Source: Aurelia coerulea
Taxonomy: Eukaryota > Cnidaria > Scyphozoa > Semaeostomeae > Ulmaridae
Direction of reading: 5' to 3'
Length of the DNA: 64,000 nt
Assembly (NCBI GenBank): GCA_039566865.1
Contig: CM076957.1
Span: 8,751,896 to 8,815,895 of the forward strand
Position numbers and translations under genes: made by a program. The notes under the pieces were generated by a model that was not told the DNA's origin, ran no database searches, and saw only the letters and a list, made by a program, of their open reading frames with translations. This document shows, piece after piece, positions 1 through 64,000 of the stretch. Position 1 is the stretch's first letter, and each line of letters begins with the position of its first letter.

Positions 1-938
1 TTTAAAGACCCATGACTGACCAGCAGCCTCAGCGAGCCTTTGTTTTTGTTTACAACAGTTAATAGACTGATAACAATGATTCCCACTTATCATTCATCAA
101 AGCAAGACTCTCGCTGAACTGTCATGATTGATATATGCGATGGTGTAATAAGTCAAATTTTAAACGACCGCCAAACGGTCATTGGCTGTGCTGCATGTAA
201 GCATCTTTAACATCCTGAACCTTGAGTACAACAACAACGCAGCTACCATACTTGAAGTTCAGGATGTTAGAAGATGCTTACATGCAGGGTTTTCAAGACT
301 GTAGGAAGCACGAAATCGCAGAGAAATCGCATGGCAGAATTGACGAAGAACTGCCTCTAGATCTCGACACAGCTCCAAATGGACATCGGGAAAATAACTA
401 TTGATCTGTTATTTCATGGTTTTTTCAACGAAGGAGACCAACAGACCAGGTTAAATCTGTAAATTTTTGCCCAACGGCTCGCGTCTTGCTGTGCTTGTCG
501 ACTGCCCGACCAAAAATGATAAGGTACAGTTCCGTCTTTATTTACTTGTAATCTGATGTTTGGCATTTCCAATGCAATTCTCTGTTGAGTTCAATGCTTG
601 ATGGTGAAGCTAATTCAGTTTCCAATGCCTGTTTGTCTGCAAATAAGCGAAATTTCCTCTGCTTTCCTCGGGCTTCCTCCTTCCTATTGTGGCCTAAGAT
701 TGTTTCGTCTAATTTGCGTAGCCATGATTATTTAGAACGAAAATAAATGCATCTCTAAATGAATTGTTTATGGACTAAAGAAACCATTGATGTAATTTGT
801 TTTCCATTTACGCTATTTTGGTTGAAGATTAAAGCGGATTACGAACGTTGCTATTTTCTGTATACAGAAATTAATGGAAGCTGTGGGGAAGAAGATTCGA
901 GAGCCGCAAAGGATGCTGGTCAGTCATGGGTCTTTAAA
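1..938. mobile_element. Segment bounded by inverted repeats, possible non-autonomous DNA transposon
   Basis: Bases 1-28 reappear inverted at 911-938; the first 25 match exactly (TTTAAAGACCCATGACTGAC and on) and about 27 of 28 overall. No transposase frame is present inside; the 60- and 64-codon frames at 222 and 759 resemble nothing I know. The left end touches the window edge, so the true end and any target-site duplication cannot be read. A similar TIR element or a fold-back pair both fit. Confidence 0.5.
191..287. repeat. Long hairpin, about 32-bp arms
   Basis: The arm 191-222 (CTGCATGTAAGCATCTTTAA and on) is the near-perfect reverse complement of 256-287, with one mismatch and one gapped base and a loop of about 33 bases rich in ACAACAACG. 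It lies inside the inverted-repeat-bounded segment at 1-938. A transcript would fold strongly. Confidence 0.8.
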
Positions 939-942
939 GAAG

Positions 943-1255
943 ATTTTGGGTGAACGTCATGCAGTTTTTGGATCACTTTGTTGACAAATTTTGCTATACA
1001 CTTTTATTCCATTGAAAATAACGATTTTGGAGTGATATTTTGGCAGAAATTAGCCAATTCTGATGACGTCATTTGTGCGATTAATTTGTTCTACGTAAAA
1101 AGAGACCAAAAGATCCTGGAAAATGGCGATAACCTATTACAAATTTATCATTAGAGTGCTTTTTATTGAAAAGTTTGAACAAATTCAAAAAAATTGCTAA
1201 TTGGTACAAAATGGCGGCCAAAATGACGTCAATGACATCATCAAATTCCAGAAAT
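943..1255 (+). repeat. Dispersed repeat, copy 1
   Basis: This stretch aligns over about 310 bases with the reverse complement of 15627-15945. Shared landmarks are GGAGTGATATTTTGGC, ATTAATTTGTTCTA, GAGACCAAAA and GGCGATAACCTATTA (or its GGTGATAACC variant). No coding frame is shared. Both copies carry GACGTCA or GACATCA words. The class is unknown. Confidence 0.75.
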
Positions 1256-1339
1256 TCCGGTATCGAATAAGTCCTTTGCTTACAGATTCATCTGCTACGT
1301 AATACATCATAATTCAATCAAAACTTTCCAACAAAATAA

Positions 1340-2252
1340 TTGAAAAAAAATGATTCTGCTGCTACCTCCTTCAAAATGGGTGTGGGTGTTGGGCTCTACT
1401 ATAAGGAATCATTTCCAGCTAAACAACGGCATGACCTCGAAACATTACCTGAATGCATAGTATGTGAATTTCAACTGAACAGGAAAAAGTATTTCTATGC
1501 AGTACTATATAGAAGTCCTAGCCAAAATCAAGAACAATTCCAAGTTTTTTATGGATGGCTTTGAGCTAATGATATCGAAGATGGCTGCCGAGAATCCATA
1601 CTGTGTGATTGTCACAGGGGATTTTAACTGTCGCTCACCTCAGTGGTGGGAGAACGATACTGAAAACGAAGAGGGTGAAATTTTTGAACCGTTTACATCC
1701 GATCTTGGCCTGCATCAAATGATCTCAGAACCAACTCATCTTATGGGCCAATCAAGGTCTTGCATTGACTTGCTATTTACGGACCAACCAAATTTATTCC
1801 TTGAGACTGGTGTTCACCCTACCCTACATGAACAATGTCACCATCAGATTGTCTATGGCAAATTAGCTGTGAACATATTAGCCCCTCCATCCTATACTCG
1901 TAGGATTTGGTTTTATGATCGAGCTAATGTAATTCCCATCAGAAGAAGTATTGAAATGTTTTGTTGGCGTAAAACTCTGGATGAAGTCAGCTGTCCTAAT
2001 CAGCAAGTCAGTATATTGAATGAAATCTTACTGAAGATCTTTAGTAATTTTATTCCAAATAAATTCACGACAGTAAGGCCTCAGCAGGCACCTTGGATAA
2101 CAAAGACAATCAAAAATTTTACTCGTAAAAAAGATCGCGCATATAAGTCCTTTATCAGAAATGGTCAGCCACAAGAAAGATTTGAAGGAATCCAGCACAT
2201 GGTCTCTCAAGGAAGCAAATTAGTAGAGGATAGTAGAGGATGCAAAGCATAA
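1340..2252 (+). pseudogene. LINE endonuclease (APE/EEP) domain, frameshifted
   Basis: The frame at 1340-1564 carries the VGVGLYYKES, LPECIVCEFQ and YRSPSQN signatures of LINE endonucleases. A one-base slip near 1545 moves the reading into the frame ending at 2252, with VTGDFNCRSPQWW (the GDFN box), ISEPTH, and the CHHQI end of the domain. The N-terminal catalytic part is missing. After the domain comes the basic linker (QQAPWITKTIKNFTRKKDRAY) typical before the reverse transcriptase. Family assignment rests on motif memory; the break is visible in the sequence. Confidence 0.85.
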
Positions 2253-2499
2253 TTACCTTATGAAAATCGGTCAAACCCTGTCAAATGCTGACACTGGTCA
2301 AAAAACCTACTGGTCACTAATAAACAAAGTCTTAAATAAAGCTAAGATTCCAGCAATACCACCCCTTTTGGAAAATGACATTTTTGTACTAGATTTTACA
2401 ACAAAGGCTCAAATCTTTAACGACTAATTCATTCTTCAGTGTACCACTATAGATACAGGCAGCCAAATTCCTAACTTTGCTGCAAGTAATGTCCCTACA

Positions 2500-3237
2500 T
2501 TGGCCAGTATCCATATTTCTGATGAGAAAATATTAAAAATCATTCGATCTTTAAATCCTAATAAAGCACATGGTTGGGATAAAATCTCAGTGCGCATGAT
2601 AAAGATTAGTGATGATGCTTTAGTGATTCCACTTAAAATGATATTTGAAAATTGCATTGAAAATGGCATTTTCCCAGAAATCTGGAAAAAGGCAAATAGT
2701 GTTCCTGTCCATAAGAAAAACAGTAAACATCTGAAGCAAAATTATCATCCGATATCCCTTCTTCCAATCTTTGGGAAAATTGTTGAGAAAGTAATTTATG
2801 ATACCCTTTACGAGCATCTAAGCCCTAACGAATTATCAAACCCGAACCAATCAGGGTGTTGTCCTAATGATTCTACGATAAACCAACTGCTGTCAATCGT
2901 TCATACCATATTTTCTGCCTTTGATTGCAATCCACCCCTTGATGTTCGATCCGTCTATCTCGACATATCCAAAGCATTTGACAGGGTTTGGCACGAAGGT
3001 TTGGTCTATAAACTTCGTCGTTGTGGCATTTCAGGAAACTTACTTTCACTCATCAAAAAATTCCTTGCAAACCGAAAACAGCGCACAGTTCTGAATGGTA
3101 AAACATCGGAATGGGGTTCAGTTACTGCGGGCGTTCCCCAGGGCTCCATCTTAGGTCGACTTTTCTTCCTTGTGTACATCAACGACCCATTCCAAAATTA
3201 CAACAAGCTATGTATTGTTTTCGTAAAGCAGATATGA
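2500..3237 (+). pseudogene. LINE reverse transcriptase, truncated before YxDD
   Basis: The frame shows the ordered LINE RT blocks: NPNKAHGWDKISVRMIK, FPEIWKKANSVPVHKK, YLDISKAFDRVWHEGL (motif A) and AGVPQGSILGRLFFLVYIND (motif B). Directly after VYIND the sequence jumps to unrelated codons, so the YADD catalytic box and thumb are gone. The link region 2253-2499 is still recognisable as LINE sequence but has stops. The copy cannot make an active enzyme. Confidence 0.88.
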
Positions 3238-3758
3238 TAGGGCAGATAAAGGCAAGAACGACGAGATTCAAGAATAGCTTTTATCCTGACTGTTTATCTG
3301 AATGGAACACGCTTGATCCAGATATTTGATTATCACTCTCATTGTGTGTTTTTAAAGCAAAATTGTCGAAACTTATTCGACCTCCTCCTGAACCTGTGCA
3401 CGGTATTCATGATCCAAAAGGTCTAGCTATTCTCACTCAGTTACGGGTAGGACTCAGCAAACTAAATTTTCATAAATTTAGGCATAACTTCAGAGATACA
3501 GTCAACCCCTTGTGTCTCGCAAATGATGGGGTAGAGGACACGGAACATTTCCTGCTGCTTTGTCATTCTTATAATGGGCCTAGATCTGATCTTCTCAATA
3601 GTGTAAATGCAATATTGCTACCTCATGGTTTTTCCTCTCTTTCAAATGAAGTTTTACTCAAATTCATTCTGTATGGAGATAAAAGGTTAACCATCGACAA
3701 CAATAAAAAGCTACTCGAGGCAACCCTCAAATTCATTCATGCTACAGAACGCTTTTAA
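3238..3758 (+). pseudogene. LINE C-terminal region with Cys-His motif
   Basis: Two frames continue the LINE protein: one around 3238-3329 (KARTTRFKNSFYPDCLSEWN), then, after a stop, 3342-3758. The latter has the CLANDGVEDTEHFLLLC signature (Cys...His...Cys) that closes many CR1/L2-like LINE ORF2 proteins. It ends at a natural stop at 3758. Confidence 0.8.
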
Positions 3759-4030
3759 ATGTTCCATTGCTGCAAAGTCCCATAGATAAGCACCTACTTT
3801 GTTTTCAGTTTCATTGTATATTCGTAGCCAATATTTATTTTAGCTTAGTTAATTTCCTTTGTATCTTTGTTTAACATTGTGCATCTTTATGTATTGGCCA
3901 TGGGGTAGTCATTGTCTTTTGCTCCTCATGGTATCGTCCCCTTATTGTTGTATAGTAATTAGATAGTATGGTAGAACGTATTGATGTATTGTAATATTTT
4001 ATATGATTGGGAAAAAAAAATTGGGCATGT

Positions 4031-4552
4031 CACATAACCTGTGAATCCTCTTGTTCAAAAAAATTTGATCAAAATGTGGGTAATAGATAATTAGTAAAGT
4101 GAGGGAAGTTGGGGGACATAGTTGATGTCTTTTAAAAACGCAGCAAATGAAGCCTCGAGGGAGGGGGTGGATTAGGGTTCGGCTGCTGAAGAGTCATGCC
4201 ATTAAAACCTATCGTACTTTAACAGCAAAGAAACAGCAACCTTATGCGCCATCCCCTTTAAAGATTTTCATTCAATTTTCAAGACGTGACCAGGTTTTCA
4301 TGGCGTTGCTTGCCAAAATATATTCAGTATATGCTGAAAATATTCACTACGCCCCAACAAGCGATGAGCAAACATTATAACTTGTTTTATTGATCGAAAC
4401 ATCAAATACAATACTTGTTTCTTCTTTTCAAATCTGAAAGAAAATCTAATAAGAAAATCTATCATAATAGACTTATTTACATGCCATTTATATTGTAGAC
4501 TAGATATAACAACAGTCAGCGAGTGCTGCCGATTAGTATTTGTACCAAATGC
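4031..4552. other. Intergenic, no recognised feature
   Basis: This is AT-rich sequence without motifs I recognise. The 77-codon frame at 4147-4380 has no known domain and no coding support. Confidence 0.5.
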
Positions 4553-4721
4553 GACTGTAGCGAGGTCAATTTTATAGAAATTAATTGAATGATTATCGCT
4601 AAGGAAACGTGTATTATGCTTGAATAAACAGTTGGGTTATGGTTCAAGAGGTAAATGATTTAGAATATTCAGTTACTTTCCTCCGCCGGTTTCTAGTTCC
4701 TGAGTCGAAGGCTCTTGGTTC
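4553..4721 (+). repeat. Direct repeat, intact copy (empty site for the hAT at 5094)
   Basis: GACTGTAGCGAGGTCAATTT through CTAGTTCCTGAGTC and GGCTCTTGGTT recurs at 4973-5093 plus 6207-6271. This copy reads ...AAATGATTTAGAATATTC... with no insertion, and so preserves the pre-insertion state. Confidence 0.9.
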
Positions 4722-4972
4722 CGTAGTTCTGTAGTCCATGGTTCCTTGGTCCGTAATATTGAGTTCTGTATTGTCAGAAATAAACCTTTGTCGTCCATTG
4801 ACGTAGTTAGGTAGTTCAAAGAACTCATCATCTTTTGTTGGAGAACTTCGTTGTTTGTTGTATAAATGCTCATAAGCCGCGAGCCAGCGAACCGCAGCCG
4901 TGAGCTGGCCCGTCTCTACATAGCCAAACAGCAGGCAGACAGACTGGCTAATTTCGCTCGCTGATTGAAGCA

Positions 4973-6271
4973 GACTGTAGCGAGGTCAATTTTATAGAAA
5001 TTTATTGACTGATTATCGCTAAGGAAACGTGTATTATGTTTGAATTTACGGAATTTACAGTTGGGTAATGGTTCAAAAGGTAAATGATTTAGACAGGGGC
5101 GTCGTGGCCGGGGGGCAGGGGGGCCATGGCCCACCCTAAAAATTCAAATCGTTGGATTTTTCGGAAATTTTAAGGTTTCGTCGGAAAACCACTGACTTTG
5201 GGCTTGGGCTAATACTGTTCATTTGATCGATTCAGATTGTGTGCATTGCTTTCACATCTTCCTACAACCATAGCTACAACACGTGCCCTCTTCGTTGCAT
5301 TCCGGTAGATATTTTCCACATATTAGTTCTGGTTTTAGCAGAGCAGTTTACACACACTAGAGGGTACCAGAGCCTCAAAAATTCAAACAAGACTTTATGT
5401 AAGTTTTGTACGAAGACCTTTCAGAAAAAGCTAATCGCTTCGGAAGATAAAGTTGATTTAAACAGGTAGGTCTGAAGTATACATTTGAAGATGGCACTTA
5501 ACAAGTTAAGTTGATGAAATACTGCTGTACATCACGGAGAGGTTTTTCATGACTGATAGCTATTATTCATTTCCATCAAAAATAAAAACCATTTTCTTTT
5601 CACACAAGATATTTTCGCTTCAGCCCGAAATTTTTTCCTTTTTCACTGAAAAGGGCTCTGAAAGTCAAGCTTATGGAAAAGAAGATTTAAAGAAATGAAG
5701 ATGTCACGAAGCTATCAGAGTTATCAAGCTATCATGCTCATATTTCATACAACTACAGCAAAAACCAATCCATTTCTAGGTGATTTTTCAGTTCTACTTT
5801 GAAAATTTCCAAAGAAAGCCTTCCGTCAGTCAAGTTCTGCTGCTCCTTTCAGCGGCGACTTCTTCACGAAAAGGGGCACTTTCTAACGATGTAAAGAGTG
5901 TGGTCGCAAAAAATTTTCCCGGGGGCGAGCCCCCGGACCCCACTTTTGCTCGCTCGCATCTTATTTCAGCAACCCGAATATCAATTTCATACCGACAGGG
6001 CTAACAGTGGGGTTTCATCCCAGGAGTATCTCTTCATCGCGGTTCACATGGACCTAATCCTAACATAACACCAATAAACCCAAAAATTTCCGTTAGCCAC
6101 TGCGAGCGTCTCGCAAACGGAGAAAAGGGCGAAATTAAAAAAATTTATTTTTCGGAAATTTCGGGGCCTTGGCCCCCCCTAATAGACAGGCCCCACGACG
6201 CCCCTGGATTTAGAATATTGAGTTACTCTCCAACACCGGTTTCTAGTTTCTAAGTCCAAGGCTCTTGGTTC
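4973..6271 (+). repeat. Direct repeat, second copy, interrupted by a hAT element
   Basis: The same sequence as 4553-4721 starts at 4973, breaks off after GATTTAGA at 5093, and resumes at 6207 with GATTTAGAATATTGAG, running to about 6271. The intervening 1113 bases are the inserted element. Confidence 0.9.
5094..6206. mobile_element. Non-autonomous hAT transposon, 1113 bp, 8-bp TSD
   Basis: Both ends carry the perfect 14-bp terminal inverted repeat CAGGGGCGTCGTGG. The flanks 5086-5093 and 6207-6214 are both GATTTAGA, an 8-bp duplication as expected for hAT. The neighbouring repeat copy at 4553 shows the uninterrupted site. Frames of 74-76 codons inside have no transposase signature, so it would need a transposase supplied in trans. 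Subterminal G- and C-runs follow the TIRs. Confidence 0.95.
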
Positions 6272-6914
6272 GCAAACCAGTGTACGATTTATCATGGCCT
6301 GCCAAAAGTGCATAGTTTATAATTTATTTTGGCGCACCCGGTACATATGTATGAAAGATTATTGTTCGCATTTACTTTATTTCTTTAGCTTGCATGTACA
6401 CTAATTTTATATGAAGTTCCAGACGATACCATTTGCATATTGCAGTGGCGTGGCCACGGGGAGGGAATAGGGGGGGGGGCAATTGCCTCCCCCCACTTTG
6501 GTGGAAAGATTTTCTTCGAGATTCCTTTAAAACCGAAGAGAAAATAGCTGGGTATAGGTTGGGCAGGACCGTCGAGAGGGGGGTTGGAGGGGATAAAAGG
6601 TCCGGGGCCCGGGCCTCGACGGGGCCGTACAAATATCGTTCGACAAAAATTAGTTATTGCTGTAAAATCTCCTTACAGCAACTTTTATGGCAATCTAGCT
6701 ACCTGCCTTAAAACATAGACATAAGAAAATAGTTTTCAAATGTGGCTATGTTTAAAAGTTTTTGTGTTTTTACCTTGCAAGGTGACTTTCGCAAAGTCAC
6801 CTGGAAAGAACGAATCTTTTCATTATTTACTGTAAATACCGCTTCCTTGATAACTTTTTCATGGAATATCTAAACAATTTTTTCTAAAGTAGCTTTCTTA
6901 AAAAGGGCGTTTCC

Positions 6915-6915
6915 T

Positions 6916-6946
<31 letters not shown>

Positions 6947-7990
6947 TAAGTAATTAAGGGAGTGGAAGGTCGTGAGACCTATAAAGCCCTGCTACGTTCT
7001 ATCACACACGACTAAATCGTGTACGAGAATCTGTCTACGTGTTTTAGTCGATCATATGCTCGTTCAAATTGTTGCACTGTCGAACAGTTGATAACTTCGC
7101 TTGATAAATTATTCCAGTCATTAATGACTCGTTGCGTGAAAAATTTTTTACGAACGTTTAAGTTACACCTCTTCATGAATAACTTTAGTTTATGTCCTCT
7201 TGTATTGCTTTGTTTCAATTCGAAGAGCAAGGACGGATCAGTGTCCATAAAGCCCGTTAATAGTTTAAAGGTCAGAATCATGTCTCCGCGTTTTCTTCTG
7301 TATTCGAGTGATGGCAGGTCTAATGCTGTTAATCGATCACCGTATGACTTGTCCTTAATCGTTTTTACTAGTTTCGTGGCTCTGCGCTGTACACTTTCAA
7401 GCCTTTTGACGTGCTTGATTAGGTAAGGGCTCCATATAGCTCCAGCAGACTCCAGTAAAGGTCTAACTAAACTCTTGTATAAAATTAAAAAGACTTCTTT
7501 ATTAATGAATTTGATTGTTCGTTTTATTGACGCGAGGACTCCATTTGCTTTCTTTACGCATTCGGCAACTTGTTTTTCAAACGTAAGTTTACTATCTACA
7601 AAAACACCAAGGTCTTTTACATCTGCTGATATTGAGATGTCCGTTTCACATTTGTCCTTTTCGTCCTGAACACGATATCTCGGCGATGTGTCGAGCTGAT
7701 TGCCAAGATAGAGTACATGGCATTTTTCTGTATTAAGTGGAAGTTGCCACTGTTTCGACCATTTTCCAACATTTGTAATATCAGACTGGATCTGGACTTT
7801 ATTTCCAGCGCTTGATGAATAGAGTTTCAAATCATCAGCAAACATTTTCACTTTGCATTCATCTAAGATGTCAGGTAAATCATTTATGCACAGTACAAAA
7901 AGTAATGGTCCTAGCACACTTCCCTGTGGTACACCGCTTAATGCGATACTCCAATTCGATTTGTAACCGTTTAGAACGACGCGTTGTTTC
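6915..7990 (-). mobile_element. 5'-truncated LINE inserted in family B hAT, (TAA)n tail
   Basis: A reverse-strand LINE 3' portion sits in the family B element. Its 3' end is the (ATT/TTA)n microsatellite at 6916-6945, a usual LINE tail. The 5' junction near 7990 fuses hAT sequence directly to the RKQRVVLNG block of the RT. A few bases of the hAT seem lost at the target, and no clean target-site duplication is visible. Confidence 0.85.
7012..7989 (-). pseudogene. LINE reverse transcriptase C-terminal half, frame intact
   Basis: The uninterrupted frame has SGVPQGSVLGPLLF (RT motif B), VKMFADDLKLYS (catalytic FADD box), the thumb block DLGVFVDSKLTFEKQV, VRPLLESAGAIWSPY, RLESVQRRATKLV, and the end block WNNLSSEVINCSTVQQFERAY. 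The endonuclease and the RT fingers are missing. An apparent start codon upstream at 8043 lies in hAT sequence and makes a chimeric frame of no evident meaning. Motifs fit the CR1/L2/Rex1 group. Confidence 0.88.
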
Positions 7991-8159
7991 CGAGAGTCTG
8001 AAGGGCGTGGACCCAGAAAATTTTCTTGGGGGCTTCCTCCCAAGCCCCCCCCCCTGAGGCCCGATCCTAAGAATCGGTCCAGGGCCCGAGCTGGCTCTCG
8101 ACGGCCCTGAGGTTGGGTAAGAATCTTCTGAGAAATGTCAAATCTTCCATTTTTGCACT

Positions 8160-8580
8160 GGCAAGCATGATATTGGGAGATGCATTCTAAGCCAAAGTAA
8201 AGGATCTTTCTTCAAACATTTTCTTCGTGCTCTGATTGATAGGATAACTGTCACCAAACGATCAAGATTTTCTTGTCGCTAAAGGCAAGCATGATATTGG
8301 GAGATGCATTCTAAGCCAAAGTAAAGGATCTTTCTTCAAAAATTTTCCTCGTGCTCTGATTCATAGGATAACTGTCACAAAACGATCAAGATTTCCTTGT
8401 CGCTAAAGGCAAGCATGATATTGGGAGATGCATTCTAAGCTAAAGTAAAGGATGTTTCTTCAAAAATGTTGCTCGTGCTCTAATTAATAGGATAACTGTC
8501 ATTAAACGATCAAGATTTTCTTGTCGCTAATGGCAAGCATGATATTGGGAGATGCATTCTAAGCCAAGGTAAAGGACATG
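8160..8580 (+). repeat. 124-bp tandem repeat, about 3.5 units, inside family A hAT
   Basis: GGCAAGCATGATATTGGGAG starts at 8160, 8284, 8408 and 8532, an exact 124-bp step. Each unit continues with TGCATTCTAAGCCAAAGTAA, a TTCCTCGTGCTC-like block and AACGATCAAGATT. The sister element at 20613 has five starts. Confidence 0.93.
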
Positions 8581-8673
8581 GCCCCAAAAATTTTCCTGGG
8601 AACTTCACCCCCAGACCCCCTCCTTTCAATACCACCCCACTTAATTTACCCTGGCCACGCTGCTGGCTTATTG

Positions 8674-9051
8674 TGACACTTTTCTGGTAGTCTACGTGTA
8701 TTTCTCTTGGTAAAGCGTGCATAGGGATTTGACGGACATTGAAACCAACCCAAACACTTTAAAAATGAAAAAAAAACAATTGTGGAAGGACTATTTGCAC
8801 AATTAAGGAACGTGGAAATGTCTTTTCTTACTGTTTAGAAGAGCATGGTCTCAACATTTCTTTCTTGAAGAAATCTCAGCTCCCTAATTTCTTCAGATTG
8901 TGGTCTTGTGAATTCGGCTTAAAATAGGCACTGCTTTGCATCCAGTAGCCTCTACGCGTGGTCCCCCCTTCCTACACGTAGGCTAGAAGTCCAGCCAATG
9001 CCATGGAAGTTAAATAGAATGGCGGATCAACAGCCACAAGTGCATGGGAAG
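8674..9051. other. No recognised feature
   Basis: This is mixed non-coding sequence between two hAT elements. I see no open frame, repeat or RNA gene. Confidence 0.5.
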
Positions 9052-9250
9052 CAGGGGTGGCGCCGGGAATTTTCCGACAGAGGGATTAGAGCTTCCGACA
9101 GGGGGGCTAAAATGGCTAGAAAATGCAGTTTTCATACGTCATTTTGCCAAATTTCCTCCGACAAGAACCAAAAATTTCCTCCGACGGGGGGCCAGATGCT
9201 TCCGACGAGGGGGCTGTAGCCCCCCTAGCCCTCCCCTGGCGCCACCCCTG
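9052..9250. mobile_element. hAT MITE, 199 bp
   Basis: Perfect 13-bp terminal inverted repeats (CAGGGGTGGCGCC) close both ends. Flanks ATGGGAAG (9044-9051) and ATGTGAAG (9251-9258) are an 8-bp duplication with one difference. The interior has repeated TTTCCTCCGAC / TTCCGAC(A/G)GGGGG words in both halves. It has no coding capacity. Confidence 0.92.
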
Positions 9251-9258
9251 ATGTGAAG

Positions 9259-10137
9259 CCAATGCTAGTAACCGGCTGCATCTATCACCTAAATGCCAAA
9301 AGGTCCGTCCACATCATAATGGCATTAGCGTAGCGAGGAGAGGAGGAAAAGGGGTATTTGCCCCCTCCCCAATCGTACCCAAAAAAGATGGGCTTTGATG
9401 ATTCATCCAAATCTGATGAGAAACTTAAAAGGGAGGCAAGCTGTATTTTCCTCCCTACAGCACTTGTAAGCATCGTTGCTTTTGAATGTCAAAAAGGAAA
9501 AAGAAATTCCACTCTAGCACTAATGAATGACATCTTGGCTTTGGCACGATTTAAGTCAACAAATGATGCCAAAAACTTTCTGCTCGCTTCGCTCGCACTT
9601 CCATACCCTCGCACTGCCATACCTACCACCCATGGATCGTAGTATAACATCTTACTACCACCTGGCATTTTATCATGTAGCTGGCTTTTTTGCATGTAGC
9701 GTTACTTTTTAAGCATGCAGCTTTATTAGATACAATTAACCGGTTTTTTTGTGTATGCCTCTATTTTGGCAAATAATATAAGTGTGTTTGATAAAGTGCG
9801 TTTCTCAAAATTTTCCGCTTTCTACCACGCTCTCTCTTCATGTTTCATATGTTCAGTAAATTCCACCTTAAATTGCATGAGTATTGTTTCTCTTTGTACA
9901 GCTTTGATCAGAGTATTAAAACGAGTTGAAGTTGACGAGAATTGAAATGAGACAAAAAGGTAAAAGGAGAAGCTGTCGTCACTTGCATTCTAAAAGCGGC
10001 AGCAAAAGCTTGAACGAAAAGCTTCGTCTGGGTGTTTCGTTAGGGCACATTCTTTTTTCTTTCTTCTAGTTGTTTATCCTATAGCGTTTCTACTCTTTGA
10101 TTCTGGCATGAGCCTAGGCAGCTTGCTCTGAAATAGA
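9259..10137. other. Non-coding, no recognised feature
   Basis: I see mixed sequence with short frames only. G-rich and C-rich patches around 9330-9370 resemble subterminal parts of the local hAT elements, but I cannot find paired ends. Confidence 0.4.
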
Positions 10138-10445
10138 GCGTCTCCAGCATTCTAAAGGGTATGACCCCCTAAACTTTTCCTAGGGGCAAATCCCCAGACT
10201 CCCACTTTTCCTTGCTTACCCCACATTTGCCCCCAAAAAGAGGACCCAGGCTACACAACTGCAAAATGGTCATTATTAAACGAATTGGAACCAGGCTAGC
10301 TAGGTGATACTGGGTGGGACACAGGCGAGCTAGCATAAGCAGAATAAGTAGGAGTATTCTAAGCCAAAGTATAGAGCGTGTCCTCAAAATCTTACCACAC
10401 CCCCTCATTATAAAATGCACCCATCTAATTTGTCGTGGCTATGCC
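10138..10445. mobile_element. Probable degenerate relative of hAT family A
   Basis: GCATTCTAAAGGGTATGACC (from 10148) and ATTCTAAGCCAAAGTATAG (10353) through TTTGTCGTGGCTATGCCAC (to about 10447) echo the right end of family A (TTCTAAGCCAAAGTAAAGG ... TTTACCCTGGCCACGC). No left terminus or duplication was found, so this is a partial or rearranged copy. Confidence 0.5.
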
Positions 10446-11410
10446 ACCGAACGAGTGGCAAATATGATATCAATGATATCAATCAACGAGTTCTAAATTT
10501 GATATCAAAAGAAGTGGTTGGTAAATGTCATTTCTAATTTTGGAGCACGACAGTTGATAATTTTGAAATATTTGGTTTTGGTAAATTTGAAATATGAAAT
10601 AATGGCAAATTTTCATGATGAAATATGAAATAATGTCTACCCCCCTAATAGGGCCTCATTACCACCGCCGACACCCAAGCTAATTTTGTTACTAGCGCCA
10701 ATATTTTTAATGGTGTATCATTTTTATGAAAATCTGATGACTTTCGTGATTGGCAGCGAAGCAAAAAGAAATAACGTTCTGACGTTTATTTATGCGAAGA
10801 ATCAAAAGGAACTGAAAATACCAAGCGGCATTCTGTGGCATTTCACTCCCAAGAAATCTCATACACCTGTGGCGAAAATCCTAGTGTTTTCGACAAAGAT
10901 CCACACAAAAATCCGTCAAAATCCTTTAGTTCTCGGAAAATCTCGTACACTATTTGAAATGAGAATTTTCTTCATTTTTTTTTCATTTGCTACCAAAATT
11001 GTCTTACGTTTCTATTATATCGGTAATGCTGGAAGTGTTCATTTTGTTTTGTCTAAAGGCTAAAGGACTCCCAAATTACTTAGTAAGATCTCAAAATGGT
11101 GGACCAAATACCGTGTTTGTAAATTAAGTTGTAATTGTGTAGCCATGCAAAGGTCTCTTGTTGCCAATTTCATGGACATGGATGGAACCGCTTTTGCGGA
11201 AATTTGGAATAATGGCTATATTTCGTAATTAGGGCGAACCAGGGAATAACCACCGCTTTTGTAAAATTTAACATTAAAGACAAAGGTAGACCAAGCTTAC
11301 AGGCAAACTTTATAATTTTGATGAGATAGGAGGTAAGAAGATATTTACAAATTGATGGAAAAGGAAGAATGATTCTAAAATATCACATCTGTCTCAAAAA
11401 CTGGTAATTT
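10446..11410. other. AT-rich non-coding, repeat fragments
   Basis: A stretch with GATATC words near 10465-10505 is followed by sequence that partly repeats later: CCAAATTACTTAGTAAGATC near 11070 resembles CCAAATTTCTTAGTAAGATC near 12070. The 125-codon frame at 10686 has no known domain. Confidence 0.5.
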
Positions 11411-11459
11411 TGGGCAGGAAAGTGGTATTGTGTCACAAAAGAACGGAGAGCCAGTTCTT

Positions 11460-11640
11460 TTTTCACATATTATCTACGCGTATTTTTGTCTTAAGAAACT
11501 AAGGTCCTGGGTTGGCAGGCAGCTTCTAAAATTGTTGGGCCATTTTGCAACGAAAAGTTTCTTACATGTTTATTATATCTATATAAAATGTCACCTTTCT
11601 CCCAAAAACTGGTCGTTTTGGGGAGATTATCTCCACGGAA
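11460..11640 (+). repeat. Direct repeat unit 1 (AAGAAACTAA / TTGTTGGGCC module)
   Basis: CTTAAGAAACTAAGGTCCTG, then AAATTGTTGGGCCATTTTGC, then CCCAAAAACTGGTCG. The same order recurs at 11925-12090. Confidence 0.8.
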
Positions 11641-11675
11641 CGATCTTTGTGTTGAAGTGAAATCATCAACAACTT

Positions 11676-11930
11676 ATGAATTGTTCAAAAAAAGTATCAG
11701 CAATACCATCAGCGAATGCTGATTCTCTTTCATGCTATGATTTACATTATTTTAATTTGCTTATTAGATTGTTTTGTAAAGAAGGTTATTCAATTTTGTA
11801 TGCTTTTCTTTTGCATCAAGTTATTTTATGTATTTGCACGGCCCATTGTAAATCAGATCAGTCCTCACGAGGGACGTGGCCAATGCCTAAAGAAATTAAA
11901 ATCAAATCAAATCAAAAACGTATTCTTAAG
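11676..11930 (+). mobile_element. Probable LINE 3'-end fragment between two repeat units
   Basis: A T-rich stretch leads into CGGCCCATTGTAAATCAG ... TCCTCACGAGGGACGTGGCC and ends in a short (AAATC)n run. This is the usual look of a CR1-like LINE 3' UTR with a pentamer tail. No ORF2 codons can be read confidently. Confidence 0.4.
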
Positions 11931-12090
11931 AAACTAATGTCCGGAGCTGGTAGGCAGTTTCTTAAATTGTTGGGCCATTTTGCTACCAAAAGTTTCTGAT
12001 GTGTTTCTTACGGTATCTATAAAAAATTTCACCTTTGTCCCAAAAACCTGTCGTTTTTGGCAGGAAAGCGGGCTCCCAAATTTCTTAGTA
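11925..12090 (+). repeat. Direct repeat unit 2 (AAGAAACTAA / TTGTTGGGCC module)
   Basis: CTTAAGAAACTAATGTCCGG, GTTTCTTAAATTGTTGGGCC and CCCAAAAACCTGTCG follow in the same order as in unit 1. Confidence 0.8.
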
Positions 12091-12708
12091 AGATCTCAAA
12101 ACAAGTAAATTATATAACAGGTGAGGTTGTTTCCTAACTTTTAAAAATTGAGCCTGCCGTTTCTTATAAGTGGTGTCCTATAAAAGCCCAATTGAAGGCT
12201 GCTGTCAATAGTGATATTCCAGCCCCCTGGCGACCTCCTCTTCGGCGTTACTGACTGTGTTGGCTCTGTTTCGGAATATGGATGGATTACGTGTGTGGGC
12301 TCTGGTTTGGAATGTGGATGGATTACGTCTCAAAATTACCATAACAGTACTTGATTGAATTCTGATATAGAAACAAAGAATAAATGCTGTCTCATGATGA
12401 ATTGATGGATATACACAGGAATGTGCTTGACGGCTTATATAGATAGATTGCTGGTTACGGGAAAAAATTACTACCACTTAGGCCACAAGTTACTACCGCT
12501 TAGGCTAAAAGCTACTACCGCTAAGGGTTTAGGGCTTTACAACATCTTGCAACAGGTAAGTCATCACCTTCAATTACTAAGCCTCCCCCCCGTGGGGGAT
12601 CAACCTATTGTCTCACGTACATTGCGAGTTGCACAGCTTAGGAGCTGGACATCATTTGTACCAAAGCTCAAAGTCAACGAAGATCTAGAAATGCTTCAAA
12701 AATCTTAA
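12091..12708. other. Non-coding; short tandem duplication at 12255-12330
   Basis: GGAATATGGATGGATTACGT and GGAATGTGGATGGATTACGT, each preceded by a GGCTCTG word, form an imperfect tandem pair about 42 bp apart. The rest holds nothing I recognise. Confidence 0.6.
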
Positions 12709-13154
12709 ATTCACAAAATAGTCAACAAGCAGTGCCCTGAGAGCCTCTGGAACAAGTATAGTCAGAGGAATGAAATTTCTAGGTATAACACAAGAAACAA
12801 TAGAAATCTCGACATCCCAAAGTTTAAACTTGAGTGTACAAAAAAAAGTTTCCACCTTTCCGGGCTTAAAGCTTGGAATGAAATACCAATCGAAATAAGG
12901 GAAATCCCCTCGCTCTATCAGTTTAAAAGAAAATTGAAAACGCATTTAAAGAGCTCAGTAAACCCTAACTAAAACACGACTCCCAGGAAGATCAGATCTC
13001 AGCCTGGATCCAATCCTAGCTAATACCAAATTTTAAAATTTTGTTTTTCATTTTTCATTTTTTAAACAAACTTGTAACTTTTGTAGTTTAATTTTGTACT
13101 GATGGGATATCGTGTAAAAATATGAATTAATAAAAAAAAAAAAAAAAAAAAAAA
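12709..13154 (+). mobile_element. LINE 3' end: ORF2 C-terminus, 3' UTR and poly(A)
   Basis: The frame ending at the TAA at 12970-12972 reads RNNRNLDIPKFKLE, FHLSGLKAWNEIP and SLYQFKRKLKTHLKSS, the standard end of LINE ORF2 proteins. A 160-base UTR with an AATTAATAAAA signal leads to a run of about 22 A ending at 13154. The 5' end is truncated. The poly(A) tail contrasts with the microsatellite tails of the other LINEs here. Confidence 0.85.
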
Positions 13155-13910
13155 TTAGGTCGCAGAGACTGCCAGAAAATTTAGCAACATGAAGGATATT
13201 TTCATTGGAGATATTTACAAAACTGGCCACAGCCTCATTATCAGTTTCGCTGAAGATCGTCTCCAGGTTGTTTGGAACAGGCCTAGCCAGGTGAGATACT
13301 CTGGAAATCTGGGGTCGTGGTTACAATTTAAATTGAAGTACTAGTGATCCTTGTGTCCTAAAGATATTTTGACTTTCTATAGTAATCGTTCGACCTCTTT
13401 TTCATACTCAATATTAATGAACAAGGCAATCAAATGTTGGAAAATATATTATTTAGCAAGTGCTTCATCTAATTTCGAAGCCCATTGCACTCCTGTGAGC
13501 GTCAGTAAAGAAGACATTGAACATTAACAAGATTTTGTCTGGCAAATCTTGCCAGAAAAATTCCCGATTTTATTTCATTTGCGGAAAATCCGGCCGCAGC
13601 CTCATCAGGAAACTTTCTGTATTCGTGGGTAATTTACCTGGGGTGGGGGAGTACTTGGTCCACGATAATACGGGGAGGTGCGGCTGGAAAATCTGAAAAG
13701 GCACCATGTCGCGGAGTAAAATTTCAAGAACAATATCCTGTTCTCGAATTTGTTCGTACAAAATTGTAGGCTGCCCCAGAAATTTGATATAAATCTGTCA
13801 GAAAAAGCAGGAATGTTGCCATCCAAACGATTTAGATCATAATTGCAGTCAGGAGCGCAGTCTTTGAGTCGCAGAGTGCAAATGGCTTACAGCGACGTTA
13901 TGGAGTCAAT
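13155..13910. other. Non-coding, no recognised feature
   Basis: Frames of 60-73 codons on the minus strand lack domains. I see no paired ends or tandem structure. Confidence 0.45.
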
Positions 13911-14091
13911 CATAGAAAATATGGACCCTGTCCTGGAGCCGACTATACAAAAGTGATACCCTGTCCCGAAGTAGGAATCCTTAAAATGATGCCCTGTTCA
14001 GCGGCAAGTCCCCGTACGGAAAAATATATGAGTACCCCTCCCCCGGGGAAATTTACTTGGTTGTCAGAAAATCGTTTGTCAGAAAATTGTT

Positions 14092-14310
14092 TTTAACAAC
14101 ACACCAGTAGTGAAAATAGATCAATATAAACATTTCGGAATTATACTAGATCTAAATTTGTCTTTTTCTACCCATATCAAATCAGCTATCTCCAAATCAA
14201 GAAAGGGCATTGGCTTGCTGAAATATCTCTCCAAATATCTGCCCAGGCATACTCTAAACGAGTTATATAAGCTATATGTAAGACCTCATCTTGACTACGG
14301 GATGCTATTT
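14092..14310 (+). pseudogene. LINE reverse transcriptase thumb fragment
   Basis: An open stretch reads VVKIDQYKHFGIILDLNLSF, HIKSAISKSRKGIGLLKYL and LYKLYVRPHLDYG, the block that follows the catalytic box in LINE RTs. It stops short at DYG, where the homology ends. The fragment is about 70 codons long. Confidence 0.85.
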
Positions 14311-14454
14311 ACCATATTCCGGCGAAAGTATGTGAGTTCAGTGGTAGCGTCATTTTACCGAGCTTCATGGAAAAATTAGTATGTCCTTGATTCTGTAGAC
14401 TGTGTTCCAGACCTGAAAAGTATATGGCACGCGAAAATCACAAAAACTAATAAT

Positions 14455-14690
14455 CCTAGTTTATCACTGACAACTAAGATTATCACTTTGATAAACTAGG
14501 TTTATCACGATAAACTGGGTTTATCAACTGATAAACTGAGATTATCAACATTTCTTCGATAAACTGTGTTTATCAAAATGATAAACTAGATAGGTTTATC
14601 AAAGAGAACTTCATTATCACTTGATAATCAGAATTAATGCTGATAATCCTTGTTTATCAGTGCGTTTTAACTGCAATTATCAAATTTCAT
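14455..14690. repeat. Cluster of GATAA / TTATC dyads
   Basis: More than fifteen GATAA or TTATC cores lie within about 230 bases, many as facing pairs such as GTTTATCA...TGATAAAC and GTTTATCACGATAAAC. Spacing is irregular, so this is not a simple tandem repeat. GATA factors bind such cores, but a regulatory role here is a guess. Confidence 0.8.
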
Positions 14691-14860
14691 CATCTTAGTT
14701 TGTCAGTTCCACGTGTAATGGGCAATCAAATTTTACCCCGGGGGGTCTACTTGATACAATGACCACCTGGGGATGTGCCTGATAATAGGGTGTCATTTTC
14801 GGCTGAAAATTCCAGGACAGGATTATACCTTCTGCACCTTTATTCTGGGACCGGTATGTC

Positions 14861-15448
14861 CAGTAGAGCTACTTTTCCAGGACGGGTCAGATCATCATTT
14901 ATAAAAACACTCCAATTCATGAACTTATTAAATGAAAATGTTAGTAGCATGGACTCCACCTGATGTCCCCACCTGATTGGACACTCCATACCCCAGCTGA
15001 ATCGGGTACCTTTTGTCTTCATCCCAGCGAAAGGAAACAACAACAGCATCTCGAATTCCCCTCAACTACGTATCGGCTTTTGATTTTGGCGGCAAAGCTA
15101 ACCAAATGTTCAAAACAACACGAAAGAAAGACGCCTATTTTCTATTAAATATTGAAGGCTTCTTCGGAGCTAAACACAGAGAAAATTGCAAATGGCCACG
15201 TAAAGAAATGGAAGTGAATGTGCCGAAATCAAAGGCTTGGGAGGGTAAAAGTAACCATAATATGATAGGCCTATAGATAGGCCTATTATTGGGCCTATTA
15301 GAGACCTATCCTATGGCCTATAATACACTCTCTTGAGGCCCCTTGAGCCCACGGAGGGCTCCTTGAAAACCAGCTTCTGCTGAAGGGCAACCCTCCTTAA
15401 AAGAATTAAATATGAAATATGAATATTGTAAGCAAGAGGAGCCACCCG
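14861..15448. other. Non-coding; AGGCCTAT-type short repeats at 15265-15325
   Basis: The stretch GATAGGCCTATAGATAGGCC with its neighbours repeats the palindrome ATAGGCCTAT and its variants five or so times. An 87-codon frame at 15013-15276 has no domain that I know. Confidence 0.55.
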
Positions 15449-15551
15449 GGTCTGTAACGAAACGTGACATATACGGGCGTGACGAATATGGGGCTGATAT
15501 TTACGGGCGTGACGTATACGAGGTTTTTATAGTAAACTGCAGGTCTGTATT
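15448..15551. repeat. Left inverted repeat of a 4.2-kb block
   Basis: GGGTCTGTAACG, CGTGACATATACGGGCGTGA, GGGGCTGATATTTACGGGCG and AAACTGCAGGTCTGTA occur in this order. The same order is found on the other strand at 19430-19650. Confidence 0.85.
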
Positions 15552-15626
15552 CTTATTTTTATCTTTATCCTTATACCGTATGTAAACTCTATGATTAGAG
15601 ATATTTATTTTGCTGTTATTTTACAG

Positions 15627-15945
15627 GGCAATTTGATGATGTCAGCATTTTTGACAATGATGTCATTTTGGCAGCCATTTGGGACTACTTTTTCAAATGT
15701 TTTCGAACTTTTCCAATGAAAAACACTCTTATGATACATTTTTAATAGGTTATCACCATTTTGCAGGATATTTTGGTCTCTTTTTCATAGAACAAATTAA
15801 TAGCACAAATGGCGGCGTCAGAATCGGCTAATTTTGGCCAAAATATCACTCCAAAACCGTTATTTTCAATAAAATAATATTTCATCACCAAATATGTTGA
15901 CATAATGAACTAAAAACTGCATAAAGTTCATGCAAAATCTTCTTT
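15627..15945 (-). repeat. Dispersed repeat, copy 2 (reverse of 943-1255)
   Basis: Read on the minus strand this matches the repeat at 943-1255 over about 310 bases. The family has no evident coding function. Confidence 0.75.
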
Positions 15946-16284
15946 CAACTCTAATTTAACTTGAAAGCCTGATTTTCATAGATGTTCAACTTTGTGACGT
16001 CACTGTGGCGTCAGAAGACGTGGCAGCCACACCCAAAATACGCTGAAAGCTACAAAGTACTTGTTCTATAGCTGTGCAAACTTATATTGAATTCTTGTGC
16101 GTCTAAGGCAGTTTTCAGGGGGGTGCAAAGCATCCCCCCCAAAATGGTAGCTCGAAAAAAGCCCATATGGATTAGGGTTAATATTTCTGAGATTTCAAAG
16201 TCGCGCTTGCATATACCATTTGAATCGTTGTATATTGTTTAACCAAGCTTACTACCAGTATCTCTGTTGGTTGAATTTCACATC
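15946..16284. other. Non-coding, no recognised feature
   Basis: Sequence between the dispersed repeat and the tail of the reverse-strand LINE, with a facing G-run and C-run pair near 16120-16140. No frame or repeat is evident. Confidence 0.4.
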
Positions 16285-16540
16285 CGAAATTTCATTTCAT
16301 TTTCATTTCATTTTAACTTTTTTATCCATGGTAATCCACTCAATATTTACATACTGCTTTACAGGGAGCCATGCTAAAGTAATATTAAAAATTAGATAAT
16401 AAATAAATATATAATACACTCCTATTTACAATAAATCGTTGACAAAAAAAAGAAAGGAAAACGAGAAGAGTCATAGTTTGGCTTTATATTTTCTTCGAAA
16501 AGTGAGGAGCGATGAGGACGCCTTGACACCACTATCTAGG

Positions 16541-16756
16541 TCACTCCAGACCTTTGCCCCTCTGTAAGCAAATCAGGTCACTCCAGACCTTTGCCCCTCT
16601 GTAAGCAAACGATTTCTGACCAGTTGATGTTCTTAGTAATGGTAACCTAAGGCCCGTTTTAGAGTTCCTCAGCTGACGGTTAGTAGCTTCGGATACACTT
16701 TGAAATATGTTACTCAAGTAATCAGGAGCAAGGGCGTTAAGAGATTTATAGACCAC
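16541..16756 (-). pseudogene. LINE ORF2 C-terminal block with 37-bp duplication
   Basis: The frame reads MVYKSLNALAPDYLSNIFQ and SFAYRGAKVWSDL, typical of LINE C-termini. AGGTCACTCCAGACC occurs at 16538 and 16575: a 37-bp tandem duplication that shifts frame and ends the reading early. Between this block and the RT at 16777 several hundred codons are missing. Confidence 0.8.
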
Positions 16757-16776
16757 CTTGCTAGTCTCAAAATCGA

Positions 16777-17937
16777 TCAGTTCTTTTTTTTTTTTTCCTT
16801 GAAGCCCTCAAGCCAACATCTAAGGGCTTCAAGGTCAGCATTGATTGCAGCATTGATATCGTCAATAGAAGGAGAGGAGTAATAGATAGTTGTGTCGTCA
16901 GCATACATTGCCACGTCAGAAGTCTTTAAACAGTAGGGGAGGTCATTTACATAAACTAGAAAGAGTAGGGGTCCTAGGCAGGAGCCCTGGGGAACTCCAC
17001 AATCTACCCCTTCAGTTGAAGATGAATGACCATTCACTCTACAGAATTGCTTCTGATTGAAAAAATAGGACCGAAACCAGCTCAATTCTTTACCCTTGAC
17101 GCCATAGTAGTTCAGTTTGTCCAAAAGGATATCATGGTTCACAGTATCAAAAGCTTTTTTGAGATCGATAAAGACGGCAGCAGTGTACTTTCCCTTGTCA
17201 ATATTTAAATACCAGTCATTTGTGCTTTTAAGTAGACACGTTAGGACTGAATGCAGTTTTCTGAACGCTGACTGTAGGAGAAAGATTAGCTGATTTCGGT
17301 GAAGGTAGTCATAAAGCTGATCGAAGATTTGCTTCTCGAAAAGTCGAGAAATTACAGGGAGCACAGAAATAGGCCTGTAGTTTGATTTGTTATCGGTGGC
17401 TCCATCTTTAAAGATAGGTGCTACCCTCGCAATTTTCCAACTGTCCGGGAATCGCCCGAGCGAAAGAGGTAAATTAAACAGCTGCACGAGAGAAGGTGCC
17501 AATACCGAAATTCCAATTTTTAGGAAATAACTAGATATACAGTCAACACCCGACCCATTGGAAGTTTTAATACCGCCGCAAACCCTAATCAAAGTCTCTT
17601 CGTTTATAGGGGAAAACAAAAAAGGCTCGCAGCTGGGTGGATCTCCAAAATCACCATTAAGAAGGGGATTAGGTTTGGCAGGGATTTTTTCAGCTAGGCT
17701 TTTCCCAACGTTGCAAAAAAAACTGTTCATAGTATCGGCAATGGATTTAGTGTCGGTAATGGTCTCGTCACCTTCTTTGAGAGCTTTGATATTAGTAGTT
17801 TTGGATCTCTTATGGATTACCTGATTCATAGTTTTCCAAGTTTCTTTGATGTTGCCTTCGCAGGAACGAATCTTATTCGTGAAATATTGGGTTTGCAGCG
17901 AGCGGTTTAATTTATTAGCTTTGGATCTTGTAAGCAT
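16777..17937 (-). pseudogene. LINE reverse transcriptase, C-terminus deleted
   Basis: The 386-codon frame shows FPDSWKIARVAPIFKDG, NYRPISVLPVISRLFEK, AAVFIDLKKAFDTVNHD (motif A), CGVPQGSCLGPLLF (motif B) and VAMYADDTTIYYS (catalytic YADD). It ends at CWLEGFKEKKKKN in an A-run, where the thumb should follow. All RT catalytic residues are present, but the protein is cut short. Confidence 0.9.
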
Positions 17938-18417
17938 TCATTAAAAGCTCGGATTTAGCCTTCACTGCAGCGATCTTCAGTTTGTCTCTTGTCCTACAGA
18001 TCTTTTTTAATTCGGGTGTTATCCACGGGCAATACCGTTCAGAGACTCGCTTTTCCCGGAGGGGCGCATGGTTTTCGATGATCTGAGACAGGATTAACAG
18101 CTCCCTCCAAGCATCCCGAGTCATTCACAATAGCATGCCAGTCTACAGAGGCAAGATCATTGAGGAAAAGCTCTTCATCAAAATTTTTCATCTGTCTTGT
18201 TGTTATCATTTTATGCTGTGGTTCTAGCGAACCTAAATATTTACGAACTACGTATACCACATAGTAGTCACTAATGCAAGTCTGCAGTACACCTGATTTG
18301 ACAACGTTGCGAGGATCACTCGTCGCAATGTGGTCTATAATTGTAGACGAACTAGCAGTCTCACGTGTAGGCTCAGAAATAAGTTGTTGAAGAAATGTTC
18401 CTTTTCATACAGCAAAA
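17915..18417 (-). pseudogene. LINE endonuclease C-terminus and linker, frameshifted
   Basis: Frames at 18417-18240 read LISEPTRET, STIIDHIATSDPRNVVKSG and ISDYYVV. The usual SDH box is SDY here, so the catalytic His is lost or mutated. Linker frames at 18260-18039 and 18124-17915 (CPWITPELKKICRTRDKLK) overlap with shifts between them. Confidence 0.8.
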
Positions 18418-18425
18418 CCCACCAG

Positions 18426-18895
18426 CAGGGCCGTCGAGAGCCAGCTCGGGCCCTGGACCGATTCTTAGGATCGGGCCTCAGGGGGGGGGTTTGGGGGCGA
18501 AGCACCGAAGAAAATTTTCTGGGACCACGTTCTTCAGACTCTCGGAGAATGAGGGAAACGCCCTTTTTCACAAAGCTACTTTTAGAAAAAATTGTTTAGA
18601 TATTCGGAAAAAGTTATCAAGGAAGCGGTTTTTACGGTAAACAATGAAAAGATTCGCTCTTACGAGGTGACTTTGCCAAAGTCACCTCGCAAGGTACGGA
18701 CACAAAAACTTTTAAACAAAAGAAAACTATTTTCTATGCTTATGTTTAAGGCAGGTAGCTAGATTGCCATAAAAGTTGCTGTTAAAAGATTTTACAGCAA
18801 TAACTAATTTTTATCGAACGATATTTTTACGGGCCCCTTCGAGGCCCGGGCCCCGGACCTTTTACCCCCTCCAACCCCCCCTCTCGACGGTCCTA
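18426..18895. mobile_element. Non-autonomous hAT, family B copy 2, 470 bp
   Basis: The left end is CAGGGCCGTCGAGAG and the right end CTCTCGACGGTCCTA, inverted with a few differences. Flanks 18418-18425 and 18896-18903 are both CCCACCAG, an 8-bp duplication. It sits inside LINE sequence. A small internal dyad, AAGGTGACTTTGCCAAAGTCACCT-like, is shared with copy 1. Confidence 0.93.
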
Positions 18896-18903
18896 CCCAC
18901 CAG

Positions 18904-19429
18904 AGTGTTACCGAAACTTTGAAAAAACTGTTTTCCGGAGCCAATTCCAAAAATCATAATTGCTGTGATTGTCTTGCACCCATTTTGTTTGTTTTTCATC
19001 CACCGCACTAATATCGTAAATTTCCACTGTTGATACATCATGTTTCTCGATCTGCAATGCATCCTCTGCTACAGCCCGTAAATCTCATGTAACGATACAG
19101 ACCTGCAGTTTTATCTCGAGAACCGAATAATCGCCCCATCCCATTGTTCATTTGTGTAAAATGTTGCTGCCGTCCGCTACATTTATTCCAGCCCCCCCCC
19201 CCCCCTGTTTTATTTCTTGACAAATTGAAACGATAGTGAATATAATTTCTGAATAGATAGAAAGAAGATACTTGTTTTACTAAGGAAATGAGAATGTTAA
19301 ATTTTTCCAACTCCCCCAACCTATTGTTCCAGCCCCCCGATTATTACTAAATCGTACCATTTCCAACCTCCTCCCCTTGATTATTCTCACCCAACCATCC
19401 ATTTATCTCGGTACTCGAGAGTACTACAA
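18904..19429. other. Non-coding; poly-C patch
   Basis: There is no clear frame. Two stretches, around 19185-19206 and 19330-19340, share TTCCAGCCCCCC words. LINE homology upstream of the family B element may be present but is not recognisable. Confidence 0.4.
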
Positions 19430-19650
19430 AAACCCCGTATTCGTCACGCCCGTATTCGTCACGCCCGTATTTGTCAGCCCCGTATTCGTCACGCCCGTAT
19501 ATGTCACGTTGCGTTACAGACCTGCAGTTTGCTACATAGACCCCGGATACGTCACGCCTGTATATGTCAGCCCCGTATTCGTCACGCCCGAATTAATTCG
19601 TCAGCCCCGTATTCGTCACGCCCGTATATGTCATGTTGCGTTACAGACCC
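19430..19650. repeat. Right inverted repeat of the 4.2-kb block; CGTATTCGTCACGCC minisatellite
   Basis: CCCGTATTCGTCACGCCCGT-type units are repeated about ten times in two subgroups, each ending in a GTTACAGACC word. Reverse-complemented, the subgroups match 15448-15551. No target-site duplication is seen next to GGGTCTGTAACG at either outer end. Confidence 0.85.
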
Positions 19651-19675
19651 CTCTCACACACTGCATACACATTAG

Positions 19676-19851
19676 GTTTTCAGGGCAATTCTGCTTTGTG
19701 GTGATGTAGAAGCAAACCCAGGCCCAGAAGCACTTAATTTTTGTAGCTGGAACCTAAATAATATCATTGCGCATGACTTTTTATACGTATTTCACTAATT
19801 GAAGCATACAACTCAGTCAATAGCCATGACTTGATTGGCATAGTTGAAACA
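19676..19851 (+). pseudogene. LINE N-terminus with 2A-like GDVEANPGP and start of endonuclease
   Basis: The frame 19676-19798 reads VFRAILLCGDVEANPGP and then FCSWNLNNIIAHDF, the opening of the endonuclease domain. GDVEANPGP (19700-19726) fits the 2A ribosome-skipping consensus D-(V/I)-E-x-N-P-G-P. Such peptides are known at the N-terminus of some APE-type LINEs of marine invertebrates. A stop at 19796 and a one-base shift lead to RISLIEAYNSVNSHDLIGIVET in the next frame. The copy is broken, but the 2A core is whole. Confidence 0.85.
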
Positions 19852-20612
19852 TAGACTTATGACGATGAGTCCCTTGTATCCCTGCGGTACCTTGCTCACA
19901 GGGACTCATAATGAAACAATGAAACAGTTAAAAACCTGACCCTATCTTCTGCATTCGATTGATCGAATCTGGATCGAACGACTGCTTCGGCTCTGTTCAA
20001 CGTTCACTCCTCAGAAAGGAAATGCGATAGAAACCACGGTAAGCAGACACTTAATCAACAAAACTTGGTATTCATCTGAAGAAGAAAGTTCACTTTACCT
20101 GGTGAATGCAAAATAAGTCCTTTAATGCTGCAATTTCCATGTTTTTAAGACCAAGACATACCAGAGAAATCTTCAAGTACCTGCTGCAGCAACTTCCTTC
20201 AAATTTAGTCAAGTGCGTCAATCGAATTGAAGGTTCGAAATTGATTGTTCTTCGCCAAATCTCGCATTCTGATTGGTATGCTAGGAATCCAAGCATATTA
20301 GGCCTAAATACAGTGGCGGACTGGCCCACCGGCCCACCGGACCGTGGCCGGTGGCCCCCCTCAAAATCTTGTAAGAAGGGCCCCCTTTTTACTGGAAAAG
20401 GACCCCTTTGGCAAAATAAGGGACTTCTTTAGTAGTTTTACATTTTGAATAATGGACATCTCACTTCACATTTGAATCCTTCCGTGTTAGTGTACTTGTT
20501 CGAAGAAATGAATATAGTCAGAGAGTGAAGATACGGATGGCGAAGAAAGGGGCACCGTTGCAGAAAAAGTAAAGGTCCCCTCCACTTCTGTAAAAAAAAT
20601 GGTTCTCGAGAT

Positions 20613-21373
20613 CAGTGGCGTGGCCACGGGGTGCCCCCCCCCACTTTTGTCGAAAGGTGGTCCTCGATATTCCTCTAAAACCGAAGAGAAAATAGCTGGG
20701 TATAGGTTGGGAAAGAATTTTCTGAGAAATGTCAAATCTTGGCACTGGCAAGCATCATATTGGGAGATGCATTTTAAGCCAAAGTAAAGGACCTTTCTTT
20801 TAAAATTTTCCTCGTGCTCTGATTCATATGATAACTGTCACAAAACGATGAAGGTTTCCTTGTCGCTAAAGGCAAGCATGATATTAGGAGATGCATGCTA
20901 AGGCAAAGTAAGGGATCTGTCTTCAAAAATTTTCCTCGTGCCCTGATTTATAGCATGATTGTCACAAACGATAAAGGTTTCCTTGTTGCTAAAGGCAAGC
21001 ATGACATTGGGAGATGCATTCTAAGCCAAAGTAAGGGATATGTCATCAAAAGTTTTCCTCGTGCGATGATTTATAGCATAATTGTCACATAACGATCAAG
21101 GTTTCCATGTCGCTAAAGGCAAGCATGATTTTAGGAGATGCATTCTAAGCCAAAGTAAAGGACCTTTCTTCAAAAATTTTCCTCGTGCTCTGATTCATAG
21201 GATAACTGTCACAAAACGATGTAGGTTTCCTTGTCGCTAAAGGCAAGCATGCTATTGGGAAATGCATTCTAAGCCAAAGTAAAGGGCGTAGCCACAAAAA
21301 TTTTCCTAGGGGATTCGCCCTCAGACCCCCTCATTGTACTGCCCACCCCCACTTAATTTACCCTGGCCACGCA
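20613..21373. mobile_element. Non-autonomous hAT, family A copy 2, nested in family D
   Basis: It begins CAGTGGCGTGGCCACGG and ends CCCTGGCCACGC, where the last bases of the TIR seem lost. No duplication can be read, so the right end may be deleted. It aligns with family A copy 1 without the family B insertion and thus provides the empty site (ATAGGTTGGGAAAGAA). Confidence 0.8.
20747..21300 (+). repeat. 124-bp tandem repeat, about 4.5 units, inside family A hAT
   Basis: GGCAAGCAT starts lie at 20747, 20871, 20994, 21118 and 21242 (steps of 123-124). The sequence is the same as in the array at 8160. Confidence 0.93.
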
Positions 21374-21665
21374 TTTTCAAAGAAAGTGACTTTAGCTTTG
21401 CTATTGGTAAGAAATCAAGGAATTGCGACGAATTTTGCTCATATGACCGCACCCGCACCATTTAGACCACACCCACTTAGGGCCCCCTTAACTTATCCAT
21501 GGCCGGTGCAAAAATCGGAGCCAGTCCGCCACTGCCTAAATAGGGTCAACTTTTTCAGAGTAATAATATGAGTCTCTGTTGACTGAAGCGCCATCTTGAA
21601 GTCAAAGAGCACAGGGAAACAAGAGACTCATCGTCATAAGTCTAGTTGAAACACATATCCTGAGT

Positions 21666-22278
21666 TACATATCAGGACTATGAATCCAGTTTTGAGGTTT
21701 TAATGGAAAAGGATCGATCAATAACTGTGCACCAGAGAAATTTACAGCTTCTCATGACCGAAATGTACAAGACTAAGAATAGCTTGAATCCAGTTTTTAT
21801 GAGAGAGATTTTTTCTGAAAATGGAAGTCAATATAATCTGAGGAACACTAACGATTTTTCTCTTCCTAGAATTAGAACCGCTACATATGGCTCAGAAACG
21901 ATTCGTTTCAGAGGCCCGCAAGTCTGGGCAACCGTTCCACAATTTATCAAAGATTCTACATCTCTTGCTGAATTTAAAAACAACATCAAATCTTGGTCAG
22001 GAGAATCCTGCCACTGCCGATTATGCCAAACTTTCATTCCGAACTTAGGCTTTATTTAATTTTAACATTTATGGTTTTTATGCTGAATGTATGTCAATTT
22101 TGTATATCTACTTATCTACTATTTTACTATTTTTAACTACGAATATTGTATATTAATTTATCTACTATTTTACTATTTTAACTATTGTATATTGTAATTT
22201 TTTAGTTGGCCTAAATTAGCTTTAGTATAGCTACGGTATTTATATTAGCCAACTTTTAAAGAAATTTATAATAATATT
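21666..22278 (+). mobile_element. 5'-truncated LINE tail inserted in LINE endonuclease
   Basis: The C-terminal ORF2 block at 21703-22059 (HQRNLQLLMTEMYK, FRGPQVWATVPQFIK, CRLCQTFIPNLGFI) is followed by an AT-rich 3' UTR to about 22278. It lies between two consecutive pieces of the host LINE endonuclease, so it is best read as a separate truncated insertion. Exact junctions are uncertain by some tens of bases. Confidence 0.75.
21703..22059 (+). pseudogene. LINE ORF2 C-terminus, frame intact
   Basis: The 118-codon frame carries the late ORF2 signatures: YNLRNTNDF, YGSETIRFRGPQVW, FKNNIKSW, and a Cys-rich end CHCRLC. It has its own stop. The start codon is incidental to a 5'-truncated insertion. 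Confidence 0.82.
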
Positions 22279-22535
22279 GACAGTACCGTCGATGAAGACA
22301 AACTGGCACTAGATGAATACAGGTTCATTACAAATAACCATCCACAAAATGTCAAAAGAGTTGGTGTTGGCCTTTATATAATAGAATCTCTTCCTTCAAA
22401 AGATCGTTCTGACCTGGTTGCTCTCCCTGAATGCACTGTTTATGAGATTCAAGTAGAGAGACAAAAGTATTTTTTTCGTCCTAATCTATCGAAGCCCAAG
22501 CCAAGACCATAGAGTGAGTTTGAAAATTTCACATC
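22279..22535 (+). pseudogene. LINE endonuclease middle part, frameshifted in a T-run
   Basis: The frame reads DSTVDEDKLALDEYRF, VKRVGVGLYIIES, LPECTVYEIQVERQKYFF. A T-run near 22471 shifts it; the +1 frame continues VLIYRSPSQDHSEFENF. Nearest relative in the window is 1355-1564. Confidence 0.85.
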
Positions 22536-22564
22536 TTTTTTTTTTTTTTAATTTAACGTTTTTT

Positions 22565-23325
22565 TAACGTTAAAATTTAACGTTTGGCTACACAAGCCTT
22601 GACACTTTTTAACGTTTCGCCACACAGGCCTTGACACTTTTGGCTACACAAGCCTTGACACTTTTTCACGTTTGGCTACACAAGCCTTGACACTTTTTAA
22701 CGTTTGGCCACACAGGCCTTGACACTTTGAAACGTTTCGCCACACAGGCCTTGACACTTTGAAACGTTTCGCCACACAGGCCTTGACACTTTTGGCTACA
22801 CCAGCCTTAACGCTTTGAAACGTTGGGCTACACAAGCCTTGAAACGTTTGGCCACAAAGGCCTCGACACTTTTGGCTACACAAGCCTTGACACTTTTTAA
22901 CGTTTGGCTACACAAGCCTTGACACTTTTTAACGTTTGGCCACACAGTCCTTGACACTTTTGGCTACACAAGCCTGCTTGACACTTTGAAAGGTTTGGCT
23001 AACAAGCCTTGACACTTTGAAACGTTTGGCCTAAAAAGCCTTAACACTTTGAAACGTTTGGCCTAAAAAGCCTTAACACTTTGAAACGTTTGGCCTAAAA
23101 AGCCTTAACACTTTGAAACTTTTGGCGTAACAAGCCTTGACACTTTGAAAACGTTTGGCCTAAAAAGCCTTAACACTTTGAAACGTTTGGCGTAACAAGC
23201 CTTGACACTTTGAAACGTTTGGCCTAAAAAGCCTTAACACTTTGAAACGTTTGGCCTAAAAAGCCTTAACACTGTGAACGTTTGACCTAAAAAGCCTTAA
23301 CACTTTGAAACGCTCGGCCTAAAGC
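22565..23325. repeat. 32-bp minisatellite, about 24 units
   Basis: Units of the type ACGTTTGGCTACACAAGCCT + TGACACTTT recur at about 32 bp, some shortened to 22. From about 23025 a second subtype, GGCCTAAAAAGCCTTAACAC, takes over. One strand stays open over 22644-22883, a property of the repeat length and not evidence of a gene. Confidence 0.95.
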
Positions 23326-23645
23326 ACATATGTGACATTAGCCATTGGTTAATACAACAAACAAGTTTTGAGAGGAATTCCATTGTCTAGTGAATTCTCA
23401 TTTCTGTTGGTTCATGAATTTTTGGCAATGAAGATTCAGCCTCGATCCTGTGCTTTGTAATAAACAAGAGAGAGAATTGTATTGCATGAACCAATCAGCT
23501 TCATGACATGTGCTCTCTAACAAGCCTTAACACTTCGAAACGCTTAGCTAAACCAGCCTTAACACTTTGAAACGTTTCTGGCTTTCACCCACCAGGGTAC
23601 TAACGCGTTTGGCTTTAACAAGCCTAAAACGACTTTTTTATTTGC
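23326..23645. repeat. Unique 190 bases, then degenerate minisatellite remnants
   Basis: From 23326 to 23515 the repeat is absent. Degenerate units (CAAGCCTTAACACTTCGAAA, CAGCCTTAACACTTTGAAAC) return at 23520-23640. This looks like an insertion in, or decay of, one larger array. Confidence 0.7.
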
Positions 23646-24349
23646 TTGAAACGTTTCCAATTTAAACTATCGCCTTGAAAACCATTTTTAGAAAATAGTA
23701 CTGAGCTACAAAATACCTGCAGAACAAGAACGAAAACAACAACAACCACAACCACAACCACAAACGACACACCTAAATAACTTGGGCCTTGGACTACCAT
23801 AACTCATATAACTATATAAAATTATAGTATAGAAAACCCCGAAATTTAAGAATTTTAGAAATTTTGGCTGATAAAGCACAAGATAACGAACTGAGCGAAA
23901 CCAAATCACCACTGCAAACGAGAAAAAATAGATATATAGATAAATAAATAAATCAAAAATAACGCTTCGAAATATAGGTTTTCAACAGTGGCTACCAGTG
24001 AAATTCACTCATTTACCTCATATTTCCATTCAGAAACTATGGGAAGTTTTTGAATTCGTTCAAAGTTTCTGCTGAGCTTACCAAAACAACCCAAACGGGG
24101 AGAGGATGTAAATTTCGCAAACGTTTTGGATTCCATACGACTGCTCAAAGAACCTACAAAGCCGGCAAGAAGGGAAAGACTGAAAATCATCAGTAAATAA
24201 ATTCGGCTAATGATTTGCGCAGCCAATTGACTAACTAACTAACCAACCAACACAAATACGCAAATAAACTCAAAACAACACAATATTTCAAACTTGGTTA
24301 TCAACTAGATTTTCTTTTTTTTTCCTTTTTTGAATCTCTGAATTACTTT
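23646..24349. other. Non-coding, possible decayed 3' part of gag-like gene
   Basis: AT-rich. A 73-codon minus-strand frame at 24005-24226 begins with a hydrophobic stretch but matches no family I know. No repeats. Confidence 0.4.
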
Positions 24350-25405
24350 TGATCCAGTTTCGATTTGTACAAATCCTCGATTTTTCTGCTCCATTGGAAG
24401 GAATCCTTAACACGTGTTTCTTTGCGCCGAAACAAAAGGGCCATCAGGCAGCCCTCGATTCCAAAAGACACAAATTCCTTGACTAGACGATTCAATAATG
24501 CTTACAACTGGTTTCGAAGGAGAGGCCACTGAACTATTTGAGAACTTTTGGAAGACATTGGAGACAAAAAGATTCACATCAATATCGGACCAAGTTAACA
24601 AGGGATTTTCTGCCACCCTCTTGCGAAAACGATCATAAACCAACCATCCTTCGCCATAAGATTCTCTCTGGATTTTAGATATCTGCAAAAAAATAACCCG
24701 TAAGCTGCCCAACTTTTCTCGGATTAAATTGGAGATACAATGAAGCAATCACGATCCATGCCCCGGCCCAGTCCTGAAAATTGCGAATTGGCTGCAACTC
24801 TGAATTTTTTTCGCATTTCAAAAGGCGCATAAATTGAGCCCCCACAGGTTCAACTTGGGGGCTTTGTCCAAATTAGCTGCGCGCAAAAGAACCAAATCGA
24901 CAAAAATATTCTTCTTTACCATGTTTACAATGTAACCAGGTACAGGCGGCAGACTTTCGGCAACAGAAAAACCAGGCTGTGAAATTTGGCTGGTGACAAT
25001 AAGTTGAGGATTCAACGCAAAAAGTTCTTTAGGAATATTCCAATTAGCTAGGCTTGGGACACAGGAGGACTGAGCTGAGGCTGAGCTCGTGGTCGGCTGA
25101 CCCTGGAGGCTTGAAGACTGAAAGACATTAGATTGATTAAGGCCAACTGAAGCCACGGACAAAATTGAAGGGGCAAAGTTTTGGCTAAAAGCAGATTGAC
25201 CTGAGCTCGCAGAAATAACGGATGCCTGTGAGCTTGTACCAGCGAACGATGTTGCATCTTGGTTTGATACATTAACATCAGCCCCCCCCCCCTCCCCCGT
25301 AGTCAGAAGACGCCCGACTGACTGCTGAATATTCGATATAGCTGATTCAAGAGCCCCCAATCTTGCACCCATTAAATCTCCACCTGTCAAATTCGAGTTA
25401 ATCAA
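24350..25405 (-). pseudogene. Gag-like remnant of another DIRS/Ngaro-group retroelement
   Basis: On the minus strand, 25405-24818 encodes a Ser/Gln/Ala-rich region and LPPVPGYIVNMVKKNIFVDL. Codons around 24780-24700 read WAGAWIVIASLYLQFNP and YFFADI. The frame 24748-24407 then has YGEGWLVYDRFRKRVAENP, LLTWSDIDVNLFV and GICVFWNRG. This order resembles the capsid-like and CxxxxNxG region of DIRS-group Gag proteins as I remember them. One frameshift near 24690 and another near the end break it. It lies just outside the 3' end of the Ngaro element, so it belongs to a different insertion or to a domesticated relative. Confidence 0.55.
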
Positions 25406-25547
25406 AGTATCTTCATCAGATATAATAAATATAACACGAGAGAAAATAATTCAAATCGGAACGCTCTCACCAAAGCAGTTCAATGACGCGTCACCGGACA
25501 CAGCGACCTTGAATCGCAGAACCACCTGCTGTCTCTGGCTGATGAAG

Positions 25548-25611
25548 ATAGTAACCTATCCTCATCCAATTAGCCACTCCCCCTCTCAAATCAACTAAGA
25601 TACCCGAGTGC
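25548..25611 (-). repeat. Ngaro split repeat B2
   Basis: 64 bases beginning (plus strand) ATAGTAACCTATCCTCATCC, identical by eye to 26025-26088. It forms the 3' end of the element. Confidence 0.93.
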
Positions 25612-25651
25612 GAAGGAAGATCGCTATTTGAGAGGAATAGTGACTAATGGA
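25566..25651. repeat. Hairpin formed by B2 and an inverted partner
   Basis: CCAATTAGCCACTCCCCCTC (in B2) faces TTTGAGAGGAATAGTGACTA at 25628-25647: an imperfect inverted copy 35 bases away. Confidence 0.65.
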
Positions 25652-25669
25652 CCCCTAATGGACAATTTT

Positions 25670-25794
25670 CACTTCGCTTTTCTAGGCTTAAAGGCATCTT
25701 AGTGCCAGCGCCAATAATGCCTATTTGCCTTTAAGCCTTGCAAAATAGTAAAAACGTAGAAAAAACTTGGTACATAACTCTAAAAAGCGAAGTG
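25670..25794. repeat. Two-stem inverted repeat between A2 and B2
   Basis: CACTTCGCTTTT (25670-25681) pairs with AAAAGCGAAGTG (25783-25794). Nested inside, GGCTTAAAGGCA (25685-25696) pairs with TGCCTTTAAGCC (25726-25737). Both 12-bp stems are perfect. The structure lies in the 3' non-coding part of the Ngaro element. Confidence 0.9.
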
Positions 25795-25846
25795 GAAATG
25801 GCCTATGCTAAAGAAAAGAACCGTCGCCGAGGGAGGAGGGTGGGTC

Positions 25847-26028
25847 GCTTTGACACTTGTCACTGCTTGTTGCGTAGAAAAGAGGCGGAATAAGCCAATT
25901 CCAGGGTTTTATATACTTGCTAGGCCTCAAGGGGCCACACACTAGGCTAGCTAGATCCCGTGGGGGTCACGAAAGGAGTTTCCATGCGTTACTTTGAGAT
26001 TTTAGAGTGACTTCTTGGGTGAGAATAG
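25847..26028 (-). repeat. Ngaro split repeat A2
   Basis: 182 bases, identical by eye to A1 (36101-36282). It overlaps B1 by the four bases ATAG at 26025-26028. ATAG is also the outermost word at both element ends, as expected if the internal junction templates a circular intermediate. Confidence 0.95.
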
Positions 26029-26088
26029 TAACCTATCCTCATCCAATTAGCCACTCCCCCTCTCAAATCAACTAAGATACCCGAGTGC
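26025..26088 (-). repeat. Ngaro split repeat B1
   Basis: 64 bases identical by eye to B2. It adjoins A2 with a four-base overlap. Confidence 0.93.
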
Positions 26089-26249
26089 TCCGGAAGTCAC
26101 AATTTCGGCAATGTGTATACATGCAAAGAAAACAAGGAAAGATGAAACTTTAGTAGCAAAATATGTGTCATAAAAACCCAACGATATTTACTCCATAACT
26201 CAGAAAAAAAAAAAAAAAAAAAAAACCAAAAAAACCCTACAAAACAGCT

Positions 26250-27602
26250 TCAAGAAAACAGAGGTTTGAAGCCTTTTAAGCAGTTTTTATCACGGAAAAT
26301 CGCTCCAAGACTGCTGGCTGCACAAGCATTGGATTCAGTACTTGGGGTAGAGGCTTTGGATAAAGCCGTGCTTGCACCATCAGGGGCCATGACTTTTTCA
26401 CATTGTGAATACTGGACAGCCATGTCTACACTCTTCCAGCCTACGTGATCAGAGATCTGAGAGTAGGGTATCCCAAGCAGCGAAAGCGTAATAGAGCATC
26501 CACTTCGAAAACCGTGCATTGTCTCTCCTTCTGATATTGACAAGTCTTGTAAATGTTTCCGAAGTCTGTTTCCGACTGCTGTGCCAACAAACGGCTTGGT
26601 TGTAACATTACCTTGACGGTTAGTTGAACGAAACAAGAAGCCTGTCTTAAGATCGACACCTAATTTGCAGGCAAGGGCCAAATAAATACGTAGGTTTGCG
26701 ACTGGGCACACAGGCGAATTTTTAACTTTCTGGATAGCGAATACGTTGCTGTTATTTCCCCGCAGAGTCTTACCAAAAACCTGATTGAACACGAAGGAGT
26801 TGCCGTCATATTTTGCCAACACATCCACCGACTTGACCCTTCCGAGATCTGAAGCCCTATCTCCGGAAAAGAAATCGATGGAGAAAAAAGCCATATCCCT
26901 TGAAAGGATATACAGCTCGATCGGAGTAACACCAGAAGCTCTCATAAGGCTTCTGAGATGAGTGCAAAGAAGGCTTAATTTGTCCAAAAAGAAAGGAACT
27001 GCTTTTTTCGGAAATCTTCTGCAAATTGTTTGCTCTTCTAAAACCATGTCATAATAGTCCTTCACCGAATGATGAGCAGCTGGATTTCCGATATGTAAAT
27101 CCTCATTCCATGTAGAGCCCCTTCCGATTTCTTTAAAGATAGATCTTAGCTTACCAATATTGTTATCGATAGTACCTGCTGCTAGGCCACGATAACAGGA
27201 ACAAGGTGCATTTTTCGCGATAGAACGAGTAGGACATTCATCTGAATGGGAGGTTGACTTGCCGAATTTATCCCTCCAGATCAGGAAATTGACTATCTCT
27301 TGCGGTGAAGCTATAGCTATGGATTTACGCTCTGTTTGAGACCACAGGAAAGATTCTAGCTGCTGTTGAAGACTGCTCTTTTGCCGCTGATATGGTTTTT
27401 TCGACTTGTTATGCGAGAGTGTATGTAATCTATCCACGATGCGTTGTTCATCTACCTCGACGACAGCAGGAGGAGTGTGAGCCCGAGGAGACCCTTGCCG
27501 ACAGCCGCATTTACTGCAGAAATGAAAGTCAAAGTCATTTGGTGAGCCACATCGTCCGCAGCTAACTGCTGGTTTCCATATTCTAGCAATTGTAGGTGTG
27601 AC
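26250..27602 (-). CDS. Tyrosine recombinase (integrase) of the Ngaro element
   Basis: The protein should join the retroelement's DNA copy into the genome by site-specific recombination, without an aspartate-type integrase. Counting from the frame start at 27608, Cys17-Cys20 and Cys31-Cys34 form a zinc-ribbon-like N-terminus (CGRCG ... FCSKCGC). The catalytic set is readable: Arg251 (FSGDRASDLGRV), His365-x-x-Arg368 (MHGFRSG), His388 (SDHVGWKS) and the nucleophile Tyr400 (VQYSQ). The frame has no early ATG. It is preceded by TTTTTCTAACTATTGCAG, a strong acceptor with branch-like CTAAC, so translation probably starts on an upstream exon spliced to GTC at 27602 in phase 0. The stop of RT-RNase H lies within that acceptor region. 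No inactivating change is seen. Confidence 0.92.
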   Translation of the reverse strand, partial: VTPTIARIWKPAVSCGRCGSPNDFDFHFCSKCGCRQGSPRAHTPPAVVEVDEQRIVDRLHTLSHNKSKKPYQRQKSSLQQQLESFLWSQTERKSIAIASPQEIVNFLIWRDKFGKSTSHSDECPTRSIAKNAPCSCYRGLAAGTIDNNIGKLRSIFKEIGRGSTWNEDLHIGNPAAHHSVKDYYDMVLEEQTICRRFPKKAVPFFLDKLSLLCTHLRSLMRASGVTPIELYILSRDMAFFSIDFFSGDRASDLGRVKSVDVLAKYDGNSFVFNQVFGKTLRGNNSNVFAIQKVKNSPVCPVANLRIYLALACKLGVDLKTGFLFRSTNRQGNVTTKPFVGTAVGNRLRKHLQDLSISEGETMHGFRSGCSITLSLLGIPYSQISDHVGWKSVDMAVQYSQCEKVMAPDGASTALSKASTPSTESNACAASSLGAIFRDKNCLKGFKPLFS

Positions 27603-27611
27603 CTGCAATAG

Positions 27612-29792
27612 TTAGAAAAACAGTCTGAATGCAATTAAGTCCCACTGCAAAGGCTTTGTATGCCAACCAATTGATTTATTAGGGGGAAATAAAAGGACAT
27701 CGGACTGATTCTTCTTGCCAAGAACAACACTATCAACAGCTAAGGAGGATACCACTGGCCACCAATATTTTCTGGGAGAGATGTCAGGTACAACAAGCGT
27801 GACTCGTACCTGACTTGCTCTAAGGAATTTTAGCAAGGGACCAATTAAGACAAACGGTGGAAAAACATAGCAGTTGTCATCACTCCGAATTTCTTGCGCG
27901 AAAATATTGACACCACTTGATTGAGGACATGGATATGGGGAAAAGAACTTTAAAGGAGCGCCATTTGTACCGCATTTGACGTTTGACGGAATTGCCATCA
28001 GGTCAATGTCATGAGGGCCATATGTTTTCTCGAGTACGTTCCAAGCCCTGCTGGAAAGGGTACAGTCAAGATCCGACACAACGCGGGAAGGGGCATCTGC
28101 TGCGATCTCGCTAGATGGCATATAATACAGGTTCAGGGATGAATTTAACTTTAAGCAGAGATTGAAGAGATCCTTGATGACTCTTGTGAGGGAGATGTTT
28201 TTGCCACCTTGATTATTCCAAAAATGGAGCAGATTCTTATTGTCGACGTATGCATCCACATAGCAATTTTCTACTTTATTTGAGAATGATAAGAGAGTTC
28301 TGTAAAGAGCTAAAGCTTCCCTTATAGCAATAGGGAGAGCTTTTTCTTCATCGTCCCAGTAATCACGAACTGCTATAGGATCATTGGTGAAAGAGAATAC
28401 ACCGCCCCATCCAGAATTTGAAGCATCTGAGCACAAAGATACTGAAATATGTTTCTCCTCTCTCCAGCAAAGGGAGCCCTGCCACGAGTCAAGAAAACGC
28501 CAATGTTCAATTTCTCCTCTCAGATCATTAGTAAGGAATGTTGGAATAGAGGTCTTGATACCTTTACTTATGCCTGCATTGACCTCGCGAATATATAGAC
28601 GAGCAGCGGGGACAGCCAAAGAGAAAGACGCAGCTTTCCCCGCAAAACGCTGTAACGTCTTGACAGTTGCGACTTTTGATTGTAGTATTGTTTCCCTGAG
28701 TTTGGCGAATTTTTCCTTCTTCTCCTTTGGGACTTGGAAAGACTCAGTGGTTGAGTCGACAATGAGACCCAAAAATGTAATACTTTGAACAGGCATAAAC
28801 ACCGACTTCTTGAGGCCAATAAAGTAACCGCATTTAACAAGAACAAGGGCGGTGATAAAGGCTGCTGCTTTAGCCATCTCGAGGTCTGTCCATGCCTGTA
28901 CCGTTCTACTTGGGAGACATAATTGGCCAACATGTCGATCGTCGATATACTGAGACAACGGGACTCCTTTTGATCTTATGAAACTGGAGGCTCCTAATCC
29001 GACAGAATGGTAGACGTAGGCACTTGGGCTCCACCCAAAGGGTAGAGTATTATATACGAAGAACCATCCTTGCCAAAATAAGCCAAAGAATTTTCTGCTA
29101 GCGGCAGTAAGCATGATATGATCATAACCTGATTTATCATCCATTTTGGATTGGTAGTGATTCTTCTGGACATACCGTGGAAGGTCTGTGATGGGGTCAA
29201 AATGAATGTGTGGGGCTTTCATCCAAAGGTTCAGATAGCGCTCGTCGTGACACATACGGGGTTTCGTCGGCTCGATAGTTATAGGCATGACTAAATGAGG
29301 TGGTTGACAGTGACCTTCCTTGCCCCAAACACAGAGTGATCCATTTCTAACCCTTTCTAGAATTGACTCTGAGATGAATTCCTGGAACTGGTCGCAACTC
29401 TTGCTGTTAGAAAAAATCATGGGAGGTGGTCTGTCAGAATCAAAGCTTTTACCCTTGAAATCGCCTTTAAACGGTTGCATAAAGTCAAAGATAGAGACAC
29501 CATAGCGTATATACTTGAGGAGCTCCTCTCTTTTATGATGCTCCAACAAAATTTCACTCCACACATCGTAGTGTTGATGGATTTCACCTGCTAAAAAGCT
29601 GATTGGGTTTCGGAAGACGATGTTTTCTGGGGAACACTTAAGATTGCCCTTTTGAACATCTTCTATGATAGATAGAGGCATTATGTTGGCAGAGTCACAC
29701 CATTTTCCTGCAAAATTGCACCATGTGACATCAGACGAAGATCTCATGTTTCTCCTTGCATCTGCTAATTTCTCTTCGAAGGCTGACTGCAG
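27612..29792 (-). CDS. Reverse transcriptase-RNase H of the Ngaro element
   Basis: It copies the element RNA into DNA and removes the RNA strand. Numbered from the ATG at 29747 (711 residues): PTKPRMCHDERYLN 160-173, motif A KMDDKSGYDH 201-210, motif B TLPFGWSPSAY 234-244, catalytic QYIDD 266-270. RNase H follows with CSDASNSGWGG (Asp441), IREALAL (Glu477), YVDNKN (Asp502) and AADAPSR (Asp551). The end (GVNIFAQEI...FPPFVLIGPLLKFL) is a tail shared by DIRS-group enzymes. The frame is open upstream of the ATG to CTG at 29792, just after CTCCATTCTCACCTTAG, a likely splice acceptor in phase 0. All catalytic residues are present. Confidence 0.94.
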   Translation of the reverse strand: MQSAFEEKLADARRNMRSSSDVTWCNFAGKWCDSANIMPLSIIEDVQKGNLKCSPENIVFRNPISFLAGEIHQHYDVWSEILLEHHKREELLKYIRYGVSIFDFMQPFKGDFKGKSFDSDRPPPMIFSNSKSCDQFQEFISESILERVRNGSLCVWGKEGHCQPPHLVMPITIEPTKPRMCHDERYLNLWMKAPHIHFDPITDLPRYVQKNHYQSKMDDKSGYDHIMLTAASRKFFGLFWQGWFFVYNTLPFGWSPSAYVYHSVGLGASSFIRSKGVPLSQYIDDRHVGQLCLPSRTVQAWTDLEMAKAAAFITALVLVKCGYFIGLKKSVFMPVQSITFLGLIVDSTTESFQVPKEKKEKFAKLRETILQSKVATVKTLQRFAGKAASFSLAVPAARLYIREVNAGISKGIKTSIPTFLTNDLRGEIEHWRFLDSWQGSLCWREEKHISVSLCSDASNSGWGGVFSFTNDPIAVRDYWDDEEKALPIAIREALALYRTLLSFSNKVENCYVDAYVDNKNLLHFWNNQGGKNISLTRVIKDLFNLCLKLNSSLNLYYMPSSEIAADAPSRVVSDLDCTLSSRAWNVLEKTYGPHDIDLMAIPSNVKCGTNGAPLKFFSPYPCPQSSGVNIFAQEIRSDDNCYVFPPFVLIGPLLKFLRASQVRVTLVVPDISPRKYWWPVVSSLAVDSVVLGKKNQSDVLLFPPNKSIGWHTKPLQWDLIAFRLFF

Positions 29793-31557
29793 CTAAGGTG
29801 AGAATGGAGCGTAAAAGTCTTTTAATTTTAATAAATTAACTTTTTATTCTAATTTGACTGACAGGGTACCATGGTGAAATAATTAAAAAAGAAATCTGAT
29901 AAAAATGTTCTCAAAATGCTGACAATTTTGGTAAAAGGAAACTTGTGCAGTCAAAGCCTTCGGGCAAGGGTCCAGTAAAGTTTTAGAATAATAAGAGGCC
30001 GAAAAATAGTTATAGTTTCTTGATAAATCGGTCGTATTCAGCCTGAATATGCTGTTTTAAATATGAGGCACGGAGGTACCAATAGCCCCCTATTTCCCAT
30101 GTTTTAAAGAAATTGTTGGGCCACGAAAAAACTACCGGGTGTCCCAGGGAAGACATTACCCTGTTTGAACGTTCCCAGAAAAACGACCATTGCTTCGTTT
30201 TGGGTGCTTTTAACTGTAATCTTTTGTTTTAATGCAAATCTGAAGATTGCTGCCGATTTGTATTTTATTATTATTGTATTTCTTATTTTCCATTTTATTT
30301 TATTTATTTATTGTTTTTCTTTGCCGATTGAAAGACCACTAAACATGGATTTTCTGATCTTCTGTGGAAATGTTCAGCTCGAGAAACCTTTGAAAAGACA
30401 AAGAATCTGGCGATAAGATTTTCCATTTCTTTCACATCATGCTCGTAGTGCGTAAGAGCATACAAACGCAGGTCAACTTCATAGTTTGGCATTAAGACCT
30501 GGCAATGCAGACCATGGGACCTTTCCTAGGAAGTATATTTTTCTTAAAACAAAACGCAAAATCGTACTTTTACGGACAAAACATTATCTCTCTTCATTCC
30601 TACACTCTTTTTTTTTTTTTTTTTTTTTTTTGTAAGAAAATTTGAAATTTTGTCCAGCCTCGATATTCTTAAGAAAGTTTCGTTTTGAGCCTGAACATAT
30701 TCTTAAAGCATTTATGTCAGTCATGCGATTCTCTGTTATGAACATCACAAAACAGGCAACTGCTGAAAATTGAGATACAAATATGCCAGCTGAGGCTGGT
30801 AATATTCTTATAATATTCTTAAAAAATTGGATGATTCTGAGCCTGAATATTCTTATAAACATTATTGTTATAAAAAGAAAAGAGTGTATTATGAAGGACA
30901 AGCGCTGTACTATCTGAACTTGACAGAAAGGCTTGATTTTTGTGGATTTAGCTGCAGGTTGGACGATCTCATCGCCTAATACCCCATTCACACTTTGAAT
31001 CCAACCAGCTTAAACCGAACCAGACAGTTAAATTTTATAAAAATTAAAATACATTTGATAGCTGATTATCCCCTGGTTTAGATAAGCCGGTCCAACTGAG
31101 GCAGTGTGAAAGGGGTACAGCTGTTTTGGCCTTTTCATGACCTTTGCAGGTAATTGTTTTTTAGGAAAATATTAGTAGAGAATCCAAATACGCGCATCGG
31201 TACTGAAATGAAAGTTTTTTGTTATAATTTGGAGAATTTTTGTTTTTGTTTTAAAAATTAGAGAAAATGTTTCACTGCAAATCTGAAAAGACATATGTCG
31301 CAAATTCGAATGGTTAATACAACACAGCGACAGAGGACGGATGATGCAGTACAAAACAAAACAGAACTAAAGTGCAAGGAACGATAGAATAAAACTAAAA
31401 ACTTGTCTGCCGCATTAACCAATCACCAACGCCGCATATGTCCTCTGAACAAAAACTCGAAGAAAAAGAAACAATGACAACAATATAATTTGTGCAGCAG
31501 CGTTAAACGCAATAAATCGACAAAATAATGCATGATAAACACAATCAGTTACAGAAA
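29793..31557. other. Ngaro internal non-coding gap, possibly intronic
   Basis: There is no domain-bearing frame between the RT acceptor and the gag stop. Repeated words GAGCCTGAA(C/T)AT and ATATTCTTA(A/T)A occur at 30690-30860, and AAATTGTTGGGCC near 30108 echoes the module at 11.5 kb. A 24-base T-run lies at 30608-30631. Confidence 0.55.
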
Positions 31558-32169
31558 TTATTGTTGGTTGTCCCTGTTCTGCTGCCTTCCATATGGAGAT
31601 TGACGACGCCTGCAATTATACCACGTGTGGTTGTATCGGTTGCAAAAAGTGCAGTATCTGTTTCTATTTGGCATCCTCGGTTGAATAGAAGGGGGCCCTG
31701 GAAATGCTGGGAATGCTGGAGTCGGGAGCTGGTAACCAAAGTCATTGCCTGCAGGTGGTTGGAGTGAAGGTCTAGGTCTGTTGAAGATGTGCGGGGGAAA
31801 GTTGCTTGTTACGGTTGTTGTTGTTTTCGAATGCTTCTTGTCAACCTTTCCGATGGCTTCAATTATTTTCTCATAGTCCCTATCTCCAAGAAGAGCCAAA
31901 AGATAATTGTTAAATTGTTCTACAGGTTTCTTGAAACGCTCCTGAAGAGCAGCAAAAACGCCGGCGTAGTAGGTGGCCTTTTTGTCTTTGGCATCCCTTG
32001 ATGCATTCTTCAGATTTTCCACCTTTTCTAAGGCTACATATTTATCGAAGTCGACAACTGGTCTTAGAGAGTATTGAATAATCTCTTGCTGCAAGGAGGA
32101 AACTGCTGGCTTTTCTCTTTCTTCAAGGGCCTTAAGCCTGTCCATCAAAACGGTTAGATCTTGTGCAGG
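31558..32169 (-). CDS. Gag-like protein of the Ngaro element, exon 2 (zinc knuckle)
   Basis: The 3' exon of the nucleocapsid-like ORF1. It follows TTTTCTCTTATTGTAG and opens with codons for PAQDLTVLMDRLKALEERE in phase 0. A helical, charged region comes first (EKVENLKNASRDAKDKKATYY and on), then a Pro-rich part. A CCHC zinc knuckle closes it: CTFCNRYNHTWYNC, spaced C-x2-C-x4-H-x4-C, among Arg/Gln residues suited to RNA binding. It ends at a stop at 31558. Joined to exon 1 the product would be about 261 residues. I know the zinc-knuckle type but not a close named family. Confidence 0.82.
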   Translation of the reverse strand, partial: PAQDLTVLMDRLKALEEREKPAVSSLQQEIIQYSLRPVVDFDKYVALEKVENLKNASRDAKDKKATYYAGVFAALQERFKKPVEQFNNYLLALLGDRDYEKIIEAIGKVDKKHSKTTTTVTSNFPPHIFNRPRPSLQPPAGNDFGYQLPTPAFPAFPGPPSIQPRMPNRNRYCTFCNRYNHTWYNCRRRQSPYGRQQNRDNQQ

Positions 32170-35085
32170 CTACAATAAGAGAAAAGCTAAGATAAGAATG
32201 TTGTCATCCGAAGGCATTCCTTTTTCCTCTTCTTTTTCTCGTAAAATGATTATTTATTTATTTATTATGATGTACTATGACGTATTATAATAATCATAGA
32301 AGCTTACTGGAGCTCAACAGTGTCGTGATTTATATCTATTGTGGCGATTGGGACGAAAATGTACGCTAAATGGAGCCAAAATAAAGAATGTTAACAGGTA
32401 ATAGATAAAATCACAAGAACATCCGATCGTTATTCTGCTTAGTGGACGTAGAACATTTGCAAGAAGGGAAACATTTTTTGAAATTCCGCTTCTCGCTACC
32501 AATGCTGATGTTCCTTGAGACCGGGCTGAGCGCCCCCCGACTGCCCAACAAGAATGAGATATGACAAAATATAAAAACATATTTTATATTTTATTATATA
32601 CATAATATATTACTTAGAACGTAGTTCCATGAATATGTTTTGTCATTAACTTAGCAATAATGGGGGAAGGGGGTCACGCAGTCCAGCCACAAGGAACCCA
32701 GCCACAGACCGAGTGTAAGGTTCTTAGTAAAACCCCCAAGTGGCTAGGAGCGATAGCTAAACTGAGAAAAATATAGTAATTGAAATAAAAAATAAAGCTA
32801 TACGGGAATTAAACTTATAGTACCTCCTAAGAGATGGAACTATAGCCAAATGTTTTCGTTTGACACTGGTCACAATAAACATACAAATAAGATTCTTTTT
32901 CGAACAAGATATAAGCAAGACGGATCTGTAAAATCCATAAATACCATCCTTTTAGGCTACCGCCACGATGATTTACGCTTAACGATGCTCTTTCAAATTC
33001 ATAAGTCAAATTCTGTTTGGCTACCGTAACGAAGATTTACGCTAAACGGTGCTCTTTCAAAAACATAAATCAAGTTCTCTTTGGCTACCGTAACGAAGAT
33101 TTACGCTAGACGGTGCTCTTTCAAATTCATAAATCAAATTGTCTTTGGCTACCGTAACGAAGATTTACGCTAGACGGTGCTCTTTCAAATTCATGAATGA
33201 AATTCTGTTTGGCTACCGTAACGAAGATTTACGCTAGACGGTGCTCTTTCAAATTCATGAATCAAATTCTGTTTAGCTACCGTAACGAAGATTTACGCTA
33301 GACGGTGCTTTTTCAAATCCATAAATCAAATTCTCTTTGGCTACCGTAACGAAGATTTACGCTAGACGGTGCTCATTCAAATTCATAAATCAAATTCTCT
33401 TTGGCTACCGTAACGAAGATTTACGCTAGACGGTGCTCTTTCAAATTCATAAATCAAATTCTCTTTGGCTACCGTAACGAAGATTTACGCTAGACGGTGC
33501 TCTTTCAAATTCATAAATCAAATTCTCTTTGGCTACCGTAACGAAGATTTACGCTAGACGGTGCTCTTTCAAATTCATAAATCAAATTCTCTTTGGCTAC
33601 CGTAACGAAGATTTACGCTAAACGGTGCTCTTTCAAATCCATAAATCAAATTCTCTTTGGCTACCGTAACGAAGATTTACGCTAGACGGTGCTCATTCAA
33701 ATTCATAAATCAAATTCTCTTTGGCTACCGTAACGAAGATTTACGCTAGACGGTGCTCTTTCAAATTCATAAATCAAATTCTCTTTGGCTACCGTAACGA
33801 AGATTTACGCTAGACGGTGCTCTTTCAAATTCATAAATCAAATTCTCTTTGGCTACCGTAACGAAGATTTACGCTAAACGGTGCTCTTTCAAATCCATAA
33901 ATCAAATTCTCTTTGGCTACCGTAACGAAGATTTACGCTAGACGGTGCTCATTCAAATTCATAAATCAAATTCTCTTTGGCTACCGTAACGAAGATTTAC
34001 GCTAGACGGTGCTCTTTCAAATTCATAAATCAAATTCTCTTTGGCTACCGTAACGAAGATTTACGCTAGACGGTGCTCTTTCAAATTCATAAATCAAATC
34101 CTCTTTGGCTACCGTAACGAAGATTTACGCTAAACGGTGCTCTTTCAAATTCATAAATCAAATTCTCTTTGGCTACCGTAACGAAGATTTACGCTAAACG
34201 GTGCTCTTTCAAATCCATAAATCAAATTCTCTTTGGCTACCGTAACGAAGATATACGCTAGACGGTGCTCTTTCAAATTCATAAATCAAATTCTCTTTGG
34301 CTACCGTAACGAAGATTTACGCTAGACGGTGCTCTTTCAAATTCATAAATCAAATTCTCTTTGGCTACCGTAACGAAGATTTACGCTAAACGGTGCTCTT
34401 TCAAATCCATAAATCAAATTCTCTTTGGCTACCGTAACGAAGATTTACGCTAGACGGTGCTCTTTCAAATTCATGAATGAAATTCTGTTTGGCTACCGTA
34501 ACGAAGATTTACGCTAGACGGTGCTCTTTCAAAAGACATAAATCAAATTCTCTTTGGCTACCGTAACGAAGATTTACGCTAAACGGTGCTCTTTCAAATT
34601 CATAAATCAAATTGTCTTTGGCTACCGTAACGAAGATTTACGCTAGACGGTGCTCTTTCAAATTATAAAACAAATTCTGTTTGGCTACCGTAACGAAGAA
34701 TTACGCTAAACGGTGCTCTCAAATTTAAAAATCAAAATTCTCTTTGGCTACTGTAAATGAGGATTACTCTAGACGGAGCTCTCCCTAAAAGATGCTATAC
34801 AAATATGAAAAACATGCAAGAAATGAATCGGTGATAAGGTAGAACTTGCACGCTGAAAAAATTGCACGTGGATTTGGGGAAAAAATGTTCTTCGGCCGCT
34901 TCTTCCCAAAATAAATAGAGCAACATGCACAAAAAGAAGCAACTGGGAAGCCTGAGGAAACAAACGGAAAACACTGTAAGATTGAGAGGGGAATATTCCA
35001 CAACTCTAGTTAAACGACGAGACACAAAAAATTTAATTACGAACAGGCCTATGTGAAACGATGGAGAATAAAACAGGTGACTTAC
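32170..35085 (-). other. Intron of the Ngaro gag-like gene, 2916 bases
   Basis: The donor is GCT|GTAAGTCACC at 35085 and the acceptor TCTTATTGTAG|CCT at 32170, both in phase 0. It contains a 64-bp minisatellite (32955-34785) and non-repetitive AT-rich sequence on both sides. Splicing is inferred from sites and frame only. Confidence 0.75.
32955..34785. repeat. 64-bp minisatellite, about 28 units, inside the intron
   Basis: The unit is CTCTTTGGCTACCGTAACGA + AGATTTACGCTAGACGGTGC + TCTTTCAAATTCATAAATCA + AATT. Starts step by 64 (for example 33333, 33397). Variants (CTCATTCAAATT; GCTAAACGG with AATCCATAAAT) recur every four or five units, so blocks were copied together. Outer units are more divergent than the middle. 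Confidence 0.97.
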
Positions 35086-35259
35086 AGCGTTTGCCACTGG
35101 TTCGGCCTGCTGATTTTCTGCCTGTTGCTGTGGCCTTTGCTGAGGGACTTCAGCTGCCCGAACGTCAGCAGCCTGATCGATTTGCTGCGGCTCGACACCA
35201 TTTTCTGGCATCCCAAGTAATCTATCTATGTCCATGGCAGGTACCTGCTCCAATGCCAT
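35086..35259 (-). CDS. Ngaro gag-like exon 1, possible shared leader exon
   Basis: 58 codons from ATG at 35259 (MALEQVPAMDIDRLL ... AENQQAEPVANA), rich in Gln, Ala and Pro, end exactly at a codon boundary before GTAAGT. Exon 2 of the gag-like gene, RT-RNase H and the recombinase each begin after an acceptor in the same phase, so this exon could supply the start codon for all three. The ATG follows the tail of a LINE insertion by about 15 bases. No known domain. Confidence 0.75.
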
Positions 35260-35273
35260 GCCGTAAGGCGACG

Positions 35274-36065
35274 GTTTCAGTTTCAGTTTCAGTTTCAGTT
35301 TTATATGTTAAATTCCACTACATACAATTTATAACCTAACTATACACACGAATAACTAAACTACAAAGATAATTGTTACAGAAAATAAACACAATGATAC
35401 AGAAAATTAATACAATATACAAATACAAAGAGGGGCTAAATAAATAAATTGTATGCAGGGAATTACTTAGAGGAGGAGCTCTCTCAATAGGTAAACTAAT
35501 CGAGGAGAGAGCCCCCCCTATCCTAAGATACTATCAGGTGAAAATAGAAGTTGTGCATTTCCTATTTAAAAATTGATAGCAATTGTTCAGGTTTCAAATA
35601 GATTCATCGGTTGACCTTGTTTAGCAAGTAAATTTTTAGTTTTGTTTTGAATGATATTTTTGATGGAGCATTTCTGAGTTCTACAGGTAATGTGTTCCAA
35701 AGTTTAGCACCAAGATATCGAATTGACTTGAGACCATATTGAAGACTGTTTTTTCGAGACAAAAATAAATTACCCTGACTGGCCTGTCTAGTGGAGTGCT
35801 GATGAACAGATGAACTGAATAAGAAAAAGTCATGAAAGCAACTTGGTGAAGTTTTATTAACAGAATCAAAAACAAAAGTTAAGAGTCGGAGTTCAAAGAG
35901 CTCAGAAATTTTTAGGAGTTTGAGGTCAATGAAGATTGGAAGAGATGGAGACATGCGAGGCTGAAATGAGATAGCTCTGACTGCTTTTTTCTGTAATTTG
36001 AAAATTGGATCAATGTATGATGCATATGTTTGACCCCAAACAATAAGACCATATTGCAAGAAGGA
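35274..36065 (-). mobile_element. 5'-truncated LINE inserted in the Ngaro 5' region, (CTGAAA)n tail
   Basis: A LINE C-terminal frame (36059-35604) is followed by a UTR of about 300 bases and a hexamer tail: CAGTTT units on the plus strand at 35277-35301. It lies between A1 and gag exon 1, in the presumed 5' UTR. The flanks show no clear duplication. Confidence 0.8.
35604..36059 (-). pseudogene. LINE ORF2 C-terminus, frame intact
   Basis: The 151-codon frame shows LQKKAVRAISFQP, LLKISELFELRLLTFVFD, RYLGAKLWNTLPVELRN and FKTKLKIYLL, the usual order for the end of a LINE ORF2. RT and endonuclease are absent through 5' truncation. Confidence 0.87.
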
Positions 36066-36100
36066 CAGAAGGTTCTTTTCTTTTCAAAACTAAGGGAAGA

Positions 36101-36282
36101 GCTTTGACACTTGTCACTGCTTGTTGCGTAGAAAAGAGGCGGAATAAGCCAATTCCAGGGTTTTATATACTTGCTAGGCCTCAAGGGGCCACACACTAGG
36201 CTAGCTAGATCCCGTGGGGGTCACGAAAGGAGTTTCCATGCGTTACTTTGAGATTTTAGAGTGACTTCTTGGGTGAGAATAG
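36101..36282 (-). repeat. Ngaro split repeat A1 (5' terminus)
   Basis: 182 bases identical by eye to A2. The outer end (ATAG on the plus strand) marks the 5' end of the element. It probably holds promoter or transcription start sequences; none is evident by motif. Confidence 0.95.
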
Positions 36283-36306
36283 ACAACGATAAACCAACAC
36301 GTTTCA

Positions 36307-36314
36307 CTTTTATA
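36307..36314 (-). promoter_or_regulatory. TATA-box-like TATAAAAG just outside the Ngaro 5' end
   Basis: On the minus strand TATAAAAG lies about 25 bases upstream of the A1 outer end. It is in flanking DNA. Taking the Ngaro insertion away, it would sit just upstream of the gag-like remnant at 25405-24350. Confidence 0.4.
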
Positions 36315-36589
36315 CTAGCCACGAGAAAAAGGCAAAACTTCTGCTCCCAATGCACAAGACAGCAGGAAGTTACTCCTGAGAATAACAAACAATAATCAAA
36401 ACAAACGGCTCATGAACTAACCGACTGGTGTAAAGAGCGGAACGGAAGGTCATATGATACGACGTCATGACTAAATTCCTTCAAAATAAACATGACATGT
36501 GCAGGGGCCTAGCCCCCCTCATACCACACCATACAGACATCAAAGTTCCATTAACCGCGATAAAATTTCATTTGATCGCCATTGAAAAC
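36315..36589. other. Flanking sequence, no recognised feature
   Basis: I see no gene, repeat or paired ends here. Confidence 0.4.
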
Positions 36590-37351
36590 TGTGCAACTAA
36601 TTCTGATGCTCAAAATTGTTACCGATACCATTTAACAGGAGGCATGCTAATTACTTAGAGTATATCTAGTGTATCTCGTGTATATATTTGCATTGAATAT
36701 CTTAACAACTGATACAGATACTGTTACTTATATAGTGACTGTTACCAGAGCATAATTAATATAGATTTGACATGCATGTGTCTTTCTATATCTGTGTCTT
36801 TTATTGATTTTCAGATTGAACATTTTGTCTACTGCTAGTGATAAAGTAATACCATAGTGTATTGAAAATACTTGATTACATATCTTTCATCATTTTCAAA
36901 TATAATGTTTGCTCTGTTGATACTGCCACTGTTACCTCTGTATATTAAAGAATCTTAGAACATTCCCGGCGTATAAGAGCATGAAAATCTTTGCACCTAA
37001 TTATAATGCTAAAAACTGTTACCAAAGCTATCTAACAGAGGCAAGGTAATTACTTAGAGTATGTCTAGCGTATCTCGTGTTTATATTCGCATTGAATATC
37101 TTAACAACTGATACAGATACTGTTACTTATAAAGTTACTGCTACCAGAGCATAATTACTATAGATTTGAGATTCATGTGTCTTTTTATATCTGTGTCCTT
37201 TTATTGATTTCATATTGAATATTTTCTGAACTGTACCACTACTGACACGTAGCGCCATTACTAAAAATACTTGATTGTATATCTTTCATACATTTTCAAG
37301 TAGAACATAATTTGCTCTGTTCGAACTGTTACTGATGCCTCTGTATGTTAA

Positions 37352-38227
37352 CCCTATTACTACCGGGCTTTTTCGACCATCGTAGTACCGGGGGGGGGGG
37401 CACAAAGTGCCCCCCTTCCGTAACTTCGCCAATATTGCAGATATGAGGATGAAACTTATTACAAAGGTGTAAAGGAACAAAATCTACACAATAGGCTACT
37501 TTTATAATTTTTCATTACATCTGTGACGTCACTATGAGGTCATAAATGAGGAAAATTGCACTATTTGCTTACTATTAGCAGTATTGGTAATATTTAAGTT
37601 CTTGGTTGATAATTTCTTTCATACTGCTAATAGAATGTATCCCAAAGCATCACTGAATAAAAATCGGCAATGTAATGTCAATTTAAGCTCATTATTTATA
37701 TCATATATTCATCATTTATTTGCATCAGTTTCTAATTGTTTCATTTAAACCCCTAATTACTGTTGAAAATATTCTAAAATGCCTTAAAATTGTTTATAAC
37801 AATCAATAGAACCAATTTTGACCATTTAAAGTTATCTAATACATTTGTTATTATATATATGACGTCATAAACTTTGATGACGTCATGAACGTTAAATTTG
37901 CTGACGTCATCAAAAATGGATAAAACTATACATCATCTGAAAGCTCTCATTGAGAGCTATCGAATGGAGTTATTCTCGATGTTCTACGACCATCCGTGTT
38001 AAAACTGGACTCGCTTCTTTAATTATCTGGCTGACCACGTGATGAAAAGAGATTGGCCACATGATCGGTATCTACCATTATGAAAAAAATTACAATTTTT
38101 AATTAGTCCATTGAATTTTAGGAAAAGTCGTAAAGTTTCAGCCCTCTATCTTTCGAACTGACGACACTACATCAAATAAACTTTGCCGCGGGCACTTTGT
38201 GCCCCCCCCCCCCCGGTAGTAATAGGG
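37352..38227. mobile_element. piggyBac-like non-autonomous element, 876 bp, TTAA TSD
   Basis: The ends CCCTATTACTACCGGG are inverted copies, each followed inward by a G-run and GGGCACAAAGTGCCC-like dyads. TTAA flanks both sides (37348-37351 and 38228-38231). A sibling tandem unit near 38600 has the single TTAA, i.e. the empty site. TTAA duplication with CCC-starting TIRs is the piggyBac signature. No transposase frame is present. Confidence 0.95.
37860..37909. promoter_or_regulatory. Three TGACGTCA palindromes inside the piggyBac-like element
   Basis: Exact TGACGTCA occurs at 37860, 37878 and 37902. This is the full CRE/ATF consensus. A fourth GTGACGTCAC lies near 37523. Function is unknown; they could equally be chance in a young repeat family. 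Confidence 0.75.
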
Positions 38228-39049
38228 TTAAAGAGTCTTAGAAAATTCCCGATGTATAAGTGCATACAAATCTTTGCAACTAATTATGATGCTAAAACTG
38301 TTACCAAAGCTATCTAACAAAGGCAAGGTAATTAATTAGAGTATCTCTAGCATATCTCGTGATTAAATTCGAATTGAATATCTTAACAACTGATACAGAT
38401 ACTGTTACTTATAAAATTACTCCTACCAGAGCATAATTACTATAGATTTGAGATTCTGTGTCTTTCATTGATTTTCAGATTGAATACTTTCTGTACCACT
38501 ATGACAAGTAACTCCATTACTAAAAATACTTGATTGTATATCTTCCATACATTTTCAAATAGAATATAATTGCTCTGTTGGAACTGTTACTGATGCCTCT
38601 GTATGTTAAAGAGTCTTAGAAAATTCCCGATGTATAAGTGCATACAAATCTTTGCAACTAATTATGATGCTAAAACTGTTACCAAAGCTATCTAACCCCA
38701 TCTAACAAAGGCAAGGTAATTAATTAGAGTATCTCTAGCGTATCTCGTGATTATATTCGCATTGAATATCTTAACAACTGATACAGATACTGTTACTTAT
38801 AAAATTACTGCTACCAGAGCATAATTACAATAGATTTGAGATTCTGTGTCTTTTTATTGATTTTCAGATTGAAAACTTTCTGTACTACTACTGACAAAGT
38901 AACACCATTACTACCAAAAAAAAATACTTGGCTGTGAAACTTTCATATATTTTCAAATAGAATATTTGCTCTGATGGAACTGTTACTGATGCCTCTGTAT
39001 ATTAAAGAATCTTAGAACATTCCTGGTGTATACTACTAGGTGTATCCTG

Positions 39050-41939
39050 GTGTATCAAAATGCTCCTTGACTATGTTCAAATACCAGGGTACGAACTCCT
39101 ATACAACAACCGTGATAACATCAGGGGTGGAGGAGTCGGTTTTTATATAAAGGACACAATAAGATTTAAACGCAGGAAAGACATCGAAAATAGAATGCCT
39201 GATTTGGAACACTTATGGGTAGAACTGCCGGGGAAAAATAAAAATAGCCGGCTACTGGCGGGTGTTGTTTATCGCTCAGAAAAGCTGCTTCCATTCAACG
39301 ACTGGCTTGACAAATTCGAGGATACGATTGGATATGTAAAAACTATCTGGGATGGTCCTATAATGATAACAGGGGACATGAACATCGACTTATTTTCCTC
39401 AGATACGAACTGCCGCAATTACCAAGGTTTATTAAAACAGTTCAATCTCACGCAAATCGTAAGGAATCCAACCAGAATCTCACAAAATTCAGCTACCTTA
39501 ATCGACCACATATTAATAAGCAATCCAGAACTTGTAAAATGCACCGACATTCTGCCCTGCCACGACGTCAGTGATCACGACGGTCCATACGCTCTTCTTA
39601 ACGTGCGACTGCCTAAGTATGAGCCAAGATATAAGCTGATTCGGAATGAGAAGTCTTTCGATAAAGACTCTTTTGTTGAAGATGTAAAATGCCTCCCTTT
39701 CAGCTTGGTCTATGCTGTCTCTCATCCTGACGAAAAATTGAGCATATTTAATGATCTTCTACTTGACGTAATCAACAAACATGCTCCAATCAGGAGAATA
39801 AAGGTTACAAGACCACCTGCACCCTGGATGAACGATCCTGCAATCAAAAAGTTGCAAAATTTGAGAGACGTAAGTCGCTCTGAAGCCCATCAGTCACAAA
39901 ATCCATCGACATGGGAAAAATTTAAAGAAACCAAACGCGCAGTAAAAAAGGCTATAAGGAGAGCCAAGTCTACCTTTTATCGTAAGGCTCTTTCCAAAGA
40001 CAACCCGAAAGAGGTCTGGAAAATAATCCATGGTATTTTGCATCCTCCAGCAAAACGTGCTACTTTCAACCCTGCTGAACTTAATAAATATTTCGCAACT
40101 ATCGCCAGTGTCACACTAAAGAAGAAAGCCATTCCAAGAAATGAAACTAGCCAGTTTATTAACGGCCTACCAGAAACCCGAAAAGATGATGATTCTGATT
40201 GCTTCCACCTCCATCGTACCAGCTACCAGAATGTCCTAAAGCAGTTGAAACTTTTACGCAATGACACATCGACTGGTCCTGATGAGATCCCAATTCGATT
40301 TGTAAAGATGGTAGACGAAATCCTTTGCTCTCCCCTAACGCATATCATTAATGCATTCATAGAAAGCAACACCTTTCCTACACTTTGGAAGGCTGCAAGG
40401 ATCGTCCCAATTAACAAAGTGGCAACACCAACTGACAAATCTCATTTTCGGCCTATTGCTATTCTACCCGCCCTTTCAAAGATTTTTGAAAGAACCGTTT
40501 GCAACCAGCTCCTCGAATTCATAGACAAACGACACTTGTATAAAGATACGGTTACTGGTTTCAGGAAGGGTTTCTCGACTGGTTCGGCCTTGCTAAAGCT
40601 GAGAGATGATATCAAGAAAGCAATGGGCGCGAGTGAACTATCGATTATAGTACTCATTGATTTCTCTAAAGCATTTGATACTATTTCACATGACACCCTA
40701 ATCAAAACTCTGCACAAATACGGCTTTTCAAGAGAATTTCTCCACTGGACGCTAAGCTACCTAAGTGGCCGCAGACAGTACGTGCAACTTGACTCTAAGA
40801 AATCCAAATTTATGACAACATATTTTGGTGTTCCACAGGGTTCCATTTTAGGCCCACTCCTATTTAATCTTTATGTGAACGATCTAAAAGAATACCTTCC
40901 ATCTAAGTCGATTCAATATGCTGATGACACTACGATCTATGAATCATGCAGACCTTCTAACATACAAAGCGCTGTAAGTAAACTGAGTGATACTCTCACA
41001 AAGTTAGAAACCTGGTCGAGCGATAACTCACTGGCTATCAACGCTATCAAGTCCAAGTATTTCATCTGTTCGTCCAAAAAACTACATGATCGACATCATC
41101 TGTCTAACATACCAGTCTCTTTATCAATGGGTGAAAAGCCCCTTGACCTAGAAAGCAACCCACGTCTACTTGGCATCTACTTAGATAAACACTTAGACTG
41201 GTCAAATCACTTGCAAGAAGTCATATCAAGCTGCTACGGAAAACTTGCAGTCTTGAAGAAACTCAAAAACTTCACAACGTTTAAACTAAGAAAGCAACTT
41301 GCCGAATGCTTGATATTATCAAAGATTGACTTTAACGATCATGTCTACTCGCCCTTGACAAATGCACAAGTTAACAAACTGCAACGATTACAGAAGGCAG
41401 CTGCCAGTTTTGTTTTCGGTAAATATGCCTCCACTAAAGATGTCCTAAAACTGAGATGGCTTCCTGTAGAAGAGAGACGGGAGTTTAATTGCATGAAACT
41501 CGCATACAAAGCTATTCATTATGAAAACTGGCCAACAATCAACCAAATAGAAATCAAAACTACGGGTCGCATGCTTCGCAATAGCAATGACCTAAAGCTC
41601 ATGTCTTCGTTGATAAAAGGAACATTTCAAGATCAAGCCAGCAAACAATTCAACAAACTTCCATCTGCTATTCGACACGAAACAACTATATACTCTTTCT
41701 GTAACAATCTACGGGAACAGCTTTTTATGCGAGCAAATGAACGACTAACTACTTAACTACTTTTTCGAGTTTCTTGATGACAATTCATCTTAACTTTACA
41801 TTACTTTCAATTTCAATCATTATTCCTTTAATATTATTGTAAACATAGGGAAAAAAACTTTTTAGCTAGAGTTGACGAGCCACACTTTAGTTGTGGATAT
41901 GCTCTTAAAAACCATGTATGTATGTATGTATGTATGTAT
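39050..41939 (+). mobile_element. APE-type LINE with nearly complete ORF2, (ATGT)n tail
   Basis: One uninterrupted frame is followed by a UTR of about 150 bases and an (ATGT)n tail at 41913-41939. The 5' junction falls in the tandem repeat at about 39050, within the endonuclease N-terminus, so the copy is 5' truncated. A second LINE begins right after the tail. Confidence 0.9.
39060..41756 (+). CDS. LINE ORF2: endonuclease-reverse transcriptase, 898 residues, 5' truncated
   Basis: The protein nicks target DNA and copies LINE RNA there. Residues 1-180 are the APE endonuclease minus its first catalytic block: GGGVGFYIKD near 22-31, GDMNIDLF near 104, SATLIDHILIS near 146, and the SDH box (DVSDHDGP) near 170. 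RT follows: VLIDFSKAFDTISHD near 530 (motif A), GVPQGSILGPLLF near 589 (motif B), IQYADDTTIY near 618 (catalytic YADD). The thumb and C-terminal blocks (RLLGIYLDKHLDW, KLQRLQKAAASFVFG, FNKLPSAIRHETTIYSF) run to the stop. RT residues look intact. The missing N-terminus of the endonuclease argues against autonomy. The first ATG is incidental. CR1/jockey-group fits; clade not certain. Confidence 0.93.
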   Translation: MLLDYVQIPGYELLYNNRDNIRGGGVGFYIKDTIRFKRRKDIENRMPDLEHLWVELPGKNKNSRLLAGVVYRSEKLLPFNDWLDKFEDTIGYVKTIWDGPIMITGDMNIDLFSSDTNCRNYQGLLKQFNLTQIVRNPTRISQNSATLIDHILISNPELVKCTDILPCHDVSDHDGPYALLNVRLPKYEPRYKLIRNEKSFDKDSFVEDVKCLPFSLVYAVSHPDEKLSIFNDLLLDVINKHAPIRRIKVTRPPAPWMNDPAIKKLQNLRDVSRSEAHQSQNPSTWEKFKETKRAVKKAIRRAKSTFYRKALSKDNPKEVWKIIHGILHPPAKRATFNPAELNKYFATIASVTLKKKAIPRNETSQFINGLPETRKDDDSDCFHLHRTSYQNVLKQLKLLRNDTSTGPDEIPIRFVKMVDEILCSPLTHIINAFIESNTFPTLWKAARIVPINKVATPTDKSHFRPIAILPALSKIFERTVCNQLLEFIDKRHLYKDTVTGFRKGFSTGSALLKLRDDIKKAMGASELSIIVLIDFSKAFDTISHDTLIKTLHKYGFSREFLHWTLSYLSGRRQYVQLDSKKSKFMTTYFGVPQGSILGPLLFNLYVNDLKEYLPSKSIQYADDTTIYESCRPSNIQSAVSKLSDTLTKLETWSSDNSLAINAIKSKYFICSSKKLHDRHHLSNIPVSLSMGEKPLDLESNPRLLGIYLDKHLDWSNHLQEVISSCYGKLAVLKKLKNFTTFKLRKQLAECLILSKIDFNDHVYSPLTNAQVNKLQRLQKAAASFVFGKYASTKDVLKLRWLPVEERREFNCMKLAYKAIHYENWPTINQIEIKTTGRMLRNSNDLKLMSSLIKGTFQDQASKQFNKLPSAIRHETTIYSFCNNLREQLFMRANERLTT

Positions 41940-42119
41940 CATCAGTTATATCTCAGGAATAAATCAAACTTTACGAGAGAATTTTTCAAGAAGGCTCGGA
42001 ACAGGGCTACCAATGCAATACGGGAGTCAAAGCAAGAATATTTTAGTTCTTCTATTGAAGAAAACTGGAACAACCCTAAGGAGATGTGGAAGACATTGAA
42101 AAAAATTGTTACCATCTAA
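41940..42119 (+). pseudogene. LINE linker before RT
   Basis: The frame reads YLRNKSNFTREFFKKARNRA and NWNNPKEMWKTLKKI, a basic linker seen before LINE RTs. It overlaps the next frame by a shift near 42110. Confidence 0.8.
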
Positions 42120-43338
42120 GAAAAGGGCATTACCTGAATCTATCCATAATGGGGGAAAGAAATATACCACCAATATTGATATAGCAAATTGTTACAATGA
42201 GTTTTTTGGCACAATTGCAAGTAAGCTCACAAAAGACTTGGGGCCTCCTCACGCTGTGGATGAAAGTTTATTGACTCATAAGATTCTCGACCTTCCCCCG
42301 GTGTCTTCGGAAAGGGTAACAAAAGTCATTGGAAAGCTAAAAAACGTTAAAGGCATAGGTCTTGATGGAATTTCAATGAACTTCGTAAAAAGTCTTAGTA
42401 AGTCAGGTAATTTCATCAATGCCCTCACCAAACTCATAAACTTCTCTTTTGCTTCTGGATCATTTCCTTCATTGTGGAAGAATGCCAAAATTTTTCCCGT
42501 GTTCAAAGCTGGAGACGTTGAAAACGTTGATAACTACAAACCTATATCGATCCTTAACTGTCTCAGTAAAATCATAGAAAGGGTAGCCTTTGACCACTTC
42601 TACGGTTTCCTGACAAGCGAAAACTTGTTGCACCGACTCCAGTCCGGCTTTCGTCGCAAGCATTCCACCGAAACAGCACTGATTCAACTCATAGATTCAA
42701 TTTACAAAGGAATGGATAATAATCTACTCACCGGAGCAATCTTTCTAGACCTACGAAAAGCATTTGACACTGTAAACCACCAAATCCTCCTATCTAAATT
42801 CAAACGACTGAACCCAGCTTCCAACACGTTCAGTTGGATTTCCTCGTACGTTTCCCTTAGAAGTCAAGCTGTTTCATTCAGAGGTGTCCTGTCAAATCAA
42901 ACTACCATTACAACAGGTGTCCCTCAGGGGTCTATCTTGGGACCACTCTTGTTCCTATTATACATAAACGATCTTCCTTCCATCACGAATTCTGATGTTG
43001 TCATGTTTGCAGATGATACGACCATTATTTCGCAAGGGGATTCACTTTCATCAGTCACTTCTAACTTGAAAAACAACCTCAACAAGATAAGTTCTTACTC
43101 AGCTGAAAACCAATTGATACCCCATCCTAACAAGACTAAAGTTGTGATTTTTAGCAAACGTAGCCAAATAACACTATTTGAAAATCGGAACCCTCTGAAG
43201 CTAAATGATGAAGAGGTTTATTATGTCGATTCGTACAAGTGCTTAGGATTTACACTCGATCATCTACTCAACTACTCGCAGCATATGAAGGAGATGTGCC
43301 GATGTGCCGAAAGATCCATTGCGGAATTGCAATTATGA
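42106..43338 (+). pseudogene. LINE reverse transcriptase, 410 codons
   Basis: Motifs in order: FPSLWKNAKIFPVFKAGD, NYKPISILNCLSKIIER, LQSGFRRKHSTETAL, AIFLDLRKAFDTVNHQ (A), TGVPQGSILGPLLF (B), VVMFADDTTIIS (catalytic FADD) and YKCLGFTLD. A frameshift near 43300 separates it from its C-terminus. Confidence 0.92.
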
Positions 43339-43889
43339 GGAGGGTGAAATCCTTCATTCCACGGGACAGTCTTGTTCGACTTGCAGACTCGCTTGTGAAT
43401 ACTCACATCGATTATTGTTCCCCTTTATTGCATAACTTTTCTGGAAACCAACTTGAATCTTTGCTAAAGCTACAAAAACAATGTGCTCGAACGATATTTT
43501 CTGTCAGCAGAAGGACTCATTGCAAACCCCTTTTTATTGATCTTGCCTTGCTTCCAATCTACCAACGGATTGAGTACAACTCTTGCCTAATGATGTTCAA
43601 AATTGAATCAAATATAGCCCCTCCTTATTTGACCAATTTGTTTCAACGTTCATCTGATCTGCACAGCCACAACACACGATCTTCCTCTAATAAATCATTC
43701 GCATGCCCTGGGGGGCAAGGCAAGCTTTATACAAAATCATTCGCTTTTTATGGAACCAAGTTGTGGAACTCTTTGCCAAGACATTTGAAGGACATAAAAT
43801 CATTGGAGCTTTTCAAAGCAAAGTGCAAGACTCATTTAATGGACAAATTTATTTCTCAGTTTGATCTGAAATATGGTTTTACAGTTTAA
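43239..43889 (+). pseudogene. LINE ORF2 C-terminal part
   Basis: From about 43310 the frame continues the RT thumb: IMRRVKSFIPRDSLVRLADS, HIDYCSPLL, LESLLKLQKQCARTIF, HNTRSSSNKSFA, FAFYGTKLWNSLPRHLKD. It ends at a natural stop at 43887-43889. Confidence 0.9.
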
Positions 43890-44010
43890 TTTTAATTTTA
43901 ATGATTTGTAATGTTTTAACATCTTATGTAATTGAACTTTGTAACTTATTCCTTTGAACTTTTTATTTTAATTTGTGAACCAGGCTTTAAACAAGCTGTT
44001 AGCTTAGACC

Positions 44011-46304
44011 TGTCATTCACTATAAAGAAACTAGGCTTGCCAATCGGCGCCTGCGGCGCCGACCTGGCCCGCCGTCGTGCCGAGTGATTGGTTGGGAAAG
44101 AATTTGTTGCTTCTTGACGTTGTTTTCTGTTATCACTTTATGTGACGAAAGTTTCGTCATAGGTTCATTCTATATTCTACAAAGCTGCTGTTCATAGTTG
44201 CGCAAGGGAGCATTTAACAACATGAGTGTTTACCCCCAGGGCCGGCAAGAGAGAGGCCGGGCACGACGCCCTTTTATCCTTGGGCCACGCCCTCCTATGC
44301 ACTGGTAAGACACTGCTTTTAGATTTTTTTAGAATCTCAGTGGGCCCGCAGGCCTGAAAACGTTCCTGAAAGAAAACTACAACAAAGAAAAATACATACC
44401 TTATTTCTTGCTGGCCTACAGAGGCCCCCCCAATGCAAAAAATGACCAAATTTCACTACGTTTTTTCATGGGGAAATTTTGGGGAACAGACACTTTCCCC
44501 AAAATTTCCCAAGCGGGAAATGGAAATGTCCGTTTCCCTTCAATTTCCCAGATAAACTTGCCCGTTTCTCCTAAATCTCCGTGCAGAAACTATAGGGAAA
44601 TTTTGCTATTTTTTGCAGTGCCCCGGGCCCCCTGGTAACTACCCTGGCTACCCCCTCTCTGTTCTGAATATCCCCCTACTATACTGATGTTGCCTCACCA
44701 CACACATCATTGTATCCCCCACTGAACTCCGGATGCCTCCCCACTATACTGAATTGCCCAACTGTACTCAAACATACCTCCCCACTGTACTGAACATCCC
44801 CAAATGTACTGCACACTCCCGGTGGGTGCAATTCAACAGTAAAAGGTACATCACGCTCGTCCATACCATTCCATAGGATACCCTTTTCTCTGACTTTCTA
44901 GTTGATGAAAAAACCCCTTATCATGGAAAATTTTGAAGGTAACCCCCTTTAAAGGAGTATCACTGAGCCCTAAAGAAATCTGTACTGTACAAACACTGTT
45001 TCTAAGAGAAAGGTATGGGATTTTGGCACTTTATTACGATTCATTTGTACGGATATCTCTTCTCTTTGTTGGAAAACAGTAGAATTCCACGAAAATTGGG
45101 GTATGAAACCTGGGCCAGGTGAATTTTGACTTTTATTTTAGGGCCCCGAGTCCACCAGCCAGCATTTCACTGTTTTTGGGTTGGAATATTTTCTGAAGAA
45201 AAATATCCCGTTTTTCCTAAGATTCTACAAAAAACTTTCATAAAAAGGAATATAGCTATAAGTGCAATTTTCTACAGGAGATCTTTATCGGGAGGCCATG
45301 AATCAAACCGCAAATGAAACTAATTCAAACAAACATAAGATGCTACTGATGGGTAATTAATTATTGGAATTTTCCCACGCTGGGATTATGAATGGAATTA
45401 GCTGCAGAGAATCGCTGTTTGAAAGCCGTCGATTAAAAAAAATATTTGTAGCCTTGGTCAGGTAGGAAAACTTATTGTTTATATCTGGTCACGTGGCGGA
45501 AAATTTATTGAATGTATTCATTTGCGATTGAGATGTTCCTGCCACGTGACCATATCAATTAATGGTTAGGGCGAATGAATCCCATTACATGCGGAATTTT
45601 GCATGGAGTACCAAGCTGAAGAACCTTCGAGGATACCAAGCCAAATTTCGAAAAGGAAAGTTGACTTTAAGAGAGAGAGAGAAGAAATTTAAATATCAGA
45701 GCTCAGTTTATGGAGGTGTTTATGAAGTATCGACGCAAAGGCAAGTTTCTTACAGTTCTATTTGACATCTCTTTGCTTCGCTAACCCTGTCATACATCCA
45801 ATGGGATAATGTTTATTTGGGGTCATCTACTAAAGACTTGTCGTCCCTGTTAAGATCTGCCTCCCATTCCTGCTAAACTTTTTTGCCTCCGGTGAAAGTT
45901 GCCGAGTTTCCATAGGCCCGCAAATATTGTTGCTAGAATCTGAATGTTTAGAGGGGGGGGGGGGTTGCTGTATATTTTGTTAGTATGAAAGAATGTCGAC
46001 TGCATTCGAAATTGTATGGGCCGAAGAAGACTTCAAAATGGGCAGGATTTTAATTTTTGCATCAAGCACCCCTATCCCAGAGTACCCCCTGGGGCATGAA
46101 AGGATTGATTTTCCGGTCATACATCGAAAAGATTGATTGTTCAAATTCAATGATTTATTGTTATCTTACAATGGAGTAGTGTTAAATTGACAATGGTTGA
46201 CAAAAGAAGAAAGCTAATTGGATAAACGGCTTCGTGCCTTATATATATTTATATATATAGATTGTACACGGATATCTATGATCCGTGCGTAGACGTATTC
46301 GCAT
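44011..46304. other. Non-coding; small GC hairpin and an imperfect C-rich tandem
   Basis: GGCGCCTGCGGCGCC near 44047 forms a perfect short hairpin. At 44660-44820 units of the type CCTCCCCACT(A/G)TACTGAA repeat about six times. Frames such as 45562-45765 have no domain. No other features. Confidence 0.55.
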
Positions 46305-46377
46305 GGTGAGATAGCTCAACTGGTAGAGCGTCTGTCATGAAAGCAGAAGGCCCCGAGTTCAAATCTCGGTCTCACCT
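46305..46377 (+). tRNA. tRNA-like gene, isotype unresolved (loop CATGAAA, no U33)
   Basis: A full cloverleaf can be drawn. Acceptor GGTGAGA pairs with TCTCACC; D stem GCTC/GAGC; anticodon stem TCTGT/GCAGA with one G-U; T stem CCGAG/CTCGG with loop TTCAAAT. Box A (TAGCTCAACTGG) and box B (GTTCAAATC) are good, and a TTTTT terminator begins about 6 bases downstream. The loop CATGAAA puts A at position 33, where tRNAs have U. Read literally, 34-36 is TGA, a serine anticodon, but the long variable arm of tRNA-Ser is missing. It is a diverged tRNA, a pseudogene, or the head of a SINE. Confidence 0.7.
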
Positions 46378-46419
46378 CAATTTTTCCATTTTTCTCCATT
46401 CGTCGAAAATTTTAGTATC

Positions 46420-49400
46420 AAATTTAATTAATCGATGTTTGTTTATGCAGTAAACTAAAATAAAACGAAAGAAAAAACTAATGTTTATAGTAATCTTTCA
46501 AAAATTGGTTGCTGCAGCACTAATATAGTGCTATAAAAAGTTACTGGTAGAACTAAAATTTTAAAGGACCATGAGTGCAATATTCTTTATAATATATAAT
46601 GTAGCTACTAAAGTACGTTAATCCACACTTTTTGTTGTTATATTTTGTTTTCGTTGAGTAAATAAACACTTAATTAATCGATGTTTGTTTATGCAGTAAA
46701 GCTAAAATGAGACTAAAGAAAAAACTAATGTCTATAGTAATGTTTCCAAGAATGGCTGCTACAGCACTAATATAGTGCTATAAAAGAAATTACTGGCTAA
46801 ACCAAAGTTTTAAAGGACAAAGAGTGCAATACTCTTTATAATATATATTGTAGCTACTAAAGTACGTTAATTCAAACTTTTTGTTGTTATATTTTGTTTT
46901 CTTTGAGAAAATAAACATTTAATTAATCGATGTTTGTTTATGCAGTAAAGCTAAAATGAAACGAAAGAAATAACTAATGTATATACTAATGTTTCAAAAA
47001 ATCGTTGCTGCAGCACTAATAAAAGTGCTATAAAGAAGTTACTGGCAGAACTAAAGTTTTAAAGGACCATGAGTGCAATATTCTTTATAATATATATTTT
47101 GGCTACTTATGTAAGTTAATCCACACTTTTTGTTGGTATATTTTGTTTTCTTTGAGTAAATAAACACTTAATTAATCGATGTTTGTTTATGCAGTAAAGC
47201 TAAAATGAGACTAAAGAAAAAACTAATGTCTATAGTAATGTTTCCAAGAATGGCTGCTACAGCACTAGTATAGTGCTATAAAAGAAATTACTGGCAGAAC
47301 CAAAGTTTTAAAGGACAAAGAGTGCAATACTCTTTATAATATATATTGTAGCTACTAAAGTACGTTAATCCACACTTTTTGTTGTTATATTTTGTTTTCT
47401 TTGAGAAAATAAACATTTAATTAATCGATGTTTGTTGATGCAGTAAAGCTAAAATGAAACGAAAGAAAAAACTAATGTCTAAAGTAATGTTTCCAAAAAT
47501 AACTGCTACAGCACTAATATAGTGCTCTAAAAGAAATTACTGGCAGAAACAATGTTTTAAAGGACGAAGAGTGCAATACTCTTTATAATATATATTTTGG
47601 CTACTTATGTAAGTTAATCCTCACCTTTTGTGTTTGTATTTTGTTTTCTTTGAGAAAATGAACATTTAATTAATCGATGTTTGTTTATGCAGTAAAGCTA
47701 AAATGAGACTAAAGAAAAACTAATGTCTATAGTAATGTTTCCAAGAAAAGCTGCTACAGCACTAATATAGTGCTATAAAAGAAATTACTGGCAGAACTAC
47801 AGTTTTAAAGGACGAAGAGTGCAATATTGTTTATAATATATATTTAAGCTACTAAAGTACGTTAATCCACACTTTTTGTTGTTTATATTTTGTTTTCTTT
47901 GAGAAAATGAACATTTAAAAAATCAATGTTTGTTGATGCAGTAAAGCTAAAATGAGACTTAAGAAAAAACTAATGTCTATAGTAATGTTTCCAAAAATAA
48001 CTGCTACAGCACTAATATAGTGCTCTAAAAGAAATTATTGGCATAACTAAAGTTTTAAAGGACGAAGAGTGCAATACTCCTTATAATATATATTGTAGCT
48101 ACTAACGTACGATAATCCACACTTTTTGTTGTTATATTTTGTTTTCTTTGAGAAAATAAACATTTAATTATTCGATTTTTGTTTATAAAGTAAAGCTAAA
48201 ATAAAACGAAAGAAGTAACTAATGTATATGGTACTGTTTCAAAAAATCGTTGCTGCTGCACTAATAAAGTGCTATAAGGAAGTTACTGGCAGAACTAAAG
48301 TTTTAAAGGACCATGAGTGCAATATTCTTTGAAATATATATTTTGGCTACTAAAGTAAGTTAATCCACACTTTTTGTGTTTTTATTTTGTTTTATTTGAG
48401 AAAATGAACATTTAATTAATCAATGTTTGTTTATGCAGTAAAGCTAAAATGAGACTAAAGATAAAACTAATGTCTATAGTAATGTTTCCAAGAATAGATG
48501 CTACATCACTAATATAGTGCTATAAAAGAAATTACGGGCAAAACAAAAGTTTTAAAGGACCATGAGTGCAATATTCTTTATAATATATATTTTGGCTACT
48601 AAAGTAAGTTAATCCACACTTTTTTTGTTTTTAGTTTGTTTTATTTGAGAAAATGAACATTTAATTAATCAATGTTTGTTTATGCAGTAAAGCTAAAATG
48701 AGACTAAAGAAAAAACTAATATATATAGTAATGTTTCCAAGAATGGCTGCTACAGCACTAATATAGTCCTATAAAAGGAATTACTGGCAGAACCAAAGTT
48801 TTAAAGAACGAAGAGTGCAATACTCCTAATAATATATATTATAGCTATTAAAGTACCTTAATCTACACTTTTTGTTGTTATATTTTGTTTTCTTTGAGAA
48901 AATAAACATTTAATTAATCGATGTGTGTTTATGCAGTAAAGCTAAAATGAAACGAAAGAAAAAACTAATGTTTATAGTAATCTATCAAAAATTGGTTGCT
49001 GCAGCACTAATATAGTGCTATAAAAAAGTTACTGGTAGAACTAGAGTTTTAAAGGGCCATGAGTGCAATATTCTTTATAATATATAATGTAGCTACTAAA
49101 GTACGTTAATCCACACTTTTTGTTGTTATATTTTGTTTTCTTTGAGAAAATAAACACTTAATTAATCGATGTTTGTTTATGCAGTAAAGCTAAAATGAGA
49201 CTAAAGAAAAAACTAATGTCTATAGTAATGTTTCCAGGAATGGCTGCTACAGCACCAATATAAAAGAAATTACTGGCAGAACTAAAGTTTTAAAGGACCA
49301 TGAGTGCAATATTCTTTATAATATATATTTTAGCTACTAAAGTAAGTTAATCCACACTTTTTGTTGTTTACATTTTGTTTTCTTTGAGAAAATGAAAATT

Positions 49401-49421
49401 TAAATGATCAATGTTTGTTTA
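46420..49421 (+). repeat. AT-rich satellite, about 248-bp unit, first block of about 12 units
   Basis: Unit starts marked by ATCGATGTTTGTTTATGCAG fall at 46431, 46677, 46926, 47175 and 47424 (steps of 246-249). Units alternate between a GAGACTAAAGAAAAAAC type and a GAAACGAAAGAAATAAC type. Each keeps two short palindromes, GCACTAATATAGTGC and GAGTGCAATACTC. No coding. Confidence 0.97.
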
Positions 49422-50935
49422 TAGACTTACGACGTGATTCCTTGTATTCGTTCAACATTTTTAATCTGATATTTTATTTTCTCTCATATAAGGACTCACT
49501 TCCAATCAGATTCTAAACAGGGACTAAATAATATTGAAGTCGAATGCCTCGTTCTGCATTCTTTTCAAATCAAATGCCTCGAAATCAAAATCTTATTGCA
49601 AACCGGGGGTAAAAGCCAAAGCCAAAAGCTGGTTGGCAACTTTCAAATCGAGGCAGAAAATGGCGGATGGCAGCTTCGAAGCAAGTTTCAATTCAGACAC
49701 AGACAGATAAACAAAATAAACACTTGTCCAGGACCACAGATAGACACACTTGGCAAGGCAGACATTAAACAATGATTAAGCTTGGAGACTGATTGAATTT
49801 TTACAGCGGACAGCCATATTTTCTGAGGTAATGTTGTTGAATTTTTTTGTTTCAATCTGCTTTTCTGCTGATCGCTCTTTCCGCACTTTTAAAGGCACTA
49901 TTTCAAACCAGTGAAAAACACAATTCCAGAAGATGCTTTGATTGACTATGCTTTGATATTAGCAAGTCATTCTTATTTCTTTGTCTTCTTTGCTGCAGGG
50001 CGAAAGACGACGATGAGCCTCCCAGCCCTACCACATTGCAACCTGGCAACCAGGATTCGATTTGAGCTGTCAACCATCTTCAGTGTTGTGCAAGAATGTT
50101 GTAAAGTAAAAATCCGCACATAAGAACCTAAGATTTTGAACTCAGCCTGTTTAGGTTCTTATGCAATGAGGCACATCCAGTATGTGAAGCTAAATCTTAG
50201 CCAAACTTATTTACATTCTTGGCTCTATCGCTATATATTTCAACCCAAGCTTACCCAGTTTACCACTACAGGCCCTGCCTGTCACAGTTCTGTAAGTAAT
50301 GTTTTGGAGTTCATGAAAGAGGTCAATTGGCAAACAGATTGTATTTATTTCCCAATGAATGAATGAAACTCTCTTTTAAGAACCCAGTTATGATATCAGG
50401 CTGAAATAGTTCTTATGCATTGGGTACGAAATATATGATTTCAGGCTGTAGGTTCTTAATAAATGAAGGTTCTTATGTGCCGGTTTTTACTGTATTAAGT
50501 CAAAGTAATGGTTTCGAAGGCTGCTGGTTTGGCTGGCAGATGTCTTTTTAAAGCTTTTAAAGATTATGGATTCTGGATCCGTTGTGACTCTGGATTGAAG
50601 CGAATCTCTTGACAAAGACTTGTTGTCCAAGAGGAAATCAATACTGATAAAAACTGGTGCAGGCCAAGATATAATCTGTTGTTGATAACTTTGACATGGG
50701 CTGTATAATTGTGTTGCTAAAAATGATGAGGGGTGTGTCTGCATCTTTAGCGTACCTAAATGGGTTTTGATTTGCTTGCAATACACATGTTTTTGTAAGA
50801 AACTAAGGATTTGGGCAAGTACTGAACTGAAAGTTTCTTAAAATTATCAGATTTTGAGTACTCAGAGTTTCTTACGCGTCTGTTAGAGGTTCAATAACAA
50901 CCTTCATGACATGTTCACTACCTGTGTGACCTTGC

Positions 50936-51160
50936 GAACATTTCAAAACAAGGTTTTTGAAGCCTGTCCAATATCTAGACATTACACATACAGTATTAAG
51001 TACCTTGCAAGTAATATGATACAGTAAACAAATGAAGTAAATTAAAAATATGTCAAGGATTTCCTTTATCAAAATAAATAGTTTCTTAACTTATATTTGC
51101 CAGTTCTGGAGTTTCTTAACTTTTTGGGGATCTGAAAGTTGAGTTTCTTATGGACAGCTT
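50936..51160 (+). repeat. Direct repeat unit 1 inside M2
   Basis: CATTTCAAAACAAGGTTTTT, AGCCTGTCCAATATCTAGAC, AGTAATATGATACA and CTGGAGTTTCTTAA follow in order. The same series occurs at 51445-51850. Confidence 0.85.
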
Positions 51161-51444
51161 CTTATGAAAAAAAATATGTGTGATGGATGTAAATGATAGT
51201 TGTTGTTGATAACCAAAGCATTACTATACTGAGTTATTGCAGATCATTTAATTGTTTGAAAGCCTTTCATGACTGCTGCCAGCAGCTCTCACTAGAAAGC
51301 ATTAGCTTTTATTAATTTTTGCCAGACTTTTTCATAAGTATTGCATTTCCTCTGGTTGCATTATTATTGCATCTTTTATTAGAACCTGTTGCACATAATC
51401 TGTTTATAAGAAACTAAAAATCTGAGGCTGTGCCTGTCCCCTGA

Positions 51445-51850
51445 TAAACATTTCAAAACAAAGTTTTTTGAAGCCTTTCCAATGTTTAGACATTCAGGGA
51501 CATTAGGAAGCATCTCAAACTTTGGGGGGGGGGCATGACACTTTAGGGCACTTTTCATGAAGCTAAAGGGGCAATTCCTGAAAATGAAAAGGAGAGCACT
51601 TTGTGTATTGCAAAATCTTGGGGGGGCACATGCCCCCAGCTCTTATGCCTCTGTATACATTACTCAAGCACCTTCTGAGTAATATGATACAAGAGAAAGT
51701 TAAAATAAAGTAAGACTACTGTCTGTCAAAGTTTTAAATCATCGAAATGTATAGTTTCTTATATCATAAGAAATTATTTATTAGTTACTGTATATCTGCC
51801 CAATACTGGAGTTTCTTAATTTTTACAATCCATGATGGTGAGTTTCTTAT
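51445..51850 (+). repeat. Direct repeat unit 2 inside M2, interrupted by a MITE
   Basis: It has the same order as unit 1, with a 159-base insertion after TTTAGACATT and further divergence in the second half. Confidence 0.85.
51495..51653. mobile_element. Short hAT-like MITE, 159 bp
   Basis: The left end CAGGGACATTAGGAAGC and the inverse of the right end, CAGAGGCATAAGAGCTG, match imperfectly. Flanks TAGACATT (51487) and TATACATT (51654) are 8 bases with one difference. The parallel repeat at 50936 has no insertion at this point. G-runs and C-runs inside could pair. Confidence 0.8.
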
Positions 51851-54189
51851 GGGCCCTTGTGAGGACTACGTAGGCAACACCTCATAGCTCATGAAAATTC
51901 TTATTTTAAAAATGATTAAAATCTGCACTTGAAGATATTTTGGCTTTCTCAGTGAGAACTCAGATACAAAAGGATAATGACAGGTCTGTCTCAGATGCCT
52001 GCCTAAGTTTGATATTTGATGTGAAATCAATGCCAAATGTAAAATCGCATTAAGCCAGGCCTTGATCAAAAGGTTCAAAGGGGGCTTCTTCTCTTACAAG
52101 GGGTGATGGCCCTTACTATACTGTACGACTGTCATCCCTAGTGTTAGAGTTTAATCTTTGAAACAACACCTACTGTAAAAATATCAAAAACCTGGTAATG
52201 TTTCAAGAGTTAGTATCATATTTTCTACCATACCAGATGTCCAAAAACAAAAAAATATGCAACAGCATTTAGAAATTTCCAATACAAGCTGTTTCAAACT
52301 CATAGTCAAATAATTATCTATTTAAATCTTTATATACAGTACTTAATGTTTGATATATTTTCCAGTACTCTTGATGACTTTAAATGCCTAATAAAAAATG
52401 ATCTTGCACTATCAGAACAAGTTAGTACATATGACATAGAAGAATACTTTACGTTTCCGTATCCGCATTTCCACATTTAAGCATGCTGGAAAGTTTTCTA
52501 TTTACAGTAAATCATAGCTGCCAGCATTAGAATGCATGAAAATATCTGCAGTTTCACAGGATTACTGACGAACACGAAAATGTATGCAAGGCTCTGTAAC
52601 AAAGAGATCTTTGATGTGTATGAGCTACCAGGTCTCAAAGTTCTTCATACATAATTGAGTCTCTAATCATGTAGAAAAAGTAATGAACTTACAAACACTT
52701 GAGATGCATCACTCTGCTTTGCTAGAAACCTTTGTGAAAGTGTCCGAACTGTTTAATGCAAAATCAACCTGTGTTTGTGTCTTTCTTAACAAATTTTCTC
52801 AAGATTGCCAAATCAGAGAGTTGTAGTTCAAAAAGTTGTAGTTCAAAGAGCACAGCACTCTACACACTTTATGTATGATCTGTAAACAAATATGTCTACA
52901 TTTCTTGGTACACTGAATTCCACTTGTGGTTTGAAAGCTTTGCTAATGCCTAACCTGAAAAAAATGTCCTGCCTGGTACCCAAGTAACAATGTGGTTTTT
53001 CAAACAATGCAAAATATAAAAATGTTGCTCAATTAAAAATTTTGCTGAAATAAAATATCAAAGGTTCTGTTTCCACCATTTATGAAGGAACCATTTATTG
53101 ACATAGTGAGCAATTCAAAGATGGCATCAAGAAATTTACTAGAATTCTTTGCAATCCACAACAAATCCACCAAAGAAATCAATTGCAATCTTTTCAGATG
53201 CAAAGGGTCATAGCAAGAGATTCCCTGATGTCACCCTTAGGCCTTAGCACAATCCTCTATGTTGTTGGAATTGCTCACTAACCCATTGAAATTCAGGGAT
53301 AGTGCCAGCAGGGGGCATAGGGAGCAGGCCCCTCACAATTTAATTGAGCCCCAGCACTTAAATTTTTGGAAATTTCTATACACTGTCAGCACTTTCATTA
53401 CTTGTACCTCCAGATTTCTTTGCTCATCTCAATGAACTTGAAAGGCATCGTTTCATAAAAATTTTCTCGCTTTGCTCACTGTTGGCACACTGATAATATT
53501 TGCCCCCCCCCCCTCTAGCATTTCTTCCCTGGTACCATCTCTGTTGATACTCACAAAAGCAGCTAGCAAAATTAAGACACAGCAGATTACAGCAGCCTTC
53601 TTTAGGAGATTCCGGTCTATATGTAGCATAATAAGTAGTAGTTGATATCAATAGTAGGTAGCAGTTTGTAACTTGCAGAGATAAGGCAATGTTTCGTTTG
53701 CTGATAAATCATTGTAAACACATTTCTAGTCATCTATCAACTCCTGAACCTCTGTGAAACTGATCAAAAGTGTTCTAAAATTGGTTGGCTTCCTCTTGGC
53801 ATGGTAGTTTGTAAGTTGCAGGTCATGGCATGTACAACTCATCCTTTGTCACACTCGTTTTATCCTCAATGCAAGGAAGGGCTTCCACCATTTTTGGGTG
53901 CTGTCATGGGCTGAGAGGGGGATAGACTGCCCTGCTCCTGCAGTGGTATTTTCAGTTGCAGAGTTTGGTGTAGAAATCTTGGCCTGACATCTAGAGGTCA
54001 CCATCCCTTCCCTCCTAAAAATTGATTAAAAAAGAACATTTACCACTTTGACACTCTTTGTCTTTTAAAAGTAGGCAATGTTTCCCATTTAGGAAACCAT
54101 CACCTTTCCTTTTGCAAAACAGTTTCCCACTTTAGGAAACAAAATGTAAAACTATATCAGCGCAGAAAACAGTACGGTAGACAATACAG

Positions 54190-54620
54190 TAAGTACCCTC
54201 AAATAAGAAACCCCTTTGTATAAGAAACAGGCCTCATTTTCTTCAAAAAGTGCTCCTTTAATAAGAAACAATTTTAGGTCTGAAATTTAACTATTTCTTA
54301 TCTTCAGATTTGTCATAATTTGTTCCTAAATGCCAAAAAATATTCCCATAAATGAATGTAATATAATGCAGCATTCTCAAAACAGGATGAGCATTTTCAA
54401 AATTGAAGATTCACACAACAAAATTGTAACATGGTAAAAATGTAAAATGTACCATTTATGTTCAATACACATAAATGTAAGGTCTGTCATATACCTTGAC
54501 TTGACTTGATTACCTATGTATCTATAAGAAACTTTGTCCCTGATCATGAGAAGGTCTCTTTGAATAAGAAACTTTCTGAGGCCTCAATTTAAAAAGTGGT
54601 TTCTTATTTGTGGGTCCCAC
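54190..54620. repeat. Cluster of AAGAAAC / GTTTCTT words
   Basis: At least six ATAAGAAAC words and one GTTTCTTAT word lie within 430 bases, spaced irregularly. Similar words mark 50110-51850 and 11460-12090. Confidence 0.6.
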
Positions 54621-55573
54621 TGTATAAAATTCTTCTTTAATATTTGGATTCAGCATGTGAAAATACACAAACTCACCACAAGAAATTTTGTTCTTGTTTT
54701 GTTGTCCAATTGGGAATGGGCAACAACTTTCAGTTGAATTTCAATGACTTTGGATAGTGTTGCCCGATTGGGCAAACATTTCCCATTTGGGAAGGAGTGC
54801 CTGCCAAGCTCAGCTGTTCACAAAGATTGATTTCTTTTATTTAGCAGCAGCAGTGAGCGATACGAGTTAAACTTCCCAAAACGCGCTCTTTATAACTTCT
54901 GACGGGTTTTACTAAGGATTAGTGTAGCAACAGACAAGTACGAGCGCTTGAAGAAAAGCGATTATGAACAAATAATGTCAACAAAGTCAACATTCATTGG
55001 GCCTAGGCCTACCTGAATAATGTTGTCTTGTCATGGGATTCAAACTCCAAGCATCCGAGCTGTGTGTCAACCTCTACCACTGTAAATGAACAAAAATCCT
55101 GCATGCTTCATTGCAATACCACGTACCGTAGTCTATGTTTTCCAGGACAGGATTCTAGCGTTGATAAGCATCGTACTTCGACTCCACAGCTTCGAGCATC
55201 TCCATGTTGGCTGGCCGTTTCGTCAGACGTCAATCATTGAATTGAATGAAGTCAAACGGAAATACCTACGCGACCCCCAGGATACATTTGTAAAGCATTA
55301 GGTTCAGGACATTAGACGGTGCATACATGCGGGAAATACGCTAAGAAGGAGCATTTTTATCCAATGAGAATTGTGGATTCTGTGAGGATTCCGTGGGGAT
55401 TCCGTAAGGATTGTGTCATGTGATTGATATCTAAGATATGATTGGGTCCGCGGGAAAAGCCGCGGTAATCCTGAAATTAGTCCCTATTTTTGATGCGTTT
55501 GGTCATAAGTCTCAGTATGAGCGATACCATCCAATTCAATATGAGCGATGCTGAGACTTATGTAATGAGTATA

Positions 55574-58500
55574 GTTTGTTTATGCAGTAAAGCTAAAATG
55601 AGACTAAAGAAAAAACTAATGTCTAAAGTAATGTTTCCAAAAATAACTGCTACAGCACTAATATAGTGCTCTAAAAGAAATTACTGGCAGAAACAATGTT
55701 TTAAAGGACGAAGAGTGCAATACTCTTTATAATATATATTGTAGCTACTAAAGTACGTTAATCCACACTTTTTGTTGTTATATTTTGTTTTCTTTGAGTA
55801 AATAAACATTTAATTAATCGATGTTTGTTTATGCAGTAAACTAAAATAAAACGAAAGAAAAAACTAATGTTTATAGTAATCTTTCAAAAATTGGTTGCTG
55901 CAGCACTAATATAGTGCTTTAAAAAAGTTACTGGTAGAACTAAAGTTTTAAAGGACGATGAGTGCAATATTCTTTATAACATATAATGTAGCTACTAAAG
56001 TACGCTAATCCACACTTTTTGTTGTTATATTTTGTTTTCTTTGAGAAAATAAACATTTAATTAATCGATGTTTGTTTATGCAGTAAAGCTAAAATGAGAC
56101 TAAAGAAAAAACTAATGTCTATAGTAATGTTTCCAAAAATAACTGCTACAGCACTAATAAAGTGCTCTAAAAGAAATTACTGGCAGAACTAAAGTTTTAA
56201 AGGACAAAGAGTGCAATACTCTTTATAATATATATTGTAGCTACTAAAGTACGTTAATCCACACTTTTTGTTGTTATATTTTGTTTTCTTTGAGTAAATT
56301 GAGAAATTACTGGCAGAACTAAAGTTTTCAAGAACGAAGAGTGCAATATTCTTTATAATATATATTTTAGCTACTAAAGTAAGTTAATCCACACTTTTTT
56401 TGTTTATGTTTTGTTTTCTTTGAGAAAATGAACATTTAATTAATCGATGTTTGTTTATGCAGTAAAGCTAAAATGAGACTAAAGAAAAAACTAATGTCTA
56501 TAGTAATGTTTCCAAAAATAACTGCTACAGCACTAATAAAGTGCTCTAAAAGAAATTACTGGCAGAACTAAAGTTTTAAAGGACAAAGAGTGCAATACTC
56601 TTTATAATATATATTGTAGCTACTAAAGTACGTTAATCCACACTTTTTGTTGTTATATTTTGTTTTCTTTGAGTAAATAAGCACTTAATTAATCGATGTT
56701 TGTTTATGCAATAAAGCTAAAATGAGACTAAAGAAAAAACTAATGTCTATAGTAATGTTTCCAAGAATGGCTGCTACAGCACTAATTTAGTGCTATAAAA
56801 GAAATTACTGGCAGAACCAAAGTTTTAAAGAACGAAGAGTGCAATACTCCTCATAATATATATTATAGCTATTAAAGTACGTTAATCTACACTTTTTGTT
56901 GTTATATTTTGTTTTCTTTGAGAAAATAAACATTTAATTAATCGATGTTTGTTTATGCAGTAAAGCTAAAATGAAACGAAAGAAAAAACTAATGTTTATA
57001 GTAATCTTTCAAAAATTGGTTGCTGCAGCACTAATATAGTGCTATAAAAAAGTTACTGGTAGAACTAAAGTTTTAAAGGACGATGAGTGCAATATTCTCT
57101 ATAATATATAATGTATCTACTAAAGTACGCTAATCCACACTTTTTGTTGTTATATTTTGTTTTCTTTGAGAATATAAACATTTAATTAATCGATGTTTGT
57201 TTATGCAGTTAAGCTAAAATGAGACTAAAGAAAAAACTAATGTCTATAGTAATGTTTCCAAAAATAACTGCTACAGCACTAATATAGTGCTCTAAAAGAA
57301 ATTACTGGCAGAAATAAAGTTTTAAAGGACGAAGAGTGCAATACTCTTTATAATATATATTGTAGCTACTAAAGTACGTTAATCCACACTTTTTGTTGGT
57401 ATATTTTGTTTTCTTTGAGAAAATAAACATTTAATTAATCGATGTTTGTTTATGCAGTAAAGCTAAAATGAGACTAAAGAGAAAACTAATGTCTATAGTA
57501 ATGTTTCCAAGAATGGCTGCTACAGCACTAATAGAGTGCTATAAAAGAAATTACTGGCAGAACCAAAGTTTTAAAGGACAAAGAGTGCAATATCCTTTAT
57601 AATATATATTTTAGCTACTAAAGTAGGTTAATCCACACTTTTTGTGTTTTCATTTTGTTTTCTTTGAGAAAATGAATATTTAATTAATCGATGTTTGTTT
57701 ATGCAGTAAAGCTAAAGTGGGACTAAAGAAAAAACTAATGTCTATAGAAATGTTTCCAAGAATGGCTGCTACAGCACTAATATAGTCCTATAAAAGGAAT
57801 TACTGGCAGAACCAAAGTTTTAAAGAACGAAGAGTGCAATACTCCTAATAATATATATTATAGCTATTAAAGTACCTTAATCTACACTTTTTGTTGTTAT
57901 ATTTTGTTTTCTTTGAGAAAATAAACATTTAATTAATCGATGTTTGTTTATAAAGTAAAGCTAAAATAAAACGAAAGAAGTAACTAATGTATATGGTACT
58001 GTTTCAAAAAATCGTTGCTGCAGCACTAATAAAGTGCTATAAGGAAGTTACTGGCAGAACTAAAGTTTTATAGGACCATGAGTGCAATATTCTTTAAAAT
58101 ATATATTTTGGCTACTAAAGTAAGTTAATCCACACTTTTTGTGTTTTTATTTTGTTTTATTTGAGAAAATGAACATTTAATTAATCAATGTTTGTTTATG
58201 CAGTAAAGCTAAAATGAGACTAAAGATAAAACTAATGTCTATAGTAATGTTTCCAAGAATAGATGCTACATCACTAATATAGTGCTATAAAAGAAATTAC
58301 GGGCAAAACAAAAGTTTTAAAGGACCATGAGTGCAATATTCTTTATAATTTATATTTTGGCTACTAAAGTAAGTTAATCCACACTTTTTTTGTTTTTAGT
58401 TTGTTTTATTTGAGAAAATGAAAATTTAATTAATCAATGTTTGTTTATGCAGTAAAGCTAAAATGAGACTAAAGAAAAAACTAATATCTATAGTAATGTT

Positions 58501-61500
58501 TCCAAGAATGGCTGCTACAGCACTAATATAGTCCTATAAAAGGAATTACTGGCAGAACCAAAGTTTTAAAGAACGAAGAGTGCAATACTCCTAATAATAT
58601 ATATTATAGCTATTAAAGTACCTTAATCTACACTTTTTGTTGTTATATTTTGTTTTCTTTGAGAAAATAAACATTTAATTAATCGATGTGTGTTTATGCA
58701 GTAAAGCTAAAATGAAACGAAAGAAAAAACTAATGTTTATAGTAATCTATCAAAAATTGGTTGCTGCAGCACTAATATAGTGCTATAAAAAAGTTACTGG
58801 TAGAACTAGAGTTTTAAAGGGCCATGGGTGCAATATTCTTTATAATATATAATGTAGCTACTAAAGTACGTTAATCCACACTTTTTGTTGTTATATTTTG
58901 TTTTCTTTGAGAAAATAAACACTTAATTAATCGATGTTTGTTTATGCAGTAATGCTAAAATGAGACTAAAGAAAAAACTAATGTCTATAGTAATGTTTCC
59001 AGGAATGGCTGCTACAGCACCAATATAAAAGAAATTACTGGCAGAACTAAAGTTTTAAAGGACCATGAGTGCAATATTCTTTATAATATATATTTTAGCT
59101 ACTAAAGTAAGTTAATCCACACTTTTTGTTGTTTACATTTTGTTTTCTTTGAGAAAATGAAAATTTAAATGATCAATGTTTGTTTATGCAGTAAAGCTAA
59201 AATGAGACTAAAGAAAAAACTAATGTCTAAAGTAATGTTTCCAAAAATAACTGCTACAGCACTAATATAGTGCTCTAAAAGAAATTACTGGCAGAAACAA
59301 TGTTTTAAAGGACGAAGAGTGCAATACTCTTTATAATATATATTGTAGCTACTAAAGTACGTTAATCCACACTTTTTGTTGTTATATTTTGTTTTCTTTG
59401 AGTAAATAAACATTTAATTAATCGATGTTTGTTTATGCAGTAAACTAAAATAAAACGAAAGAAAAAACTAATGTTTATAGTAATCTTTCAAAAATTGGTT
59501 GCTGCAGCACTAATATAGTGCTTTAAAAAAGTTACTGGTAGAACTAAAGTTTTAAAGGACGATGAGTGCAATATTCTTTATAACATATAATGTAGCTACT
59601 AAAGTACGCTAATCCACACTTTTTGTTGTTATATTTTGTTTTCTTTGAGAAAATAAACATTTAATTAATCGATGTTTGTTTATGCAGTAAAGCTAAAATG
59701 AGACTAAAGAAAAAACTAATGTCTATAGTAATGTTTCCAAGAATGGCTGCTACAGCACTACTATAGTGCTATAAAAGAAATTGCTGGCAGAACCAAAGTT
59801 TTAAAGGACGAAGAGTGCAATACTCTTTATAATATATATTGTAACTACTAAAGTACGTTAATCCACACTTTTTGTTCTTATATTTTGTTTTCTTTGAGAA
59901 AATAAACATTTAATTAATCGATGTTTGTTTATGCAGTGAAGTTAAAATGAAACGAAAGAAATAACTAATGTATACAGTAATGTTTCAAAAAATCGTTGCT
60001 GCAGCACTATTAAAGTGCTATAAAGAAGTTACTGGCAGAACTAAAGTTTTAAAGGACCATGAGTGCAATATTCTTTATAATATATATTTTGGCTACTAAA
60101 GTAGGTTAATCCACACTTTTGTGTTTTTATTTTGTTTTCTTTGAGAAAATAAACATTTAATTAATCGATGTTTGTTTATGCAGTAAAGCTAAAATGAGAC
60201 TGAAGAAAAAATTAATGTCTATAGTAATGTTTCCAAAAAAAACTGCTTCAACACTAATATAGTGCTCTAAAAGAAATTACTGGCAGAACTAAAGTTTTAA
60301 AGGACCATGAGTGCAATATTCTTTATAATATATAATCTAACTACTAAAGTACGTTAATCCACACTTTTTGTTGTTATATTTTGTTTTCATTGAGAAAATA
60401 AACATTTAATTAATCGATGTTTGTTTATGCAGTAAAGCTAAAATGAGACTAAAGAAAAAACTAATGTCTATAGTAATGTTTCAAAAAATCGTTGCTGCAG
60501 CACTAATAAAGTGCTATAAAGAAGTTACTGGCAGAACTAAAGTTTTAAAGGACCATGAGTGCAATATTCTTTATAATATATATTTTAGCTACTAAAGTAA
60601 GTTAATCCACACTTTTTGTGCTTATATTTTGTTTTCTTTGAGAAAATAAACATTTAATTAATCGATGTTTGTTTATGCAGTGAAGTTAAAATGAAACGAA
60701 AGAAATAACTAATGTATACAGTAATGTTTCAAAAAATCGTTGCTGCAGCACTATTAAAGTGCTATAAAGAAGTTACTGGCAGAACTAAAGTTTTAAAGGA
60801 CCATGAGTGCAATATTCTTTATAATATATATTTTGGCTACTAAAGTAGGTTAATCCACACTTTTTGTGTTTTTATTTTGTTTTCTTTGAGAAAATGAACA
60901 TTTAATTAATCGATGTTTGTTTATGCAGTAAAGCTAAAACGAGACTAAAGAAAAAACTAATGTCTATAGTAATGTATCCAAAAAAACTGCTACAGCACTA
61001 ATATAGTGCTCTAAAAGAAATTACTGGCAGAATAAAAGTTTTAAAGGACGAAGAGGGCAATACTCTTTATAATATATATTGTAGCTACTAAAGTACGTTA
61101 ATCCACACTTTTTGTTGTTATATTTTGTTTTCTTTGAGAAAATAAACATTTAATTAATCGATGTTTGTTTATGCAGTGAAGTTAAAATGAAACGAAAGAA
61201 ATAACTAATGTATACAGTAATGTTTCAAAAAATCGTTGCTGCAGCACTATTAAAGTGCTATAAAGAAGTTACTGGCAGAACTAAAGTTTTAAAGGACCAT
61301 GAGTGCAATATTCTTTATAATATATATTTTGGCTACTAAAGTACGTTAATCCACACTTTTTGTTGTTATATTTTGTTTTCTTTGAGAAAATAAACATTTA
61401 ATTAATCGATGTTTGTTTATGCAGTAAAGCTAAAATGAGACTAAAGAAAAAACTAATGTCTATAGTAATGTTTCCAAGAATGGCTGCTACAGCACTAATA

Positions 61501-64000
61501 TAGTGCTATAAAAGAAATTACTGGCAGAACCAAAGTTTTAAAGGACGAAGAGTGCAATACTCTTTATAATATATATTGTAGCTACTAAAGTACGTTAATC
61601 CACACTTTTTGTGTTTGTATTTTATTTTCTTTGAGAAAATGAACATTTAATTAATCCATGTTTGTTTATGCAGTAAAGCTAAAATGAGACTAAAGAAAAG
61701 ACTAATGTCTATAGTAATGTTTCCAAGAAAAGCTGCTACAGCACTAATATAGTGCTATAAAAGAAATTACTGGCAGAACTAAAGTTTTAAAGGACCATGA
61801 GTGCAATATTCTTTATAATATATATTTTGGCTACTTATGTAAGTTAATCCACACTTTTTATGTTTGTATTTTGTTTTCTTTGAGAAAATGAACTTTTAAT
61901 TAATCGATGTTTGTTGATGCAGTAAAACTAAAATGAGACTAAAGAAAAAACTAATGTCTATAGTAATGTTTCCAAGAAAAGCTGCTACAGCACTAATATA
62001 GTGCTATAAAAGAAATTACTGGCAGAACTAAAGTTTTAAAGGACGAAGAGTGCAATATTCTTTATAATATACATTTTAGCTACTAAAGTAAGTTAATCCA
62101 CACTTTTTGTTGTTATATTTTGTTTTCTTTGAGAAAATAAACATTTAATTAATCGATGTTTGTTTATGCTGTAAAGCCAAAATGAGACTAAAGAGAAAAC
62201 TAATGTCTATAGTAATGTTTCCAAGAATGGCTGCTACAGCATTAATATAGTGCTATAAAAGAAATTACTGTAAAACCAAAGTTTTAAAGAACGAAGAGTG
62301 CAATACTCTTTATAATATATATTGTAGCTACTAAAGTACGTTAATCTACACTTTTTGTTGTTATATTTGTTTTCTTTGAGAAAATGAACATTTAATTAAT
62401 CCATGTTTGTTTATGCAGTAAAGCCAAAATGAGACTAAAGAAAAATTGCTGCAGGACTAATGTCTATAGTAATGTTTCCAAGAATGGCTGCTACAGCATT
62501 AATATAGTGCTATAAAAGAAATTACTGGCAGAACTAAAGTTTTAAAGGACCATGAGTGCAATATTCTTTATAATATATATTTTGGCTACTTATGTAAGTT
62601 AATCCACACTTTTTGTGTTTGTATTTTGTTTTCTTTGAGAAAATGAACATTTAATTAATCGATGTTTGTTTATGCAGTAAAGCTAAAATGAGACTAAAGA
62701 AAAAACTAATGTCTATAGTAATGTTTCCAAGAAAAGCTGCTACAGCACTAATATAGTGCTATAAAAGAAATTACTGGCAGAACTAAAGTTTTAAAGGACG
62801 AAGAGTGCAATATTCTTTATAATATATATTTTAGCTACTAAAGTAAGTTAATCCACACTTTTTGTTGTTATATTTTGTTTTCTTTGAGAAAATAAACATT
62901 TAATTAATCGATGTTTGTTTATGCTGTAAAGCCAAAATGAGACTAAAGAAAAAACTAATGTCTATAGTAATGTTTCCAAGAATGGCTGCTACAGCATTAA
63001 TATAGTGCTATAAAAGAAATTACTGTAAAACCAAAGTTTTAAAGAACGAAGAGTGCAATACTCTTTATAATATATATTGTAGCTACTAAAGTACGTTAAT
63101 CTACACTTTTTGTTGTTATATTTGTTTTCTTTGAGAAAATGAACATTTAATTAATCCATGTTTGTTTATGCAGTAAAGCTAAAATGAAACGAAAGAAATA
63201 ACTAATGTATATAGTAATGTTTCTAAAAATAATTGCTGCAGGACTAATAAAGTGCTATAAAGAAGTTACTGGCAGAACTAAAGTTTTAAAGGACCATGAG
63301 TGCAATATTCTTTATAATATATATTTTGGCTACTTATGTAAGTTAATCCACACTTTTTGTGTTTGTATTTTGTTTTCTTTGAGAAAATCAACATTTAATT
63401 AATCCATGTTTGTTTATGCAGTAAAGCTAAAATGAGACTAAAGAAAAAACTAATGTCTATAGTAATGTTTCCAAGAAAAGCTGCTACAGCACTAATATAG
63501 TGCTATAAAAGAAATTACTGGCAGAACTAAAGTTTTAAAGGACCATGAGTGCAATATTCTTTATAATATATATTTTGGCTACTTATGTAAGTTAATCCAC
63601 AATTTTTATGTTTGTATTATGTTTTCTTTGAGAAAATGAACATTTAATTGATCGATGTTTGTTGATGCCTTAAAGCTAAAATGATACTAAAGAAAAGACT
63701 AATGTCTATAGTAATGTTTCCAAGAAAAGCTGCTACAGCACTAATATAGTGCTATAAAAGAAATTACTGGCAGAACTAAAGTTTTAAAGGACCATGAGTG
63801 CAATATTCTTTATACTATATATTTTGGCTACTTATGTAAGTTAATCCACACTTTTTGTGTTTGTATTTTGTTTTTTTTGAGAAAATGAACTTTTAATTAA
63901 TCGATGTTTGTTGATGCAGTAAAGCTAAAATGAGACTAAAGAAAAAACTAATGTCTATAGTAATGTTTCCAAGAATTGCAACTACAGCACTAATATAGTG
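55574..64000 (+). repeat. AT-rich satellite, second block, about 34 units to the window end
   Basis: This is the same 248-bp unit as 46420-49421, continuing past the window edge. One unit near 56300 is deleted. The block 57941-59735 repeats 48176-49421 plus 55574-56130 almost base for base, including rare variants (AGATGCTACATCAC, GCACCAATATAAAAG). Confidence 0.97.

Follow-up and report, generated by a model that had tools for sequence, protein, structure and literature searches.

A young ALOG-class tyrosine-recombinase retrotransposon of Aurelia coerulea with split direct repeats and a proposed shared-leader splicing programme

The window, a 64,000-nucleotide stretch of the Aurelia coerulea genome, contains on its minus strand an element that, judged by its sequence, is an ALOG-type tyrosine-recombinase retrotransposon. 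We consider it probable that this is a young member of its class, bounded by split direct repeats, which would express its genes by splicing from one shared leader and would replicate through a circle in the manner proposed below. According to the published accounts available, how tyrosine-recombinase retrotransposons express three genes and rebuild the ends missing from their RNA rests largely on models, and this family offers a direct test: the junctions are predicted to the base, and one spliced message has a copy in the genome. What appears to be new here is the presence of in-phase 3′ splice sites in three genes under one leader, together with that spliced genomic copy (L065). The features of the element are as follows, in sense order.

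36101-36282, minus strand: A1, left split direct repeat; same left end in six other copies
35273-36070, minus strand: 5′-truncated 3′ end of a LINE, 798 bp, ORF2 C-terminus with (GAAACT)n tail; absent from the same-family copies L016 and L017
35086-35259, minus strand: predicted leader exon, ATG, 58 codons, Gln/Pro-rich; phase 0 end GCT/gtaagt, donor 35085
32170-35085, minus strand: predicted leader intron, donor to acceptor; same splice signals in L016 and L017
32955-34782, minus strand: tandem array in the leader intron, 64 bp x 28.6
31558-32169, minus strand: gag exon 2, 203 codons plus stop, zinc knuckle CX2CX4HX4C; opens at tattgtag/CCT
29793-31557, minus strand: spacer, 1.77 kb, without recognised gene
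27612-29792, minus strand: RT (YIDD)-RNase H-Dam-like ORF, 726 codons plus stop; opens at ttag/CTGCAG/TCA
27615-28070, minus strand: Dam-methyltransferase-like domain by sequence profile, FPPF in place of NPPF/Y
26250-27602, minus strand: recombinase exon (zinc ribbon, ALOG, tyrosine recombinase); opens in frame at tgtttttctaactattgcag/GTC
26025-26088, minus strand: B1
25847-26028, minus strand: A2, the internal copy; its joint with B1 repeats the circle junction
25612-25846, minus strand: A2-B2 spacer, 75% alike in a sister copy (L019)
25548-25611, minus strand: B2, right end (...GGTTACTAT); same end in other copies
Predicted junctions: 35086/32169 (gag), 35086/29786 or 29792 (RT), 35086/27602 (recombinase)

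Repeats, ends and copies

The original prediction described an apparently complete Ngaro-type element with identical split repeats, and its structural core was borne out. A1 and A2 agree at 182/182 bases and B1 and B2 at 64/64, the minus-strand order is A1-ORFs-B1-A2-B2, and the geometry expected of a circle junction is present as a 4-bp overlap of B1 and A2 (ATAG on the plus strand, CTAT on the sense strand). The outer ends, in sense orientation, read CTATTCTC... on the left and ...GTTACTAT on the right; A1 opens with CTATTCTCACC and contains a TATATAAAA box at 36169-36161. A DIRS1-like arrangement of inverted terminal repeats with an internal complementary region was not found, as none of the 17 listed inverted pairs joins the ends, which carry direct repeats instead. 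A suspected likeness between the left flank and A1 was rejected, its score of 17 lying close to the mean for shuffles, 16.7.

The same two ends recur at other sites, as expected of a mobile tyrosine-recombinase retrotransposon: two further same-family copies in the 574-Mb genome (L016 and L017, 9.5 kb) and three sister-subfamily copies share them within different flanks, and a fourth sister-subfamily copy agrees at the left end, the stretch compared stopping short of its right end. Pairwise, the three same-family copies differ at 11-13 of 4,146 coding bases (gag exon 2, RT and recombinase), and their A and B repeats are identical; the window element is evidently a recently inserted, young copy. 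Its description as apparently complete holds for the structure and the open frames but not for the 5′ leader, which is interrupted by a LINE fragment that the two same-family copies do not have. This fragment, whose protein resembles the LINE ORF at 43212-43886 (E=1e-19 in a single comparison), brings nine upstream ATGs into the window copy.

Coding regions and class

Open frames run through the RT (726 codons) and the recombinase (453 codons), and the expected residues are all in place: YIDD in the RT, D456, E492, D517 and D566 in the RNase H, and R252, K281, H366xxR369, H389 and Y401 in the recombinase. These catalytic residues are kept in 57-59 of 59 alignment rows. The recombinase carries an N-terminal zinc ribbon and an ALOG domain (PF04852, E=9.8e-18), with the Cys/His of both zinc sites conserved and with ALOG structure 8p5q matched both by sequence (E=7.5e-6) and by fold (E=7.8e-6). 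A PDB sequence search with the RT ORF returned no match, and fold searches with the whole RT model spanned residues 26-564 only, upstream of the Dam-like domain.

That C-terminal domain corresponds, by sequence profile, to the inactive N6-adenine methylase domain of ALOG-class elements. When 14 such domains were aligned by hhalign with six phage Dam proteins, the score was 41.6 (probability 84%), compared with 20.7 for the best of 30 column shuffles and 9.3-15.6 for seven other RT/recombinase slices; another run against phage Dam gave a score of 32.1 and a probability of 40%. A search of 50,697 phage records with the domain had a Dam gene as its sole match (E=2). PHROGs and NCBIfam searches with it found nothing and Pfam Dam matched one of the 14 rows below cut-off (E=0.15), so the Dam-like case rests on the profile comparison with phage Dam. 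Three PDB matches of the domain profile (E 0.06-0.3) look like chance. The domain is predicted to be inactive, 58/59 rows having FPP at the position of the phage Dam NPP (one of the six phage proteins has NCP).

This domain bears directly on the name. Published keys (PMC4157794; PMC9210276), in the sections available, describe Ngaro without a methyltransferase domain and PAT/DIRS with one; Ngaro is thus set apart by the absence of such a domain after RNase H, and the Ngaro label is only partly supported because the element has a Dam-like one. We find it improbable that this is a true Ngaro element whose single unspliced RNA is translated via internal initiation, frameshift or stop read-through: the split direct repeats downstream of the recombinase follow the Ngaro plan, but the Dam-like domain and the ALOG recombinase argue against it. 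A PAT-like identity, of the echinoderm Pat1-like form, is a tenable reading that we hold at somewhat less than even. Its structural marks in PMC4157794 (downstream split repeats, a methyltransferase-like domain and a gag zinc finger) are all present; however, that source, in the text accessible, stresses the homoplasy of such marks and asks for phylogeny, and the ALOG class has been described apart, as DIRS1-type. The choice between PAT-like and ALOG-type touches the name more than the mechanism.

Predicted splicing from a shared leader

The gag, RT and recombinase coding regions each open at a predicted in-phase 3′ splice site downstream of one leader exon, the gag gene itself consisting of two predicted exons. 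This leader resembles that of another locus, L066, and those of gene models P0094, P0107 and P0128. Scored with an approximate matrix typed from general knowledge, the recombinase acceptor ranks 3rd, the gag acceptor 20th and the RT acceptor 31st or 50th among the 693 AGs in the element, and the donor 8th of 580 GTs; higher-scoring AGs and GTs are present in the element, making these ranks good, not unique.

Comparison across copies and homologues indicates that the in-phase signals are conserved. All 15 unspliced recombinase starts from the same genome (16 loci, 7 sequence types) have a phase-0 AG at the same residue, preceded by pyrimidines at 9-12 of 15 positions. The PRxW anchor occurs in 35/120 recombinase homologues, 15 of which extend at least 11 residues before it, and a Gln, as from CAG, lies 4-6 residues before the anchor in 13 of these 15 and is absent in two. 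Six of ten RT starts (4 sequence types) open exactly at TAG/, with pyrimidines at 11-14 of 15 positions. Against splicing, the other four RT starts lack a usable start, L062 among them opening at an AG without preceding pyrimidine, and the CTAAC ahead of the recombinase acceptor is very near the AG for a branch point. Two amphioxus gene models, both predictions by others, join a Gln/Pro leader to the RT (P0107) or to gag exon 2 and RT (P0094). We infer that gag and RT messages would likewise be spliced in the host of the window element.

Translation of one unspliced RNA draws some support from the RT and recombinase lying in the same frame, one stop apart, and from an ATG at RT codon 16, from which the RT could be translated without splicing. 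It is opposed by the recombinase frame, which has no ATG before residue 189, by the RT C-terminus (..WDL.AFR..), which remains similar right to the stop across most of the 60 relatives listed, and by the genomic locus L065.

L065 reads as a spliced leader-recombinase message written back into the genome and provides the strongest splicing evidence. It joins the leader to the recombinase exon at the same splice sites while still opening with A1. Its A1 and leader match unspliced L066 at 383/384 bases (donor CAC/gtgagt), its recombinase exon matches unspliced L041 at 74/74 bases (acceptor gccctag/GTAACT), and the junction may shift by 2 bases of shared GT. The copy is a single locus from a different subfamily; its recombinase is now disrupted, and on the right it breaks off within A2. 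This truncation, and LINE-like coding sequence to its left, would fit a genomic deletion rather than reverse transcription of spliced RNA, yet, to within the 2-base GT, the joint falls where unspliced relatives have their donor and acceptor, and the reading frame is preserved; we regard a deletion as very improbable. A spliced copy starting with A1 is what the internal-junction model predicts; a LINE-made retrocopy would not start in this way.

The proposed cycle, the intron array and known systems

The repeats, common ends and intact catalytic residues are established, and it is for the transcript ends, circle formation and use of CTAT that we infer the following cycle. The RNA would start below the TATA box in A1 and end in or near B2. 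Part of it would be left unspliced as the genome, and in other RNA a single leader-exon donor would be joined to gag exon 2, RT-RNase H or recombinase; with one donor serving three acceptors, the three proteins are therefore proposed to share a 58-residue leader. The RT would copy the RNA, with the internal B1-A2 joint templating the missing ends to yield a circle, which the Cre-like recombinase would integrate at a CTAT core without long target duplication.

A further role may fall to the leader intron. In a bolder and rather doubtful extension, the programme would be retrovirus-like: with the leader spliced to gag, RT and recombinase, spliced RNAs would re-enter the cycle and be rebuilt with full A1, and the intron would have to carry a cis-acting array of changing sequence, which could, for instance, restrain splicing or aid packaging of the unspliced genome; that array would afterwards escape as satellite DNA. 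We lean slightly towards another account, in which the array would be a passive minisatellite, lengthened by replication slippage or unequal exchange and without function for the element. Unit number varies between copies, from 23-36 in the seven elements with both A repeats up to 156 in one 9,991-base stretch; eight array stretches have no A repeat in view (L036 and L038 despite 4.0 and 1.5 kb visible upstream); and the folding of one 64-nt unit is no stronger than that of shuffled sequence (z -0.67). On the other side, the array is present in 7/7 elements with both A repeats, four of them non-autonomous, with gag exon 2 gone and very little left of RT and recombinase. Its majority units, the units being chosen by likeness to that of the window, are 0-2 of 64 positions off the window unit in 20 stretches, while other parts diverge between subfamilies (A1 by 16%, other flanking sequence by 18-30%, B by 5%); an unrelated 88-bp array occupies the same place in L066.

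Two candidate properties of the array fared less well. A hairpin function is unsupported for one unit and weak for 100 nt (z -1.56), and a recount weakened the idea that the array always accompanies A1, since five of the 12 loci with A1 and array (L026, L031, L032, L033, L035) had been chosen for the array and only the seven elements with both A repeats count. Elsewhere the array forms stretches of about 10 kb or more, linking a retrotransposon intron to satellite arrays of that size. Scans of viral contigs found no relative of the element. Among prokaryote genomes, a contig filed as a Poribacteria MAG (L001) carries a degenerate relative with a tandem repeat between gag-like ORFs, a hint only, whose unit folds more strongly (z -3.27).

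Among known systems, the closest are the ALOG-domain DIRS1-type retroposons of Ectocarpus and marine animals (Iyer and Aravind 2012, PMC3537659), which, as described there, share the Zn-knuckle Gag, RT-RNase H, inactive adenine-methylase, zinc ribbon and ALOG recombinase, as well as terminal direct repeats and a length of little over 9 kb. That description gives 159-bp terminal direct repeats, whereas split repeats A1/B1A2B2 are resolved here, and the leader exon, splicing and intron array proposed here go beyond it. It also judged all metazoan copies inactive, a statement on which the open gag, RT and recombinase frames of two same-family copies bear. Ngaro elements (zebrafish, Xenopus, Cafeteria) are alike in the A1-[ORFs]-B1A2B2 plan and the order of RT-RH and recombinase, but are described without a methyltransferase domain and, in Cafeteria, at about 6-7 kb compared with 9.5 kb for L016 and L017; echinoderm Pat1-like elements (PMC4157794) share the three marks named above. 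We found no description of a shared leader in tyrosine-recombinase retrotransposons in the open-access literature as available, the nearest case being a DIRS1-like gag domesticated as LAP2alpha exons (PMC4495291), whose authors inferred a splice acceptor before gag; there, as reported, a single exon sits in host genes, and neither a leader common to several genes nor splicing to RT or recombinase is described. The BARE LTR retrotransposon, with its distinct RNA pools (PMC3735527), is similar in using one RNA both for replication and, after processing, for translation; by that account it has another integrase and other terminal repeats, and in the present element all three ORFs are predicted to draw on a single leader exon.

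Boundaries and state of the window copy

The element runs on the minus strand from 36282 to 25548, and its split direct repeats, at first called identical by eye, agree base for base, with 182 of 182 bases shared by A1 and A2 and 64 of 64 by B1 and B2. B1 and A2 overlap by four bases, CTAT in the sense direction, which is present at both outer ends as well. A1 was used to search the whole genome (574,161,440 bases in 294 contigs; the window is C15:8751896-8815895), and 40 of 123 candidates were scored, six at 100% and 34 at 84-85%. The six identical matches represent two copies in each of three elements, namely the window copy and two others with repeats identical to it, L016 (C7, 9,524 bp) and L017 (C1, 9,550 bp). 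Both predicted ends, 25548 and 36282, recur with different flanks in L016, L017 and three members of a non-autonomous sister subfamily (L018, L019 and L020), and a fourth member, L021, has the same left end. As independent insertions have the same ends, the element boundaries are confirmed. No target duplication was seen by eye in the six insertions with both flanks printed.

The left flank of the element bears TATA, and the right flank has a gag-like ORF. This ORF lies just past B2 (24818-25450, minus strand), with a tandem array of 24 copies of a 32-bp unit further on (22579-23312); the two are perhaps another retroelement, a gag exon then an array, whose 5' part was hit by the element.

The window copy, L016 and L017 differ pairwise at 11-13 of 4,146 coding bases (1-3 in gag exon 2, 6-7 in the RT and 3-4 in the recombinase). 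Both the window copy and L017 keep all three frames open, and L016 has a stop within the recombinase. The 5' leader of the window copy contains a piece of a LINE 3' end, 798 bp long (36070-35273) and absent from L016 and L017, that brings nine ATGs ahead of the gag ATG, versus zero in those two copies (with the count starting about 30 bases downstream of the TATA box). Gag translation from the window copy is therefore probably impaired, and the original prediction of an apparently complete element stands for the open frames but not for the 5' leader.

Elsewhere in the window, LINE ORFs occupy 39006-41756, 42100-43889, 16777-17937 and 1479-3237, one LINE frame having 916 codons with endonuclease and RT domains. 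Arrays of a 249-bp satellite lie at 46422-49422 (12.1 copies) and 55574-64000 (31 copies, to the window end), and a near-identical 124-bp tandem unit is found at 8160-8597 and 20747-21307, 12 kb apart.

A predicted leader exon and its acceptors

Predicted 3' splice sites in one common phase open gag exon 2, the RT and the recombinase, the last of which has no ATG in its frame until residue 189.

Predicted leader exon and acceptors (slashes mark exon boundaries)
35259-35086, minus strand: predicted leader exon of 58 codons, phase-0 end at GCT/gtaagt
32169, minus strand: predicted gag acceptor, ttattgtag/CCT
29792 or 29786, minus strand: predicted RT acceptor, ttag/CTGCAG/TCA
27602, minus strand: predicted recombinase acceptor, tgtttttctaactattgcag/GTC

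Scored with an approximate matrix, the leader donor ranks 8th of 580 GTs, and the acceptors rank 3rd (recombinase), 20th (gag) and 31st or 50th (RT) among 693 AGs; these ranks are good, though not unique. The anchor is present in 35 of 120 recombinase homologues, 15 of which have at least 11 residues ahead of it, and in 13 of those 15 a Gln stands 4-6 residues ahead of the anchor. Sixteen RT homologues reaching far enough were printed; 11 run past the boundary, nine of them with a Phe/Leu/Ser-rich stretch (judged by eye) ending in Gln, as expected if a pyrimidine tract and CAG were translated. From 96 matches in the element's own genome, 16 recombinase starts were retrieved, and a phase-0 AG occurs at the same residue in 15, the remaining start (L049) being without an RT upstream. 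In six of ten RT starts, representing four sequence types, the frame opens precisely at a TAG/ rich in pyrimidines, the other four starts being uninformative or of different form; in the fetched stretches, AGs for which 11 or more of 15 bases are pyrimidines have a frequency of 0.007 per base.

Gene models from other groups agree with the predicted splicing. In amphioxus, P0107 joins a Gln/Pro-rich leader to the RT and P0094 contains a similar leader, a Zn-knuckle gag exon 2 and the RT. The models P0128, P0135 and P0138 have similar leaders joined to gag exon 2. In the passages of PMC4495291 drawn on here, a splice acceptor ahead of a DIRS1-like gag was inferred from LAP2alpha exons.

A relative, L065 (L049 extended), reads as a spliced leader-recombinase copy. 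Its A1, 5' leader and leader exon are identical to those of the unspliced relative L066 at 383 of 384 bases, and the leader, followed by gtgagt in L066, is joined directly to a recombinase exon matching 74 of 74 bases of the unspliced L041, where gccctag stands ahead of the exon, as also in L048, L050 and L053. One reading frame starts at the leader ATG and continues into the recombinase, which is now broken. The likeness to L066 starts at base 2 of CTATTCTCACC, about 110 bases ahead of a TATA-like CATATAAAAA, so this point lies upstream of the expected RNA start. LINE machinery would be expected to make a copy that starts at the RNA 5' end; the upstream start fits a route in which A1 would have been rebuilt from the internal junction of the spliced RNA. 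L065 retains a B1-A2-like joint (by eye) and is cut off within A2. Its neighbours are a LINE-like endonuclease ORF on the left and a stretch like a LINE ORF end on the right.

The 64-bp array in the predicted leader intron

The leader intron holds 28.6 copies of a 64-bp unit, and arrays of 23-36 units are present in all seven elements with both A repeats (window, L016-L021). Among 13 further stretches chosen for holding the unit, an A repeat stands ahead of the array in five (L026, L031, L032, L033 and L035, with L032 and L033 looking like mutual duplicates); in most of the eight without A, the array reaches near the stretch edge. No A repeat occurs in the 4.0 kb (L036) and 1.5 kb (L038) visible ahead of the array; these two arrays belong to copies that are truncated or lie outside any element. 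The largest array, in L034, has 156 units in 9,991 bases and adjoins 78 units in L038. At G000 C9:20182434-20216408, matches to the unit are spread over about 21 kb between two A repeats that lie 33.8 kb apart; this may be a single element whose array has grown greatly.

The sister copies L018-L021 have no match to gag exon 2, their recombinase match is limited to residues 3-61, and their RT match to residues 663-715 (L019-L021). A decayed leader is retained in L019-L021, along with the donor in L019, the one printed. In the 20 stretches compared, majority units, picked by likeness to the window's, are 0-2 of 64 positions off the window unit; the differences between subfamilies amount to 16% in A1, 5% in B and 18-30% in the rest of the flanking sequence. 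In L066, from another subfamily, the leader intron holds an unrelated unit of 88 bp, repeated 11.9 times. Any one of concerted change, constraint or recent spread from a single source could account for how alike the 64-bp units are.

Encoded proteins and class

In Pfam, the RT-RNase H protein gave RVT_1 barely over the cut-off and RNase H under it; its model (pLDDT 88.5) resembles the RTs of CaMV, foamy virus, MLV and Ty3. The recombinase matched ALOG (E=9.8e-18), with Phage_integrase under the cut-off, and its model (pLDDT 85.8) had Cre as its best match (3crx, E=3.5e-11), with a further match to the Arabidopsis ALOG structure 8p5q. The RT, RNase H and recombinase residues that had been picked out beforehand proved to be conserved, in frames open in the window copy, as are the zinc ligands. 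Named matches were to Desmophyllum and Porites for the recombinase and to Actinostola and Branchiostoma for the RT. A YR-retrotransposon relative of eukaryotic type sits on a contig (L001, JAAXHI010000461.1) assigned to a Poribacteria MAG, probably through contamination.

Phage Dam methyltransferases align to residues 575-726 of the RT ORF. The BLASTP value of E=3e-7 is flattering, as the pair was picked after an earlier match. The hhalign score was 41.6; the best of 30 column shuffles reached 20.7, and none of seven other slices scored above 15.6. When this slice was taken from a larger alignment, the score was 32.8, and the tool's own run gave 32.1 at a probability of 40%.

In the keys as excerpted from PMC4157794 and PMC9210276, Ngaro elements are without a methyltransferase and PAT elements combine one with split direct repeats. 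Of the Ngaro-type assignment, the split direct repeats stand, but with the methyltransferase-like domain the element is PAT-like by marks that PMC4157794, in the part cited, warns are homoplasious, and its recombinase places it in the ALOG class. For Ectocarpus, a 2025 survey gives 15 Ngaro and five PAT-like families, with ALOG not mentioned in the sections consulted (PMC12477816). The NPP of phage Dam (NCP in one of six) is replaced by FPP in 58 of 59 rows and by YPP in the other; the Dam-like domain is therefore predicted to be dead, in keeping with the inactive methylase domain that Iyer and Aravind give, in the relevant excerpt, for the ALOG class (PMC3537659).
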